In this document: one piece after another, positions 1 to 64,000 of the stretch
Position numbering within the stretch: the stretch's first letter is position 1
Layout: every line of letters starts with the position of its first letter
NCBI RefSeq assembly: GCF_000338295.1
Contig: NZ_ANMO01000235.1
Coordinates: forward strand, 26,704 to 90,703
Source of the DNA: Rhodopirellula europaea 6C
GTDB lineage: Bacteria > Planctomycetota > Planctomycetia > Pirellulales > Pirellulaceae
Length of the DNA: 64,000 bases
Reading direction: 5' to 3'
Notes under the pieces: model-generated
Told to the model about the DNA's origin: nothing
The model's database searches: none
Seen by the model: only the letters and a program-made list of their open reading frames with translations
Made by a program: the position numbers and the translations under genes

Positions 1-498
1 GATCTCGCCGAGTTCACCACTCAGGATCATTTCGCGAGCTTGGCGAACGAGCGGATAGCCGGTGTAGTTGTGTGTCAGAGCGAAGACGACGTCGGAGTTT
101 TCGACCGTTTTCAGCAATTGTTCGGCTTGATCCAAATCGAACGTCATCGGTTTGTCACAGACGACGTTGAAGCCGGCTTCGACCGCAGCTTTGGCGATTT
201 CGAAGTGCGTGTGGTTGGGCGTGGTGACGCTGACGAAGTCGATCCGTTGGTCTTCTGGCAACCGCGATTCGGCGTCCAGCATGGCTTCGTAACTGCCGTA
301 CGCTCGTGATTCGTCGACGCCGTATCCGGGGGCGGAGTTGCGGCTGCGTTCGGGATTGCTGGAGAAGGCTCCGGCGACCAATTCGCTGCGATTGTCCAAT
401 CCGGCGGCGACGGTGTGGACGCGACCGATGAACGATCCCAGACCACCGCCAACGATTCCCATGCGGAGTTTTCTGTTCAGGGGAGCATTGAGCGACAT
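1..498 (-). CDS. Gfo/Idh/MocA family NAD(P)-dependent oxidoreductase (N-terminal part, cut by window edge)
   Basis: The reading frame starts at an ATG at 498 and runs off the left edge of the window, giving 166 residues. The N-terminus carries a Rossmann dinucleotide-binding loop (RMGIVGGGLGSFIG), followed by a VTTPNHTHFEIA segment and the family signature VVCDKPMTFDLDQAEQL, where the EKP/DKP lysine normally lies in the active site. Proteins of this family oxidise or reduce sugars and cyclitols with NAD(P), and planctomycetes carry many copies. The substrate cannot be read from the sequence. The C-terminal substrate domain is missing only because the window ends. The gene diverges from the small anchored-protein gene that starts at 638. 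Confidence 0.88.
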   Translation of the reverse strand, partial: MSLNAPLNRKLRMGIVGGGLGSFIGRVHTVAAGLDNRSELVAGAFSSNPERSRNSAPGYGVDESRAYGSYEAMLDAESRLPEDQRIDFVSVTTPNHTHFEIAKAAVEAGFNVVCDKPMTFDLDQAEQLLKTVENSDVVFALTHNYTGYPLVRQAREMILSGELGEI

Positions 499-637
499 GA
501 TGATTTTCGCGAGAAACGTGGAAAGAGGCGGTCCAGGACACGAGATTCCAATCGTAAAGTTCTCAGCCGATGCGTACAATCACAGGCTGAATCAACTCCA
601 TTGTTCCCTTCCTCTGCCGCTAGCTGAGAAACGATTC

Positions 638-1288
638 ATGAAAGACTTTGCTGATCCCGCTCAATTGCCAGTCGTTCCAACCGAATCAACGCGATGCTGT
701 GGGAATCGCGGATGGATGGTCGGTTTAGTCGGTGTGACGGCTGCAGCCATTGGGGCGGCCATCTACTTCGCAGGTGTCGCCTCCGAAGCCCGTCGTTCTG
801 CAGAAACTGCCGCCGTGGGTGCGAACCCATCCGCACTGGCCAATTGGCAGAACCTGCCGATCGCCAACGCGACCGCCGCGGTAAGCAGCGAAACGTTTTC
901 GCTCGCGACGGGTGCCGTCAGTGATCAAGCGGACGGATTGTTCGTCCTGGATCACAATTCGGGTTTGCTTCAGTGTTCCGTGATGTACCCACGAGTCAAT
1001 CGTTTTGCGGCCACGTTCACCGTCAACATCTCCGATGCGTTGGGGACCGATGGCAAAGGTGGGTCGTACATCATGGCGACCGGGCAAGCTGATTTCCCTC
1101 GTAGTAGCAGCAACCCGGTTGGGCGTTCGGTCATTTATGTCTTGGATACCGCAACTGGCAACTACGCTTGCTATGGCGTTCCCTTCAATGCTCAAGCGAT
1201 GAATGCCAACCGTCCACAACAAGGTTTGTTGGTGTTGATCGGACAAGGAACCGCGAACCCGGTGATCGATCGCGATAACTTGCGTTGA
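638..1288 (+). CDS. Hypothetical protein with one N-terminal membrane anchor
   Basis: This is a 216-residue protein from the ATG at 638; the frame stays open further upstream, but that part lies antisense to the oxidoreductase and is unlikely to be coding. Residues about 27-50 form one hydrophobic segment ([24 protein letters not shown]) after a Cys-Cys pair, which predicts an inner-membrane anchor with the remainder outside the cytoplasm. The C-terminal 140 residues look globular and contain [12 protein letters not shown] and a [19 protein letters not shown] segment, which resembles a short propeller-like or beta-sandwich repeat. I do not recognise a named family. The next gene begins 16 bases after the stop, so the two may be co-transcribed. 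Confidence 0.7.
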
Positions 1289-1304
1289 TCCAGAAACGGT
1301 TCAG

Positions 1305-1910
1305 TTGAACGCGAGTTCGTCCGAAAAGCTTGAAGTCACCGACGATCGATTCCAAAAGGATCGGTCGTGGACGACTGCGTGGATCGCGGGTTTGATTGTC
1401 GTCGGCATGGTCTTGGTGCTGGCGGGGATGGGCCGTCGATTCTGGTGCGACTGCGGGTCGTGGGTGCCATGGTCTTGGGACATTTGGACCGCCCATAATT
1501 CTCAGCACCTGATCGATCCCTATTTCTTTTCGCACGTTTTGCACGGCGTGCTGTTTTTCTGGGTACTCCGCTGGGTGCCTCGCCTGAATCGGACGCAATG
1601 CCTGTTGATCGCGTTGGGGCTGGAGGCAAGCTGGGAGATCTTGGAGAACTCGCCGTTGATCATCAAACGCTACCGCGAAGCGACGATGGCGGTGGGGTAC
1701 ACCGGTGATTCGATCGCGAATTCGGTCACGGATTTGGCGGCCTGCACGTTGGGATACTGGTTCTCATCCAGATTTCCTTGGCGTTGGTCGGTCGCGTTGT
1801 TTGTGGCCAGCGAGATCTTGATGTTGATCATGATTCGCGACAATTTGCTGCTGAACGTGTTGATGCTGGTCAGCCCAATTCCTGCGATCCAAGAGTGGCA
1901 GAGCGGCTGA
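1305..1910 (+). CDS. UPF0314/DUF2585 family membrane protein
   Basis: This 201-residue protein has about five hydrophobic segments. It carries the recognisable UPF0314 (DUF2585) core: a GRRFWCDCG segment, then [21 protein letters not shown], then [19 protein letters not shown] and [19 protein letters not shown]. The conserved His, Glu, Asn and Asp residues face the membrane helices as in other family members; the biochemical role of the family is not established. The only upstream start in frame is a TTG at 1305; the first in-frame ATG lies inside the first membrane helix, so the TTG is preferred. The gene follows the small anchored protein by 16 bases. Confidence 0.82.
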
Positions 1911-2032
1911 TTCGATCTTGCAGGCACCCTCCGCCGGATGGTATTGCGGAGTGTGAATGTTTGAAAATCGGCGTGTTGGACGCCCTTTTCATTGAAAATG
2001 ACTGACTCCACGCCATGGAAGGCTGAATCAGG

Positions 2033-5000
2033 ATGTCTGCTGGACGATTCCATTTGATCGCGTTGACGCTCGCCGTCGGTGCTTTGTGTTTAGGTTGGGA
2101 CACTCGAACCTTCGCGGCGGAAGCGGAGTGGATTTGGGCGTCAGGAACAACCGCTGAGCAAGCGATCCCGCACGGCGAAACGTGCTGGTTCCGCAAATCT
2201 TTGAATTTGCGTCACCGTGGCGAAGCGATCGTCGAAGTTGCCGCTGATGATGCCTACGAAGTGCACGTCAACGGGCGCAAAGTCGGTGAGGGCGAGTCCT
2301 ACCGGCAGATGCAAGAATTCGACATCAGCGACTACATCGAACCGGGACGCAATGTCGTCGCGGTTCAAGTTCAGAACACCCGTGGAAACACCGCTGCTCT
2401 GGTCGCACGCGTGTCGATTCGACCTGAAACGGGTGAGAAGTGGTTCACGTTCAGTTCCGATCGAACATGGAAAACCAATCTGCAAGAAGTCCCGTTGTGG
2501 AACACCGCTGCGTACAACGACGGAGCTTGGCTGCCAGCGTCGACGTTTGGTCCGCTTGGCGAAACCGCTCCGTGGGATCGCGAACCCAGTGTCGAAGTTG
2601 AAGTCGCCAAAGAGAATTCCGAACGCTTTCAAATCCAACGCGGCTTCGGTGTTCAACGTCTGATCAACGACGACCAAGTCGGATCAGTCATTGCGATGGC
2701 GTTTGACGAGTTCGGCCACGTTTTGCTTTCGCAAGAAGGCGGGCCATTGTTGATTGTCACCGACCGCGACGACGATGGTGTCCCCGAAGACGTCCAAACG
2801 TATTGCGACAAAGTCGAATCCATTCAAGGCATTTTGCCGCTCAATGGCGAGGTGTTCGTGACCGCCGATGGGCCAGACGGATCGGCTCTTTATCGATTGA
2901 TCGACAAGGATCGAAACGGCGAACTTGAAACGGTCAAGACAATCGTCAAGTTCAGCGGCAGCGGTGGCGAGCACGGTCCTCACGGATTGCGTTTAGGCCC
3001 TGACGGAATGATCTATGTTTCGGTTGGAAGTTACGTCAAGCCGATCGGAAAGACTGGTAGCGGTGAGACATTGAAAGACACTTACGAAGGCGATTTGTTG
3101 CCTCGTTACGAAGATCCGGGCGGGCACGGTCGAGGCGTGAAGGCTCCCGGTGGAACGATCATTCGAACCGATATCGAAGGCAAGGTCATCGAGCGAATCG
3201 CCGGTGGACTGCGAAACGCATACGACTTGGCATTCCACCCCGAAGGCAACTTGTTCGTGCATGACGCGGACATGGAAGCCGACGTTGAAACACCTTGGTA
3301 TCGGCCCACGGCTCTGGTGGATGTTACCGAAGCGGGTGAGTTTGGTTGGCGAACTGGTTGGGCGAAATGGCCTGAGTATTACATCGATCGATTGCCAAAC
3401 GTGCTGGACACTGGACGCGGCAGCCCGACCGGAATTGAGTGCTATGAGCACCACATGTTCCCGGTTCGATATCACAACAGTTTGTTCATGGCCGATTGGT
3501 CCGAAGGTCGGATCCTGAACGTCCGTCTGAAACCCAATGGCAGTGGATTCCAAGCTGACAGCGAAGTGTTCCTGAAAGGGCAGCCGCTCAACGTCACGGA
3601 CTTGGCCGTCGGTCCCGATGGAGCGTTGTATTTCTGCACGGGCGGTCGCGGGACTGCTGGTGGCGTTTATCGAGTTGTCTATCAAGGCAAAATTCCAGAA
3701 GCGATGAAGCAACTCGGCAGCGGGATCGCCGCCGCGGTTCGCCAGCCTCAATTGGACGCTGCTTGGTCGCGTCAACGAATCGCCGCGATTCGACGCGAGT
3801 TGGGTAGCGATTGGGACCAGCAATTGGCCGGTGTTGCATATAGCGATGAGAATCCGCCGTCCTATCGCATTCGAGCGATGAACCTGATGCAAATGTACGG
3901 GCCCGTTCCAAGCGACGATTTGCTGATCGAATTGTCCAAGGCCGAAAGCGAATTGGTTCGACGTCGCGCCGCGATTCAGCTGGGGCTGAACCCGTCAGCA
4001 CGTGCGAAGGACCGTTTGAATGACATGCTGACCGACAGTGACTTGCGAGTCCGTCGTGCGGTTTGCGAAGCCATGCTTCGTAGCAATCAAATTCCGAGCG
4101 ACCCGCAGCCATTGATTGATTTGTTGGCTCACGAGGATCGGGTTCTCTCTTATGTGGCTCGCCAAGTTTTGCAACGCATTCCAGCGGCAAAATGGAAAGA
4201 GACCGTCATTCTGCACAAAGACACACGGACCGCTTTGGTTGGCATGTTGGCATTGGTTGCCGCTGATACCAACAAGGCGACCGGATTGTTGGTTCTGAAG
4301 CGAACCAGCAACATGATGAAAGAATTCTTGAGCGACAAAGACTTTGTCGACACGCTACGCCTTTGCCAGGTCACGCTGCATCGTTGCAACATCAAGGCCG
4401 GCGAAGTTCAGTGGTTGTCCAAACAAATCGCGGATGAATTCCCCGCTGGCGATTCTCGCATGAATCACGAATTGATTCGCTTGGCGAGCTATCTGCAAGC
4501 TGAGTCTTTGGTTCCTCGGGCGATGGAGTATTTGGAATCCGATGCACCGGAGTTGGATCGCGTTTTAGCTGCGATGTGTTTGCAACGCATCGATCGTCAA
4601 TGGTCGGCTCGTGAGCGATTCGCGTTGTTAAAGTTCTACGAAGGTATCGCCGGACGAGACAGCGAGGGTTCGTTGCCAATGTACATGGTGGGTGTGACGC
4701 GAGATTTCGCTCGACATCTTTCGGAAGACGACATCCAAGCGATCTTGGACGAAGGCAGCCGTTGGCGTAATTCCGCCCTTGGTGCTTTGTTCCAGTTGAA
4801 GCGTCCAATTGACGAAGCGACCGCCGAAAAGCTGCGGACACTGGACGATGAGCTCACCAACGAAGCCAAGGTGGACGATGTTCACCGGCGTTTGCGAACC
4901 GGAATCATCGCGATGTTGGCTTCGGCTCCTGACGACGCGTCGGCGGCGCACCTGCGAAAAATTTGGCGAACCGAACCTCAGCGTCGAGCAGTTGTGGCAA

Positions 5001-5824
5001 TGGCATTGGCACAAAACCCTGACGGTGAAAACTGGGACTACTTGGTTCGCAGTTTGAATGTCCTGGATGGACCGGCCGCGAATGAAGTTGTCACTCGGCT
5101 CCGTTCGGTGCCAATCGCCACCGATGATCCGATGGCTCTTCGGTCGTTGGTCCTGATGGGGCTGCGTGCGGAGAAAGAAGGCACCACCTTTGAAAGTGTG
5201 GAGCAATTGCTCGAGCACTGGACTGGTATGCAACGTCCCGAAGGCGTGAAGCTGTCGATGACTCCATGGCAACGTTGGTACGCCAAGACGTTCCCGGATC
5301 GTCCAGCGGCAGAATTGCCACGAGAAGATGAATCGAAATGGGATTTCGAACAGTTGATTTCTCACCTGGAAAGTGATGAAGGGCAGGGCGGTGACGCTCT
5401 GGCAGGTGCGGAGGTTTATGCCCGAGCCCAATGTGCGAATTGTCACCGTGCCGGGAATCAAGGCACCGTCATCGGTCCTGATCTGACCAGCGTGGCTCGT
5501 CGATTCACACGTCGCGAGATCCTAGAATCCGTTTTGTATCCATCACATGTTGTGAGCGATCAATACGCCAGCAAGAAGGTGCTGACGTTGGACGGTGAGG
5601 TCTACGTCGGAATGGTCAGCAAAGCTGGCGGCGATTTGCAAATTCGCGATTCGAACAACAACGTGACCACGTTGGCGGAGTCGGAAGTGGATCTGATCCA
5701 GCCCAGCCGATCGAGCATCATGCCGAGTGGTTTGCTGGACGATTTGTCGCTGCAGGACATCACTGACTTGATGGCATACCTCAACGACGCTCGCCGAGTT
5801 GAGATCGCAACCCGACCGAAGTGA
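2033..5824 (+). CDS. Secreted PVC-type dehydrogenase with HEAT-like repeats and C-terminal heme-binding domain
   Basis: This 1263-residue protein opens with a signal peptide (residues 1-29, cleavage near TFAAEA). Residues about 30-190 look like a galactose-binding sandwich (DDAYEVHVNGRKVGEG, then EPGRNVVAVQVQNTRGN). Residues about 200-560 form a six-bladed sugar-dehydrogenase-like propeller of the planctomycete membrane-bound dehydrogenase type, with GEHGPHGLRLGPDGMIYVSVG and a late LAVGPDGALYF blade. About 580-1080 are helical HEAT-like repeats. The C-terminus is a PVC heme domain with CANCH at residues 1134-1138 and GPDLTSVARRF after it. The protein probably oxidises a sugar or alcohol outside the cytoplasm and passes electrons to its own c-type heme. 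Substrate unknown. The heme needs the cytochrome c maturation system encoded elsewhere. Confidence 0.9.
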   Translation: MSAGRFHLIALTLAVGALCLGWDTRTFAAEAEWIWASGTTAEQAIPHGETCWFRKSLNLRHRGEAIVEVAADDAYEVHVNGRKVGEGESYRQMQEFDISDYIEPGRNVVAVQVQNTRGNTAALVARVSIRPETGEKWFTFSSDRTWKTNLQEVPLWNTAAYNDGAWLPASTFGPLGETAPWDREPSVEVEVAKENSERFQIQRGFGVQRLINDDQVGSVIAMAFDEFGHVLLSQEGGPLLIVTDRDDDGVPEDVQTYCDKVESIQGILPLNGEVFVTADGPDGSALYRLIDKDRNGELETVKTIVKFSGSGGEHGPHGLRLGPDGMIYVSVGSYVKPIGKTGSGETLKDTYEGDLLPRYEDPGGHGRGVKAPGGTIIRTDIEGKVIERIAGGLRNAYDLAFHPEGNLFVHDADMEADVETPWYRPTALVDVTEAGEFGWRTGWAKWPEYYIDRLPNVLDTGRGSPTGIECYEHHMFPVRYHNSLFMADWSEGRILNVRLKPNGSGFQADSEVFLKGQPLNVTDLAVGPDGALYFCTGGRGTAGGVYRVVYQGKIPEAMKQLGSGIAAAVRQPQLDAAWSRQRIAAIRRELGSDWDQQLAGVAYSDENPPSYRIRAMNLMQMYGPVPSDDLLIELSKAESELVRRRAAIQLGLNPSARAKDRLNDMLTDSDLRVRRAVCEAMLRSNQIPSDPQPLIDLLAHEDRVLSYVARQVLQRIPAAKWKETVILHKDTRTALVGMLALVAADTNKATGLLVLKRTSNMMKEFLSDKDFVDTLRLCQVTLHRCNIKAGEVQWLSKQIADEFPAGDSRMNHELIRLASYLQAESLVPRAMEYLESDAPELDRVLAAMCLQRIDRQWSARERFALLKFYEGIAGRDSEGSLPMYMVGVTRDFARHLSEDDIQAILDEGSRWRNSALGALFQLKRPIDEATAEKLRTLDDELTNEAKVDDVHRRLRTGIIAMLASAPDDASAAHLRKIWRTEPQRRAVVAMALAQNPDGENWDYLVRSLNVLDGPAANEVVTRLRSVPIATDDPMALRSLVLMGLRAEKEGTTFESVEQLLEHWTGMQRPEGVKLSMTPWQRWYAKTFPDRPAAELPREDESKWDFEQLISHLESDEGQGGDALAGAEVYARAQCANCHRAGNQGTVIGPDLTSVARRFTRREILESVLYPSHVVSDQYASKKVLTLDGEVYVGMVSKAGGDLQIRDSNNNVTTLAESEVDLIQPSRSSIMPSGLLDDLSLQDITDLMAYLNDARRVEIATRPK

Positions 5825-5846
5825 TTCGGGCTGCGAGGCGTTGTTC

Positions 5847-5867
5847 AAAAAGGGTGAGAACCCTTTG
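5847..5867 (-). terminator. Candidate intrinsic terminator of mgtE
   Basis: Between the convergent heme dehydrogenase and mgtE genes, AAAGGG at 5849-5854 and CCCTTT at 5861-5866 form a six-pair stem with a six-base loop. Read on the minus strand the hairpin is followed by a short T run, which suits mgtE better than the plus-strand gene. Confidence 0.45.
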
Positions 5868-5878
5868 ACGGGCGAGGG

Positions 5879-7375
5879 CTAGATCAAGCGTTCGAGCATT
5901 GCGGTGGCCAGTCCAAGGACGAGGAAGAAGCCGCACATGTCGGTCACGGTTGTTAGCAACGGGCCACTGGCGACTGCGGGGTCAAACCCGAGTCGTTTCA
6001 GTAGCAATGGCACGGTGCCTCCGATGGAAACGGCGATCAAAGTGTTGGCACACAACGCCACGCCCACCACGAGTCCCAGGTAAGGGTTGCCGTCCCAGAC
6101 AACAGCAACGATTGCGACCAGCAATCCCAGGACCGATCCATTGATCAGTCCGACGCTGATTTCTTTCAGCCACACGCGAATCATTTCGGTGGGGCGAACC
6201 AAGCCGAGTGAAAGTTCTCGCATGCTCACCGCGACGGCTTGGTTGCCGCTGCAACCGCTCATGTCACTGATGATAGGCAAGAACACCGCCAGAGCGATCA
6301 CCTTGGACAACGTGTCTTGATAAACGGCGATCACGCCGGCGGCACCGATGTTGAGCAAGATGTTGATGCTGAGCCAACTGAGCCGTCGTTTTGCACGTTG
6401 CCAAAGCGGCATCGTTCGCAGTTCTTCACCGCCGATGATCCCTTGGCTTTTTAGAAAATCGTTCTCGGCTGCGCGAGTCGATTCGTAGTCCACGGCATTT
6501 CGGTGGACGACGCCCAGCAGTTTGTGGTTGTCGTCGACGACGGGCACGCCAAGGAAATGGTGGGCGTCGAAGAAGTCACGTAGTTCATCCAGCGGCATGC
6601 TGGCGGTGATCGACAACGGGTCGAGGATCATGATGTCCGCAACCGGGTCGGTGCGTTTGGCGAACAACAGGTTTCGCATTGGCAACACGCCAACCAGCTT
6701 TTCGTCGTCATCGGTCAGGTAGGCATACTGAACGTCGTAGTCGCGGAATTCCTCTGCATTTTCAGAGAGTGTCGTGATGACTTCGTGAACCAAGCTCTTC
6801 TGATTGAAACGCAGAATCTCACGAACCAGCAGACCACCGGCTTGGTCATCGCTGTACGCGGCCAATTCCCGAACCGAGGCGGCGTCTTCGGGAGGCAACG
6901 CGCGCAGAATGGATTCGGCTTGATCGTCGTCCAAGTCACCCAGCAAGTCAGCCTGTTCGTCGCTGGTCATCTCCTGGACGATGGCGGCGGCGTCCGAAAC
7001 TTCGAGCGAGTCGACCAATTCGGCGGCTTGCGTTTCGCTGAGGTGACGCAGGATTTCGGCCGCTTCCTCGGCGGGAAGCAAGGTCAAGACGGCGCAGTAA
7101 TGTTCCTCGTCCAAACGGTTCAGCGCCAACGCTTGGTCATTGGGGCCTAGTTTGGAGAGGAAGTTTTCGACGCCGATCGCGTCGCCTGCTTCGGCCAGTT
7201 CGCCCAATCGCTCCCATGGTCGCCAATCCGATTGCTGGGCGGATTCGTCGAGATCAGAAGTCGTGGGTTGTTCGGGGGAGGCGGGGACATTCACTGGTGC
7301 AGGGGGCCGCTTGAAGGTGTAGATTGTCGGATTTGAGTTGCCACGGCTGTTCCTACCGAGACCTCGTTTTGTCAC
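5879..7375 (-). CDS. mgtE: MgtE-type magnesium transporter
   Basis: The protein is about 498 residues from a GTG at 7375, close to the usual MgtE length of 450-480 plus a short extension. In order it has an N-terminal superhelical MgtE-N domain (LNRLDEEHYCAVLTLLPAEEAAEILRHL and following repeats), two CBS domains (AYLTDDDEKLVGVLPMRNLL; GVPVVDDNHKLLGVVHRN), and a C-terminal block of five membrane helices starting near WLSINILLNIGAAGVIAVYQ and including the conserved PIISDMSGCSGNQAVAV pore region. MgtE is a Mg2+ channel gated by Mg2+ binding to the cytoplasmic domains. There is no ATG near the 5' end; a TTG at 7414 is an alternative start. Either choice overlaps the divergent deacylase gene. 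Confidence 0.9.
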   Translation of the reverse strand: MTKRGLGRNSRGNSNPTIYTFKRPPAPVNVPASPEQPTTSDLDESAQQSDWRPWERLGELAEAGDAIGVENFLSKLGPNDQALALNRLDEEHYCAVLTLLPAEEAAEILRHLSETQAAELVDSLEVSDAAAIVQEMTSDEQADLLGDLDDDQAESILRALPPEDAASVRELAAYSDDQAGGLLVREILRFNQKSLVHEVITTLSENAEEFRDYDVQYAYLTDDDEKLVGVLPMRNLLFAKRTDPVADIMILDPLSITASMPLDELRDFFDAHHFLGVPVVDDNHKLLGVVHRNAVDYESTRAAENDFLKSQGIIGGEELRTMPLWQRAKRRLSWLSINILLNIGAAGVIAVYQDTLSKVIALAVFLPIISDMSGCSGNQAVAVSMRELSLGLVRPTEMIRVWLKEISVGLINGSVLGLLVAIVAVVWDGNPYLGLVVGVALCANTLIAVSIGGTVPLLLKRLGFDPAVASGPLLTTVTDMCGFFLVLGLATAMLERLI

Positions 7376-8589
7376 TTGCTGTTCGTCTACTGTCCGAATT
7401 GATCGCTTATCCAACGGTCAGTCATACCAGCAACGGAGCGATCACGGAGTGGGTGGCAGTTCGTTTGCGAGCGCAAGGGTTCGAATGTGAGCAAACGCGG
7501 TACCTGGATGGTGAAGGTGTCCCAAAATTCAATTTAATTGCCAAGCGTTTGCCACCGGATTCCAGTTTGGAATCGGGCAATTTGTCGACGCAATCCATCG
7601 ATCGGCTTGAGTTGGATCGACCCGAAAACGAGATCGGGTTGGCGTATTTCTGTCACACCGATGTCGTCCCCGCGGATCGTTGGGGAGGACCGGGCGGAAA
7701 CCCATTTGAGGCCGTGGTCGAAGACAACCGTCTGTATGGTCGTGGTGCTTGTGACATGAAGGGATCGCTGGCAGCGATGCTGGCGGCGATCGACGGTTTG
7801 GATGCCTCAAAACAATCCGCACCGCTATGGATCGTTTGCACCGCCGACGAAGAAGTCGGGCTTCGTGGTGCCAAGGAATTGGCCCAAAGCAGTCCGGCGT
7901 ATCGCGAAATCGTTTCTCGCAATCCGGTTGCGTTGATCGGTGAGCCAACGGAACTTCGAATTGTCCACGCTCATAAAGGCATGGGCGGGTTCCGAGTGAT
8001 CTCGCATGGCAAAGCCGCCCACAGCAGTACCGCGAAAGGCATCAACGCGAACGTCGCGATGATACCGTTGTTGCAGACGATCCTTGAGTTGCACGAACGG
8101 GTTCAGACTGACCCTATGTTGCGGGACGACCGATTCGACCCTCCGACGTTGACCTTCAATTTTGGAATCAGTGACCACGCCGACGCGACCAACATCGTGC
8201 CCGACCGAAGTGAAGTTTGGGCCAATTGGCGAACCATGCCCAACGTCGACGGTGAGTGTTTGATGGAGGACGCGAAGGTTGCCGCTGAGCAACTCGGATT
8301 GCAATTTCGCGGTTACAAATCGGTCGCTCCGCTGGAAACATCAATTGACGATCCCACGCTCGTTCGGATGTGCGAGCTGGCCAGTTCTTACTGCGGACGT
8401 GATAAACCGGAGACGGTTTGTTATGCGACTGACGGTGCGGTGTTGGGAGAACTTCAGCATCGAATTGTTTGCGGACCGGGCAGCATCGAACAGGCGCACA
8501 CGATTGATGAGTTCATCGAACTGGAATCGCTCGAGAATGGAGTCGCACTGTTTCGAGATGCGATTCAGGCCTTCTCAATGCGGTCTTGA
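7324..8589 (+). CDS. M20 family ArgE/DapE-type deacylase
   Basis: The reading frame gives 421 residues from a TTG at 7324; a second TTG at 7369 would still keep the conserved start of the fold (LLSELIAYPTVSH). The M20 zinc-peptidase motifs are present: FCHTDVVP with the first metal His and catalytic Asp, GRGACDMKGSLAAML with the bridging Asp, CTADEEVG with the catalytic Glu pair, and ALIGEPTEL. The dimerisation domain begins near HKGMGGFRVISHGKAAHSS, and the last metal-binding His is in IEQAHTIDEF. The family hydrolyses N-acyl amino acids (acetylornithine, succinyl-diaminopimelate and relatives); the exact substrate is not determined. No ATG is available before residue 141, so a non-ATG start is certain if the gene is intact. 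Confidence 0.87.
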   Translation: MSDLSCHGCSYRDLVLSLAVRLLSELIAYPTVSHTSNGAITEWVAVRLRAQGFECEQTRYLDGEGVPKFNLIAKRLPPDSSLESGNLSTQSIDRLELDRPENEIGLAYFCHTDVVPADRWGGPGGNPFEAVVEDNRLYGRGACDMKGSLAAMLAAIDGLDASKQSAPLWIVCTADEEVGLRGAKELAQSSPAYREIVSRNPVALIGEPTELRIVHAHKGMGGFRVISHGKAAHSSTAKGINANVAMIPLLQTILELHERVQTDPMLRDDRFDPPTLTFNFGISDHADATNIVPDRSEVWANWRTMPNVDGECLMEDAKVAAEQLGLQFRGYKSVAPLETSIDDPTLVRMCELASSYCGRDKPETVCYATDGAVLGELQHRIVCGPGSIEQAHTIDEFIELESLENGVALFRDAIQAFSMRS

Positions 8590-8620
8590 TTGACTTGCGT
8601 GATTGATGGACCAGTTCTGT

Positions 8621-9124
8621 TCAGCCGTAAAAGGAATCGATCCCGACCGCGTCGAATGCCGACTCGTAGTGTTCGACACGAGTTGGACGCGGTTCATCTC
8701 GCGGCCACCAAACCGCAACGACGTCAAAGCGACACGCGATGCCGAGTAACTTCTTGCGTTTCAAGTAGCGTAGGGCGGCTCGTGTGATACGTGCCTGTTT
8801 GTTTTCATCGACGCGGTCTGCGGGGTGTCCTGGCCGCGTGGTCGATAGCGTTTTGACTTCGACAAAGACAATCAGACGTGGCCGCTTGCGAAGAGCGATC
8901 AAGTCGATTTCACCGGCGCGATCGGATTCACTCTCGGCGATGACGTTCAGGCCTTTGCGCCTCAGCAATTGAGCGGCCGCTTGTTCACCGCGGCGGCCAA
9001 GTTGAGCGTTCTCGTCGATCGAACCAAAGCGATAGTCGACGTACCAGTTTTTGAATCGCTTGCCGCGGGAGTTGATCCAGGCAAGCGTCTGACGAGTGCG
9101 ATTGGCAAGGCGGTTGGTTGCCAA
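8621..9124 (-). CDS. YraN/UPF0102 family nuclease-fold protein
   Basis: This 167-residue protein has the UPF0102 core: LGRRGEQAAAQLLRRKGLNVIAES, then GEIDLIALRKRPRLIVFVEVKTL, with the restriction-endonuclease-like D-(E/V)xK pattern (Asp in GEIDLI; Glu and Lys in VEVK), and KQARITRAALRYL. The family is predicted to act on DNA but its role is not settled. The N-terminus has about 35 extra basic residues. The start is a TTG at 9124, only 9 bases after the stop of the VWA gene, so it is probably the third gene of an operon with the DJ-1 and VWA genes. It converges with the deacylase gene. Confidence 0.83.
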   Translation of the reverse strand: MATNRLANRTRQTLAWINSRGKRFKNWYVDYRFGSIDENAQLGRRGEQAAAQLLRRKGLNVIAESESDRAGEIDLIALRKRPRLIVFVEVKTLSTTRPGHPADRVDENKQARITRAALRYLKRKKLLGIACRFDVVAVWWPRDEPRPTRVEHYESAFDAVGIDSFYG

Positions 9125-9133
9125 ACGTCGGCC

Positions 9134-10690
9134 TCAGGGTTTGGGGACGTGACGGTATTGACCGAAGTTCTTTTCCGCGATCCGACGCATCCGGCTTTCG
9201 CCTTCGCGGCTGTGGTAGCTGATCGTGTGAACAATGCTGATGGGGTTTGTGTCGCCAAACAAATTGGTCGATCGGTTTTCTTCGGACAGCAGGTCCTCGA
9301 TGCCCTGTGGGAACTCGCCATCGCTGAGCAGGAAGATCACATCGGGTTTGAGTCCCAAGGCGAAACGCAGTGGTTCATAGGGAGCTTTACCGCGATCCAT
9401 GGAAACTCGCATGGCCCAATTGCGAAGTTGTTGCTTGTTTTTCGCGGTGGCGTAGGCACTGCGTGTTTCTGGTTCGGGGGATCCCGACAACTGCATGTAG
9501 TCGCATTCGGCGTCAAAGAAAACAACGTAAAACCGCTGCTTCTCCGTCAGCATGTCAATTGATTGCAGTAGCGCCGATCGAGCGGATGTGAAGGCATCGC
9601 CCATGCTGCCGGAGCTGTCGACGAGGTACACAAAGTGGTTGCCGCCACCTTCTACGCCGCAAAACTCCATTTGCGATTTGGAGTCAGACTTCAGCTTTTG
9701 CATCGCTTGAGAAGCGGCGGACGACGAGCTGGAAAGCGATGACAAATTCGATGCCGCCGCGGCAACGGAATCCATTGCTGTCGAGGTGATGTCCACCATT
9801 GGCATTTCGCCAATTTCACTGACGTCGTACTGGACTTCGTCTGGTTGCGATTGAGTTGGTTCGGTGATGGGTTCGCTGCTTTCAATGGCAAACGTTTCCA
9901 TCGCCGTCTCTTCACTTTCGCTGGATGCGGAAGCGGAGAATGCCATTTGATCCTTTGGTCGAGCGTTGCTGAGCGTGAATGCGGCAAGGATGAAAAGCAG
10001 AACCACATGCACGACCGTGCTGACGATCAACGCGGCTGGTTTTGCACGTCGTCCATTCGTATTGGTCTCTTCATCATCTTCCACAACGCTGGGAAGCGGT
10101 TCGCTGAAAGAGGATGGCGCGTCTTCCGTTGTGAGAAACGAGTCGTCTTGTGGTTCGAGATCAGACGTCGTGGTTTCAGAAGCCGTGGATTCGTCGAGCA
10201 GATCTGTGTCGGTGGCAACCTCGGGTTCGAGTGGTTCCGTCGGCGAGGTTGGAGCGAGATCCGGCAACGCGGTTTCACTGAGGCGTCTCATCTTCGGCGC
10301 TCGCACCGATGCGCCGTGTCCGGAATCGTGCCGGGTGGTGACCTTGGTGAACGAGTCGAAAGCCTCGCGAACTTCGTTCCATGATGAGAAGCGACCGGAG
10401 CTTTGGAAGCTCGACGGGTTCAGGTTGTTTTGAGATGCACTCGGTGCTGGCTCGGCAATGTGAGGCAGGTCAATGGGCTGCCCGGTTTCGATCGATTCCA
10501 GTTCCGCTTCGATTTGCGACGCGGTTGCTTCGAGTCGGGCCGCGTTGGCCTCGAGTCTTGCCGCATGGGCTTCGCGGCGGACGCGAAGCAATTCAGCATG
10601 CAGTTCCGCTTTCCGAGCACGCAACGCGTCGGCATGATTCGGTGAAAGACCGGAGGCGGGGTCGACGCGATCGGAATCAGGAGCGTTCAT
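9134..10690 (-). CDS. Membrane-anchored VWA-domain protein
   Basis: The protein has 518 residues from the ATG at 10690, whose first base is also the last base of the upstream TGA (TGATG), indicating translational coupling to the DJ-1 gene. Residues about 20-70 are a Glu/Arg/Ala-rich coiled coil, 70-215 are acidic and low in complexity, and one membrane helix lies near 217-242 (AALIVSTVVHVVLLFILAAF). A Ser-rich linker follows, then a von Willebrand factor A domain from about 345 with the MIDAS motif DSSGS near 358-362 and a later LLSDGEFP. The layout puts the VWA domain outside the cytoplasm and the coiled coil inside. Partner and role unknown; repeated VWA proteins of this shape are common in planctomycetes. 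Confidence 0.82.
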   Translation of the reverse strand: MNAPDSDRVDPASGLSPNHADALRARKAELHAELLRVRREAHAARLEANAARLEATASQIEAELESIETGQPIDLPHIAEPAPSASQNNLNPSSFQSSGRFSSWNEVREAFDSFTKVTTRHDSGHGASVRAPKMRRLSETALPDLAPTSPTEPLEPEVATDTDLLDESTASETTTSDLEPQDDSFLTTEDAPSSFSEPLPSVVEDDEETNTNGRRAKPAALIVSTVVHVVLLFILAAFTLSNARPKDQMAFSASASSESEETAMETFAIESSEPITEPTQSQPDEVQYDVSEIGEMPMVDITSTAMDSVAAAASNLSSLSSSSSAASQAMQKLKSDSKSQMEFCGVEGGGNHFVYLVDSSGSMGDAFTSARSALLQSIDMLTEKQRFYVVFFDAECDYMQLSGSPEPETRSAYATAKNKQQLRNWAMRVSMDRGKAPYEPLRFALGLKPDVIFLLSDGEFPQGIEDLLSEENRSTNLFGDTNPISIVHTISYHSREGESRMRRIAEKNFGQYRHVPKP

Positions 10691-11262
10691 CAATCCGTTG
10701 GAAGCAGTCGGCAGAATTCACGCATCCAAGCGGGGTGAGCAGGCCAGGCTGGTGCCGTGACCAGATTGCCATCGACGTGGGCAGTGTCCATGCCTTTGCC
10801 GGGAGTCATGTAGGTTCCGCCGCCGATTTGAACTTCGGGAGCGACGGCTGGATAGCAGCTGCATTCACGGTCCTTGAGCACACCTGCGGCGGCCAGGATT
10901 TGTGGGCCGTGACAAACCGCAGCGATGGGTTTGTTCTGATCCGCGAAATGGCGAACGATGTCGAGGACTTTTTCGTTGAGCCGCAGATACTCGGGGGCTC
11001 GGCCGCCCGGGATGACCAGGGCGTCGAAGGTTTCAGGCTGCAATCCTTCGAAGTCAGCCGTGATCGCGAATCGGTGTCCCGGTTTTTCGCTGTAGGTCTG
11101 GTGGCCTTCGAAGTCGTGGATCGCGGTGGCCACGGAGTCTCCGGCGGATTTGCCGGGGCAGACGGTGGCCACTTCGTGTTCCAGCATCAGCAACATCTGA
11201 TAGGGAACCATGGCTTCGTAATCTTCGACGAAGTCGCCGACGAGCATCAAAATTTTGGCCAT
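10690..11262 (-). CDS. DJ-1/PfpI family protein
   Basis: This 190-residue protein matches the DJ-1/PfpI (class I glutamine amidotransferase-like) fold: [20 protein letters not shown] at the start, [15 protein letters not shown] in the middle, and the nucleophile-elbow segment [18 protein letters not shown], with the conserved Cys-His pair. Relatives act as proteases, deglycases or chaperones, and the sequence alone does not decide between these. It starts at the ATG at 11262 and its stop overlaps the start of the VWA gene by one base. It is probably the first gene of the three-gene minus-strand operon ending in yraN. Confidence 0.87.
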
Positions 11263-11519
11263 TCTGCCTGGGAGCGGATACGAGGGAATGGAAAAGCGGC
11301 GGTCAGAAACTGCCCGTGAGAGGGGCGGATGCTGGCGGCCTGAAAGAAGAACGCGAAAAACGGGTGCCGATCACGACGTTTGAATCGATCTTTCGGGCTT
11401 TTTTTTGCGAGGCGAGTGTACCCAAATTCGTTCAGATTGGGAAATTCGCCGTCGGGGCGATCGTGGATTATGCTGAACGGTCTTCCGGATGGCTCCCGTT
11501 CTTTTCTGGTATCGCTGCA

Positions 11520-13114
11520 ATGCACCGCTCTTTTCACTCCCGTCTCATCCTTTCACTGACGCTGGTCGCTGCCTACGCGATTGGATTGTCCGCGTCCGCA
11601 CTCGCTGATCACGAGTTGCTGGGCCCCAACGAGACTCGCCAGCTTGGATTGGAAGAAGTTTGGCGACGCAATCTGAGCGTTCCTGCGGGACGTCAATCGA
11701 TCGTTGATCAAAAGATGATCGTCCACCAAACGCAAAGCCACGTGTTTGTGGAAATTGTGGAAAAGTCGGGCGAGCCAAAGCCAGCAGAATCCAAGCCGGT
11801 CGCTGAGGGAGAAAACGCGGCTCCGGAGATCGACGAGGAGGTCGTCGTCTACGCACGTTTTCAAGTCGACAGTGACTTGTCCCGACGAGGTGCAATCGAT
11901 CAGAAAGAAGCGGAGCGATTGGCGAACAACGAAATCCGCCGCATGAAACGTCGAGGCATCGACGCTGAGTTGCGAAATCGGACAATTCCAACGATTCGGT
12001 TCTACACGCTTTCAGACGATGGCACCGTCGAGTGCCGAGATGCTGAGTCAGGTGATTTGATTTGGTTGCAACGTGTTGGTTCCAACATGCGTGGCTACGG
12101 TGGTTTGGGAGTGGACGAGGAGTTCGTTTCTGTTGTCAACGGTGGCGAGCTGATCAAGTTGGACGTCAAGAACGGACAAGTGTTTGGCGCAACTTCGTTG
12201 GAATACGTTCCGCTGCAAGGCGTCGTGCACTGCAACGGATTCGCACTGGTGCCATCGATTGGTGACCGAATCGCGGGTTATGGATTGGTGGACCCAACGA
12301 TCGATCCATTCGCTGAGATTGTTGCCGGATCGGCATTGGCGATGCCGACGCATGCCGCGGACTCCAACAAAGTGGGTTGGGGAACCAGCCAAGGGTTTGT
12401 TTACGTGATGGAAATGGAAGGCGAACCGAACGTTCAGTTTCGCTTGAACACAGACGGGATCGTCAGCGGAGCTCTTGCCGCGGCTCCCGGAGAACGTTTC
12501 TTCTTCGGTTCAGAGTCTGGGCAAATCTACGGGATCAAAGCCACCCGCGAAGGCGAAGTGTTGTGGAGCCGACCGACCGGCGAGCCGATCTACGAGAGTC
12601 CGATCTTCTTCAACGAAAAGGTTTTCATCCGACGACCTACGGCAATTTGATGTGCGTGTCGGCGAGCGATGGCTATTCCGTATGGCCACAAACGGTGCCC
12701 GGCGTTCAGGAATTGCTCGGTGCGATCGACGGCAAAATCTACGCACGAAGCATGTCGGGATCGCTGTTGGTGATGTCCATGGAAGATGGCTCATTGCTCG
12801 GCCGTTTTCCTCGTATTCAACCCGAGGCGTTGGTGGTCAATCGTTCCACCGACCGTCTGTATCTTGTCAACAAACGGGGCACCATGCAGTGCTTGCGAAG
12901 TCCCGGTTCGGTGATTCCGAAGGTGGTTAAATCATCGGCCCCTGTCAAAACCGAAGAGGAAGCTGATACGGAACTGGAGAAGCAGGAACCAGAATCGACG
13001 ACCCCAAAGGTTGTCGACCCATTTGGTGGTGGCGGAGGAGCAGATCCGTTCGGTGACACCATGGAAGATCCATTTGCTCCCGCGGGGGGGCAAGATCCAT
13101 TCGGCGACTTCTGA
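11520..13114 (+). pseudogene. Secreted PQQ-type beta-propeller repeat protein, interrupted by a frameshift
   Basis: From the ATG at 11520 the frame encodes a signal peptide (cleavage near ASALADHE) and beta-propeller-like repeats (FYTLSDDGTVECRDAESGDLIWLQRVG; FVYVMEMEGEPNVQFRLNTDGIVSG; IYGIKATREGEVLWSRPTG). It stops at a TGA at 12648, in the middle of a repeat. The same repeat continues in the frame one base back, from about 12632 (TTYGNLMCVSASDGYSVW), and runs to 13114, ending in a Pro/Gly/Asp-Pro-Phe-rich tail (DPFGG, DPFGD). Joined, the protein would be about 531 residues. A single missing base near 12629-12634 explains the break. It could be a true mutation or a sequencing error; no slippery heptamer is evident. 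Exported, role unknown. Confidence 0.78.
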
Positions 13115-13312
13115 TTCACCCGGCAATCGGACATCTGGGCTCTCCTCGGAAGCGGAAACGATTCCGGGAGAGGGTACGCACGTGATCTAGCGCAAAGTCG
13201 TTCTTTTTGGTAGACTACTGCCTGCTATTTGACGCTTTTTTTTGACGTGGGGGCGAGTCCGCCTTCAGCGTCAAAAACCCCGCATTTGACGGCCTCCACG
13301 GGCCGCCCATTC

Positions 13313-15922
13313 ATGAGCGATTCCTCCTCGACTGACCCTGCTTCGAACGACCCATCCGAGGATCCAAACGTTGTGCCCGCTGGCGCGGCAGCCGGCGACG
13401 GAAATTCAGCCGAGGCGAACGCTGGTCCACAACGACCTGTGGAACGTGTTTCGACGGGGCCGTCGGCAAATTCGGAGTACACCGACAAGGATTTGCTGCA
13501 CCTGTCGGACCTCGAGCACGTTCGCGAACGTCCCGGGATGTACATCGGTGACACGACCGTTCGCGGTCTGCACCACCTGGTCTACGAAGTCGTCGACAAC
13601 TCGATCGACGAAGCGATGGCCGGATTCGCGAAATCGGTCAGTGTGATCGTTCACACCGACGGCAGTGTCACGGTCGAGGACGATGGACGTGGGGTTCCTG
13701 TCACCCGTCACGATCAATTGTCAGAAGAACTTGATCGTGAAGTCAGCACGCTCGAGGGCGTGATGACGGTGCTGAAGTTCGGCGGCAAGTTCGAGAAAGG
13801 GGCCTACCAGACTTCGGGCGGTTTGCACGGCGTCGGTGTGACGGTTGTGAACTTCCTGAGCCAATGGGCCGAGGTGGAAGTCAGCCGTGATGGTTCAACT
13901 TGGACTCAAGGCTACGAACGCGGGATTCCCACCGGTCCGATTCAAAAAGGTCGGCCGACAAAGAAGACAGGCACGAAGACCACGTTCAAAGCGGACGGGC
14001 AAATCTTCAGCGTCACCAAATACAACTTCGACACACTTCAAAAACGTCTTCAGGAACTCGCGTTCCTCAACAGTGGCGTTCGCATCAAGTTTCTTGACGA
14101 GCGAAACGGCGAAGGCGGCGACTACCAGTATGACCGCGGGATCGTTGAGTTCGTCGAACACCTCAACCGCGCCAGCGATGTGTTGCACGGAGACGTGATT
14201 CAGTTTGTCGGTGAGAAGGACGGAGTCGAGTATGACATGGCGCTGCAGTACAGCACCGAGTTCACCGAAACCGTTCAGTCTTACGTCAACAACATTCATA
14301 CGATCGAAGGCGGGACGCACGTGTCCGGTTTCCGTTCGGCGTTGACGCGGACGCTGAACAACTATGGCAAAAAAGAAGGCCTGTTCAAGAACACCACGCC
14401 GACCGGCGACGATTTTCGCGAGGGTCTGACGGCGGTGATCAGCGTGCGGGTTCCTCACCCGCAGTTCGAAGGTCAAACGAAGACCAAGCTTGGTAACGGT
14501 GAAGTCGACGGCATCATCACCAGTGGTGTTGGCGAAGCGCTGAACAAGTACCTCGAAGAGAATCCTCGAACGGCCAAAGCGATTGTTCGCAAGGGTTTGC
14601 TCGCCGCCGAGGCTCGCGAAGCGGCTCGCAAAGCCAAGGATCAACTTCGCAAACGAAAAGACGCCCTCGGTGGCGGTGGTTTGCCCGGCAAGCTTCGCGA
14701 TTGCATCTCCAAGAACATGGAAGAGTGCGAAGTCTACCTGGTCGAAGGTGATTCGGCCGGTGGATCGGCCGAAGGCGGGCGGATGCGTGAGTACCAAGCG
14801 ATTCTGCCGCTTCGCGGTAAGATCATCAACGCTTACAAGAGCCGCGAAGACAAGGTGCTGGCCAATGAGGAAGTTCAGTCGATGATTCAAGCGATCGGTA
14901 CCGGAATCGGTGCTGATCAGGATCTTTCGCGACGTCGGTACAACAAAGTCATCATCATGACTGACGCCGACGTCGATGGCAGCCACATTCGTACGTTGCT
15001 GCTTTGTTTCTTCTATCGGCAGATGTATCAACTGGTTGCCGCCGGTCACGTTTATGTGGCTCAGCCGCCGTTGTTCCGGGTCTCGCAGGGCAAGAACCGG
15101 TACTACATCCAGTCCGAAGAAGAGATGAAGGGCCAGTTGCTCGAACGTGGTTTGAATGACACACGATTCGAGACCGAAGACGGACGCAGTGCAGAAGGGG
15201 ACACAATGCGTGCACTTTGCGTCGCGCTTGCATCGATGGAAGATGCAATTCTTGCGTTGGAACGTCGTGGCGTCAGCTTGCGAGTTCACAGCGAACGCTT
15301 CGATCCCGTTACCGGCAAGCTGCCTCCGTTCTTGTTGACGATTTTGGGTGGAGAGCATTGGTTCATGAAGCAATCGGATGTCGAGGCATTCCTTGCTGAA
15401 AACGATGCCACGTTGGATATCGATCAAGCTGAAGAAGAACTGAACGTCGACGGTGAAGAGGTCGTCAAAAGCGATGAGCCCGAAAAGGTGGTCGCTCACT
15501 TGGCCGAGCTTCACGAAGTCCGGACGATCAACAGCGGCTTGAAGGATTTGGAACCACTCGGTTTCGGATTGCAGGATTTGATTCCCGCCGACCGTACCGG
15601 TTCCACCACCGCCAGGTTCGAACTGGTTCGCGGCGAGGACATGCGTCGTCCGCTGGAAGACTTGCGAGAGCTGTTGCCTGAGGTGCGAGCCGCCGGTGAA
15701 AAAGGTTTGCAAGTGACTCGCTTTAAAGGGCTGGGCGAAATGAACGCGGAAGAGCTCCGCGAAACAACGCTCGATCCCGCCAACCGGACGCTGGTGAAGG
15801 TCAACCTGACCGACGCGGGTGCGGCCGACGAAATGTTCCGTTTGTTGATGGGCGACAAAGTCGAACCCCGTCGCGAATTCATCGAAACCCATGCACTTGA
15901 TGTGCGAAACCTGGACGTCTAG
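13313..15922 (+). CDS. gyrB: DNA gyrase subunit B
   Basis: This 869-residue protein is the ATPase subunit of DNA gyrase. The GHKL ATPase domain has [14 protein letters not shown] and [15 protein letters not shown]; the transducer domain has [13 protein letters not shown]; the Toprim domain has [13 protein letters not shown] and [13 protein letters not shown]; and the C-terminal conserved [13 protein letters not shown] follows a long insertion (about residues 620-760) of the kind seen in Gram-negative GyrB. The ATG at 13313 is chosen; about 55 residues of Ser/Pro/Ala-rich sequence precede the conserved start ([24 protein letters not shown]). The open frame extends upstream without a better start. 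The MoxR gene begins 4 bases after the stop. Confidence 0.97.
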
Positions 15923-15926
15923 CACG

Positions 15927-16961
15927 ATGGTCACACCGCCTCCCAGAGACAATAGCGAAGGTTCGGACATCGAAACTGCGGAGGCGTTGATCCAAAGCGT
16001 TGCCCAGGTCAAAGAGCAGGTCGGCCGAATCGTGGTCGGGCAGAGCGATGTGATCGAGCAATTGCTGATCGCGATCTTGGCTCGCGGCCATTGCTTGTTG
16101 GAAGGCGTGCCCGGACTGGCGAAAACGTTGATGGTTCGGACGTTGGCCAGTTCAATGAGTCTGGATTTTCGTCGGATTCAGTTCACACCTGATCTGATGC
16201 CCGGCGACATCACGGGCACGGACATCATCCAAGAAGATCACGAAACCGGACGTCGCGAGATGTTGTTTCGTCCGGGCCCCGTGTTCACGCAAATGCTGTT
16301 GGCCGACGAGATCAACCGGACGCCACCCAAGACGCAGGCAGCGCTGCTGGAAGCGATGCAGGAACATGAGGTCACCGCGGGTGGCAAGACCTACGCTTTG
16401 AAGGAACCGTTCTTTGTTCTTGCGACGCAGAACCCGATCGAGCAAGAAGGGACCTATCCGCTTCCCGAGGCTCAACGCGATCGGTTCTTGTTCCACGTCG
16501 TCGTTGGCTATCCGTCACGCGATCAAGAAGCCGAAATTGTTGAGCGAACCACTTCCGGCGATTTGGCGGATGTTCAGCCCGTCGTCAGTGGCGAAGACAT
16601 TTGCAAGTTTCAGTCCGTGGTTCGTCGGGTCCCATTGCCTGAGCACGTGAAGAACTGGGTGATCGATGCCGTGCGCGCTGCGCGGCCGAACGAACCCGAT
16701 GCGAAGGATTGGGTTAAAGAGTGGATCCAATGGGGGCCCGGCCCGCGAGCGAGTCAACAATTGGTGTTGGCATCCAAGGCCCGTGCGTTATTGCACGGTC
16801 GCACACACGTGACGCTCGAGGACGCACAGGCGTTGGCACTGCCGGTGCTTCGTCACCGAATCGTGCCAACATTTTCTGCCGAGGCGGATGGCATCGCGGT
16901 CGAGGATTTGATCTCGCGATTGGTAGCCGAGCAAAGTGTCGGCACCGCGTCGGTGCTATAG
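15927..16961 (+). CDS. MoxR family AAA+ ATPase
   Basis: The protein has 344 residues. It shows the MoxR pattern: Walker A in [16 protein letters not shown], the [12 protein letters not shown] segment, Walker B in [24 protein letters not shown], sensor 1 in [25 protein letters not shown], and the C-terminal lid near [21 protein letters not shown]. MoxR ATPases act as chaperones that assemble or activate VWA-containing or metal-containing complexes. Usually a DUF58 gene follows; here the next gene is pheA on the other strand, so the partners must be elsewhere. The ATG at 15927 sits 4 bases after the gyrB stop, which suggests read-through transcription from gyrB. An upstream in-frame ATG at 15891 lies inside gyrB and is less likely. 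Confidence 0.93.
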
Positions 16962-17042
16962 AGTTAGATCGGTTCGCCTCGTGGTCTGTCGCAGCTAAAA
17001 GTGAGGGCGTCCGCTACCCTGAAAACAAGTCGTGACCGGCCA

Positions 17043-18134
17043 CTAGCTTTCTACTCGTGCCGCGCGGCCGTAGCTTCCTAGCACATGAGTGTGATGGGTC
17101 GCTGTTTGAAGGTCTTCGATTGCTTTCGCGATCGCGACGTCTTGGCAGTGTCCTGGGAACTCAACGACGAAGAAGTATTCGTTCTTGGTGCCGGGTTGAG
17201 GGAACGACTCGATCCAAGTCAGGTTCAGCTCGTGTCGTTTGAAGATGCCCATCACATCGGCCAATGCGCCGGGTTGGTGGGCAACTTGAAACAGTAGCGT
17301 CGTTTTGTCTTGGCCGGTGGAGGCCGGTTGTTCGTGGCCGAGTACCGCGAATCGGGTCACGTTGTCGCGGTTGTCTTCGATGTTGGCGCCGATGACACGA
17401 AGTCCATGGCGCCGGCCGGCGGCCTCGCTGGCGATCGCGGCGATGCCAGTTTGGGTCGCGGCCAGTTTCGCGGCGGCCGCGGTCGAACTGCATTCGATCA
17501 GTTTCGCGTGAGGCAGATTGTTGGCCAGCCAGACGCGGCACTGAGAGATCGCTTGCGGTTTGCTGTGGACTTCGGTGATGGAGTCGCGATCACACATCGC
17601 GAGCAACTGGTGATGGATTGCGAGTTGCACTTCACCGGTGATCGAGACTTCGCCTTTGGATAGTCTGCCGAAGGTATCGACGACACGGCCGTCAGTGCTG
17701 TTCTCGATTGGTACGATTCCGCCGGCGCAGTCACCTCTGCCAACGGCGTCGAAGACAGCCCCGATCGACGACACTGGCAGCAGGTTGGCGGCGTCGCCGA
17801 AATATGCCAACGCGGCCAAGTGGCTGTAGCTGTCCGGTGGGCCAAGGAACGCATACGTGCCCGGACGAGTGGCTCGCCAGCAAGCCGACGCAACGTGTCG
17901 CAGTATGTTCCGCTGAACTTCGCTGTCTGGCACGGCGGCGTTTGAGTCTTCGTTTCCGGAGCCTGATTGCACCGATCGGTCCACTACGTGATCGATCGAT
18001 GCCAGAGTGCTGGCCCAGTCCGGGTTGGGATTCGACACCGTGTTTTCCATCATCGCTCGGCAGCGTTCGCGCAGCAGATCGAGGATTTGGGTGTCGATCG
18101 ATGCGATCGTATCGCGTGGGTCAGTTGAACTCAT
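17043..18134 (-). CDS. pheA: Prephenate dehydratase with N-terminal chorismate mutase-like segment and C-terminal ACT domain
   Basis: This 363-residue protein catalyses the prephenate to phenylpyruvate step of phenylalanine synthesis. The N-terminal 90 residues resemble an AroQ chorismate mutase (DTIASIDTQILDLLRERCRAMM) but are short, so mutase activity is uncertain. The dehydratase domain has TYAFLGPPDSYSHLAALAYFG, VPIENSTDGRVVDTF, the SKPQAISQCR helix and the catalytic NVTRFAVLG. The ACT domain has HQPGALADVMGIFKRHELNLTWIES, the usual site for feedback control by phenylalanine. The ATG at 18134 precedes the conserved sequence; the frame extends 16 codons upstream without a conserved start. 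An inverted repeat in its leader (18171-18230) could fold in the transcript. Confidence 0.94.
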   Translation of the reverse strand: MSSTDPRDTIASIDTQILDLLRERCRAMMENTVSNPNPDWASTLASIDHVVDRSVQSGSGNEDSNAAVPDSEVQRNILRHVASACWRATRPGTYAFLGPPDSYSHLAALAYFGDAANLLPVSSIGAVFDAVGRGDCAGGIVPIENSTDGRVVDTFGRLSKGEVSITGEVQLAIHHQLLAMCDRDSITEVHSKPQAISQCRVWLANNLPHAKLIECSSTAAAAKLAATQTGIAAIASEAAGRRHGLRVIGANIEDNRDNVTRFAVLGHEQPASTGQDKTTLLFQVAHQPGALADVMGIFKRHELNLTWIESFPQPGTKNEYFFVVEFPGHCQDVAIAKAIEDLQTATHHTHVLGSYGRAARVES

Positions 18135-18170
18135 GGGAGTGAATTTTCGGGCGTGAGCGAAAGGTGACTG

Positions 18171-18230
18171 CCGTTTTGGCAAGGCAGCATTGTGGCATGG
18201 AGCGAAGTTTTGGGTGGGCTGCCAAAACGG
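18171..18230. repeat. Perfect 11-bp inverted repeat with 38-bp spacer
   Basis: CCGTTTTGGCA at 18171-18181 is the exact reverse complement of TGCCAAAACGG at 18220-18230. The arms lie 100-160 bp upstream of the sigma-54-like promoter of dnaK, the usual distance for enhancer-binding sites, and also within the likely leader of pheA on the other strand. Arms flanked by GGCAGC and GCTGCC would allow an alternative, longer hairpin in a pheA transcript. Confidence 0.7.
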
Positions 18231-18331
18231 TTTTGAAGGATTTTTTTAAAACGCGTGGCTGTGTTTTTAGTCGGCGAAACACGTGTTTTTTGATGGTCGT
18301 CTTTTTGGCAAGCACGCTGTGAGAGGGGCTC

Positions 18332-18347
18332 TGGCACAGATCTTGCC
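18332..18347 (+). promoter_or_regulatory. Sigma-54-type (-24/-12) promoter candidate for dnaK
   Basis: TGGCAC at 18332-18337, five bases, then TTGCC at 18343-18347 match the RpoN consensus, with the invariant GG and GC exactly ten bases apart. Transcription would start near 18358, leaving a leader of about 115 bases before the dnaK ATG. Confidence 0.5.
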
Positions 18348-18473
18348 ATATCTGTGGATCCAACCAAAAGGCTGACGAAATGGACCGCTCAGGGGCCGCG
18401 GTCGGCCCGGCGAAATCCAAATTCATATCATTTGACACCCACCATCCCGTTCGGACACAGGAGCTCACGCATC

Positions 18474-20411
18474 ATGGCACAAGGCGAAAAAATCATCGGT
18501 ATCGACCTCGGGACCACCAACAGCGTGGTCGCGATCATGGAAGGTAGCGAGCCAAAAGTTATCCCAAACCCTGAAGGCAACCGGCTGACTCCCAGCGTGG
18601 TCGCTTTCACAGACAAGCAAGAAACCATCGTCGGCGAACCCGCTCGACGTCAAGCCGTCACCAACCCGAAGCGTACCGTGTACTCGGCAAAACGTTTCAT
18701 GGGACGTCGTCACAACGAAGTTCAATCGGAAGAAAAAATGGTGCCCTATGGCATCACCGGTGGAGCTGGCGATTACGTCAAGATTCAAGTTGGCGACAGC
18801 GAGTACACGCCACAAGAAATCTCCGCCAAGGTTCTTCGCAAGTTGAAGGAATCGGCTGAGTCGTACTTGGGGCACAAAGTCAACAAGGCGGTCATCACCG
18901 TTCCCGCATACTTCAACGATGCACAGCGTCAAGCAACCAAAGACGCCGGCCAAATCGCCGGTTTGGAAGTTGCTCGGATCATCAACGAACCAACCGCGGC
19001 TGCACTGGCTTACGGTTTGGACAAGAAGAAGGACGAAAGCATCATCGTCTTCGACTTGGGTGGTGGTACGTTTGACGTTTCGGTTCTGGAAGTTGCTGAT
19101 AGTGGCGACGAAGAACAAGAGAGCCGCGTGTTCCAAGTTGTCAGTACCTCGGGTGACACGCACCTTGGTGGTGATGACTTCGACGAAGCGTTGATCAACC
19201 ACGTTGCCAGCGAATTCCAAAAAGAAAACGGCATCGATCTTCGCAACGACGCGATGGCGTTGCAACGTTTGCAAGAAGCTTGCGAGAAGGCGAAGAAAGA
19301 ACTCAGTACTTTGCCAGAAACCGACATCAACTTGCCTTTTATCACGATGGATGCTTCGGGGCCGAAGCACCTGACGATGAAGATCACTCGATCCAAGTTC
19401 GAAGAGCTGATCGATGCATTGGTGGAGCGTTGCCGTGGGCCAGTCTTGCAAGCATTGAAAGACGCTGGCATGGACCCCAAGGACATCGACGAAGTTGTCT
19501 TGGTCGGTGGTAGCACCCGGGTGCCAAAGGTTCGCGAAGTTGTCAAAAGCATCTTCGGCAAAGACCCTCACCAAGGTGTGAACCCCGACGAAGTGGTTGC
19601 TGTTGGTGCCGCGATCCAAGGCAGTGTCTTGGCTGGTGACCGCAACGATGTGTTGCTGCTCGACGTGACTCCACTGACGCTCGGAATCGAAACCGAAGGT
19701 GGCGTGATGACCGCATTGGTCGAACGCAACACCACGATTCCTGCCGAGAAGAAGAACGTCTTCAGTACCGCCGCGGACAACCAAACCGCCGTGACCGTTC
19801 GAGTGTTCCAAGGGGAACGCAAGATGGCCAACGCGAACCGATTGCTTGCTGAATTCAACCTGGAAGACATTCCTGCTTCACCGCGTGGTGTGCCACAGAT
19901 CGAAGTCAAGTTTGACATCGACCAAAACGGCATTCTGAGTGTTTCGGCGAAGGAACTGAAAACCGGGAAAGAAGCCAACGTCGAGATCAAAGACAGCGGC
20001 GCGTTGTCCGACAGTGACATCGAGCAAATGCAGAAAGACGCGGAAGCCAACGCGGAAGAAGACAAGCGACAATTTGAATTGGTCGAGGCTCGCAACAAGG
20101 TCAACCAACAGGTTTACCAACTTGAGAAGTTGATGGGCGAGAACGACGACAAGTTGTCCGATGACGACAAGGCTCCGATGAACGCTGCGATTGAAAAGGT
20201 CAAGAAAGCCGCGGAAGGCGATGACTTGGCTGAGATCAAAGCTGCATCGGACGAATTGGAAGCCGCCTCGCAAGCGTTTAGCAAGGTCTTGTACGAGAAG
20301 ACTGATGCAGCTGGCGAAGCCGGTGCTGACGCGGCAGGTGCCGCCGGTGCAACCGCGGGCGGCGGAGACGATGACGACGCGATCGACGCGGAGTTTGAAG
20401 TCAAAGAGTGA
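18474..20411 (+). CDS. dnaK: Molecular chaperone DnaK (Hsp70)
   Basis: This 645-residue protein is a full-length DnaK. The nucleotide-binding domain has [16 protein letters not shown], the [20 protein letters not shown] segment, [31 protein letters not shown] and [17 protein letters not shown]; the substrate-binding domain has [19 protein letters not shown]; the C-terminal lid ends in a Gly/Ala/Asp-rich tail with the acidic [10 protein letters not shown] end. It folds and refolds proteins in the cytoplasm with DnaJ and GrpE, neither of which is encoded next to it. The ATG at 18474 has AGGAG ten bases upstream. ClpB, its disaggregation partner, follows after a terminator, so the two may be separately or partly co-transcribed. 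Confidence 0.97.
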
Positions 20412-20468
20412 CCCAACCGATGTGAGTCGGACGGTTGATTCCTTTCGGCTCGCACGTTTTTGATAACG

Positions 20469-20517
20469 GCGAGTCTCGCTCGGCTGCAGTGCAGCCAAGC
20501 GGGCGCTCGCTTTTTTT
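20469..20517 (+). terminator. Intrinsic terminator after dnaK
   Basis: A GC-rich stem-loop (20469-20510; outer GCGAG/CTCGC, inner GGCTGCA/TGCAGCC) is followed directly by seven T residues at 20511-20517. It lies 58 bases after the dnaK stop and upstream of clpB. Confidence 0.75.
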
Positions 20518-20634
20518 ATGCCCGTTCATTTTGTCTCGGCAATTCCATTCGGCGCGGGAATTGTATTGCTGATCCTCCAGATTGATTCCGCGTCCCACCT
20601 CCTTATCCCACCCCTTCTCTGTCTGGAGATTCTG

Positions 20635-23280
20635 ATGGCCTTTCGAATCGACAAACTCACAACTCAAGCCCAAAACGTGGTCGCTGAAGCGCAAGCTCAA
20701 GCCACTTCCGCCGGCAACGCCGAGATCGATCCGTTGCATGTTCTTGCCGCCGCGGTGAACCAGCGAGATGGCATCGCGACGCCGTTGCTCGAAAAAATCA
20801 ACGTGGATGTTCCCAAGCTGAAGTCATTGCTGGCGAGTGAACTGGATAAGCTCCCCAATGCATCCGGCATGGGCCAGGCTCGCGTCTCCGCAAAGCTGCA
20901 AGCGGCACTCGAGGCATCGGCGACATCTGCTGAATCATTGAAAGACGAGTACGTCAGCACCGAACATTTGCTGGTTGGTCTAGCACGCACTGACAACAAA
21001 GCGAAGAACCTGTTGTCTTTGTTAGGCGTGTCGGACAACGATCTGCTGACGGCAATGAGTCAAATTCGAGGTTCGGCTCGCGTCACCGATCCCAATGCAG
21101 AATCGACTTACCAAGCCCTTGAAAAGTTCGGTATCGACCTGACCCAGTTGGCTCAAAGTGGCAAGCTGGATCCTGTGATTGGACGTGACAACGAGATCCG
21201 TCGCGTGATTCAGGTTCTTTCGCGTCGGACGAAGAACAATCCGGTTCTGATCGGCCAGCCTGGTGTCGGTAAAACAGCGATCGCGGAAGGGTTGGCACTT
21301 CGTATCTTTGAAGGTGACGTTCCACAAAGCCTCAAAGGCAAGAAGGTCGTCTCGCTCGACATGGGAGCACTCGTCGCGGGAGCCAAGTTCCGCGGTGACT
21401 TCGAAGAGCGTTTGAAATCGGTGCTACGCGAAGTCAAGGATTCCGATGGCAAGGTGATTTTGTTCATCGATGAATTGCACCTCGTTGTCGGCGCGGGCAA
21501 TGCCGAGGGGTCGGCGGACGCGGCAAACTTGCTCAAACCCGAGTTGGCTCGCGGTGCCTTGCGTTGCATCGGTGCGACGACGCTCGACGAGTATCGTCAA
21601 CACATCGAGAAAGATGCGGCGCTCGAACGTCGGTTCCAACCAGTGTTCGTGGGTGAACCGAACGCCGAAGACACCATCGCGATTCTGCGAGGGTTGAAGC
21701 CTCGATATGAGTCGCATCATGGTGTCCGGATCACCGACAGTGCTTTGGTTGCCGCCGCGAATCTATCGGATCGTTACATCGCAGATCGATTTCTGCCGGA
21801 TAAAGCGATCGACTTGATCGATGAAGCGGCCAGTCGTTTGGCGATGGAGAAGGAGAGTGTGCCTGAACCGATCGATCGTTTGCAGCGACGTCTTCGCCAA
21901 TTGGAATTGGTGCACCGTCAGTTGGTGGATGAACAGGAAGCTTCTGCGATCGACAAACGTGTCGAAGTGGAAGAAGAAATGGAGTCTGCCAAGGCGGAGT
22001 TGGCCAGTTTGAAGGAGCAATGGGAAGCTGAGAAAATGGGATTGGACGACGTCCAGTCCGTGCGACAAGAAGTCGACCAGCTTCAGCATCGTTTCGCTCA
22101 GTTGGACGCGGAAGCCAAGGAGAAGCAACTCCGAGGCGAAAGCCCCGAGGATGCGTACAGCGAAATGCTGCAAGTGCAATCGCGGCTTCGTGAACTGCAG
22201 GCCCGTATTGATGATGCTGAAAAACATGACGATTCAGCGGATCAGGCCAAAGAGGAACCGGGTGAGGAGAAACGTCGGCTACTTCGCAAAGAAGTCACCG
22301 AGGAAGAAATCGCAGAGGTCGTCAGCACTTGGACCGGAGTTCCCGTCACTCGAATGATGGAAACCGAACGAGCCAAGTTGTTGGTGATGGAAGAACGATT
22401 GCATCAACGGGTTGTTGGCCAGGATGAAGCGGTCACCGCCGTTTCGGACGCGGTTCGTCGAAGTCGCAGCGGGTTGCAAGATCCCAATCGTCCGATCGGT
22501 TCGTTCCTATTCTTGGGGCCAACCGGTGTTGGGAAAACGGAGCTTTGCAAGGCACTCGCTGAGGTCATGTTTGACGACGAATCCGCAATGGTTCGTATCG
22601 ACATGAGCGAGTTCATGGAACGGCACAGCGTGTCGCGACTGATCGGTGCTCCTCCCGGCTATGTCGGCTACGAAGAGGGCGGCAAGCTCACCGAGGCTGT
22701 TCGCCGGCGACCCTACGCTGTGATTTTGCTCGATGAAATGGAGAAGGCGCATCCGGATGTGTTCAATGTTTTGTTGCAGGTGCTCGACGATGGGCGTTTG
22801 ACTGACGGGCAAGGACGAACGGTGAACTTCACCAACACGGTCGTTGTGATGACCAGCAATGTCGGTAGCCAAGTGATTCAGCGAGTGACGGAGGAAGGCG
22901 GTGGCGAAGATGAAATGCGTCAGGCGGTGGAGGAAGCTTTGAAGGCGAGGTTCTTGCCAGAGTTTCTCAACCGGATCGATGACACAGTGATCTTTCATCC
23001 ACTGCAGCAAACTCAGATTCGCAGGATCGTTCAATTGCAACTCGAAGAGCTTCATTCACGATTGGCAGCCAATGGCCTGTCATTTGAGATCTCGGACGCA
23101 GCGATCGATCAAATTGCGGAAGTGGGTTACGACCCAGCGTATGGTGCACGACCTCTGAAACGTGTTATCCAGCGTGAGGTGCAGAATCCGCTCGCTTCAG
23201 CGATTTTGAAGAACAGCTATCCCGAGGGCACGGTGATCAAGATCGATCACGATGGCGATCAATTCGTGTTCTCTGGGTGA
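20635..23280 (+). CDS. clpB: ATP-dependent disaggregase ClpB
   Basis: The protein has 881 residues, the normal ClpB length. It has the Clp N domain (residues 1-150), first AAA+ module with Walker [16 protein letters not shown] and Walker [16 protein letters not shown], a long coiled-coil middle domain (about 405-535, from [24 protein letters not shown]), the second AAA+ module with Walker [17 protein letters not shown] and Walker [13 protein letters not shown], and a C-terminal lid ending near [21 protein letters not shown]. ClpB extracts chains from aggregates together with DnaK, whose gene is just upstream. The ATG at 20635 is preceded by CTGGAG. The first-module helix has [20 protein letters not shown], as in the family. 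Confidence 0.97.
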
Positions 23281-23447
23281 GTTGTTTGTCGCTGAACCGC
23301 ATGCGACAATTGTGGCCTGAGTGCCAACTGAAGTTCCGGCCAAAGCATTCGCCCGTTTGCGGCGGATGCCGGCTTTGTTCGGACATTGTGGGTTGAGACT
23401 CGATTTAATGAGATTGTTTTGTCCCCCATTTTTCGAAGGTTTCGTAC

Positions 23448-23999
23448 ATGATGATGCAACGTGTTGCCTTGATGTTGACGTTGGTTTGCGTTTCTTCCGT
23501 GGTCGCTTCAGCCGAGGAGAAGCCAACCTTTGATTCGGAACGATCAAAGATCACTTTCATCGGTGCAAAACCTGATGGAAAGCACGAGGGTGGATTCAAG
23601 AAATTCACCGCCGAGGCGACTTTGAATGTGGAAGATCCCAGCAAGGGATCATTGAAGATTGAAATTGATGCCACAAGCCTTTGGTCGGATGCTGATAAAC
23701 TGACCAACCATCTGAAAAACCCTGACTTTTTCGACGTTCGCAAACACCCGAAGATCACATTTGAATCGACCAAAATCGAACATGATGCGTCGCAAGACAA
23801 AGTGAACATCGTTGGTCATTTGACGATGCTTGGTAAGAAGGTGGAGGTCACGATCCCATCGATGCCAAAGCTGACCGAAGACATGTTGGTCTTGGCGGCG
23901 AACTTTGACATTGACCGAACCAAGTGGGGCATGACCTACGGCAAAGGCAAGATCAACGACGAGGTTGCCATCCGCGCGTTGCTCGTTTTCAAACGGTAA
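23448..23999 (+). CDS. YceI family periplasmic protein
   Basis: This 183-residue protein starts with a signal peptide (cleavage near VVASAEEK) after a run of three ATG codons (23448, 23451, 23454), any of which could serve. The mature part follows the YceI lipocalin-like barrel pattern: FDSERSKITFIGAKPDGKHEGGFKKFTAE, then NHLKNPDFFDVRKHPKITFES, then VNIVGHLTMLGKKVEVTIP. YceI proteins bind polyisoprenoids or other amphiphiles in the periplasm. The membrane-protein gene follows after only four bases from the stop to a GTG start, so the two are probably one operon. Confidence 0.9.
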   Translation: MMMQRVALMLTLVCVSSVVASAEEKPTFDSERSKITFIGAKPDGKHEGGFKKFTAEATLNVEDPSKGSLKIEIDATSLWSDADKLTNHLKNPDFFDVRKHPKITFESTKIEHDASQDKVNIVGHLTMLGKKVEVTIPSMPKLTEDMLVLAANFDIDRTKWGMTYGKGKINDEVAIRALLVFKR

Positions 24000-24003
24000 G
24001 ACC

Positions 24004-24909
24004 GTGGAAACTCAAATCCTAATTTGGTGCGTGATAACGCCAGCGATCTTGTCGCTGGCGTTTGTCTTTGGAGCTTGGGCAATTCAGCGGTCCGAGCCGA
24101 ATGCTTGGTCACGACCCCTGCCAGCAGTGCTCGCTGTGATTGGTTGGTGGGTCGCGGTCAGTGCCTGTATGTACGCGAGGCAAGATTTGGATTGGTCCGC
24201 GCTGGAGGCCTGGCAAATTGTATTGGCCCCCATTGGGATCGCGTCGCTGTTGTTGGCTGCGTGTCCGTGCGAAGTGGATTCGTTGCAAACGGCGAGCCCG
24301 CGAACGAGCTTTGGTTTTTGGTGGGTGGTTGCTGGTCTGGGATCCGTGGCGATTGCGATGTGGACCATGCCAACCGGTGATGGATGGACCGATATGTTGC
24401 CGCTTCATCGTCCTTGGATGGCATCCGTGGCGGCGGCATCGCTGATCAACATTTGGTCGTTGGGTCGGATGCGAAGAAGTGGCGCCGCAGCTTGGATCCT
24501 TTGGGTTGGATTGGCTGGTTTGGTGGCACCCACTTTGTTGGCGGCCAGTGCTTACGGTGGTTTGGCGGAATGGATGGTGAGTGCACTGGTTTCGACATTT
24601 GTTTTTGCGGTCGCCGCAGCGCTGATGCCCAACTCAACTATCGGAAGATTGTTTCCGGCCGTGCTTTTTTTGGCGGCGAGCACCACAGCGACGGGGCGGT
24701 TCTACACCTATGAAGATCATCCGACTTGGTTGTACGGATTGATCCTGTTGATGCCAACTTGCATCTCGATCCCGGATGCGTGGCTTCGAGAAAGATCGAC
24801 GTTGATTCGAGTCTCCACGGCGGTCGTTGTCGCGACCCTTTTACTCGCCGTCATCGGATGGTTCTTGCTCGGTGATTCAATGTTTGGTGAACCGACCGAG
24901 GAATGGTGA
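24004..24909 (+). CDS. Polytopic membrane protein of unknown function
   Basis: From a GTG at 24004 the frame gives 301 residues with about nine hydrophobic segments (for example ILIWCVITPAILSLAFVFGAW near the start and VVVATLLLAVIGWFLLG at the end). No charged catalytic motif is evident and I do not recognise the family. The GTG lies four bases after the yceI stop, which fits an operon; the frame also stays open back into yceI, but a start there would overlap needlessly. The protein ends 49 bases before the convergent kinase-pyrophosphorylase gene. Confidence 0.65.
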   Translation: METQILIWCVITPAILSLAFVFGAWAIQRSEPNAWSRPLPAVLAVIGWWVAVSACMYARQDLDWSALEAWQIVLAPIGIASLLLAACPCEVDSLQTASPRTSFGFWWVVAGLGSVAIAMWTMPTGDGWTDMLPLHRPWMASVAAASLINIWSLGRMRRSGAAAWILWVGLAGLVAPTLLAASAYGGLAEWMVSALVSTFVFAVAAALMPNSTIGRLFPAVLFLAASTTATGRFYTYEDHPTWLYGLILLMPTCISIPDAWLRERSTLIRVSTAVVVATLLLAVIGWFLLGDSMFGEPTEEW

Positions 24910-24929
24910 TGGGGAGTGGGAAGTGGTTC

Positions 24930-24965
24930 AGGGCCACAGGGCCACAGGGACTCAGGACTCAGGAC
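24930..24965. repeat. Short tandem microrepeats between convergent genes
   Basis: The gap after the membrane-protein gene contains GGGCCACA twice in tandem followed by GGG, and then CTCAGGA units in tandem (about two and a half). The second series runs into the stop codon of the minus-strand gene. Confidence 0.6.
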
Positions 24966-27900
24966 TTGTTCCACTTGCAGAGGGCGTTGACGTAGGCGGA
25001 GCCTCCGTCTCGGTTCCAACCGTCGAGTTGGCTCGGTTCTTTCAGTTGTTGACCGCGACGCATGGGCGTCACAATGAAGCGACTATCGATGTCCGAAAGC
25101 GTTGTCATGTCGCCCCATAGTTTTTCAAATTGGGCGACTGGGAACACATCTTCCTGAGCGTGGCCCCAGCGTTTCTTGACCTCTTTGAGTGTGATGTAGG
25201 TTGGCAAGCGAGCGGCCATTTGGCGGACCGCTGAGTCGACTGCCGACGCATCGTTCAACGAATCACGATTCAAGCCGAACGAATCAAGCAATGCATCGAT
25301 GTCGATCCAGGTTGTCATCGAGTTGTAGAACTTTAGACCAAATTCGATGCGTTCGTCCGGCATCGCGAGGCCTTCGACCAGTCGTGGACGACCCGCAACC
25401 AGGGCCAGTCCACCACCGCGGTCTTCCAGGCGGCGCGGGATGACTTCGTAGCTGAGAGTGGCTCCTGACTCGATGTGCAAACCAAACAGGCCTGGGGCAA
25501 CATTGGCACCAAGGGTGTCGATGTTGTGCAGCATCAAATACCGGAGAGACGGTTGGTCTCGCAACATCTGCGAGAGCACGCCATTGCGGAAAAGGTTGGG
25601 GACTTCATACCAGTGACCGACTGGATGCACACACTGCGCCGCGACATTGTCGGTGTAGTCGGAACCTTCTCCCGTTTGTTGGGCCCAATTCGCGATCGCG
25701 GATCGAGCACTTTCTCGCATCTTTTGTTGTTGCTGGTCGAGAACCTGTTGAGCGGTTTCTTCCCACAGGAAATGAAGGTCGCGAACCATCGGGACCATTC
25801 GTAACCCGACGCTTCGTCCGCTGGACACGTACACTGGGCCTTCGTGGCCATAGTTCTCAGTGCGATCCAAGACGGTCCGGATTGCTTCGTCGGTCATCCA
25901 GCTGGTTGTGATGACGTGCGGAATGGTGCCGCCGTTTTGGGACGTTGCAGCACGGTTCTTTGCCAAGTGAATTTCGAGGAAGCTTCGATGCTTTCCGGCG
26001 AACCGATGAAACGGGTGCAGAGCTTTGCAAACGCCTGCACCTTGCGTCCAGCGACTGCCAACGCCCGCCGCTAACGTGACGACGCCGATCTCTCCATTGG
26101 CGATGGCTTTGGAACCAATGTCGGCCAAACGGTCGTCTAGGCCGTCGCGAGTGTCAGTGACATGTTCTTTGGAGACGTCGGTGATTTTAAGGTCACGGGA
26201 AAGTCGGTTGGCTGCCAAGCCAAATTTGCCGGCTCGCATGTCGGCCCGGATCTGCTCATGTTGAGATCGATCAAAGCCGCTTCGTTTCAAAATCGCCGCG
26301 AGTGAGTCATCGCTCGTTTGCGAATCGTCTTTCTTGTCGCTGCTGGCTTTGTCATCCGATGGTAAAACGCTTCGGAGTAGCAATGCCGCGTTCGCTTCTC
26401 GATCATTTGGGTCGCTGCAACGCCGTGAGATGCCCGCCAATTCTTCGCGGGTTTGAGGCGACAACTCTCGCAGGGGCTTGCGAAGCCATTTCGGCATCAT
26501 CAACGCGTAGTACTTCTGCGGTAACACGGCGGACTGAGCCGGTATCAATTCAGCAAACGTTCCGTCGTCATTGATTTGGAAGTCATAGACAACCGGATCC
26601 ATCGCGAATGGCAACGCGGTTTCCAGTTCGCGTTTGACCGTCACCATTTCTTGGCTGAGCCAGTCTTGTGCGTCTTGTTTGATGGTCGGATCAAAGATGA
26701 ATCCCATGCCGCCACCGGACATGCCGCCCAACATCCAAAATCCCCAGAACTGATCGCCGTACTGTTCGCGACAACGCTGGATCATCACGTCCGTGAACCG
26801 GTTGGTTGCCCAAGGAATGATCGATTGCAGGGGGCCTTCGAAGTTCTCGGTGGTCAGCGAACCAAGACGGCAGATGTCGCCTTGTTGCAGTGCCTCAACA
26901 ACCTCGTCGTAGATCCGCATGGCTTCTTGACGGCCGACCCATTGATCACGTCCACGAACGAGATAGTGCTCGGTGACCATCTCCAAGATTGGACCAACGT
27001 TTTGGGCCATCCCACCATGTACAACGACCAGCGAATCCTGCAGTTTTTGTCGAGCTTCGGTGCTGACGCGGTTTTCGCCCAAGACTTCGTGGTCGGGCAT
27101 CAAGCGTCCGCGACTGATTCCGAATTCGGGATCCTCTTCACCGGCAATCTGGCCGCAAATCAGTTTGATGCCGGGCCAGACACCGCCTGAGTCCTGCCAC
27201 CCGCCTCCGCTGCCGCCGATCCATTCACCCAAGATTGCGCGAGCCGCAATCAGGCGTCGGTCGGGTTCGGTCAGCTCGCCCTGCAGCGACTGGATTTGAC
27301 CGGTTGCTCGCATCAGGTTGCTGATGAGCGAACCCAGCAAGTTCGTCGAAACGGCCAGGCGAGAACCTTTGGGGATGTCGTTGATTTTGGAAACCAGTTC
27401 CAAACCTTTGCCACGACCGACGACGCGTTCGAGCAGTGATGCCATGTCGGAGCCGCAACCTTCCAGTCCCGGTGGGACGACACCGGCGGCGATCACAGCG
27501 GCTTTGAGCAACCCGAGGTAGTCCCTCGCAAAGTCAAACATTTCGGCGATGGTGGTCACTTCGACGCTGGCATTGAGGTCAACGCTGACCAACCGAAACA
27601 CCGGTTTGTCGATCACTCGCAAGTAGGTCTCAATCGGCGGTCGAACTTGGTCGTCTCGTCCTCGGACGCCGAGGTCGACCGAGACGTTGATGACGCGAGC
27701 ACCCTCAGGGTAGTCCATTCCCAAAAAGAAGATGTCACTCCACGCCGAGTGAGAAACGTCCATGCGAACGGCGGTGGTTTCTTTTAAAACCGGCGAAAGA
27801 TTCGGGGCGTCTTTGGTTGGCAACAGCTCCTTGCGGATGCGAAGTGGGTGTTCGGCAACATGTCCCAAACGAAACATCCATTGGTTGCCACGAACGGTTC

Positions 27901-28327
27901 GGACGCTGTGGCGAACTTGATCGGCCAGCGTTTGAAAACCTAGTTCGTGGTACGCCGATGCTAACGCACTGGACAATGAATCGCTGGCACCATCGGTCGA
28001 CTGGACTTCTAAAAATTCATCGATCGCTTCTTGAAAGCGTCGTCCGAGCAGATGTTCGTAACCTTCAAAGGGGATGCTGCCGGAACTGGATTGATCCAAA
28101 CGTGGCGGAAGGTGGTACCGATAAATGGCCGACAGAAAAAACAACGCTCGCACACGTTGGTACAAGTTGTCTTCTTGACGCCGAAAGCGATCCAGTTCGG
28201 TGATGTGGTCAAGCAACTCGGATAGCGTGGCGTCTTCTACCAACGATTCGAGCGAGCGATCACGTAGGTCGGCTTGGTCGGTGGTGATCGTTTCGATCAA
28301 TGCGTTCATGGAGCGAACTTCCGGCAT
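24959..28327 (-). CDS. Probable bifunctional GHMP-type sugar kinase / UDPGP-type sugar-1-phosphate pyrophosphorylase
   Basis: The protein has 1122 residues. Residues about 205-600 resemble the fucokinase branch of GHMP kinases: a VDLGVRGRDDQVRPPIETYL segment (217-236), the phosphate loop DIPKGSRLAVSTNLLGSLI (317-335), GSGGGWQDSGG (372-382), and the third motif GGMSGGGMGFIF (534-545). Residues about 740-1100 resemble the UDPGP nucleotidyltransferases: LAAGVGSRWTQGAGVCKAL (752-770) and HNIDTLGANVAPGLFG (934-949), with a Lys at the expected phosphate-binding site. A Ser/Asp-rich linker joins the halves near 650-685. Together these would phosphorylate a free sugar and then make its NDP form, the order opposite to Bacteroides Fkp. 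The start ATG overlaps the upstream TGA (TGATG). Substrate unknown; the kinase call is moderately sure, the UDPGP call likewise. Confidence 0.68.
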   Translation of the reverse strand: MPEVRSMNALIETITTDQADLRDRSLESLVEDATLSELLDHITELDRFRRQEDNLYQRVRALFFLSAIYRYHLPPRLDQSSSGSIPFEGYEHLLGRRFQEAIDEFLEVQSTDGASDSLSSALASAYHELGFQTLADQVRHSVRTVRGNQWMFRLGHVAEHPLRIRKELLPTKDAPNLSPVLKETTAVRMDVSHSAWSDIFFLGMDYPEGARVINVSVDLGVRGRDDQVRPPIETYLRVIDKPVFRLVSVDLNASVEVTTIAEMFDFARDYLGLLKAAVIAAGVVPPGLEGCGSDMASLLERVVGRGKGLELVSKINDIPKGSRLAVSTNLLGSLISNLMRATGQIQSLQGELTEPDRRLIAARAILGEWIGGSGGGWQDSGGVWPGIKLICGQIAGEEDPEFGISRGRLMPDHEVLGENRVSTEARQKLQDSLVVVHGGMAQNVGPILEMVTEHYLVRGRDQWVGRQEAMRIYDEVVEALQQGDICRLGSLTTENFEGPLQSIIPWATNRFTDVMIQRCREQYGDQFWGFWMLGGMSGGGMGFIFDPTIKQDAQDWLSQEMVTVKRELETALPFAMDPVVYDFQINDDGTFAELIPAQSAVLPQKYYALMMPKWLRKPLRELSPQTREELAGISRRCSDPNDREANAALLLRSVLPSDDKASSDKKDDSQTSDDSLAAILKRSGFDRSQHEQIRADMRAGKFGLAANRLSRDLKITDVSKEHVTDTRDGLDDRLADIGSKAIANGEIGVVTLAAGVGSRWTQGAGVCKALHPFHRFAGKHRSFLEIHLAKNRAATSQNGGTIPHVITTSWMTDEAIRTVLDRTENYGHEGPVYVSSGRSVGLRMVPMVRDLHFLWEETAQQVLDQQQQKMRESARSAIANWAQQTGEGSDYTDNVAAQCVHPVGHWYEVPNLFRNGVLSQMLRDQPSLRYLMLHNIDTLGANVAPGLFGLHIESGATLSYEVIPRRLEDRGGGLALVAGRPRLVEGLAMPDERIEFGLKFYNSMTTWIDIDALLDSFGLNRDSLNDASAVDSAVRQMAARLPTYITLKEVKKRWGHAQEDVFPVAQFEKLWGDMTTLSDIDSRFIVTPMRRGQQLKEPSQLDGWNRDGGSAYVNALCKWNKS

Positions 28328-29229
28328 CAGTTGGATCCTTCCAAAGGAGACGATTCGGATGGCGGGTCAATGGTTGCCGCGACTGGATGTTCCGCTCGCG
28401 TGGCGAGAAGTTCAACCAGTTCGGTCAGCAACAGGTCTCGATCGCGTCCGGACAGTCCGATGGCCAGTTGTGCGATCAGAACTCCGTATTGTTCGCCGAT
28501 GTTGTAACGACGTCCCCGAAGTTGATAGGCAAGGTATTTGCCGCGATGAGGAAGTTTGGCCATCGCATCGGATAGCGAGGGCCGTTCCATGCTTTCATCG
28601 GAGGCAACTTCGTGAAGGCATTCCATCACCGCGGATGTCAGGACGTGCATGCCGAAGTAGCCGAGGTAGTAGCCGCTACGCAGGCCCGGCGTGATCAAGG
28701 ATTGTTCCGCGAGCGTGGGCGTTGGTTTTTCGACAACCGTTCGCACGTCATACAAACCATCGAATCGAGGCACGCTGGTTCCAGCGACAATGCCAAAGTA
28801 TGGCAAGCGATGTTCTCGGGTGGACTGGACCGCGGAGACCGGACAGGAGTGATGTTCGGCCATCTCGATCAGTTGTGCCGCGCAACTTTTTGAAGTTGCC
28901 GACAGGTACAGGTGATCGCCAACGAGATGCAGAAAGGGATCGTCTCCGCAAAACGATTCCGCTTGCAGGATTGCGTCGGCGTACCCGAGCGGTCGCTCTT
29001 GATGGACAAATTGAATGTTGCCGAGCGAGCCACCGGCGGCCTTGCGGTAGTTGTCCTCGTCACCGGGCTGGATCACGACGCAGATCTCTTCCACGCCCGC
29101 CGAGAGCGTTTCTTCGACGATCAGCTGTAGAGCTGTTTTTTCCTCGCCCGAACCGTCGACCAGTCGTTGCAGCGGCAGGGTGTTTTGGTTGGGGGCCGCG
29201 GCGGTGATAACCGCTTTTCGAACTCGCAT
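28327..29229 (-). CDS. GalU-like nucleotidyltransferase-fold protein with degenerate nucleotide loop
   Basis: This 300-residue protein keeps the frame of a glucose-1-phosphate nucleotidyltransferase: KAVITAAAP at the start, LIVEETLSAGVEEICVVIQPG, FVHQERPLGYADAILQAESFCGDDPFLHLVGDHLY (with the metal-binding GDH/GDD site), VVEKPTP, and the distal FGMHVLT and RGRRYNIGEQYGVLIAQ. The usual GxGTR loop after KAVI is replaced by APNQNTLPLQ, so the triphosphate-binding Gly and Arg are missing. It may be inactive, regulatory or changed in substrate. It starts at the ATG at 29229, with the family start MRVRKAVITAA; its stop overlaps the next start, so it and the kinase-pyrophosphorylase are probably a complex or a coupled pathway. 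Confidence 0.75.
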   Translation of the reverse strand: MRVRKAVITAAAPNQNTLPLQRLVDGSGEEKTALQLIVEETLSAGVEEICVVIQPGDEDNYRKAAGGSLGNIQFVHQERPLGYADAILQAESFCGDDPFLHLVGDHLYLSATSKSCAAQLIEMAEHHSCPVSAVQSTREHRLPYFGIVAGTSVPRFDGLYDVRTVVEKPTPTLAEQSLITPGLRSGYYLGYFGMHVLTSAVMECLHEVASDESMERPSLSDAMAKLPHRGKYLAYQLRGRRYNIGEQYGVLIAQLAIGLSGRDRDLLLTELVELLATRAEHPVAATIDPPSESSPLEGSN

Positions 29230-29456
29230 GGATCGATCTTTGAGATAAGGAAAAGGCAATGATTAGTTGCATCGACCCACAGAATAGTCGAGGCGTGATC
29301 GGTCGCCACCGGATCGCACCAATTGGGGTGCTCGAGTGCGAAATCCCCCACCGCGGATGCGGTCAGCTATCCTGTTGGCGTTCCGCTTGGAAGGACTGTG
29401 TCGGTTTTTCCGTTGTTGCGGGATTGATTGAGGGTCTCTGAAATCAAAGGTTGGTA

Positions 29457-31286
29457 GTGCGCGTCATCTCCGTTTCTCGCGATGTTGTGGTTTGGTCGTT
29501 TCTCTTGGCATCCTGGATCGGCATCGGACTCCCTTGCCGAGCCGACTCTGGTTCACGGCCCAATGTGTTGGTTGTTTTGACGGATGATCAGGGGTGGGGC
29601 GATCTCAGTCTGCATGGCAATCCCAATTTGCAGACGCCGCACATCGATTCGCTGGCCCGCGATGGAGTTCAAATCAAGAACTTCTACGTGTGTGCGGTTT
29701 GCTCGCCGACTCGCGCAGAATTTTTGACCGGTCGGTATCACACACGATCGGGTGTGTTCAGCACTTCGGCGGGTGGCGAACGATTCGACTTGTCCGAGCG
29801 GACGATCGAAGACGCTTTTCAAGCAGCGGGTTACCGGACCGCGGCGTTCGGAAAATGGCACTCAGGCATGCAGGCTCCGTATCACCCCAACGCTCGCGGG
29901 TTTGATGAGTTCTACGGTTTCTGCAGCGGGCACTGGGGCAACTACTTTTCACCGATGCTGGAACACAACGGCAAGATCGTGAAAGGCGAGGGATTTATCG
30001 TCGATGATTTGACTCAGCATGCGATCGACTTCATGGAACAAGATCGCGAAAATCCTTTCTTCGTGTATTTGCCGCTGAACACGCCGCACTCGCCGATGCA
30101 GGTTCCCGATGAAGATTGGGAAAAGTTTGAAGGCAAAGAGATCGTGCCTGATCCAAGACCGGAGAATGCAAAGAAGGAAGACGTTCAACACACACGAGCG
30201 GCATTGGCTCTTTGTGAGAACATCGACGACAACGTGGGACGCTTGCTCGATGCGTTGGATCGTCTGTCATTGAGTGAGAATACGATTGTCGTGTTCTTCT
30301 GTGACAACGGTCCCAATGGTTCTCGGTTCAATGGCGGATTGAGAGGACGCAAAGGTGCGGTTCACGAAGGCGGTTTGCGTTCTCCCTGTTTGATTCGATA
30401 CCCCGGCAAACTCCCCGCCGGGCAAACGGTCGGCGGAATCGCGGGAGCGATCGATTTGTTTCCGACCTTGGCTGATCTTTGCGACGTCGAGGTTGGTTCC
30501 ACCGCTGGGCCGCTGGATGGCATTTCGCTGGTCGATGGCTTGCGTGACTCGGAATCCGAACCCGCGGAGCGTTTGATCTTCACCGCATGGGGTGGAAAGT
30601 TCAGCGTCCGATCCAATCGGTATCGCTATCACGCCAACGGCGACTTGTTTGACATCGTGGCTGATCCGGGCGAGACACAATCGGTCGCCGAGGAACAGCC
30701 CGTCGCAACGGCACGGTTGAAACGGGCTTTGCAGGATTGGGTGAAAGAGACCAAACCTCGTGATCGGAATCATTCGGAGGAGCAGGTCTTTCCGGTTGGA
30801 TATCCCGATTATCCGTGGACGCAGCTTCCCGCTCGCGATGCACGGGCAACCGGTGAGATTCGTCGCAGCAACCGGTTTCCCAACAGCAGTTACATGACGA
30901 ATTGGCATTCGACCAAGGATGCCATGACCTGGGACGTCGATGTGTTAGCCGGTGGCCAATTTGACGTGGAGGTGTTCTACGCTTGCCCCGAGTCGGCTGT
31001 GGGGACGCAATTGAATTTGGAATGGATGCAGGGCGATGCGACGGCGACAACCGATTCCGTCGTGACCCAAGCGAATCCCTCCGGACCGATTCACTTAGAC
31101 AAAGACCGTTCGAAAAGAGCTGAAAGCGATGAGAAGGATTGGAAGAAAATGTCGCTCGGCCAAATCAATTTGTCCGAGGGCAGGGGACGCCTGTCATTGA
31201 CCTGCCCAAGAATCATGGGCGAGGATGGGGAGACTCGAGGATTGGAGATTCGGCTGATGATGCTGCATCGCGTTCCCGCCGAGTGA
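29457..31286 (+). CDS. Secreted type I sulfatase
   Basis: The protein has 609 residues from a GTG at 29457, which has AAAGG six bases upstream; a TTG at 29451 is too close to that site. A signal peptide covers about 1-29 (WSFLLASWIGIGLP then CRADSG). Metal ligands are in NVLVVLTDDQGWGD, and the formylglycine signature CSPTRAEFLTGR has the Cys at residue 82, to be matured by a sulfatase-modifying enzyme. Further family features are AAFGKWHSG, FVYLPLNTPHSPMQVPDED, and VFFCDNGPNG with the distal Asp-Asn metal site. The C-terminal 120 residues look like an extra beta-rich domain. It hydrolyses sulfate esters, probably of algal polysaccharide, outside the cytoplasm. The substrate is not shown by the sequence. 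Confidence 0.92.
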   Translation: MRVISVSRDVVVWSFLLASWIGIGLPCRADSGSRPNVLVVLTDDQGWGDLSLHGNPNLQTPHIDSLARDGVQIKNFYVCAVCSPTRAEFLTGRYHTRSGVFSTSAGGERFDLSERTIEDAFQAAGYRTAAFGKWHSGMQAPYHPNARGFDEFYGFCSGHWGNYFSPMLEHNGKIVKGEGFIVDDLTQHAIDFMEQDRENPFFVYLPLNTPHSPMQVPDEDWEKFEGKEIVPDPRPENAKKEDVQHTRAALALCENIDDNVGRLLDALDRLSLSENTIVVFFCDNGPNGSRFNGGLRGRKGAVHEGGLRSPCLIRYPGKLPAGQTVGGIAGAIDLFPTLADLCDVEVGSTAGPLDGISLVDGLRDSESEPAERLIFTAWGGKFSVRSNRYRYHANGDLFDIVADPGETQSVAEEQPVATARLKRALQDWVKETKPRDRNHSEEQVFPVGYPDYPWTQLPARDARATGEIRRSNRFPNSSYMTNWHSTKDAMTWDVDVLAGGQFDVEVFYACPESAVGTQLNLEWMQGDATATTDSVVTQANPSGPIHLDKDRSKRAESDEKDWKKMSLGQINLSEGRGRLSLTCPRIMGEDGETRGLEIRLMMLHRVPAE

Positions 31287-31312
31287 GCGACCCCACCTGA
31301 AAAGCGAACAGA

Positions 31313-32122
31313 ATGACGGAATCGGAAAAGAGAAAATCGCGAATCACGACTCGAACGCTGCAACGCATGCGTGATCGTGGTGACCGGATCACGATGTTGA
31401 CCGCGTACGATTTTCCTACGGCAAAAATTTTGGATGAAGCCGGCGTTGATGTTTTGCTGGTCGGTGACACGGTGGGAATGGTCGTGCAGGGGCATTCGAC
31501 GACCCTGCCGGTGACGATGGATCAAATGATCTACCACGCCGAAATGGTCGGCCGGGCGGCGGAGCACGCGATGGTGGTGGTTGATTTGCCTTTTCCGGAC
31601 GGTCAGCTTGATCTGCTTCATAGCGTCCGTTGTGGGGCTCGCGTGCTGAAGGAAACTCAGTGCCATGCGGTCAAATTGGAAGGCGGTGCCGAGCAAGCCG
31701 AACGGATCGAAGCGATGGTCGGTGCTGGCATTCCGGTGATGGCCCACATTGGACTTCGGCCACAGAATATCCATGTCGAAGGTGGCTATCGCTTGCAGCG
31801 CGACATCGAGAGATTGGTTGCGGACGCGAAAGCTGCTGAGGCTGCGGGAGCTTTCACTGTTTTGATTGAATGCGTTCCCAGCGAAGCCGCCGCCGCGATC
31901 ACGGATGCGGTGAAAGTCCCTACCATCGGCATCGGTGCGGGTCGAGATGTTTCCGGACAAGTCTTGGTGACCCACGACATTCTCGGCCTGACGTCGGGTT
32001 ATACCCCCAAGTTCACTCGTTTGTTCGCTGATGTCGGCAACACCATCCGCGAAGCGGCCAAGTCGTATTGTGACGAAGTGAAGGCAGCAAGTTTTCCAAG
32101 TGATGCCGAATCGTTTGAGTGA
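31313..32122 (+). CDS. panB: 3-methyl-2-oxobutanoate hydroxymethyltransferase
   Basis: This 269-residue protein makes ketopantoate from 2-oxoisovalerate and 5,10-methylenetetrahydrofolate, the first committed step of pantothenate and coenzyme A synthesis. It is a (beta-alpha)8 barrel with the family segments RITMLTAYDFPTAKILDEAG, DVLLVGDTVGMVVQGHSTTLP with the Mg-binding Asp, HAEMVGRAAEHAMVVVDLPF, AVKLEGG, GIPVMAHIGLRPQ and PTIGIGAGRDVSGQVLVTHD. The length is the usual 260-280. It begins at an ATG 26 bases after the sulfatase stop; no panC or panD is near. Confidence 0.96.
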   Translation: MTESEKRKSRITTRTLQRMRDRGDRITMLTAYDFPTAKILDEAGVDVLLVGDTVGMVVQGHSTTLPVTMDQMIYHAEMVGRAAEHAMVVVDLPFPDGQLDLLHSVRCGARVLKETQCHAVKLEGGAEQAERIEAMVGAGIPVMAHIGLRPQNIHVEGGYRLQRDIERLVADAKAAEAAGAFTVLIECVPSEAAAAITDAVKVPTIGIGAGRDVSGQVLVTHDILGLTSGYTPKFTRLFADVGNTIREAAKSYCDEVKAASFPSDAESFE

Positions 32123-32184
32123 TTCGCGTTGGCGTCGTCGCCGAATTAGATCTGTATTGATTTCCCCAACATTGAGAATGCAAC

Positions 32185-32886
32185 GTGCAAGTTTTTGAAT
32201 CTTTGGATGAGCTTTCCAACGCCGCCGCGGACGCTTTTTGCAAAGCTGCGAAAGAAGCGATTGAGCAGCGCGGTGTGTTCCGCGTGACATTGTCCGGTGG
32301 ATCGACGCCCAAACGCCTGTACGAGTTGTTGGCGACGAAGGAACTGCCTTGGCAAAACATAGAGTTCTACTGGGGCGACGAACGCAACGTCACGGAAGAC
32401 AACTTGGACAGCAATTACCGAATGGTTCGTGAGGCGTTGCTGTCGCACTTGCCCGCCGAATCACTGCGTGCGTTTCCGGTTCCGGTTGATCCTGACAATC
32501 CGGCCGCGACCGCGGAAGCTTACGAAAAGACGCTCCGGGAGACGTTTGCCGGTTCCGATGTACCGACGTGGGATTTGGCTTTGTTGGGAATGGGTGATGA
32601 CGCGCACACGGCATCGTTGTTCCCGGAGACCAAAGCGATCGAGCAGAACGATCGCTGGTTCGTGGAGAATTGGGTTCCGAAGATGGAAACCTATCGCTAC
32701 ACGCTGACCTCGCCCGCAATCAACTCCGCTCGGCAGCGTTGGTTCTTGATCGGTGGATCAAACAAGCGTCAGGCACTCGCCAGTGTTCGTAGTTCCGCCA
32801 GCGACTTGCCCGGGGCATTGTTCCCATCGCGATTGATTGAATCGCCGACTTGGTTTGTCACGCGAGATGCAGTGGCAGTTTCTTAG
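32185..32886 (+). CDS. pgl: 6-phosphogluconolactonase
   Basis: The protein has 233 residues, standard for the SolB/DevB-type enzyme that hydrolyses 6-phosphogluconolactone in the oxidative pentose phosphate pathway. Family segments are FRVTLSGGSTPKRLYELLA, IEFYWGDERNVTEDNLDSNYRM, WDLALLGMGDDAHTASLFPET, YRYTLTSPAINSARQRWFLIGGSNKR. The only start in reach is a GTG at 32185. It lies 62 bases after panB on the same strand and its 3' end overlaps the convergent DUF4112 gene by four bases. Glucose-6-phosphate dehydrogenase and gluconate-6-phosphate dehydrogenase are not in the window. Confidence 0.93.
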   Translation: MQVFESLDELSNAAADAFCKAAKEAIEQRGVFRVTLSGGSTPKRLYELLATKELPWQNIEFYWGDERNVTEDNLDSNYRMVREALLSHLPAESLRAFPVPVDPDNPAATAEAYEKTLRETFAGSDVPTWDLALLGMGDDAHTASLFPETKAIEQNDRWFVENWVPKMETYRYTLTSPAINSARQRWFLIGGSNKRQALASVRSSASDLPGALFPSRLIESPTWFVTRDAVAVS

Positions 32887-33392
32887 AACAGATTCGCAAG
32901 GGCGTTGATGCACCACACGAAGATCATCACCATCAATCCCAGCAGGATGATGAGCGAAATCACGATCGCCATCAAGATCGGCCAGACGCTGCCGCGATGT
33001 TTGTCCTCGACGTAGTACTCTCGCAACAAAAGCAAGTTGCGATGGTTGGCTTTGTAGAACAAGTCAAAGATATTGCCCAAGACGGGAATGGTGCCGACTA
33101 AAGCGTCCAAGCCGACGTTGCCCAGCATCCTCAAGACGAGTCTTGGACTGGCTCCATTTCTCGCCATGGTTGCGATCAGGATTCCGGAAAGGCCCATGCT
33201 GATCGCATCGCCGGCTCCAGGAACGAGTCCAAGGATGAAGTCCAAACCAAAGCGGACTTTGGTGCCGGGAATACGAAATCGCGTGTCCAGCAATCGGCTG
33301 TAGCGATCGACCCATCGCAGCGACTTGTGGCCGAGTTGCAGTTCGGTCAGCACCGCTGATTCACCGGTGAGCGATTGAGAAGCAGATTTCAT
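32883..33392 (-). CDS. DUF4112 family membrane protein
   Basis: This 169-residue protein matches DUF4112: RLLDTRFRIPGTKVRFGLDFILGLVPGAGDAISMGLSGILI, then GNVGLDALVGTIPVLGNIFDLFYKANHRNLLLL, and a final hydrophobic helix (WPILMAIVISLIILLGLMVMIFVW). The glycine-rich paired GLVPGAGD and GTIPVLGNIFD segments are characteristic. Function is unknown for the family. It starts at an ATG at 33392 and its stop overlaps the pgl stop region. Tail-to-tail with pgl; the tsaD operon lies upstream on the same strand, so it may be transcribed from there. Confidence 0.85.
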   Translation of the reverse strand: MKSASQSLTGESAVLTELQLGHKSLRWVDRYSRLLDTRFRIPGTKVRFGLDFILGLVPGAGDAISMGLSGILIATMARNGASPRLVLRMLGNVGLDALVGTIPVLGNIFDLFYKANHRNLLLLREYYVEDKHRGSVWPILMAIVISLIILLGLMVMIFVWCINALANLF

Positions 33393-33431
33393 GGGTGCGA
33401 ATGGTCACGAGATAATGGTTGGTCTGCGTCG

Positions 33432-34508
33432 TCAGAAGCCTCGTTGCAGTCCGGGAGTGATGTCCAGGTCAAGCGATGCGAATTGTTCGGCTTCGAACTT
33501 CTTCCAAGCGATCGCGCCCATAACAGCATTGTCGGTGCACAGATGCGGCGGAGCGATCCAAAGCTCAAAGCCGTCTTGATCGGCAGCCGCTTTTAGGTCA
33601 CGTCGCAAACGCTGGTTGGCTGCCACGCCGCCTCCGACGATCAGTCGATTGATTGAGTTCGGAGAAGCATCGTTGCGATTTCTGTGCCGCTTGATCGCTC
33701 GACGACACTTGGAAACCAAAACATCGATCACAGCGGCTTCAAACGATGCACAAACATCCCGTTTGACTTGGTCGGAAATGTCCAGCGACGCAAAATCATG
33801 GCGGCCTGGTCCGACGATGGCGTAACGAACCGCCGTCTTCAAACCGCTGAAGGAAAAATCATCGCCCGGATCATGGATCATCGAGCGAGGGAAGGAGTAT
33901 GCCTTGTCGTTTCCTTCCGAGGCGAGCTTGGCGACTTCGATTCCGCCGGGAAATGGCAAGGACAACATCGCGGCGACTTTGTCGAATGCTTCGCCAGCGG
34001 CATCATCAATTGTTCCGCCGAGATACTCCAAGTCGATCGCGGTGCGACAAACATAGAGGCTGGTGTGGCCGCCGGAAACGATCAAGCCAATCGCCGGATA
34101 GATATTCGCGGGAGATCCCTCGATCAATTGACACGCATACAAGTGAGCGTGCAGGTGGTTGAGCGAGATCAGTGGTTTGTTCCATGCCAAGGCGAGCGTT
34201 TTCGCGGCAACGACACCAACCAGCAATGATCCGGCCAAGCCTGGACGATCGGCTACCGCGATCGCGGTGAGATCTTCGCCACATACATCGGCTTGCTTCA
34301 GCGCCGTGTCGATCACCGGAAGGATACGTTCCAGGTGGGCTCGCGCTGCGATCTCCGGGACGACGCCGCCGAACTGTTCGTGCAGCGTTTCTTGGGTCGC
34401 GATGCATTGGCCAAGGACCGTGCCGTCGCGGCGAATCACCGCCGCGGCGGTTTCGTCACAGGTGGATTCAATTGACAGCAGCAATTCGGATGCAGCCGCC
34501 GACGTCAT
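33432..34508 (-). CDS. tsaD: tRNA threonylcarbamoyladenosine synthase subunit TsaD
   Basis: The protein has 358 residues, the normal length. TsaD transfers the threonylcarbamoyl group to A37 of ANN-decoding tRNAs. The ASKHA fold shows LLLSIESTCDETAAAVI, the iron-binding His motif in LISLNHLHAHLYACQL, LIVSGGHTSLYVC, GGTIDDAAGEAFDKVAAML, PGGIEVAKLA, FSFSGLKTAVRY and LIVGGGVAANQRLR, with the metal Asp in HLCTDNAVMGAIAW. It starts at the ATG at 34508 and overlaps the thpR stop by four bases (ATGA), so translation is coupled. TsaB, TsaC and TsaE are not in the window. Confidence 0.97.
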   Translation of the reverse strand: MTSAAASELLLSIESTCDETAAAVIRRDGTVLGQCIATQETLHEQFGGVVPEIAARAHLERILPVIDTALKQADVCGEDLTAIAVADRPGLAGSLLVGVVAAKTLALAWNKPLISLNHLHAHLYACQLIEGSPANIYPAIGLIVSGGHTSLYVCRTAIDLEYLGGTIDDAAGEAFDKVAAMLSLPFPGGIEVAKLASEGNDKAYSFPRSMIHDPGDDFSFSGLKTAVRYAIVGPGRHDFASLDISDQVKRDVCASFEAAVIDVLVSKCRRAIKRHRNRNDASPNSINRLIVGGGVAANQRLRRDLKAAADQDGFELWIAPPHLCTDNAVMGAIAWKKFEAEQFASLDLDITPGLQRGF

Positions 34509-35074
34509 AGTTGGACTCGTCCGAGCACGTTGTAGGTCGGGCCGTGCTTTTCAAGGAAGCTGCCCACCACATGGATTTCGCGAACGTTGAATTCGCCAAT
34601 TTCGTCGTCTTCGAATTTACGCCATCGATTGATGACGTCCGAGTTGGCGCGGCGGGTTCCGCTTCGCGTTCGTCCCACGGTCAAATGGGGACGGTAATCT
34701 CGGGGTTCGGGTTTGTAACCCATCGCGGCAAATCGTTTCTCGAGATCGGCGACCAAATTGGTCAGTGTCGACGTGGCATCATCCACGGCCACGGTCAAAA
34801 CTCGCGGGCGTTCCAAGTCTGGAATCCCGGAGGCACCCTCTAGAACCAACGGAAAGGGTTCCAGGTCTTCACAGGCGGCTTCCAACGTGTTGCAAACAGC
34901 CGGTGTTTCGACGTTGTCGACTTCCCCGAGGAATTTCAGCGTGAGATGTAAATTCTCATCAGGAACCCATTTGATTCCGTCTCCTGGGCTTTTGGTTTCC
35001 GCCATCCAACGCGATGCTGTGCGGGCGAGATCCGAAGGCAACGGGATGGCCAAAAAGGTGCGAATGGTTTTCAT
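34505..35074 (-). CDS. thpR: RNA 2',3'-cyclic phosphodiesterase (2H superfamily)
   Basis: This 189-residue protein has both HxT motifs of the 2H phosphoesterases: HLTLKFLGEV near residue 42 and HLTVGRTRS near 130, in a fold of the usual length. The family opens 2',3'-cyclic phosphates of RNA ends. It starts at the ATG at 35074 and its last four bases overlap the start of tsaD, so both are read from one transcript and relate to tRNA. The divergent YheT-type gene begins only 18 bases away, so the two promoters must overlap. Confidence 0.9.
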   Translation of the reverse strand: MKTIRTFLAIPLPSDLARTASRWMAETKSPGDGIKWVPDENLHLTLKFLGEVDNVETPAVCNTLEAACEDLEPFPLVLEGASGIPDLERPRVLTVAVDDATSTLTNLVADLEKRFAAMGYKPEPRDYRPHLTVGRTRSGTRRANSDVINRWRKFEDDEIGEFNVREIHVVGSFLEKHGPTYNVLGRVQL

Positions 35075-35092
35075 GAGCGAAAGTTTAACGAG

Positions 35093-36130
35093 ATGACGTT
35101 TTCAGTGCATCGGTTCGAGCCGCCGAGTTTTGTGCCGCATCGATGGCGTCGAGGTGGGCACCTGCAAACGTTGCTTGCGCCACGGCCAACCATGTCGATC
35201 AGCGAATGGCAAAAGCTATCGAGCGGCGTCAAATCAGAAAAGCATCGTTTGCCAGTGTCTGATAACGACACGTTGATCCTGCACGATGATACTCCCGAAT
35301 CATGGATGGGTACTCCCCGAGGAAGCGTGTTGCTGCTGCACGGGATTTGTGGCTGCCACGCCGCGGATTACATGGTCCGATTCAAAAGAAGGTTGCTGGC
35401 GCTCGGCATCCGCGTGTTCCGGCTGGACATGCGAGGGTGTGGCGAATCAGTCGCGTTTTGTCGTGGCATCACTCATGCGGGACGAAGCGAAGATGTCTTG
35501 GCCGCCATTGAGCGGATTGCCGATTTGACTGGCGATCAAGCTGCCCCGATCGGAGCGGTGGGAACGTCTTTGGGCGGGAACCAATTGCTGCGTGCGGCGG
35601 GACGGATCGGTGCGGGGTTGGATGCCAGACCATCCCATTGGGATCGAGTTGGTCCAATCCTTGCGATCGCACCGCCAATTGATTTGCAAGCTTGCAGTGA
35701 CCGGATGGAGTCCTGGTCTTTACGGTTTTACAACCACTACTTCATCACACAGTTGCTTCGGCGGGCGAAGTCAACGTTGCAGATGAGAGAAGAGCTGGGC
35801 AGCCTATTGGACGGTCGGGCCCCAAAGACACTTCGCGAATTTGATCGCCGGATCACTGCTCCGATGGCGGGATTTCCTGATGAGCGAACTTATTACGCAG
35901 AGTCTTCGGCTCATTCGGTCGTGGAGCAAATCGATGTTCCCGCATTGATCGTTACCGCGGCCGATGACCCATTGGTTCCAGTTGATTCGTTCGTTGCGCT
36001 ACGCGACCGAGTGCACGAATCAACTCGCGTCTTGACCATGCCCACGGGAGGTCACCACGGGTACACCCAGTCCGACGGCACGGCTTGGACAGACGAGTTG
36101 GTTGCAAAACTGTACGACTCGGCGTGGTAG
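35093..36130 (+). CDS. YheT family alpha/beta hydrolase
   Basis: The protein has 345 residues and belongs to the AB-hydrolase 4 (YheT/EMB8) group: FVPHRWRRGGHLQTLLAPRP at the start, VLLLHGICGCHAADYMVRFKRRL (oxyanion region), RVFRLDMRGCGES, the nucleophile elbow GAVGTSLGGNQLLRAAG with Ser, and DVPALIVTAADDPLVP with the acid residue, followed by the catalytic His in MPTGGHHGY. The family are probably esterases on lipid or ester substrates; the natural substrate is not known. It starts at the ATG at 35093. Confidence 0.9.
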   Translation: MTFSVHRFEPPSFVPHRWRRGGHLQTLLAPRPTMSISEWQKLSSGVKSEKHRLPVSDNDTLILHDDTPESWMGTPRGSVLLLHGICGCHAADYMVRFKRRLLALGIRVFRLDMRGCGESVAFCRGITHAGRSEDVLAAIERIADLTGDQAAPIGAVGTSLGGNQLLRAAGRIGAGLDARPSHWDRVGPILAIAPPIDLQACSDRMESWSLRFYNHYFITQLLRRAKSTLQMREELGSLLDGRAPKTLREFDRRITAPMAGFPDERTYYAESSAHSVVEQIDVPALIVTAADDPLVPVDSFVALRDRVHESTRVLTMPTGGHHGYTQSDGTAWTDELVAKLYDSAW

Positions 36131-36183
36131 CATTGATCGTTCACCCCTTGATCTGATGTCTCAATCTAGCGAGTGAATGAGTC

Positions 36184-37017
36184 GTGCTGAACAAGTCCAA
36201 CAACGCGTTTGCTCTTGGTCGCAGTTGGTGGGTCGTGCCTTTGGTTGTGATGACGGCACAGCTGCTGCTGTATCTTGTGCTGGAAGCGACAACCGGTTTC
36301 GATGGCGATTCCGCGGCCGATTGGTGGCTGTTCATTTCGCTGTTTGTGATGTTGCCAACAATGGCCGCCATTTTGCTCTCGCCTGGAGCTAGATGGCCTC
36401 ATTGGTGCGTTGCGAGCGTTTGTATCTGTTGGGGTGTCGTGATCTTTGGTTTCCAGTCGGGATTCGAGATCGGGATGGTTATTCCAGCGATGGTTGTTTG
36501 TGCCATCCAGGCTGCCAATTTTCGTTGGTCTGCCACACCTCCGTGGCGAATTCGTCCATCGAAATCTCGCAAGCCCAGCGTCTCGATCCGTTGGCTGTTG
36601 ATTTTTACCGCCATCGTCGCGGCGTTGATCACATTGATTCGTGTCTCGGGGCTCAATCGTGAACTTGTTTCCATTGCGATTTACACGACCCCCGCTGGCG
36701 TCCCCGCGTTGATCGCTAATTACCTCGTGATGATGAAATCACGATGGAAGAGGCTGGGTATATTGTTGGGCGTCTTTCTTGCCGGTGCATTCCTACACAG
36801 TCAGTCGCAGGCGGGGTGGACGCTGGCAGATGACGTTTGGCGTCAGCTTGTCGGCCAGCATCATTCGAACCGGTTTGCTTCTCAGATCCTGTTCGTTGCT
36901 CCCAGCGCGTCCCTGGTAACGGTCACGTTGATGCAGCTCGCCTTGAAGCGGTTTAGCAAAGGCAGGCAACGGAAGTGGCCTTCAAAACAGCCAGCCAACG
37001 CGACGCCGTCGGGATAA
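36184..37017 (+). CDS. Polytopic membrane protein of unknown function
   Basis: From a GTG at 36184 the frame gives 277 residues with about seven hydrophobic segments (WWVVPLVVMTAQLLLYLVL; WWLFISLFVMLPTMAAILL; WLLIFTAIVAALITLIRV, and others) and a basic tail. I do not recognise a family. It is followed by a possible terminator and faces the sucA gene tail to tail. Confidence 0.65.
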   Translation: MLNKSNNAFALGRSWWVVPLVVMTAQLLLYLVLEATTGFDGDSAADWWLFISLFVMLPTMAAILLSPGARWPHWCVASVCICWGVVIFGFQSGFEIGMVIPAMVVCAIQAANFRWSATPPWRIRPSKSRKPSVSIRWLLIFTAIVAALITLIRVSGLNRELVSIAIYTTPAGVPALIANYLVMMKSRWKRLGILLGVFLAGAFLHSQSQAGWTLADDVWRQLVGQHHSNRFASQILFVAPSASLVTVTLMQLALKRFSKGRQRKWPSKQPANATPSG

Positions 37018-37034
37018 ACGTCGGCGTTTCTTTT
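37003..37034 (+). terminator. Candidate terminator after the membrane-protein gene
   Basis: ACGCCG at 37003-37008 and CGGCGT at 37022-37027 can pair, followed by TTTCTTTT at 37027-37034. The hairpin includes the stop codon and its loop is long, so support is modest. Confidence 0.4.
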
Positions 37035-37052
37035 GGGCGTCCCGCACGGCCG

Positions 37053-37074
37053 ACTGAGCGTTTGCTCGCTCAGT
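37053..37074. repeat. Perfect 8-bp inverted repeat at the sucA stop
   Basis: ACTGAGCG at 37053-37060 and CGCTCAGT at 37067-37074 form a hairpin with a six-base loop. The right arm contains the sucA TGA. No T run follows on either strand, so it may stabilise the 3' end rather than terminate. Confidence 0.55.
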
Positions 37075-39940
37075 TGATGCCTTCGAAGGCGGCTTTAAGC
37101 AGATCGATTTGCTCCAATTTGTGAGCCGCCATTGAACCGGTGCTGGGGCTGGCCGATTCCGCACGAGTTGCTTTGGTGAACCGGAAACGCTTGTTGAGTT
37201 CGTCGCCGATCTTGAGTTTCAAGTACGGCCACGCGCCCATGTTTTCGGGCTCTTCTTGGACCCAACGGATTTCGGAACCTTCGGCGAGACCTTCGAACGC
37301 GGCAAAGATTTCATCGGGCGACAGCGGGTAGAGCTGTTCCAGACGCATGATCGGAACGTCTTCGATGTTTCGATCCGTGCGTTCTTGCAGCAGGTCGTAG
37401 TAGACCTTTCCGGTGCACAAAACCAGCCGTTTGGCACCTTCGAGTGGAACTTTGCGATCCGGCAGGATCTTTCGGAAGCTGCCTTCCGCAACGACATCCA
37501 ATGGGCTGGTGACTTCCGCGTGCCGTAGCAAACTTTTTGGCGTCAGCACGATCAAAGGCTTGCGCCATTTGCGGATGACTTGTCGGCGAAGCAGGTGGAA
37601 GTATTGGGCTGGCGTGGTCGGCTGGCAGATTTGGATGTTGTCTTCGGCCGCCATTGCCAGGAAACGTTCGACTCGAGCGCTGCAGTGTTCGGGGCCTTGG
37701 CCTTCGAAGCCGTGAGGCAGAAGCATGACCAAGCCGGACAAGCGATTCCACTTGTCTTCGGCACTCGCGATGAACTGGTCCACAATCACCTGAGCAGCGT
37801 TCCAGAAGTCACCAAACTGAGCTTCCCACATGCACAGACCGCTGGGGCAGTCCAGTGAGTAGCCGTACTCAAACCCGAGCACTCCGGCTTCGCTCAATGG
37901 GCTGTTGTATAGTTCCAGGCGAGCTTGGTTTTCGTGGAGATTTTTCAGCGGACAGTATTCGTTTCCGTCGCGCATGTCGTGCAACACCGCATGGCGGTGG
38001 CTGAACGTACCACGCTCGCAATCCTGGCCCGTCAATCGGATTGGGTGGCCCGCGTCGAGCAACGATGCAAAGGCGGCAGCTTCGGCGGTGGCCCAGTCCA
38101 ACGGTCGTTCGCCGCTTGCCATTTCGCGACGCTGTTGCATCGGTCGTTTGAGCTTTTTGTGCGGCGCGAACCCTTCAGGCAGACGGGTCAGCGAATCAAT
38201 CAACTCGCTCAGTCGCGTGACCGGCATGGTTGTGTCGACTTCGTCGGCCGGCTCGGGCCCGCCGAAGTATTCCATCCAGTTCGCGGCGAGCGTTTGCGTG
38301 TCGGGAACAAACGATTCGTGCTTGCTCGCTTCGAATTCGCTCTCGAGTTTCTCCGTCCGATCACGGCTGATCTCATCGGCCTCGGCCTCGGTGATCTTTC
38401 CGAGTTTCAGCAGGCGATTGAGATACTGTTGTCGCACACCGGGGCGACGATCGATTTCGGCGTACATCTGAGGTTGGGTGAAACGCGGTTCGTCACCTTC
38501 GTTGTGTCCCCAACGGCGATAGGCGTACAAATCGATAACAACGTCACGATGAAATTCTTTGCGGAAATCCATCGCCAACGAGACGACTTGAGCGACCGCT
38601 TCGGGGTCTTCGCCGTTGACGTGGAAAATCGGAATTTGCAGCATTTTCGCGATGTCGGTCGCGTACGTCGTGCTGCGGCCTTCATCCGGTTCGGTGGTGA
38701 AACCGACTTGGTTGTTGATCACGACGTGCAGGGTGCCGCCGGTGCGGTAACCCTTCAGTTCGCTGAGGTTGAGCGTTTCTTGAACCACGCCTTCGCCGGC
38801 AAAAGCGGCGTCGCCGTGAATCAATACCGTCATGACGTCTTGTCGATCCACGTCGCCGCGATTGTCTTGTTTGCAGCGTGTGCGTCCCAGAGCGACCGTG
38901 TTGACGTACTCAAGGTGGCTGGGGTTGAAGCACAGCGAGATGTGCAGGCGATCACCGGATGCGGTTTTCCAATCGCTGCTGTACCCGAGGTGATAACGAA
39001 CGTCACCGCCACCGCGGCTGAGTTCAGGCGTTGGATCGTCAAACGACCAAAAGATGTTCATCGCCCGCTTCTTGAGGATGTTCGCCATCACGTTGAGGCG
39101 TCCACGGTGTGCCATCGCCATGACGACCTCTTTGACTTGATGCTGGCCCGCTTTTTCAAGCGCCAGGTCAATCAGAGGAATCAGGCTTTCGGCACCTTCG
39201 AGCGAGAAGGTTTTGGCACCGACGAATTTCCGGCGAACAAATTCTTCGAAGATCGTCGCATCGGCCAGTCGTGTGTAGATCCGTCGTTGGACTTCGTGCG
39301 ACAGGTCCAAACGGTTTTCCGTCGTTTCCATTCGACGCTGCAGCCAATCGCGAATGTTGCGATTGTCGATGTGCATGAACTGCGCACCGATACTGCGGCA
39401 GTAAGTGGACTGCAGTTTGTTCAGAATGACGTCGAGCGTGCTGCCCGAGACGTTTTCGAGAATGCTGCTATCAAAAGGACGAGCCAGGTCCTGCTTGCTC
39501 AGCCCATGGCTTCGCGGCGACAGTTCCGGGCAGGTGTGTTCGAACAACCCAAGCGGGTCCAGGGTCGCGACCAAGTGACCACGGACGCGATATTCGCGAA
39601 CCAATTGGTCCACTCGATCTTGGATCCGAGCCAGCCACAGGGCTTGGTCGACATTTTGATCGCCGGTGGAGCCTGGACGCTGTGACGTGTCTTCGGCGCT
39701 GCCGGGTTGGCCGGATGCAAATGCGGGCTCAACGACGGAACGTGCGCCCGAGGTTTTGCCATTGGCGGTTGCACCATCCTGCGAAGCCGTTTGGCTGGCA
39801 GCAGGTGCAGCATTGGTCCGCGCACCAGCCCCGACCAGGAACTGCTCGAAGTATTGACGCCAGGTTTCCGAAACGCTCGACGGATCACGCACATATTGCA
39901 CGTACAAATCGTCGATGTAGTCCAACGAATAGCTATTCAT
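37070..39940 (-). CDS. sucA: 2-oxoglutarate dehydrogenase E1 component
   Basis: The protein has 956 residues from the ATG at 39940; the frame continues 13 codons further without a conserved start. It is the thiamine-diphosphate decarboxylase of the 2-oxoglutarate dehydrogenase complex of the TCA cycle. Family segments include NSYSLDYIDDLYVQYVRDP, the VRGHLVATLDPLG segment, FSLEGAESLIPLIDLAL, MAHRGRLNVMANILKK, VLIHGDAAFAGEGVVQETLNLS (thiamine site), NNQVGFTT, RRWGHNEGDEPRFTQP, and the C-terminal LLPHGFEGQGPEHCSARVERFLAM and RVEQLYPLS-like RLEQLYPLSPDE. A Ser/Ala/Gly-rich linker of about 45 residues separates the N-terminal E2-binding helix from the core. sucB and lpd are not adjacent. Confidence 0.96.
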   Translation of the reverse strand: MNSYSLDYIDDLYVQYVRDPSSVSETWRQYFEQFLVGAGARTNAAPAASQTASQDGATANGKTSGARSVVEPAFASGQPGSAEDTSQRPGSTGDQNVDQALWLARIQDRVDQLVREYRVRGHLVATLDPLGLFEHTCPELSPRSHGLSKQDLARPFDSSILENVSGSTLDVILNKLQSTYCRSIGAQFMHIDNRNIRDWLQRRMETTENRLDLSHEVQRRIYTRLADATIFEEFVRRKFVGAKTFSLEGAESLIPLIDLALEKAGQHQVKEVVMAMAHRGRLNVMANILKKRAMNIFWSFDDPTPELSRGGGDVRYHLGYSSDWKTASGDRLHISLCFNPSHLEYVNTVALGRTRCKQDNRGDVDRQDVMTVLIHGDAAFAGEGVVQETLNLSELKGYRTGGTLHVVINNQVGFTTEPDEGRSTTYATDIAKMLQIPIFHVNGEDPEAVAQVVSLAMDFRKEFHRDVVIDLYAYRRWGHNEGDEPRFTQPQMYAEIDRRPGVRQQYLNRLLKLGKITEAEADEISRDRTEKLESEFEASKHESFVPDTQTLAANWMEYFGGPEPADEVDTTMPVTRLSELIDSLTRLPEGFAPHKKLKRPMQQRREMASGERPLDWATAEAAAFASLLDAGHPIRLTGQDCERGTFSHRHAVLHDMRDGNEYCPLKNLHENQARLELYNSPLSEAGVLGFEYGYSLDCPSGLCMWEAQFGDFWNAAQVIVDQFIASAEDKWNRLSGLVMLLPHGFEGQGPEHCSARVERFLAMAAEDNIQICQPTTPAQYFHLLRRQVIRKWRKPLIVLTPKSLLRHAEVTSPLDVVAEGSFRKILPDRKVPLEGAKRLVLCTGKVYYDLLQERTDRNIEDVPIMRLEQLYPLSPDEIFAAFEGLAEGSEIRWVQEEPENMGAWPYLKLKIGDELNKRFRFTKATRAESASPSTGSMAAHKLEQIDLLKAAFEGIN

Positions 39941-40211
39941 GAGTCCCGCAACGAACCGCCGTCGCCAAGCGGATCGCAAAGGAGGAAGGAAACGTGGAAG
40001 GTGGGAGAAACGTCAAAAGCACGCTTCCGATCGGGGTGCTGATGCCGCGTCTGAGTCTACTGTACGGAACCAATCCCGGGGTGGGTAGGACGACCGGGTG
40101 AACTTTTCCGCGGTTATCGGTACGTTTGACGAGACGATGAGGTTTTGGGAACGTTTTTCCCGCCCGCTTGTCTTTGTTTGCACCACTTTCAGTTTTAGAA
40201 ATTTACTCAGA

Positions 40212-42005
40212 ATGGCCGTTTTAATTCAGCTCCGAGACGCCGAGAAACGGTTCGGCGACCAAGTCTTGCTCAACGGCGCCAACGTGTCTTTGGTTGACGA
40301 CGTGAAGGTGGGCTTCGTGGGGCGAAACGGGGCCGGCAAATCGACGCTGTTGCGAATCCTGTTGGGCGAAGAGGAAGTCGAAAAGGGTGAGGTGATTCAC
40401 CACCCCAATCTGCGGATCGGTTATCTGCGTCAGCATGACCCGTTTCATGAAGGCGAATCGGCACTCGATTTTCTGATGCGAGATAGCGGCGAACCCGATT
40501 GGCGTTGCGGTCAGGTTGCCGGCCAATTCGAGCTGAAAGGCGACTATTTAGAGGGGCCAGTGAAAGCCCTTTCGGGCGGTTGGCAAACCCGAGTGAAGTT
40601 GGCGGCTTTGTTGCTGCATGATCCCAATCTGCTGATGTTGGACGAACCCACGAACTTCTTGGATTTGCGGACTCAGATCCTGCTGGAACACTTTCTGCGT
40701 GATTTTGGCAAAGCCGCTTTAATTGTCAGCCACGACCGAGCATTTCTGAAAGCGACGTGCAGCCAGACGTTGGAGCTTTCCCGTGGACAGTTGACGATGT
40801 TCCCCGGCAAGATCCAAGAATTCCTGGAATATCGCGAGGAGCGACGCGAGCACGAAAAACGTGTGAACGCGACGGTGGTGGCCAAGCAAAAACAACTGCA
40901 GCGGTTCATCGACAAGAACCGAGCCAATGCTTCCACGGCAAGCCAAGCCCGTAGCAAGGCAAAGCAACTTGAGCGATTGCAGACCACTGAAATTGTGGGT
41001 GACGAACCAACCGTCAACATTCGCGCGCCACGCGTTCAGCCTCGGCAAGGAACCGCCGTTCGATGCGAAGGGCTGGCGATCGGGTACCCGGGACACGTCG
41101 TCGCCGAAGACATCTCGTTGGAAATCGAGCACGGTCAGCGCGCCGCGATCGTTGGAGACAACGGTCAGGGCAAGACAACGATGCTGCGGACGCTGGTGCA
41201 TTCTCTCGAGCCCATCGAAGGTTCAATGAAATGGGGCCATGGCATCGAGATCGGGACCTATGCCCAGCACGTGTACACGACTTTGGACGAGCGGCAAACA
41301 ATCCTCGAGCATCTCGAGTACGCGTCCGATCCAGAAACCACTCGTCAAGATGTTTTGGCGATGGCCGGTGCGTTGTTGTTTCGCGACGAACATATTCAAA
41401 AGAAGATCAAGGTTCTTTCCGGGGGTGAACGTGCTCGCGTTTGTATGGCGAGCCTGTTGCTGGGGACCGCGAACGTATTGGTTCTCGACGAGCCGGGTAA
41501 CCACTTGGATGTCGAAACGGTCGAAGCTCTCGCGGACGCGTTGAAGCTGTACAAGGGCACGGTGATTTTCACCAGTCACGATCGTCACTTCATGGCCGAA
41601 GTGGCAACCAATGTGATCGAGGTAAGAGACCGCCGGGTTCGGAACTACTTCGGTAGTTATGAGACCTATTGCGAAGCCGTCGAAAAAGAGATTGACGAGG
41701 GTGAGCGAGTTCGCAACGCAAACGCGAAAGCGTCCGGCACGGCTCCTAAAACGGGAGCGGCAAAGGGCAGCGGTGATTCGCGGCAAGACCAGAAAGATCA
41801 GCGGAAGCGTGAGAAAGAGGTCAAGAATCTCGAGCGGAAGATCGCCAAGTTGGATGACGAGAAAAAGGATCTGAACAAGAAACTATTGACGGAAACGGAT
41901 CCAGACGAAGCCGTTCGCTTGCACGATCAAATGAAAGAGATTGAATCGGAATTGGGCGAAGCCGAAGAACGCTGGATGGAACTGAGTGCTGATCAGTGGG
42001 AGTGA
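40212..42005 (+). CDS. ABC-F family ATPase (Uup-like)
   Basis: This 597-residue protein has two ABC domains without membrane segments. The first has Walker A GRNGAGKST, signature LSGGWQTRVKLAALLL and Walker B LLMLDEPTNFLDL; the second has Walker A GDNGQGKTT, signature LSGGERARVCMASLLL and Walker B VLVLDEPGNHLDVET. Between them lies the helical linker (YREERREHEKRVNATVVAKQKQLQRFIDK) and at the end a coiled coil (EVKNLERKIAKLDDEKKDLNKKLLTE) like that of Uup. ABC-F proteins act on ribosomes or branched DNA rather than transport. It starts at the ATG at 40212; the upstream frame stays open with no better start. The second domain has DEPGNHLD rather than the common DEPTNHLD. Confidence 0.93.
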   Translation: MAVLIQLRDAEKRFGDQVLLNGANVSLVDDVKVGFVGRNGAGKSTLLRILLGEEEVEKGEVIHHPNLRIGYLRQHDPFHEGESALDFLMRDSGEPDWRCGQVAGQFELKGDYLEGPVKALSGGWQTRVKLAALLLHDPNLLMLDEPTNFLDLRTQILLEHFLRDFGKAALIVSHDRAFLKATCSQTLELSRGQLTMFPGKIQEFLEYREERREHEKRVNATVVAKQKQLQRFIDKNRANASTASQARSKAKQLERLQTTEIVGDEPTVNIRAPRVQPRQGTAVRCEGLAIGYPGHVVAEDISLEIEHGQRAAIVGDNGQGKTTMLRTLVHSLEPIEGSMKWGHGIEIGTYAQHVYTTLDERQTILEHLEYASDPETTRQDVLAMAGALLFRDEHIQKKIKVLSGGERARVCMASLLLGTANVLVLDEPGNHLDVETVEALADALKLYKGTVIFTSHDRHFMAEVATNVIEVRDRRVRNYFGSYETYCEAVEKEIDEGERVRNANAKASGTAPKTGAAKGSGDSRQDQKDQRKREKEVKNLERKIAKLDDEKKDLNKKLLTETDPDEAVRLHDQMKEIESELGEAEERWMELSADQWE

Positions 42006-42059
42006 TGGTCTGGTTGTTCTTTGGAGGCTTGGTTTGCTCGCGGAATCTGCGAGTTTGGA

Positions 42060-45000
42060 TCAGTCGCCACTAGCAGGTTCAATCAATAGCAGTTCTTGCT
42101 GAGGCAACGAAACGGTGATGTTCTGCTGGGTGCCGCTTGGCCACCGCACTTCCAACTCCACCTCTGAATCCCCTTCGGGGATGGCAAAGGAAAGGACCGG
42201 TTCGTTCGAACTTTGATAGCCAGATCCGGCCATCCGCTGCCGCATTTGGACGCCGCTGCTGGTCGTCGCCAAGATTGTTGTTCCGATGGCATCCCGTTCG
42301 GATCGAACGCCGACAACACGCACCGACAATGAATCGGTCGTACGGGGTGTTTGGTTGATCAACAATGCGGTGGGGCGGAACAGGTCGGTGACGACCAAGT
42401 CCGTTTGCCCGTCTCGGTTGGCATCCATTGTCGCCATCGCCCGTCCCATTCGTGGTTCTTTGAAGTAGGGACCAATCGCTGAGTCGCGAACCCACTGCCA
42501 TTTGTTTTCGCTATCGATAGCGTATAGCTGAGCAGGCATCTCGTACTGGAGGTCTTTGTGCCTGAATTCATCAATGTGACCGTTGGCGACGACCAGCTCA
42601 TCGATCGCGTCGCCATCTAAATCAAGGAATTGAGTTCCAAATCCCAATAAGTCGCGGCTCGATGCGCCCAGGTTGACCGAGTTCGTTGTGTCTTGGAACA
42701 GGCCCGGACGGACTTGTTCGTAAAACGTGTTCGATTCATCGGTGAAGTGGGTGACAAACAGATCCAGGTCGAGGTCTCCATCTGCATCCGTTGCTGCGAT
42801 TCCCATGGATGCTTCGGCAGCGGACTGGTGGTTGAATGCGACTCCCCGAATGGTGGCTTGCTCTTTGAGTGATCGAGTGGCGGCTTCAAAACGCCAGAAA
42901 TGATTCGCAGTCATGTCGTTGGAAACATAGAGATCCAAGCCTTCCATGCCATCGATTTGTCCGACCAGAATTCCGAGACCGCGACCTGGGTCACTGCTGG
43001 CAAACCATTGATCCGTTTGGTCTTCAAAAAGAGACGAAGTTTTGATCGCACCGCGGTTCCGATGAACCCGATCACGTTCCGCTGGAAGCGTGATCGGTTG
43101 GCACGATCGATACTTCTTGATGATCGCGTCGAGACACCGTTGTTGATACGGAGTTGGGCCGCCGCAGTAATTGATTTCGATCAGATCAGACAAGCCGTCT
43201 TGGTCAATGTCGGCCATCGCAACAGATGACGTCCAAGTGTTGCGGGAGTCGGTTCCGACCGCCGTCGTTGCTGTTCCGTCCGCTGAGAACGCTTCTTCCG
43301 GATTGTCGAACATCCACTCAGTGACGTTGGTGAAGGTTCCGTCTCCGTTGTTTCGATACAGCGTGTTGATTCCAATATTCGCAATCAGGCAATCGGGAAA
43401 TCCATCGGCGTTGAAGTCGCCAATGCCGACGCCTTGTGTGAACCCCGGATCGGCCAGTCCACTGGCATTCGAGACATCAACAAACTGACCGTCTAAGTTT
43501 CGAGCGGTCGTGTTGGGTTGGTTGTCGCGTGATCCGGGGCCTCCGCCATCTTTCCCGCCTGACGCGGTCAGGTGGAGATCGGGCCAACCATCCAGATCCA
43601 GATCAAGCACACCGGCACCTCCTAGCCCTGATTGCCACAGCCACAAACCATCTTCGGTTCGCGGTCGTTGCAGGCCAACGGTGTGGTTTAGGCCTCTGGC
43701 GGCCGCTTCATCGATCAACCGATATCCGCGATCCTTGATGGATCGAGTTGGTGGCGGTCGTTTTTCGGGGCCTAATGTGAGTTTGGTTGTGTCGTTGGTG
43801 TCGGAGGAGCGACGGAACCATCCACGGTTGGCAGTCGCCATCATCTGCTCCCGCGTTTCGGACTTCGCCGGCAACCACTGCGAATCGAACGTTTGCCATG
43901 GTGTCTTGCCCGTCAGTTTGCCTCGAGCGGTCGCGTAAGATTCTTTGAGATTTTCGGCGGGGTCTTGTGACAACGTGAAAGCCGCTCGCAACCAAACCAC
44001 GGCTTCCCAATGCCGCCCGAGTTGTTGAAGTTTCTCAGCCACGACCACAGCCAGTCTCTGAGAATTGCGACGCCAACTGAGGAAGCCGTCGATGGCATCT
44101 CGAAGTTCGTTGACGCGCCCAGCCCTGACAGCGGCTTTCTGGCTCAATTCGAGATCTCCTGACGCAGCCAATGCGGTGGTGAGTTTTGTCAAAGCCTCGT
44201 GATGATTTGGATCGAGCCGAACCGCTTCAGCGAACGATGCCACCGCCAGCGAAGTGTCGCCGTTTTGGTCGGCCCAAACGCCGCGAGCGATCCAAATCTG
44301 AGGGTGCGATTCGTATTCGTCCGCGAATTCACGGTTCGCAATTCGCTCGAGTGTGTCGACGTCGTTTTCCTCGACCGCCGCGCGAGTCAGAAAAGCCCAG
44401 GCGGGAATGAATTCGGGGTGTCGATCGACGACCGGTTTCAGCTGTTCGAGGACCTCTGACCAGCGGTGGTTGTAAGCGTCAAACCGAGTCATCGCGTATT
44501 GAGGCCGCAAGTCGGAAGGATTGAGCTTCAACGCTTGTTCACACATCTGCTCATCGGCCTGCGGTCGCGAAGAATCGCTGGCGATGACCAGTTCGGAGAT
44601 TCCCGCTTGTCCTCTCTGGATGAGATACCGCAAATGAACCACCGCATCGCGTTCCAAAGCTTGGCTGATCATCAACCCAATCAAAGAAACCCGTCGACCA
44701 GCGTCATTGGGGTGTAATCGAACGCATCGCTTCATCAATTCGATCGTGTCGAATGTTCGCCCCTGTGTCATGTAGGCGTGTCCGGTCTTCTCGAATAAGT
44801 CGGCCGATGGCGCGTCCGCTGACTCGATTGCCATGTCAAACATTCCAATGGCATCTTCGATCGATCCCAGAGTTTTGAACGCATCCCCGAGTATTTCGTA
44901 CGATTTGCTGTCTCCACTGGACGTGAGCATCATTTGACGCGAGAGGGAACGCAGTGTTTGGAGGTCGCGTTTCGCAACGGCGCTCGCAACTTGTCGACGA

Positions 45001-45185
45001 AAGCGGTCAGCATCCACTTCGCCATCGACCAAAGAGTCGCTAGCAGACAGTTGGTCGGTTGGCGAGATCGTCTCGTTGGTTTCGGAGTTCGTGTTCGACG
45101 ACGTGTCGCTGTTTTGTGGACTGGGGCGGCAACCGGCCGACCATAGGAGCACGAGGACGAAAAGAAAGCTGCCACCGGGTTTCAT
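42060..45185 (-). CDS. Large lipoprotein with TPR, FG-GAP and ASPIC/UnbV domains (copy 1)
   Basis: From the ATG at 45185 the protein has 1041 residues. The N-terminus is a lipoprotein signal ending at a Cys near residue 19 (VLLWSAGC), followed by a Ser/Asn/Thr-rich stretch. About residues 70-440 are TPR-like helical repeats (YEILGDAFKTLGSIEDAIGMFDMAIES). About 490-900 carry FG-GAP-like calcium-binding loops (DLDLDGWPDLHLT, DFNADGFPDCLIANIG, DIDQDGLSDLIEINYC). The C-terminus is an ASPIC/UnbV domain (RVVGVRSERDAIGTTI and LEVRWPSGTQQNITV). It is probably outer-membrane anchored and surface or periplasm facing. Partner unknown. A second gene of the same design is at 47226-50342. The lipobox is slightly atypical at position -3. 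Confidence 0.87.
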   Translation of the reverse strand: MKPGGSFLFVLVLLWSAGCRPSPQNSDTSSNTNSETNETISPTDQLSASDSLVDGEVDADRFRRQVASAVAKRDLQTLRSLSRQMMLTSSGDSKSYEILGDAFKTLGSIEDAIGMFDMAIESADAPSADLFEKTGHAYMTQGRTFDTIELMKRCVRLHPNDAGRRVSLIGLMISQALERDAVVHLRYLIQRGQAGISELVIASDSSRPQADEQMCEQALKLNPSDLRPQYAMTRFDAYNHRWSEVLEQLKPVVDRHPEFIPAWAFLTRAAVEENDVDTLERIANREFADEYESHPQIWIARGVWADQNGDTSLAVASFAEAVRLDPNHHEALTKLTTALAASGDLELSQKAAVRAGRVNELRDAIDGFLSWRRNSQRLAVVVAEKLQQLGRHWEAVVWLRAAFTLSQDPAENLKESYATARGKLTGKTPWQTFDSQWLPAKSETREQMMATANRGWFRRSSDTNDTTKLTLGPEKRPPPTRSIKDRGYRLIDEAAARGLNHTVGLQRPRTEDGLWLWQSGLGGAGVLDLDLDGWPDLHLTASGGKDGGGPGSRDNQPNTTARNLDGQFVDVSNASGLADPGFTQGVGIGDFNADGFPDCLIANIGINTLYRNNGDGTFTNVTEWMFDNPEEAFSADGTATTAVGTDSRNTWTSSVAMADIDQDGLSDLIEINYCGGPTPYQQRCLDAIIKKYRSCQPITLPAERDRVHRNRGAIKTSSLFEDQTDQWFASSDPGRGLGILVGQIDGMEGLDLYVSNDMTANHFWRFEAATRSLKEQATIRGVAFNHQSAAEASMGIAATDADGDLDLDLFVTHFTDESNTFYEQVRPGLFQDTTNSVNLGASSRDLLGFGTQFLDLDGDAIDELVVANGHIDEFRHKDLQYEMPAQLYAIDSENKWQWVRDSAIGPYFKEPRMGRAMATMDANRDGQTDLVVTDLFRPTALLINQTPRTTDSLSVRVVGVRSERDAIGTTILATTSSGVQMRQRMAGSGYQSSNEPVLSFAIPEGDSEVELEVRWPSGTQQNITVSLPQQELLLIEPASGD

Positions 45186-45274
45186 GAGGGCGTCGAAGAA
45201 AGCGTTGCGAAAATGGTCTTGAATGAAACTACAGCAGAACCGGGTGCCGAGGTTCAAATCAAAGATCGAAACAT

Positions 45275-45312
45275 AAAAAAAACGGGCCCCGAATGAAATT
45301 CGGAGCCCGTTT
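45275..45312 (-). terminator. Intrinsic terminator after the pseudopilin gene
   Basis: Complementary arms (45281-45293 and 45299-45312, core ACGGGC/GCCCGT plus GAAT/ATTC) form a strong hairpin. On the minus strand it ends in a run of eight T (plus-strand A at 45275-45282), after the DUF1559 gene. Confidence 0.85.
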
Positions 45313-45366
45313 GCAGTTTTCGTCAGGATTGAACCAGAGCGGAGGGATCCACTCAGTAGCCGTATC

Positions 45367-46596
45367 CTAGAGATCGTCGATGTTGACGACTTCTTTCATG
45401 CCACGTGTGCTGAGTGCACCCCACAAACCATAGGGGCTCGCCGACCCAGGAGCACGGTTGCCGGTTGCACCCCGCATCACAACTCCGTTGCGAATGTTGC
45501 CAGCGTCGATCGAGTCTGTCACAAACTTGACGGCCCCATCGCCCATCAGCACGTGCACGCCGCCTTGGTGGCGACTACTTGGTGGGCATGCACCGGTGTC
45601 GAAGTCACCAGCGCCACCAAAGCAAACTTCAGAGTTGGGTGGCAGGATACAATTGAATCCGGTGTAGATGATCGGAGTGTCCATCCAGCGGAAGCCACGT
45701 TTCCAGTCAGCGTTACCGGTACGTAGGCCATTGTTGCCCGTTCCGGCGGCATCGGGATCCCAGAACTGCGGACGTGCCGGATCGATCCAACCAGCTTGGT
45801 CACGGCAGTGAGCTGGGTTGTTGTGAATCGTTCCCCAGCCCACACCGTAGCGTGCGTTCGTCGAGATGGCGTTGTCACCAAGGTCGGTGGCGATTTCGCC
45901 ACAGGCAATCGTGTTGGACAAACCGTCCAAAACGTCACGGAATTTCAACTGTCGGCGATGATAGAAGAAGCCACGGTTGCTAGCGTTGGCGCTTTGCCCA
46001 TTGTTTGGGGTGAGTTCCCAACGCCCGTTGTTGTGACGCATGTAGCCGTGGTTGACCCAGTCAGTGCTGTCACCGATGCAGGCGGCGTAGTTGGTACGAC
46101 CGTGAGCTGGTGCACCACGGCCTGGATCGCTTGGGCAACGGAACGTTCCCACTTCGGTGAACCAAGGACGGTAAGCCCCGCCCCAAGGTGCAGGACCCAT
46201 GGGTGGGAAACCTGGATTAATCGCGTTGCCGTTCATGTCCAAGTTGTAGGGGTTACTGATTTGCTCCCACAAACCTTGTTGCTCCACGAATGGAAGCAAA
46301 GCGGGAAGCCAGCTCAAACGAAATTTGTTGTTCGTTACCCCTGGACCTGAACCACCCGGGTCACCATCGACATACGTGCCGCCAGCCTGTTGTGGCAAAG
46401 CGTTGTAGGCCGAGTGGTAGTTGTGGATGCCCAATCCAATTTGTTTGAAGTTGTTGCTGCATTGCATGCGGCGGGCTGCTTCGCGAGCAGCTTGGACGGC
46501 GGGCAAGAGCAGCCCAACGAGGACACCAATGATGGCGATGACAACCAGCAGCTCAACGAGCGTGAAGCCGGAAGCTCTTGTTCGATTGCGAACCAT
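45367..46596 (-). CDS. DUF1559 type II secretion-like pseudopilin
   Basis: This 409-residue protein has a class III (type IV pilin-like) N-terminus: RASGFTLVELLVVIAIIGVLVGLLLPAVQAAREAARRMQC, with the G-F cleavage site, Glu at +5 and one long hydrophobic helix. It is followed by the DUF1559 domain (NNFKQIGLGIHNYHSAYNALP) and the C-terminal GGVHVLMGDGAVKFVTDSID, the H-x9-DG type ending. Planctomycetes have dozens of these; they need a prepilin peptidase and probably assemble at the surface. The ATG at 46596 has AGGAG at 46603-46607, seven bases upstream. It lies between the two UnbV lipoproteins and has its own terminator. Confidence 0.92.
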   Translation of the reverse strand: MVRNRTRASGFTLVELLVVIAIIGVLVGLLLPAVQAAREAARRMQCSNNFKQIGLGIHNYHSAYNALPQQAGGTYVDGDPGGSGPGVTNNKFRLSWLPALLPFVEQQGLWEQISNPYNLDMNGNAINPGFPPMGPAPWGGAYRPWFTEVGTFRCPSDPGRGAPAHGRTNYAACIGDSTDWVNHGYMRHNNGRWELTPNNGQSANASNRGFFYHRRQLKFRDVLDGLSNTIACGEIATDLGDNAISTNARYGVGWGTIHNNPAHCRDQAGWIDPARPQFWDPDAAGTGNNGLRTGNADWKRGFRWMDTPIIYTGFNCILPPNSEVCFGGAGDFDTGACPPSSRHQGGVHVLMGDGAVKFVTDSIDAGNIRNGVVMRGATGNRAPGSASPYGLWGALSTRGMKEVVNIDDL

Positions 46597-47008
46597 TTCG
46601 CACTCCTAAGATAGATATTGAGAAGAAGAAAGAGAAACAGGCGTTGGGGTTTGATGAAAACGAATGCCAACACCTACATACTGTTACGGACGAAAGGTAT
46701 GGAGGACTTAAGGGGGATTGTACCGCGTAATCTGAAGCGCAGCGGTGCTCCTGGTGGCAGAACGCGTTTTCCGGGTGGCTGAGGAGATGCCGACGGGAGG
46801 GTGCCGTTGTTCTTGACGGCGGGGGGTGTCCCAGTTGTGAAAAACACTAGAAATGTGATTTTTGCCAGCGAAAATCAGGGCTTTGAAGGGTGTAACGCCG
46901 CTTGAGAATTGCGCTGAATGGAATCGTTCGTGGTTCCAACTGCGTGATATGGCACAAAAAAACCCAACATCAAAGCGATGCTGGGTTGCGAGAAAATTTC
47001 TTAAATTT
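46597..47008. other. Intergenic leader region upstream of the pseudopilin gene
   Basis: These 412 bases hold no credible gene. They hold the ribosome-binding site of the DUF1559 gene near 46603-46607 and, at 46956-46987, the terminator that ends the small-lipoprotein transcript. The rest shows no clear promoter to me. Confidence 0.5.
46956..46987 (-). terminator. Intrinsic terminator after the small lipoprotein gene
   Basis: AACCCAACATC at 46961-46971 pairs with GATGCTGGGTT at 46977-46987, with one mismatch or wobble and a five-base loop. On the minus strand it ends in T7 (plus-strand A run 46956-46962). It follows the small lipoprotein gene. Confidence 0.85.
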
Positions 47009-47182
47009 TTATTCTTTCTGGGCTTCCGTGGCGCTGTCCATCTCTTGCTCGTAGGCGCTGTCGTCGTAGCTGAACTCAGCTGGTGGTTCGATTTGAGTGG
47101 TGCTGTTGTCGGGAGCGCAACCGACAACCGAAAGTGAGCCCGCCAACACGAACAAAGCGAAGAAGGTTTTTGCAGCTTTCAT
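47009..47182 (-). CDS. Small lipoprotein
   Basis: The ATG at 47182 gives 57 residues. The signal is MKAAKTFFALFVLAGSLSVVGC with a good lipobox (VVGC, Cys 22); a strongly acidic tail of 35 residues follows (EFSYDDSAYEQEMDSATEAQ). An ATG four codons upstream in the same frame (47194) is possible but the Lys-containing n-region fits the shorter form. It lies 43 bases downstream of the second UnbV lipoprotein gene and is ended by its own terminator. Function unknown; small lipoproteins of this size next to DUF1559 genes are a common planctomycete arrangement. Confidence 0.72.
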   Translation of the reverse strand: MKAAKTFFALFVLAGSLSVVGCAPDNSTTQIEPPAEFSYDDSAYEQEMDSATEAQKE

Positions 47183-47225
47183 GGATAAACTCAAAGTGGG
47201 GGGAAAGGATCAACACCATTCAAGC

Positions 47226-50200
47226 CTAATCGCTGATCAAAGATGCTGGCAAGAGTTGGGAATTCGGAATTGTGGGTGCAAAATGCAGCCAGTGAATTTG
47301 TGGTTGGTTTTCGACGATCAACCCTCGGCGTTCCACACTGACGTTTTCGAATGACTGGCGTGAGCCGCTTGGCCAAACGATTTCGATCCGGTGTAGAGTT
47401 TGGTCAGCAGGGATACCGATGGAAATGAGATCTTCGTTTCGACTCATGTAGCCATCGCCGGTTTGCACGGTGCGCAGCAGTTTGGTGTTGTCGAGATGGA
47501 AATGCACTCTGGTACCAATCGCATCTCGTTCCGTTTGCGTTCCGATGAGTTTGAGTTGCAGCCAACGATGATCGGTGTTCGTTTGGTTTTCGAGCAACGC
47601 CAATGGTTCCACCAAATCACCAACCAAGAGATCCATCAGGCCATCTTGGTTCCAGTCGAAGCGAGCGACAGAACGTGCTAGGTGTTCACGAGCAAAATAG
47701 CCGGTCGAGTCTTCGGGAGACGTGGAGACCCACCGTTGATTTTGGTTCACCAGCAACTGGGTTGGCATTTGGAACATGGGTTTTGTAGGACGGCGATCCT
47801 CGATGTCGCCATTGGCAATCACGAGATCCCAATCACCGTCATTTTCGAAGTCGATCGCCTGGGTTCCGAAGCCAAGCATCGTTCGCGAATGCTCGTCCAA
47901 TCCGGTCGAGAAAACGCCATCTGAATAGAGGTGATCGGATTGTTGCAGGTAAAGATTGGACAACTCGTCGTCAAAGTTGGTGACATGAAAGTCGAGTGTC
48001 TGATTGCCATCGAAGTCACCTGCAGCAATTCCCATGCTCGCGAGAGGTTGACCGGTCACTCCGTACGCCACACCGCTGAGGGTTCCGATGTCCTGAAAAA
48101 TTGGGCGAAGCGATTTGTCGGCATCGTCGTGAAAGCCGCTTGAGGTTCGATCCCAGAGTTGATTTTGCGTTTGGTCATTTGCGACGAACATTTCGTTGTC
48201 GCCATCAGCATCGAAGTCACCGACGACCAGCCCCATGCCTCGGTGTGCGTCGGTCGAAGAGGCAGCGAGTTCCCGAATGGATTGGCCTTCGAATGATCCG
48301 TCTGGATGACTCACGAAGACTCGGTCTTCTGCCGCGGAGAACTGCATCGGGCCAGGAAGGCGGATGGGTTGCCCATTGGAGTCGAACTGAATTGGATCGA
48401 AGATTCGTTGGTCATCGACATAGTTGATTTCAATGATGTCTGGCAATGAATCGCCGGTTACGTCAGCGATCGCCAGTCCCGTCGTGTAGTGTCCAGCCTC
48501 CCAACTGTTGTCGACACTGATGGATCGAAACGTACCGTCACCTTGGTTGAGGAAGAGGCTGTTGCGACCCATGTTGCCAACCACCAAATCCGCGAATCCG
48601 TCTTGGTTGATATCGCCGGCCGTCAATGACATCGAGTAACCGCGGTCATCCACTTCCGCGAAAGTGGTAACATCGATGAATGAATTGCCAAGATGACGAG
48701 CCAAGTAGTTGGAAGACATTCCAGGTTCGATCGCATCACCGTCACCTTGGGCAGCGTAAACGTCCGTGCGTCCATCAAGGTCGTAGTCGAAGCACGCGAG
48801 GCCTGATCCGAGCGGTTGGTGCAGGAGGAAGTTCTTCTCGACTGGCGGTGATGCATTGCGATATTGAAAATTCAAGCCAACTCGTGAAGCGATATTTTCG
48901 AAGTGTGGTTGAATGGATTGCTGCGTAGACGAGGTTTCTTGTTCGGCAATTCGATTTGGCTCGATCGTCATGTCACGCGATGCGGCTAACGAAACCCAAT
49001 CGGTGCTGGATGGTTCGGCCGGAGGTAGTCCGATGCGTTGCGCAAGTTGCGTTTCCGGAGAATTGAGAGACTGTTTGAGACGCGACAACGAAACGAGATG
49101 TTGATCCACCCGAGCTTGCTGCGGTGTGGTGTAGGCGATGGCATTGAATCGCCACGCCAACGATTGAAATGGCAATCCGATCTGCTGCAACTGTTGAGAT
49201 AGAATTTGGCATGATCGGCCCACGTTGCCTTGACTGTTCACAGTGGAAGTTGCCAGTTCAGAAAGATCCTTGGCCAGTTGGGCCCGTTCGCTGACTCGTG
49301 AGGCTTCGTCGTCAGAACCATTGCTTTGAAGGGCCGCCGCGAGTCGTCGGAGCGCCGCTTGGTGAAGAGTTTCTAGTTCAACCGCTTTCTGAAAGGCTTG
49401 GATGGCCGCATCCAAATCGCGATTGGCTTGATGCCAGATTCCTTCTGCGATCCAGTAGTCGGGGAATGCTCGGCATTGTTCGGTTGCATCTGCAAATGCG
49501 CTGGTCGCTTCGTCCAATCGCCCCATCTCGGTCAAAATTCTGACTCGCAACGCCAGCAAAGCCGGGTCTTGTTCGATGAAAGTAGACGAGTCTTCTAAGG
49601 TCTCGAGTGCACGTTGGAATCGGTTTTCATCCAGGTTTTCGTAGGCGACCGCCAGTGCTTTCTGGCTCGGCTTCGCTCTGGATTGTTGGCTGTCATGGAT
49701 TTGTTGTCCTGGATTGACCAAGCAGAGCAATTCGACCGTCGTCATGGGCGAAAGCTGCGTCAGACGCCGAAGGTGTTCGTTCGCTTCGAATCGATGGCCG
49801 ATTTTGTTTTGCAACGCCGCGATCGATCGCAGCGAGTTGACGTCGGCGGGTTCGGAATTCAACAGTTTTTGATAGCGCGTGATGGCAGCTTCGTAGTCGC
49901 CCGTTTCAGCTGACCACGCTGCCGAGTTGGATAGCAGCGTTCGTTCATGTTCTGGCAAACGTGCTGCGGACTCATCCAGCAAGGCGATCGCGGAATCCAT
50001 ATTGCCAAGCGATCGTTCGGTTTGAGCTGTCAACGCGATCACGTCCAGCTGATCGGGTTGTTTCAGCAGCAGCGAGTGAAGTTCTCGCAAGGCCTCGGAC
50101 GAATTGCCCGACGCGAGAAGACGCTGAGCATGTTGCAGCGAAGGTTCCGAAGCGGCGTCTGAATGGATGTCTTTTGAGACTTCAACATTCACGTCGACAT

Positions 50201-50342
50201 CATCGGTCGCTGCGTTTGGAAGCGACTGATTGGCGGCCTTTTTGTCGGGAACATCGGTCTTGTTGCAACCAAGGGTCGCGAGCAGCAGAAGGGCCGCGAC
50301 GCTAGCAGTGACAAAGGCGACCGATTCGTTCCGATGGGGCAT
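47226..50342 (-). CDS. Large lipoprotein with TPR, FG-GAP and ASPIC/UnbV domains (copy 2)
   Basis: This 1038-residue protein has the same design as the one at 42060-45185. The signal ends at Cys 26 (AALLLLATLGC), though the lipobox is atypical. TPR-like repeats occupy about 65-400 (ALNRLDE-type helices such as QHAQRLLASGNSSEALRELHSLLL). FG-GAP loops occupy about 500-900 (DYDLDGRTDVYAAQG, DINQDGFADLVVGNMG, DVTGDSLPDIIEINYV, DFDADGDNEMFVAND). The ASPIC/UnbV end has LIGTQTERDAIGTRVHF and IEIVWPSGSRQSFENV. The two copies share order and motifs but differ widely in sequence, so the duplication is old. Probably exported and membrane tethered; role unknown. Confidence 0.87.
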   Translation of the reverse strand: MPHRNESVAFVTASVAALLLLATLGCNKTDVPDKKAANQSLPNAATDDVDVNVEVSKDIHSDAASEPSLQHAQRLLASGNSSEALRELHSLLLKQPDQLDVIALTAQTERSLGNMDSAIALLDESAARLPEHERTLLSNSAAWSAETGDYEAAITRYQKLLNSEPADVNSLRSIAALQNKIGHRFEANEHLRRLTQLSPMTTVELLCLVNPGQQIHDSQQSRAKPSQKALAVAYENLDENRFQRALETLEDSSTFIEQDPALLALRVRILTEMGRLDEATSAFADATEQCRAFPDYWIAEGIWHQANRDLDAAIQAFQKAVELETLHQAALRRLAAALQSNGSDDEASRVSERAQLAKDLSELATSTVNSQGNVGRSCQILSQQLQQIGLPFQSLAWRFNAIAYTTPQQARVDQHLVSLSRLKQSLNSPETQLAQRIGLPPAEPSSTDWVSLAASRDMTIEPNRIAEQETSSTQQSIQPHFENIASRVGLNFQYRNASPPVEKNFLLHQPLGSGLACFDYDLDGRTDVYAAQGDGDAIEPGMSSNYLARHLGNSFIDVTTFAEVDDRGYSMSLTAGDINQDGFADLVVGNMGRNSLFLNQGDGTFRSISVDNSWEAGHYTTGLAIADVTGDSLPDIIEINYVDDQRIFDPIQFDSNGQPIRLPGPMQFSAAEDRVFVSHPDGSFEGQSIRELAASSTDAHRGMGLVVGDFDADGDNEMFVANDQTQNQLWDRTSSGFHDDADKSLRPIFQDIGTLSGVAYGVTGQPLASMGIAAGDFDGNQTLDFHVTNFDDELSNLYLQQSDHLYSDGVFSTGLDEHSRTMLGFGTQAIDFENDGDWDLVIANGDIEDRRPTKPMFQMPTQLLVNQNQRWVSTSPEDSTGYFAREHLARSVARFDWNQDGLMDLLVGDLVEPLALLENQTNTDHRWLQLKLIGTQTERDAIGTRVHFHLDNTKLLRTVQTGDGYMSRNEDLISIGIPADQTLHRIEIVWPSGSRQSFENVSVERRGLIVENQPQIHWLHFAPTIPNSQLLPASLISD

Positions 50343-50418
50343 GGCTCATCACTGCTGTCTTGAAATCGATGGGGAGGATTTCACTCAGTGTAGCCGACCG
50401 GCCTTTGGGTTCCGTTTG

Positions 50419-51777
50419 TTAAAATCGCAACTGACCACCGAAGCTCAGCCCGTGAGCCACATAGTCGTTTTGAATGAATCGAAATTCAGGTCGCGAAGGA
50501 GACGTCACGATTCCCGGTGGAGCCAACAGGTCGGGATCGACATCGCGGTCGATTTGATCGCCTGGTCGTACGACGTTGGGTAAGTACAGCAGTGTGTAGC
50601 CGACCGTCGCGTCCAAGCAACTCGTCAAGTGAACTCCGAGTGTGAATCCGATTTCGGGAACCATCGTGAACTCGTCGCGACTGAAGGTGCCTGAATTGTC
50701 GCGTTGGGCATAGAGTCCACCGGCATAGTTGTCCGTCACACCCGATTCAGTGATCGACGTGTTCCCGTTGATCGAAACCGTTTGCTTGGTCGAGCCGACC
50801 GCGACTCGCAAAAGGCTCTCGAGCCAGATGCGTTTCAGATTGGCTTGGTAGACCACTCCGAGTTGCAGCCCATCAAATTCGTTGCTGGTTCGAAACGCTT
50901 CGTTCAGAACGATTGTTCCGGGGGCTGCGGTCAGTTGCGAGTCCAGCGTTTCGGAAAAAGTCAGGGCTTCATCCAGTTCGATGCGTCGGTACCCGACCAA
51001 CCAATCGACTCGATCGGTGTTGCGGCAAGTCACACAGTTGCCACCGCAAGTCGGACAAAGTGCAACACGACCATTGACCAAGTACGAATTGAGTTTGGAG
51101 CTGGCACCGATCGACAAATTGCCATCGACCACGGTGGGGGAGTTGATCAGCTGAGCTGTTTCGATGTCGGTGTCGGTTCGGTAAAACGGACGAGCCAGGA
51201 TTTGCGTTCCACCATCGCGACTGAAACCGGAATCGTTGGATCCAATTCGAAAGTATTCGCCTTCGATTCCAAACGCTGATGCTGGGGTGACGAAGAAACC
51301 ACCGCGGAATCGAATTCCGTTGGTGCTGTCGTCGTTGATCTCGCCACCGTACAAAGTAGTGGTGGTTGCCAGTCCCAAAACACCGGCATCAGCTTGGGCC
51401 GTTCCGTCGGGGCTGGTGGTCACCAAGGCCGGCGTCTCCATGCCATCGGCCATCCATCGGATGTAGTCCGTGCGCAACCAAAATCGATCTTGGGTCGCCG
51501 CATTGGTTGTGAACAACGTGGGCGGAAAGGACTGATTTGGGAATCCAGCCAAGAAACCTCCGCCCTGCGTTCCGCTGTTGTAGGCCGCGGTGGCGTACGG
51601 ATCGAGTGCGTTTCCATTGACCGGGACAACCGCATATTGCTGCGCGTGCGCGCTTTGTGTTTCACAGAATAAACTCAACAACAGAATCAATGTTGCGATG
51701 AGTGAATTGCAAAACAGGTGGTGGCTGCAGAACCGCGAGAGGTGCGTTGCGATTGGTTGGTTGGTCGGGGCTGGCAT
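50419..51777 (-). CDS. BBP7 family outer-membrane beta-barrel protein (copy 1)
   Basis: This 452-residue protein has a signal peptide (residues about 24-45, ILLLSLFCETQSAHAQQ) after a long basic n-region. The mature part follows the planctomycete BBP7 family: FWLRTDYIRWMADGMETPALVTTSP, GIRFRGGFFVTPASAFGIEGEYF, a WLVGYRRIELDEALTFSE strand, SRDEFTMVPEIGFTLGVHL, and the ending DATVGYTLLYLPNVVRPGDQIDRDVDPDLL with a C-terminal Phe (LSFGGQLRF), as in outer-membrane barrels. A double CxxC lies near CPTCGGNCVTC. A similar gene is at 57126. Start at the ATG at 51777. Confidence 0.85.
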   Translation of the reverse strand: MPAPTNQPIATHLSRFCSHHLFCNSLIATLILLLSLFCETQSAHAQQYAVVPVNGNALDPYATAAYNSGTQGGGFLAGFPNQSFPPTLFTTNAATQDRFWLRTDYIRWMADGMETPALVTTSPDGTAQADAGVLGLATTTTLYGGEINDDSTNGIRFRGGFFVTPASAFGIEGEYFRIGSNDSGFSRDGGTQILARPFYRTDTDIETAQLINSPTVVDGNLSIGASSKLNSYLVNGRVALCPTCGGNCVTCRNTDRVDWLVGYRRIELDEALTFSETLDSQLTAAPGTIVLNEAFRTSNEFDGLQLGVVYQANLKRIWLESLLRVAVGSTKQTVSINGNTSITESGVTDNYAGGLYAQRDNSGTFSRDEFTMVPEIGFTLGVHLTSCLDATVGYTLLYLPNVVRPGDQIDRDVDPDLLAPPGIVTSPSRPEFRFIQNDYVAHGLSFGGQLRF

Positions 51778-52255
51778 TTTTTTTCCGTTCTAGATCGGAT
51801 TCGCTCAAGATTTTGGCGTGTCCAACCGAACGGATCGTCAATCTATGTCCATCGCGTCAAGACCAAACGCGGTTCAAATAGCGATCGGTCCTGGCCGAGA
51901 AGCGTGAAACCGGTTCGCTTTGATGAGACGCCAGTTCTATCTGGCGATTACGGGCGGCCGGATGAACGGCCACGCGGATGGAACGTTGAGACGTGGTAAG
52001 GCCTCGCTTGGTGCCAAAGCATCGGCTCGAGTGCCAGGTTGGGACCTGGCCTACGGGCGAGCGGAGATGCATCGACCCGACCTGGGAACTCGTTCCGGCG
52101 ACATTCCTTCCAACTAGCTGTCAGCGCATGAAAAAGCCCGACCTTTTCCCCCCGAAAAAGGCCGGGCTTGACTCACGAAATCGATCCGAACGTTCCACCG
52201 GCTCCCCGTTGCCCGGCATCGATTTGTTGTCGCGAGTTCGCTTCAGTCCTTCGGA
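51778..52255. other. Intergenic region between the BBP7 and giant surface protein genes
   Basis: These 478 bases hold no convincing gene; short open frames on the plus strand lack a ribosome-binding site and family similarity. The region holds the terminator of the giant surface protein (52131-52169) and presumably the promoter of the BBP7 gene, which I could not place. Confidence 0.5.
52131..52169 (-). terminator. Intrinsic terminator after the giant surface protein gene
   Basis: AAGCCCG at 52134-52140 pairs with CGGGCTT at 52163-52169, with further pairing of CCTTTTTC-type arms inside. On the minus strand it ends in a run of five T (plus-strand A at 52131-52135). It lies about 90 bases after the stop of the 52256-56818 gene. 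Confidence 0.8.
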
Positions 52256-55200
52256 TCAGCGATCCGTCGGACGGTTCTGAATGCCTGGCGTTTGCATGAA
52301 CGATGCCAGGAAGCTGCGTTTGCTGTTGTCGACGACCGTGAAGTCGGTCAACGGAACAACGGTTGGGTTAGCACCACCACCGACATCAATGTCATCGATG
52401 CTTTCGCCGTTGCCCAAGGCTCCTTCTGCGGTGCTTGGGAATTCAGGTCCGTCGCTTGTGCCGCTTGGCAGTGACAATCGAGTCACTTGGTATTTGCCGG
52501 GCAGCAAGTCTTCGAACAGGTACTCGCCATTGGCGTCGGTGGTCACGGTGACGGGAGTGAACGTGCTTCCGTCAGACAACGTGCCGGTCAGTTGCAGCTG
52601 AACACCTTCGTAACCCACTTCACCCGCATCCCGGACACCGTTTCGGTTGGCGTCGCGGTAGACATTGCCGGAGATCTCGTTGATCGCTTGATCAATGGCT
52701 GTGGTTGCCGAAGCGGTGTTGTCAGTGGTGTTGGTTTCTGCCGTGGTGGTGGAGACCGTCACGTTGTTAATCTGGTCTGCCGTTACCCCATCGTTGACCG
52801 AGGCCACGATGGTGAACTGGAATGAGCTGCCCGAGGCAATGGTGCCACCATTGACTGTGACCGTTTGCCCTGTCGCTGACAAAGCTCCACTTGGTCCCGT
52901 CCCGCTAACGAAGGTCAATCCCGCTGGCAGCGTATCGACCGCTGTCACGGCTGCTGCCGGCGAAGGCCCATCGTTGAAGACGATCACGGTGTAAGTCAGT
53001 TCTGCACCGGCTTGAGCAGTGGACACGTCAACTGTTTTAGTGACCCGGACGTTGGCTTCAGGAACAACGGTGACCGGGACGGATGCCGAGTTGTTGTCGG
53101 TTTGAGTCTCTCCGGTATCCGTTGCGATCGAAACATTGTTCGTGATCGATCCGGAGGCATCGTCATCAACCGTCGCGGTGATCGTCAGTGTTCGAGAGGT
53201 GCCCGGGGCAAGGTCAAACTCAGGGAAGACGATCACACCGTTGGTTGTGCTGGTGGGAGTCACCGTGGCACCACCGGAAGTCGCCGAAGCAAATGTCAAA
53301 CCAGCGGGTAACGTGTCAGTCACGATGGCACCCGTTGCTGTCGATGGGCTTTCGCCATTGTCGGCTTCGGTTCCGTCGTCATCGGTGTCATGCGAAACGA
53401 CAATGTTGAACGTCACAGTGTCATCGGGGCCGAATGTTGTGGCACCGCCCTGGACGGTCTTTGCAATTGTCAGGTCGAACTCGGGAGTCACACCCACGGT
53501 GACGGTGTCGGTGTTATTGGTGCTGTCCAGTTCGGTCACGCCAGGAACGGCAACGGCTGCGGAGTTGACCAGGTCAGTTGTCACGGTCGGATCCACATCG
53601 GCGGTGACCGTGAAGGTCCGCGTTGTGCCGACTGGGATCGAAGCGTATTCGACTTCGAGCAGTCGTGTGGTGGTGTTGAAGTTGGAGGTCGAAGAACCAG
53701 CGGCCGTAATCACGACGTTGGACAATCCTGCGGGCAACGTGTCGGTGACCCGAGAGTTGATCGCATCGGAGATGCTGTCGTCGTCATGCGATACCGTGAA
53801 GGTGTAGGTGACGGTGTCCGCACCGGGAACCACGGTGGCTTCTGCTGCCGTTTTCTCAAGAATCAAGTCGATTCGGGCGTCCGGATCGATGTTGACGGTG
53901 GAGGTGTTGTTGTTCGAATCTGATTCAGGATCGGTCGTGCTGACCGTCGCCGTGTTGGCGATCACATCGAATTCGTCCGAGGCGATGCCGACTTCGAATT
54001 CAAACGTCAATGATTCGCTCGTGTCCATATCGGGAACCGTGAAGGTCAACGTTTGACCCGTTTGGACCACGGTCACCCCTGATGTTCCCGCGTCAAAGCT
54101 GCCAGCGACCAAAGACAGTCCATCATCCAAAATGTCGACGACTTCAACACCGCGAGCTTCGGATGGTCCAGCGTTGCTGACGACGACCTGATAGGTCACA
54201 AAGCCGCCCGCCACAACTTGGAATGGCGAAGTGCTGTCGATGATGTCATCAGCGTCATCGCCATCGGTGCGATCATCGGGAATCCGAGTTTCGATGACCG
54301 TTTTCGCGACCGTCACATCGACTTCGCGGACGACGGCGGTTGTGTCGTTGGTTGTTACATCGGGTGCGTTGTCGGCCGTTGCGGTGACCGAGTTGTCCAG
54401 TGGCGAATCACCGTCGGCGATTGTTGCATCGACCGTGACAATGATCTCGATCGTTTCGTCTTCGCCGGCTGCCAAATCGCCCAGCACCATCTGAATCTTG
54501 CCGATGTCAGGGCCTGCGGTCACTTCGCTGACCGAACCCGAACCGTCAGTGAAGCTGGCCGAAACAAACGTTACTCCGGTTGGCAGCGTGTCCAGTGCGG
54601 TCACGTTGATGGCGTTGTCGGTGCTGGTGTTGGTGACCGTGATTTGATAGGTCAGTTGGTTACCCGCCGTAACGGTCGCCAAGTTGTCCGTTTTGGTCAC
54701 GCTCAAAGTTGCGATGGGAACATCCGCGTTCGCCAACGAAACGTTGTTCAACAGTGGATCGGAGTCAACCGGGTTGGTCGGGTCGTTGTCGACTTCGACT
54801 TGGAAACCACTGACGTGAGCTTCATTTTCAGGGTCCGCTGACACATCGGTGTCGATATCGGTGAAGACTCGGTAGGTGACCGATCCAGATGCGGCCAAGG
54901 CTCCGATGCTAAACGTTCGGATCTCACGACCTGCACCACCCACTTCGGTCGTCGTAGTGGTGGCAACGGCTCCACCGCCACTGTCTTCGATTCGATCGAA
55001 GGTCAGGCCTTCGGGGATGAAGTCATCCACGCTGACATCGGTTGCATCCAATGGACCCAAGTTTTCAATCACCAAGTCGAAGACCGCGGTGCCGCCCGCG
55101 ATCAAGTTCGATGATGCGGTCACCAATGATTTTGTGATTCGCAAGTCGGTGTTGGGAACCACACCGAAGTCGACAGTTGAGTTGGTATTGTTGTCGGTTC

Positions 55201-56818
55201 CGTCCGTGGTGGGTTCGCCGTTGACTTCCAGGGTGATCGCACCGCTCACCAAGCCGATTCCATCGACAAAGGTGCCGTCGTTATCATCGTTGGCGTTCAG
55301 GTCAGTGTCCGCTGCTGCGGTGCCACTGCCGGAGTGTCCAAAGAGTGGTTGGCCGGTTGCGAATTCCGATTCAGGAATCACAACGGCGTAGGTGCCGGGG
55401 CCAAGTGGATCGCCGCTGGTCAGCGTGGTGAAGGTGTAGGCACCTGATGTGGCTCCACCGGCGACCGTGGTCGTTGCGATCGGAGTGTCGCCGGCATCGA
55501 CCGTGTCACCTGGTCCGCTCAAAGCGTAGAGTTCCACCACGATTTCATTGCCCACACCTGGGTTGGGGAAATCGGGTTCGCCAGCGTCGCGTGTGCCGTT
55601 GTTTTGATTGGTTTGGTTGGACCCGCCACCGTCATCGATGAAGATTTCACCGCCCAATTCCATGGGCTGGATGCTGGCCAGGTTCAGCACGTTCTCATTG
55701 CTGCTCTGTGATTCCAAAACAGAAACGAACAAGTCCAAACTCGATGCACCTGCACCGCCGTTGCTGCCGACTGCATCGACGAAGACTTCGATGGCACCAA
55801 CATTACCGAAGTCAGCACCGGTGCCGACATCGGAGAACGAACTGAATGGCACGAAGAGTTCTTGAGCCGGACCGCCGATGTTGCTGGGCAGGTTCAGCGT
55901 CGCGGTCGAGTAGTTGGCTGCATCAGTGTAGACACGGACTTCAATGCCGTCGGTCACCACTTGGTCGCTTCGTACAGACAGTACAATGCCGGCGGCTGAA
56001 TCGGAGTTCGACAAGTCCTCTCCGCCTAGACCGGTCGCATCGAGGGCAAGTCCGCCACCATCCGCATCGACACCATCGTATTGCACAAGTAGCGTCGCAG
56101 TGACGTCGCCACCGTTGCTGAAGACCAACTCGCTGGACCCCGTAACAATACTGAATTGACTGTCACCACTCGTTCTAGCAGCGAGAAAAATTTCCACATC
56201 TCGTTCGTCACCGATGACATCGCCGCCGGAGGTCAACGCACCACTGCTGCTGGTGGTGGTGCTACCGGCCACGGTTTCGGTGATCGGTTGGGATGGTTGG
56301 TCGATCGAGAACGCATCGATGGTTGCGGCGGTGACACCGGTGTCATCGGTGATGGTCAAGGTTGCGGTGTCGGGGAAAACCAATCCGCTGAGGTCGGCCC
56401 CACCCGGCGCGTCTTCTTGCGTCAGGAAGTACACACCGGTGGCTGTTGTGCCGCTCGCATCGGAACCATCCAGGTTGGTGAAGCGGTACGCTCCGTCGGC
56501 GACCGTCGTGACGGTACCCTCGACAACGTCAGTTCCGATGTCCAAGGTTCCGTTGGAGTTGGCGTCGCGGTACAAGGTGATCAACGCACCCTCGATGGCT
56601 GGTTCGCCGCCATCCATCGTTCCGCTGCCATCGCTGTCGATGTAGGCGATGCCGCTGATGGCGGCCAAATCGCTTGCCATCAGTTCCCGTTTTTGTAGGG
56701 ATTCCAGTCGAAGGCGGCGTTGTCCTCGGCGACCACGACGGCTGGATTTCGCTTGATCAGATGTTTGGGTGCGACGGCTTTGACCGGTCAGACGGTCGAT
56801 CATGCGTTGGAAGATCAT
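52256..56818 (-). CDS. Giant secreted surface protein: Planc_extracel, SdrD-B and six DUF11 repeats
   Basis: From the ATG at 56818 the protein has 1520 residues. It starts with a basic region and the planctomycete extracellular signal RRLRLESLQKRELMASD (about 35-50). Then come SdrD-B-like domains (AISGIAYIDSDGSGTMDGGEP near 55; LGGEIFIDDGGGSNQ near 388), six DUF11 repeats starting near 555, 703, 833, 981, 1112 and 1254 (each with a TKT/AKT strand and an LPAGLTF or LPTGVTF end), and a C-terminal SdrD-B domain (EISGNVYRDANRNGVRDAGE). There is no classical cleavable signal peptide. It is acidic and poor in Cys and Lys, as in Ca2+-stabilised adhesins. Role unknown: cell wall, attachment or holdfast are possibilities. 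A TTG two codons upstream is a weaker start. Confidence 0.88.
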   Translation of the reverse strand: MIFQRMIDRLTGQSRRTQTSDQAKSSRRGRRGQRRLRLESLQKRELMASDLAAISGIAYIDSDGSGTMDGGEPAIEGALITLYRDANSNGTLDIGTDVVEGTVTTVADGAYRFTNLDGSDASGTTATGVYFLTQEDAPGGADLSGLVFPDTATLTITDDTGVTAATIDAFSIDQPSQPITETVAGSTTTSSSGALTSGGDVIGDERDVEIFLAARTSGDSQFSIVTGSSELVFSNGGDVTATLLVQYDGVDADGGGLALDATGLGGEDLSNSDSAAGIVLSVRSDQVVTDGIEVRVYTDAANYSTATLNLPSNIGGPAQELFVPFSSFSDVGTGADFGNVGAIEVFVDAVGSNGGAGASSLDLFVSVLESQSSNENVLNLASIQPMELGGEIFIDDGGGSNQTNQNNGTRDAGEPDFPNPGVGNEIVVELYALSGPGDTVDAGDTPIATTTVAGGATSGAYTFTTLTSGDPLGPGTYAVVIPESEFATGQPLFGHSGSGTAAADTDLNANDDNDGTFVDGIGLVSGAITLEVNGEPTTDGTDNNTNSTVDFGVVPNTDLRITKSLVTASSNLIAGGTAVFDLVIENLGPLDATDVSVDDFIPEGLTFDRIEDSGGGAVATTTTTEVGGAGREIRTFSIGALAASGSVTYRVFTDIDTDVSADPENEAHVSGFQVEVDNDPTNPVDSDPLLNNVSLANADVPIATLSVTKTDNLATVTAGNQLTYQITVTNTSTDNAINVTALDTLPTGVTFVSASFTDGSGSVSEVTAGPDIGKIQMVLGDLAAGEDETIEIIVTVDATIADGDSPLDNSVTATADNAPDVTTNDTTAVVREVDVTVAKTVIETRIPDDRTDGDDADDIIDSTSPFQVVAGGFVTYQVVVSNAGPSEARGVEVVDILDDGLSLVAGSFDAGTSGVTVVQTGQTLTFTVPDMDTSESLTFEFEVGIASDEFDVIANTATVSTTDPESDSNNNTSTVNIDPDARIDLILEKTAAEATVVPGADTVTYTFTVSHDDDSISDAINSRVTDTLPAGLSNVVITAAGSSTSNFNTTTRLLEVEYASIPVGTTRTFTVTADVDPTVTTDLVNSAAVAVPGVTELDSTNNTDTVTVGVTPEFDLTIAKTVQGGATTFGPDDTVTFNIVVSHDTDDDGTEADNGESPSTATGAIVTDTLPAGLTFASATSGGATVTPTSTTNGVIVFPEFDLAPGTSRTLTITATVDDDASGSITNNVSIATDTGETQTDNNSASVPVTVVPEANVRVTKTVDVSTAQAGAELTYTVIVFNDGPSPAAAVTAVDTLPAGLTFVSGTGPSGALSATGQTVTVNGGTIASGSSFQFTIVASVNDGVTADQINNVTVSTTTAETNTTDNTASATTAIDQAINEISGNVYRDANRNGVRDAGEVGYEGVQLQLTGTLSDGSTFTPVTVTTDANGEYLFEDLLPGKYQVTRLSLPSGTSDGPEFPSTAEGALGNGESIDDIDVGGGANPTVVPLTDFTVVDNSKRSFLASFMQTPGIQNRPTDR

Positions 56819-57125
56819 GTCCAATTCCCTGGAAACTGTTGTCTTAGTTGGGGGAGCGTGCGTCTCCGGAGCCTGTCACGCGAGCATCATGGGGATGACG
56901 CGACTGGCTCGTTGCTGGGTGATGGTTGGATGTTCTCACCCGGAGAATGGTTTCATCCTTCACCGCTCCGAATCCCTCGGTTTCGGTGTAATCGGCATGT
57001 TTGCTTCATTCGCGTCAGCTGATTCATTGCGAGTCAGCTGAAATTTTCGAATTGTTCCTTCCGGCAGCCCATTCAGGATTCCCGGTCAAATCAGCAGGCC
57101 TTGCCAAACCTCTCCACGTTTTCCC
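56819..57125. promoter_or_regulatory. Intergenic region with a 9-bp direct repeat
   Basis: These 307 bases precede the giant surface protein gene on the minus strand. They hold GTCAGCTGA at 57014-57022 and again at 57033-57041 (period 19), each containing the palindrome TCAGCTGA, about 195-225 bases from the start codon. This may be an operator; no clear -10 or -35 was placed. Confidence 0.4.
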
Positions 57126-58775
57126 CTACCAGCGATACTCGCCGCCGAAGCTGATGCCTTGGGCCCAGTAATCGGTGTTGTCGAATTCAAAAGCGGGGTA
57201 GTCAGCCAGAACAGGTGTTGCTGGAGTCGTGCCGTTGGGCAATTGAGCCGTGTCGACGCGGCGGTCGATGTGATCGCCAGGTCGCACCACGTTGGACCAG
57301 TAAAGGAACGTGTATCCGAAGGTGGCTCGCAGTTGCTCGGTGACTTGGTAACCCAGTGTCAGGTCGAGTTGTGGCAGGACTGAGAATTCGTCCCGGCTGT
57401 ACTCGCCAATGTTCGAGTTCTGAGCCAGCAGACCGCCTTTTTCAGCCGCACCGCCATCGATGGATGTTTCACCGTCGATCGAGACTCGTTGACGAGTGTT
57501 GCCAACGCCCAAGCGAATCAAAGCGTCGAACGTCCAGTAGCCTCGGGTTCGTTTGTACATCCAACCCAAGTCCAAGCCGTTGAATTGGTTGCGAGTGCGG
57601 AAGTCATCGAAGATGTCGTACTGCAACACGGTGGTGTCAGGAGCCGTTGGGATGCTGGCCAAGTCTTCCGTGATGCGAACGCCTTCACGCAGTTCGACTT
57701 GGCGGAATCCGACCAGGTATTCAAATCGTTCGCAGGTGTGTTCGGGGCAACCACAGAAGACGCCTTGGCTGCAGCTGGTTTCGCTGCGGCGAAGGTGACG
57801 CAGGTTGATTCCCCATCCACGCAAGCGACTGTCGACATCGACGGCGACCGTTCCTGCGAGTTGGTTGGGGAAGGCGACTTGTTGTTGGTCTTCGACGCTG
57901 CCGTTGGCCACGTTGATGAATGGGCGACCCAAGAATTGCGAGTCAGCACCACTGGCACGATAGCTGTCGGTTTCTTCCCCGATTCCGAAACCTTCAGCTC
58001 CAATACCCCAGGTGTGGCACTTGTCCAACCAGAATCCAAACTTCAGACGCAATCCGTCCATGTTGTCGGTCAAGACATCTTGGCCGCCGTACAGCACACG
58101 ACCCGGATCATTCGGGAAACGTTGCGATGGCAGCACATCGGTGGACACCAACGGTGGCAACGCCATGCCGTCTTGCCACCACAGCAGGTACTCAGCCGAG
58201 AACCAGCCGTCCTGTGGCCAGCAAAGCGTCACGCAAGGTCGCATCACGTCGCAGTCGTTGTATTCGCCGCACATTGGGTCGCCGTTGTGGCAAACGCCAC
58301 TGCCGCAACCGATGCCGTCGCATCCGCCGTAGCTGACCGCACCGCAACCACCGTCGCATCCGTGGTCGCCGCAACCGCAGCTTCCCATGGGCATGGAGTC
58401 GCAACCGCCGTCCAGCATCGGGTCGTAGATGACCTGGCCGTCCAGTGGCATCGAATGAGTGATCGGGCCTTCTTCAATGATCGGGTTGATCGAAGGCGGC
58501 ATGGGCGGAGAAGGCAAGGATGACGTGTGGTCTACCAAGCGAACATTCGCCGACTGCGGGCGATTCGCGTTGGTCGACTTCGAGGCCGTTTTTTGCGAGA
58601 GGTCTCGGACTGGCTGCCACGATGCTCGAGCGTTCTGCTCTATATAGCTCGCGTTGCGAACCGAACCGGATTGGCTCGACCGAGTTGAATTGGTTTGTGC
58701 ATGCAAAGGGGCTGCCATCACGGCAAGCGTCCCAACGATACAGAAGTAAAACAGACGTTTTGACACGGGCGTCAC
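57126..58775 (-). CDS. BBP7 family outer-membrane beta-barrel protein with Cys/Gly-rich N-terminal region (copy 2)
   Basis: The protein has 549 residues from a GTG at 58775; another GTG at 58766 is possible. A signal peptide covers 1-26 (YFCIVGTLAVMAAPLHAQT). Residues about 125-185 contain twelve cysteines among Gly, Asp and Met (for example SCGCGDHGCDGGCGAV), which is unlike the rest. The BBP7 barrel follows: WFSAEYLLWWQDGMALPPLVS, LRLKFGFWLDKCHTWGIGAEGF, EYLVGFRQVELREGVRITED, and YSRDEFSVLPQLDLTLGYQ with the ending YTFLYWSNVVRPGDHIDRRVD and final aromatic residue (SFGGEYRW). The Cys region could form disulfides or bind metal. Confidence 0.85.
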   Translation of the reverse strand: MTPVSKRLFYFCIVGTLAVMAAPLHAQTNSTRSSQSGSVRNASYIEQNARASWQPVRDLSQKTASKSTNANRPQSANVRLVDHTSSLPSPPMPPSINPIIEEGPITHSMPLDGQVIYDPMLDGGCDSMPMGSCGCGDHGCDGGCGAVSYGGCDGIGCGSGVCHNGDPMCGEYNDCDVMRPCVTLCWPQDGWFSAEYLLWWQDGMALPPLVSTDVLPSQRFPNDPGRVLYGGQDVLTDNMDGLRLKFGFWLDKCHTWGIGAEGFGIGEETDSYRASGADSQFLGRPFINVANGSVEDQQQVAFPNQLAGTVAVDVDSRLRGWGINLRHLRRSETSCSQGVFCGCPEHTCERFEYLVGFRQVELREGVRITEDLASIPTAPDTTVLQYDIFDDFRTRNQFNGLDLGWMYKRTRGYWTFDALIRLGVGNTRQRVSIDGETSIDGGAAEKGGLLAQNSNIGEYSRDEFSVLPQLDLTLGYQVTEQLRATFGYTFLYWSNVVRPGDHIDRRVDTAQLPNGTTPATPVLADYPAFEFDNTDYWAQGISFGGEYRW

Positions 58776-59132
58776 CCATCAATGCTGGAGTCGGGGGGGA
58801 GGTGAGGCTCGACCCCGTTGGGCAGACGGACAAGTGCATGTCACGTCGCGCCGTCGGTCGAGAATCACCGGCTCACCACTCGTATCGACCCCGATTGTTG
58901 AGATACTGCATCCAAAAACGTCAAAATCAGAAAAATCGTCAGGCCCAACGCTTTCGGAAAACTCGCCTGCGTCTGCCTGTTTTGCCAGGATTGTGTGTTT
59001 TGATGTGAGGTGGGCTGAGACGCTGTTTCACAGGTGTTTGTGTGAAACGCGCATACTCCGCTGAAAGAACTCCTGACGCCGTTATAATACAGAGGTTCTG
59101 ATCCAACCCAGAAACCCACCTCGACTCCCTCC
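58776..59132. promoter_or_regulatory. Divergent intergenic region between the Cys-rich BBP7 and DUF1549 genes
   Basis: These 357 bases hold no convincing gene. The right end has a good sigma-70 promoter for the DUF1549 operon (59061-59088). The promoter of the BBP7 gene on the minus strand was not located. Confidence 0.5.
59061..59088 (+). promoter_or_regulatory. Sigma-70-type promoter for the DUF1549/DUF1501 operon
   Basis: TATAAT at 59083-59088 is a perfect -10 hexamer. CTGAAA at 59061-59066 matches the -35 at four of six positions, with a 16-bp spacer. Transcription would start near 59095, 38 bases before the ATG. Confidence 0.6.
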
Positions 59133-62100
59133 ATGCCATCTCTCTTCACCCGCTTTCCGTCGCCATCCGGCGGGAATGCATTGGTCCGTCTGTTTTTCAG
59201 TCTCAGGACTGGCGCCCGCCCGTGGCTTATCGCTGGAAGCACCGTTCAAATCACTTCGATGGTGCTGCTAGGCTGCCTCTGTTTGAATTCTTTCAAGCCT
59301 CGGTCGACGTGTGCCGCGGAGCCTGCCACCGCGAATGGTCAATCAAGCGGTGGCGAATCTCCGGTTGATTTCAATTCGCAGATTCGCCCGATTCTCGTCG
59401 CGAATTGCACTTCGTGCCACGGCGGGGTGAAGCAAGCCGGCGACGTCTCGTTCATCTATCCCGAGCAAGTGCTGCCGCCGGACGGATGGATTGTCGAGCC
59501 GGGCGACCCCGACGCATCGATCTTGATTGAACGCATCACGACCGACGACGCCGACATTCGCATGCCGCCGCCGGATGAGCATCCCGACCCGTTGTCGCCG
59601 GAAGACATCGAGTTGCTGCGTCGCTGGATTGCCGAAGGAGCCCAGTGGCAAAACATGTGGGCACTCACGCCGCTGGGGCTAGCCTCATCGCCTGCCGAAT
59701 TGAAGACAAAGCACTCAGCTGAAAGCAAGTGGGGAACGCAGCCGCTTGATCAAATCGTGCTGGCAAACTTGCAAGCTAAAAATCTGACACCAAGCGAGGA
59801 AGCACCCGCCGAACAATGGCTGCGGCGCGCTTCGTTTGATTTGATTGGGATGCCGCCGTCGGAAGACCAACTCACCGAGTTTCTTTCCAAGCTGGAATCA
59901 GTCTCGTTAACCAGTGAGAAAGAAGCGGTCTATGCAGCGGAGGTCGACATGATGTTGGCCGAGTCTCACTTTGGCGAACGTTGGGCGTCCGTTTGGATGG
60001 ACCTCGCTCGCTACGCCGACTCGATGGGGTTTGAAAAAGATCCCCACCGCGACATGTGGCCTTACCGAGATTGGTTGATCCAGGCCTTCAACGCTGACAT
60101 GCCCTACGACGAATTCACGATCAAGCAATTGGCTGGCGATTTGCTCGAAGACGCGATGGCGGGAGACTGGATCGCAACCGCGTTTCATCGCAACACGCAA
60201 ACCAACACCGAAGGCGGGACCGACGACGAGGAGTTCCGCATTGCTGCGTTGATCGACCGCGTCAACACGACTTGGACGGTGTGGCAGGCCAGCACCTTTG
60301 GATGCGTCCAGTGTCACTCGCATCCATACGACCCGATCGAACACGACGAGTACTACGCCTCGTTGGCGATGTTCAACGACACGATGGATGTGGATCTGCC
60401 GGATGAGTATCCGACGATTCGTGTTCCCAACGATCGATCACAATTGGAACATGCCATTGATGTGCAGCGACGAGCCGAAGAGCTGCGTCATCAACGCAAC
60501 GCGGTCGGATGGGATGTCGCTCATGCAGCAAACTGGCAATCGCTGACTCCGGCTTCGTTCAAAACCACCGACGGCAAACTGAAACAGTTCGACAATCAGA
60601 TCGTGACCGATGGCGGTACCTTCCCGCCCGGGACGAAGTACACCGTCGAGTTGAACCTCGAAGACTTGCAAACTCAATTGGGTGAGCAACCGTTGTCGGC
60701 GATGAAGTTGGATATCTTGCCGCTCAGTGATGATCCGGCGCAGTGGCCTGAGCAAGGTTCCGTGCTCAGCGAACTCACCGCTGAGTGGATCGATGCCGAG
60801 GGCAACGCCACTCCGGTCGCGTGGGCGGGTGTCATCGCCGATGCGATCACCGGCAGCACGGATCCAGACGATGCTCTTCGCGGCAACGCGTCGGGAGCCG
60901 GCGAATACCCGAAGCTGACGGGACCGCGGCAAACCGTGTTTGTGATGCGAGATCCGAGTTCGTGGGAATCGCTGAATGAGAAGTCAATCAAAACGCTGCG
61001 ATTGACCATGCGTCAGTCGCACTCGACGACCGGAAATCTGGCAACACCGATCCGTCGATTGGAATGGTTCGCGACCACGGAGGTGGAAGCTAACCAGTTG
61101 CTCGAAAGCGACCAGTGGAAGCAGCTCACCGATTCGCTCGCGCAAGCCCGCAAGGAAGCGTCGCAGGTTAAAGGCCCCAAGTTGCCGATCGTTTTCAATC
61201 GTCCGGCTGAGGCAGCACGAGAAACACGCGTGTTCGTCCGTGGCAACTGGATGGAACGCGGCGAGAAGGTCGATCCGGCCATTCCAGTGGCCTTCACCCA
61301 AGGCACATCGGTGCGTCCCTCGGACGTGAACAGTCGCTTGGAACTGGCGCAATGGTTGGTTTCCAATGACAACCCGCTGACCCCGCGAGTGTGGGCCAAT
61401 CGAGTGTGGGCTCAGTTGTTTGGAATCGGATTGGTGGAAACACAAGAGGACTTTGGATCCAGCGGTCTGCAGCCGACCCATCCGCAGTTGCTCGATCACC
61501 TCGCCCTGCAATTGCGAGACGAACACCGTTGGCACTTGAAACCGTTCTTGCGTGAGTTGGTGTTGTCATCGACTTATCGTCAAACGCATCACGTCAGCGA
61601 AGAACTGCAGCAGGCCGATCCGCGAAATCAGTGGTTGGCTCGCGGGCCGCGAACGCGATTGACTGCCGAAATGGTTCGTGATCAAGCGTTGGCTGTGTCA
61701 GGATTGTTGACTGAGCAAATCGGTGGCCCGTCCGTCATGCCGCCTCAACCCGATGGTGTTTGGCAGACCGTTTACAGCGGGGCGTCTTGGAAAACCGCGA
61801 CCGGTCCCGAGCGTTATCGACGGGCGCTCTACACGTACTGGCGACGGACGAGTCCCTACCCGAGTTTCTTGACCTTTGATTCACCCACGCGGGATCTGTG
61901 TGCACCACGGCGAATCGCGACCAACACGCCGCTGCAAGCCTTGGTGACGCTGAACGATCCCGTTTACGCCGAATGCGGGAAGGCTTTGGTCGAACAAACC
62001 GCCGCGGTTGACACCCAGGGCACCATCACTCCGATCGAATCACAAATCGCTCGCATGTTCGTGCTGGTCACACAAAGCCAACCGACGGAATGGGAACTTC

Positions 62101-62240
62101 ATGAATTGAAGGCACTCTACGACGACTTGGATGAAACCAGTGGCGTTCCACAAGACGACGGCAAACTCAACGTGGACCAGAACGCGCTCGCGATTGTGGC
62201 CAGCACCATTTTGAACCTCGACAAAGCACTGACCAAATGA
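59133..62240 (+). CDS. Secreted PSCyt1-DUF1549-DUF1553 protein
   Basis: This 1035-residue protein has a signal region (about 40-62, ITSMVLLGCLCLNSFK then TCAAEP). The planctomycete cytochrome C domain (PSCyt1) has CTSCHGG with the heme Cys92-Cys95-His96. DUF1549 follows (about 195-400, LDQIVLANLQAKNLTPSEEAPAEQWLRRASFDLIG, and a second CVQCHSH). DUF1553 occupies about 720-985 (LELAQWLVSNDNPLTPRVWANRVWAQLFG, HPQLLDHLALQLRDEHRW, AEMVRDQALAVSGLL). Such proteins are exported and linked to polysaccharide use, possibly oxidative steps, but no activity is proven. It starts at the ATG at 59133 and overlaps the next gene by four bases. Confidence 0.93.
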   Translation: MPSLFTRFPSPSGGNALVRLFFSLRTGARPWLIAGSTVQITSMVLLGCLCLNSFKPRSTCAAEPATANGQSSGGESPVDFNSQIRPILVANCTSCHGGVKQAGDVSFIYPEQVLPPDGWIVEPGDPDASILIERITTDDADIRMPPPDEHPDPLSPEDIELLRRWIAEGAQWQNMWALTPLGLASSPAELKTKHSAESKWGTQPLDQIVLANLQAKNLTPSEEAPAEQWLRRASFDLIGMPPSEDQLTEFLSKLESVSLTSEKEAVYAAEVDMMLAESHFGERWASVWMDLARYADSMGFEKDPHRDMWPYRDWLIQAFNADMPYDEFTIKQLAGDLLEDAMAGDWIATAFHRNTQTNTEGGTDDEEFRIAALIDRVNTTWTVWQASTFGCVQCHSHPYDPIEHDEYYASLAMFNDTMDVDLPDEYPTIRVPNDRSQLEHAIDVQRRAEELRHQRNAVGWDVAHAANWQSLTPASFKTTDGKLKQFDNQIVTDGGTFPPGTKYTVELNLEDLQTQLGEQPLSAMKLDILPLSDDPAQWPEQGSVLSELTAEWIDAEGNATPVAWAGVIADAITGSTDPDDALRGNASGAGEYPKLTGPRQTVFVMRDPSSWESLNEKSIKTLRLTMRQSHSTTGNLATPIRRLEWFATTEVEANQLLESDQWKQLTDSLAQARKEASQVKGPKLPIVFNRPAEAARETRVFVRGNWMERGEKVDPAIPVAFTQGTSVRPSDVNSRLELAQWLVSNDNPLTPRVWANRVWAQLFGIGLVETQEDFGSSGLQPTHPQLLDHLALQLRDEHRWHLKPFLRELVLSSTYRQTHHVSEELQQADPRNQWLARGPRTRLTAEMVRDQALAVSGLLTEQIGGPSVMPPQPDGVWQTVYSGASWKTATGPERYRRALYTYWRRTSPYPSFLTFDSPTRDLCAPRRIATNTPLQALVTLNDPVYAECGKALVEQTAAVDTQGTITPIESQIARMFVLVTQSQPTEWELHELKALYDDLDETSGVPQDDGKLNVDQNALAIVASTILNLDKALTK

Positions 62241-63709
62241 ATCCTCTCAACGACTCCGTGCGTCTTGGTTTGTTGCAATGGCAAACGCGGCGACACTTTC
62301 TGCAAAACTGTTCGCTTGGTTTGGCAGGGATGTGGCTGGGCAGCCAAGCCAACTCGGTCCACGGTGAGGCTGCGCAAACCAGTGACGCGGTACCGATGTT
62401 GGCTCCACATTTCCCACCCAAAGCCAAACGTGTGATCTTCCTGCACATGGCGGGCGGACCGAGCCAGTTGGAATTGTTTGACTACAAACCCGACTTACAG
62501 CAACTGGATGGGAAAGACACGCCGGCCAGCTTCTTGGAAGGAAAGCGTTTCGCGTTCATCCAAGGCGTGCCCAAAATGCTGGGACCGCAGTTTCCATTCG
62601 CCCAGCATGGTGAAAGTGGGGCTTGGGTTTCCGATCGTTTGCCGCACTTCCAATCGGTGGTCGACAAAGTCTGCTTCGTCAAATCGTTGCACACGACCCA
62701 GTTCAATCACGCTCCGGCGCAGTTGCTGTTGCACACCGGCAGTCAGAATCTTGGCTCGGCGTCCTTTGGTGCGTGGACGATGTATGGCCTCGGCAGTGAG
62801 AACCAGAACCTGCCCGGGTTTGTGGTCCTGGTTTCCGGCGGCAAAACACCGTCCGCCGGGAAGAGTGTTTGGGGATCGGGGTTTCTGCCTTCCGTCCATC
62901 AGGGCGTCCAGTGCCGCAGCAAAGGCGATCCGGTTTTGTACCTTTCCAACCCAGAAGGCGTCAGTCGCATCCAGCGTCGTCGTGCTTTGGATACGTTGGC
63001 GAAGCTCAATCGAGAAACGTTTGAGCAAACCGGCGACGCCGAGGTGCTGACGCGAATTTCTCAGTATGAAATGGCGTTCCGGATGCAAACCAGTGCGACC
63101 GAAGCATTTGATCTGACTCAGGAAACCGCCGACGTTCATGCGATGTACGGTACCAAGCCAGGCGAAGAATCGTTTGCGAACAATTGTTTGCTCGCTCGCC
63201 GGTTGGCGGAACGCGACGTGCGTTTCATTCAACTTTTCCACTGGGGTTGGGACTCACACGGTGCCGGAGCCAACGAAGCGATAAACAAAGGGTTCCACGA
63301 TCGTTGCCGTGAAGTCGACCAGCCAATGACGGCGCTGCTGAAAGACTTGGATCAACGTGGCCTGTTGGAAGACACGTTGGTAGTCTGGGGCGGTGAGTTT
63401 GGACGAACGCCGATGCGAGAGAATCGCGGCGGTCGTGAGATGAAATTGATCGGTCGCGACCACAATCCTGGCGCTTTCACAATGTGGTTTGCGGGCGGCG
63501 GAATCAAACCCGGCGTTTCGATCGGGCACACCGACGACATCGGATATGAGGCGGTCGAGAACAAGGTTTCACCTCACGACTTGCATGCAACGCTTCAGCA
63601 TCTGCTGGGCATCGATCACCACAAACTGACTTACATGAGCCAGGGCCTGCCGCAACGATTGTCCAACGTCACCCAGCCCTCACGAATCGTGACGGACATG
63701 TTTGCTTGA
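62237..63709 (+). CDS. DUF1501 family protein (sulfatase-fold relative) with Tat-like signal
   Basis: The protein has 490 residues. The N-terminus has a twin-arginine-like signal (TRRHFLQNCSLGLAGMWLG), so export of a folded protein is likely. The DUF1501 domain follows: AKRVIFLHMAGGPSQLELFDYKP, VDKVCFVKSLHTTQFNHAPAQ, and the late DTLVVWGGEFGRTPMRENRGGREM and GRDHNPGAFTMWFAGGGIKPG. The family has the alkaline-phosphatase/sulfatase fold, and planctomycetes nearly always pair it with a DUF1549/DUF1553 gene, as here with a four-base overlap (ATGA). The substrate is unknown. Confidence 0.93.
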   Translation: MNPLNDSVRLGLLQWQTRRHFLQNCSLGLAGMWLGSQANSVHGEAAQTSDAVPMLAPHFPPKAKRVIFLHMAGGPSQLELFDYKPDLQQLDGKDTPASFLEGKRFAFIQGVPKMLGPQFPFAQHGESGAWVSDRLPHFQSVVDKVCFVKSLHTTQFNHAPAQLLLHTGSQNLGSASFGAWTMYGLGSENQNLPGFVVLVSGGKTPSAGKSVWGSGFLPSVHQGVQCRSKGDPVLYLSNPEGVSRIQRRRALDTLAKLNRETFEQTGDAEVLTRISQYEMAFRMQTSATEAFDLTQETADVHAMYGTKPGEESFANNCLLARRLAERDVRFIQLFHWGWDSHGAGANEAINKGFHDRCREVDQPMTALLKDLDQRGLLEDTLVVWGGEFGRTPMRENRGGREMKLIGRDHNPGAFTMWFAGGGIKPGVSIGHTDDIGYEAVENKVSPHDLHATLQHLLGIDHHKLTYMSQGLPQRLSNVTQPSRIVTDMFA

Positions 63710-63770
63710 ACGGCATCGCTCGATCTCTCCCGAAACGTCGTTTTGGAAGAGGCGACGGAGCAAGGTCAGA

Positions 63771-63798
63771 GTAGAACAGTTGTCCCCAACTGTTCCGT
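63771..63798 (+). repeat. 28-bp palindromic element, copy A
   Basis: GTA precedes a stem of GAACAGTTG (63774-63782) and CAACTGTTC (63787-63795) around the loop TCCC; CGT follows. The same element is found inverted at 63885-63912. Confidence 0.8.
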
Positions 63799-63884
63799 CT
63801 CGCAAGGTGCCGACGCGAGGTTGGTTTCGAACTGTTTAAGCTTGGAATGGGTGGTGACGGACGCTGGATTGTTGGGGTTCGCAC

Positions 63885-63912
63885 ACGGAACAATTGGGGG
63901 CAATTGTTCTAC
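63885..63912 (-). repeat. 28-bp palindromic element, copy B (inverted)
   Basis: On the minus strand this reads GTA, GAACAATTG, loop CCCC, CAATTGTTC, CGT. It differs from copy A at three of 28 positions; two of them turn the G-C stem pair of copy A into A-T, so pairing is kept. Confidence 0.8.
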
Positions 63913-64000
63913 ACTGGGAGGACTCTCGGGGCTTCCACCCCGAGCTATGAGGTCGTGCAGTTTTTTGATGCAGGTATTTATGCTGCTTTCGCGCACCGCA

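Follow-up and report, generated by a model that had tools for sequence, protein, structure and literature searches.

A kinase-first fusion of an Fkp-type sugar kinase and a UDPGP-type nucleotidyltransferase, with a GalU-like partner gene, in Rhodopirellula europaea 6C

Introduction

Could a single protein of Rhodopirellula europaea 6C take a free monosaccharide to its NDP form? The question was raised by a sequence-only reading of a gene whose product usually carries the database name "UTP--glucose-1-phosphate uridylyltransferase". Here we describe the gene, its homologues and its neighbours. All coordinates are positions in the window, that is, the whole 64,000-nt stretch of R. europaea 6C DNA that was analysed.

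Results

Domain layout of the fusion gene

The gene and its parts are as follows.

24959..28327, minus strand: fusion gene, 1122 aa; Fkp-type GHMP sugar kinase, then UDPGP-type nucleotidyltransferase
27872..28327, minus strand: N-terminal helical region, about residues 1-152
26543..27880, minus strand: GHMP kinase domain, about residues 150-595; nearest to the Fkp fucokinase
24962..26320, minus strand: UDPGP-type nucleotidyltransferase domain, about residues 670-1122

The gene is one uninterrupted frame, and the GHMP and UDPGP motifs lie at the residues where the sequence-only reading had placed them. Judging from homologues, the start may lie a few codons inside the open reading frame, at 28309. 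The proposed order, GHMP kinase first and UDPGP domain second, was borne out: residues ~1-600 form an Fkp-type kinase and residues ~670-1122 match PF01704. The gene is present in a single copy in the R. europaea 6C genome, where one other, weak match is a UDPGP protein. Among the matches listed, the closest database relative (96% identical) carries the name Rhodopirellula baltica, and the named relatives of the kinase half alone, among 120 matches listed, were mostly partial copies of the fusion; stand-alone forms may exist as a rarer class. Structural alignment with full-length Fkp (9iit, 5yys) begins at Fkp residue 482-485, and from the predicted model the N-terminal helices (residues ~1-152) may correspond to the Fkp linker; a profile comparison of these helices with that linker gave no support (hhalign probability 0.4%).

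The kinase half keeps the catalytic residues of Fkp and has an altered phosphate loop

Conservation was assessed in 212 gathered sequences (the window, 120 matches listed, 76 genome-scan loci and 15 phylum-sample loci), of which 210 were distinct; the set is biased to close relatives, with identity down to 43%. The kinase half has the GHMP fold and is of the Fkp type by both sequence and predicted fold, so the N-terminal half is indeed a GHMP kinase, and across orthologues the active sites of both halves are conserved rather than lost. Two kinase segments need to be located.

27191..27214, minus strand: GSGGGWQD motif, residues 372-379
27344..27376, minus strand: non-canonical phosphate loop IPKGSRLAVST, residues 318-328

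Arg188, Asp190, Trp196, Asp198, Gly321, Ser327, Glu368, Gly376, Trp377, Gln378 and Asp379 were found in 210/210 homologues. Asp379 aligns to the Fkp general base Asp762 and Gln378 to Fkp Gln761, and the counterparts of seven Fkp kinase residues (Arg592, Trp599, Asp601, Ser719, Glu751, Gln761 and Asp762, with roles as given in PMC11982464) are identical throughout the set. The one side-chain sugar contact of Fkp that is not kept is Thr602, replaced by Ile199 in all 210. The catalytic and sugar-contact residues of fucokinases are present, barring Thr602 and two loop glycines.

These glycines belong to the phosphate loop, which the sequence-only reading had placed at residues 317-335. The position holds; the GHMP consensus does not, a departure present in 210/210 that had been overlooked. 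The glycine-rich loop of the GSGLGTSS type is absent and is replaced by GSRLAVST, with Arg323 and Ala325 where Fkp-type kinases have glycines. In a joint alignment of 43 of the 210 homologues with 61 Fkp-type rows (60 from a separate list of 120 matches, and one Fkp), these positions were Arg/Ala in 43/43 fusion-family members, whereas Gly/Gly was found in 61/61 Fkp-type kinases. Since the substitutions are fixed and the remainder of the site is kept, the phosphate donor might not be ATP but a compound such as ADP, pyrophosphate or polyphosphate, and Arg323 might make up for the change in the loop. No GHMP kinase is known to use a donor of this kind, and galactokinases tolerate Ser at the second loop glycine, so that Arg323 alone is odd; we consider such a donor very improbable, and ATP dependence is the best reading.

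A tree was built from 20 fusion-family, 20 Fkp-type and 20 HddA-like kinases. Fusion-family and Fkp-type kinases join in it (100/99), the fusion family forming a single clade with a long stem (100/100) and the Fkp-type kinases another (94/88). The tree program flagged long branches, and an earlier tree with seven extra HddA-like rows left the joint placement of the family and the Fkp-type kinases open. The fusion kinase is thus likely sister to the Fkp kinases and outside those sampled, grouping by sequence with the Fkp type and not with the HddA-like kinases, in which it differs from the WcbL/HddA-type heptokinases.

The transferase half belongs to the UDPGP family

The C-terminal half scored 35.6 bits against PF01704 (UDPGP), above the Pfam gathering score of 22 bits. 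Two motifs mark its active site.

26048..26074, minus strand: LAAGVGSRW, residues 752-760, which we take to be the triphosphate loop; the invariant Lys768 comes after it
25505..25528, minus strand: HNIDTLGA, residues 934-941, aligned with the UGPase motif SNxDNLGA

Leu752, Gly755, Arg759, Trp760, Lys768, Ser835, Arg843, Pro902, Gly904, His905 and Glu908 were found in 210/210 homologues, and Asn935, Asp937, Gly940, Glu961, Asp969 and Gly971 in 209/210, with one gap. The UDPGP core, a GxG.R loop followed by Lys and Asp, is therefore complete (Gly755, Arg759, Lys768 and Asp937). The predicted fold and these core residues are shared with UGPase, UAP and UDP-sugar pyrophosphorylase, from which the fusion differs in that its transferase sits behind a kinase, has an insertion near 850-895 and has GHW in place of GHGD. 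It differs as well at the position of the Gln in UDPGP enzymes that is presumably the uracil-side contact, where 154 of the 210 homologues have Arg, 31 have Lys and 11 have Gln; no single base is indicated by such a mixture. Lys1096 and Lys999 were considered as the sugar-phosphate Lys of UGPase and dropped, since the C-terminal alignment is poor and Lys occurs at position 999 in just 5/210.

The fusion resembles Fkp without being an Fkp

Fkp (FKGP; L-fucokinase/GDP-fucose pyrophosphorylase, PRK13412) likewise joins an Fkp-type GHMP kinase and a sugar-1-phosphate nucleotidyltransferase in one chain, with the same kinase catalytic residues and a kinase domain that groups with that of the fusion. 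As the sequence-only reading had proposed, the order is reversed (pyrophosphorylase then kinase in Fkp; kinase N-terminal and transferase C-terminal here) and the pyrophosphorylase is of another family, PF01704 instead of PF07959. Further differences are the Gly/Gly phosphate loop of Fkp against Arg/Ala, and the GalU-like gene that usually accompanies the fusion. At E<=1, Pfam found UDPGP at the C-terminus of the protein and no PF07959. Against the PRK13412 equivalog the fusion reached 61.2 bits, through the kinase part alone, with 721 required, while a planctomycete Fkp scored 1036. A 2025 study defined FKPs by PF07959 with COG2605 and by PRK13412, and favoured the view that all known FKPs go back to one fusion; its main text does not mention Planctomyc-, Verrucomicrob- or UDP (PMC12732313). 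Because PF07959 is lacking and the order is opposite, the protein is not an Fkp, though it probably works like one.

Zebrafish DrGKUP, a glucuronokinase/putative pyrophosphorylase, is another GHMP sugar-1-kinase joined to a nucleotidyltransferase; its transferase, unlike that of the fusion, comes first in the chain and belongs to the short bacterial nucleotidyltransferase type (PMC3938481). In the open-licence literature, surveyed by titles and abstracts, we found no earlier description and no characterised member of the fusion family.

A functional equivalence to Fkp would go further: the protein would salvage L-fucose (or D-arabinose) to a GDP-sugar by way of a different pyrophosphorylase domain. 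The nearest kinase relative by sequence is Fkp, its Trp, Asp, Gln and Asp contacts to the sugar are retained, PF07959 finds no match in the host genome at E<=0.1, and Arg or Lys at the uracil-side position would permit another base. Against this, Thr602 is changed to Ile199, UDPGP relatives mostly use UTP, and de novo GDP-fucose synthesis is represented in the host genome by gmd. PF07959 (E<=1e-10) occurs in 7/241 genomes of the host's family, and the fusion module is present in all seven; in one of them (G439) Fkp and module lie ~8.5 kb apart. The module as a replacement of Fkp was accordingly rejected, and we find it rather unlikely that the protein does the work of Fkp on these sugars.

A GalU-like gene lies directly upstream

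28327..29259, minus strand: partner gene, 310 aa, GalU-like, directly upstream of the fusion gene

This adjacent, seemingly disabled GalU-like gene had escaped the sequence-only reading. It shares one base with the fusion gene on the same strand (TGATG), and homologues suggest that its start is perhaps a few codons inside the open reading frame, at 29229. In a survey of 81 loci (the 80 top-scoring genome-scan loci and the window), a partner was found on the same strand within 1.6 kb upstream (<=1.6 kb) in 73/81. Where the locus extended 700 bp or more upstream, 70 of 75 top-scoring loci had it, and the remaining 5/75 had no GalU-like gene anywhere in the locus. A simple gene-calling step placed it immediately next to the fusion gene in 58/77 loci, and in a separate phylum sample it was present in 10/16, one of the 16 being without upstream sequence. 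Fusion of partner and enzyme into a Rosetta-stone protein was sought in the frames of loci L003-L019 and none was found; the long open frame of L014 overlaps a partner gene that stands separately.

No other conserved neighbour was shared by most of the 81 loci. A sulfatase gene is divergently upstream in the window, and its sequence cluster is near 8/81 loci, the window included, which does not establish the proposed link to sulfated polysaccharides. An antisense-like cluster opposite the partner (8/81 loci; one member scanned, no Pfam match at E<=0.01) and a phosphoglycerate kinase cluster (8/81 loci; one member scanned) were also seen.

The predicted partner model (pLDDT 89.8) is closest to Bacillus subtilis YngB (TM 0.70-0.76). 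The partner scored 88 bits (76 in the genome search) against the GalU equivalog TIGR01099, short of the cut-off of 326.8 bits, which is harsh for the host's family because 1/241 genomes reaches it. As a control we therefore used 12 GalU-type proteins picked from 46 GalU-type genomes of this family, 11 of which were themselves under the cut-off. The Arg of GxGTR was found in 21/58 partners against 11/12 controls, the PK Lys in 0/58 against 12/12, and the second Asp in 18/58 against 12/12, whereas Q87, G92, D115 and E177-K178-P179 were found in 58/58 partners. From GalU and RmlA we take the Arg, the Lys and the second, metal-binding Asp to be catalytic, and the kept residues to lie on the base and sugar-phosphate sides. 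The partner is thus expected to bind an NDP-sugar and to make little or none of it, and we predict that it is a catalytically disabled GalU relative with a non-catalytic role like that of GMPPA. The lost Lys adjoins a three-column deletion with K41 nearby in 48/58 partners, so the partner may keep some residual activity.

Distribution and sugar-nucleotide genes of the host

The fusion gene occurs in 123/241 genomes and 27/68 genera of the host's family, and in 10/12 other members of the host genus. An even draw across the phylum gave matches at E<=0.001 in 41/294 genomes, many of them ordinary UDPGP or Fkp-type proteins; 16 genomes besides R. europaea 6C hold true fusion-family members. A scan of species genome contigs gave at least 563 confirmed relatives, mostly at 57-62% identity, of which 80 were kept; by record titles, many of them metagenome bins, they come from Planctomycetota, Verrucomicrobiota, Chloroflexota, Acidobacteriota, Armatimonadota and others. 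High identity across so patchy a range may point to horizontal transfer.

The host genome has one further UDPGP protein, probably of the UDP-GlcNAc type by its motifs, and two GHMP_C matches elsewhere, one of them IspE-like and below the IspE family cut-off. Its best GalU match is the partner, and the next scores 42 bits. This, and the phosphate loop altered in 210/210, would agree with a single activity of the fusion, as a pyrophosphorylase such as the UDP-glucose pyrophosphorylase of its database name; the kinase half would then be a non-catalytic sensor. Genome counts in the host's family also suggest exclusion, with the module in 123 of 241 genomes, GalU-type genes (E<=1e-40) in 46 and both in 9 (Fisher p 2.4e-6), and in one genus of 28 genomes (g254) the 4 GalU-type genomes are without the module while 22/24 others have it. 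By genus the exclusion is gone: the module is in 27 and GalU-type genes in 23 of 68 genera, and 8 are shared against ~9 expected. Two members of the host genus (G445, G451) have neither module nor GalU-type gene, and in another genus (g267) 9 of the 14 genomes with a strong stand-alone UDPGP protein (>400 bits) hold the module as well. A dead kinase half is moreover unexpected, because the counterparts of all side-chain sugar contacts of Fkp save Thr602 are invariant, as are the general base, the Arg, the Glu and the metal Ser. We judge the one-activity explanation unlikely. The co-occurrence counts do not identify the sugar, nor do they demonstrate that the module has replaced another enzyme.

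Discussion

From the domain order, the predicted folds, the invariant catalytic residues and the gene pairing, which the data show, we infer two reactions, a sugar class and a feedback. The explanation we favour, and hold to be somewhat probable, is that one chain phosphorylates C1 of a free, likely fucose-like sugar and then makes the NDP-sugar, with the partner feeding back. In the first step Asp379, with Arg188, Glu368 and Ser327 (Fkp Asp762, Arg592, Glu751 and Ser719), would phosphorylate a sugar at C1, with Trp196, Asp198 and Gln378 binding that sugar. The UDPGP half (Gly755/757, Arg759, Lys768, Asp937 and others) would then couple the sugar-1-phosphate with an NTP, releasing pyrophosphate. 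Finally, the partner would bind the NDP-sugar formed and control the enzyme by feedback, in the manner of GMPPA and GMPPB. It would sense the product because it keeps the base and sugar-phosphate residues of GalU and has lost those for triphosphate and metal. GMPPA and GMPPB also pair a non-catalytic nucleotidyltransferase relative with an active enzyme, but GMPPA is a paralogue of GMPPB (PMC11228364), whereas in the pair described here the partner resembles GalU and the enzyme resembles UDPGP proteins.

More tentatively, and with little confidence in the whole, we suggest a second, independently assembled kinase-first fusion in several phyla, whose Arg-loop would imply an unusual donor or direction and whose dead GalU would provide feedback, as a counterpart of GMPPA-GMPPB.

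The fusion family seems to have been assembled separately, its kinase coming from a sister lineage and its transferase from a different family, and for this reason it offers a test of how kinase-pyrophosphorylase fusions arise. A one-enzyme route from free sugar to NDP-sugar, if true, would be of use in making glycans, and the dead GalU partner, if true, would be a clear bacterial case of pseudo-enzyme feedback. Because the usual database name covers half of the protein, the kinase step may be left out when the metabolism of Planctomycetota and Verrucomicrobiota is reconstructed.

Genes flanking the fusion gene and its partner

Divergent from the pair formed by the kinase–nucleotidyltransferase fusion gene and its GalU-like partner, a sulfatase gene is located in the window:

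29451-31286, + strand, sulfatase (PF00884, E 8e-56)

Since members of its sequence cluster were found near only 8 of the 81 loci, the window included, the association of this sulfatase with the module is weak. In 8 loci (L047, L049, L051-L054, L062 and L083), several of which are titled Akkermansiaceae or Verrucomicrobiales, the pair is divergently adjoined by a phosphoglycerate kinase cluster, of which one member was scanned.

Elsewhere in the window, downstream of a YceI gene, an apparently hydrophobic protein of 314 aa is encoded at 23965-24909 (+), for which Pfam gave nothing better than E 0.2. The 1522-aa protein encoded at 52256-56824 (-), with six DUF11 matches and one SdrD_B domain, is likely a surface protein.

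Related and divergent proteins in other genomes

A true Fkp (1036 bits against PRK13412) was encoded about 8.5 kb from the module in genome G439 (locus L130), so one genome is able to hold both fusion types:

3880-6807, - strand, true Fkp
15330-18647, - strand, module

A strong stand-alone UDPGP protein (>400 bits against PF01704) was present in all 14 genomes of genus g267 (G494-G507), which belongs to the same bacterial family as the window; the highest score listed for this family outside the genus was 176. The g267 protein possibly originated by transfer.

The fusion gene was also found at ~59-60% identity in L050, L077 and L092, titled Candidatus Kuenenia, Candidatus Nealsonbacteria and Akkermansia muciniphila, which may be mis-binned contigs. 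L011 and L012, from the phylum sample, share only 43-44% identity, yet both retain the altered phosphate loop (Arg323 and Ala325). Grouping together on a long branch of the tree, they are useful outgroups for the fusion family.
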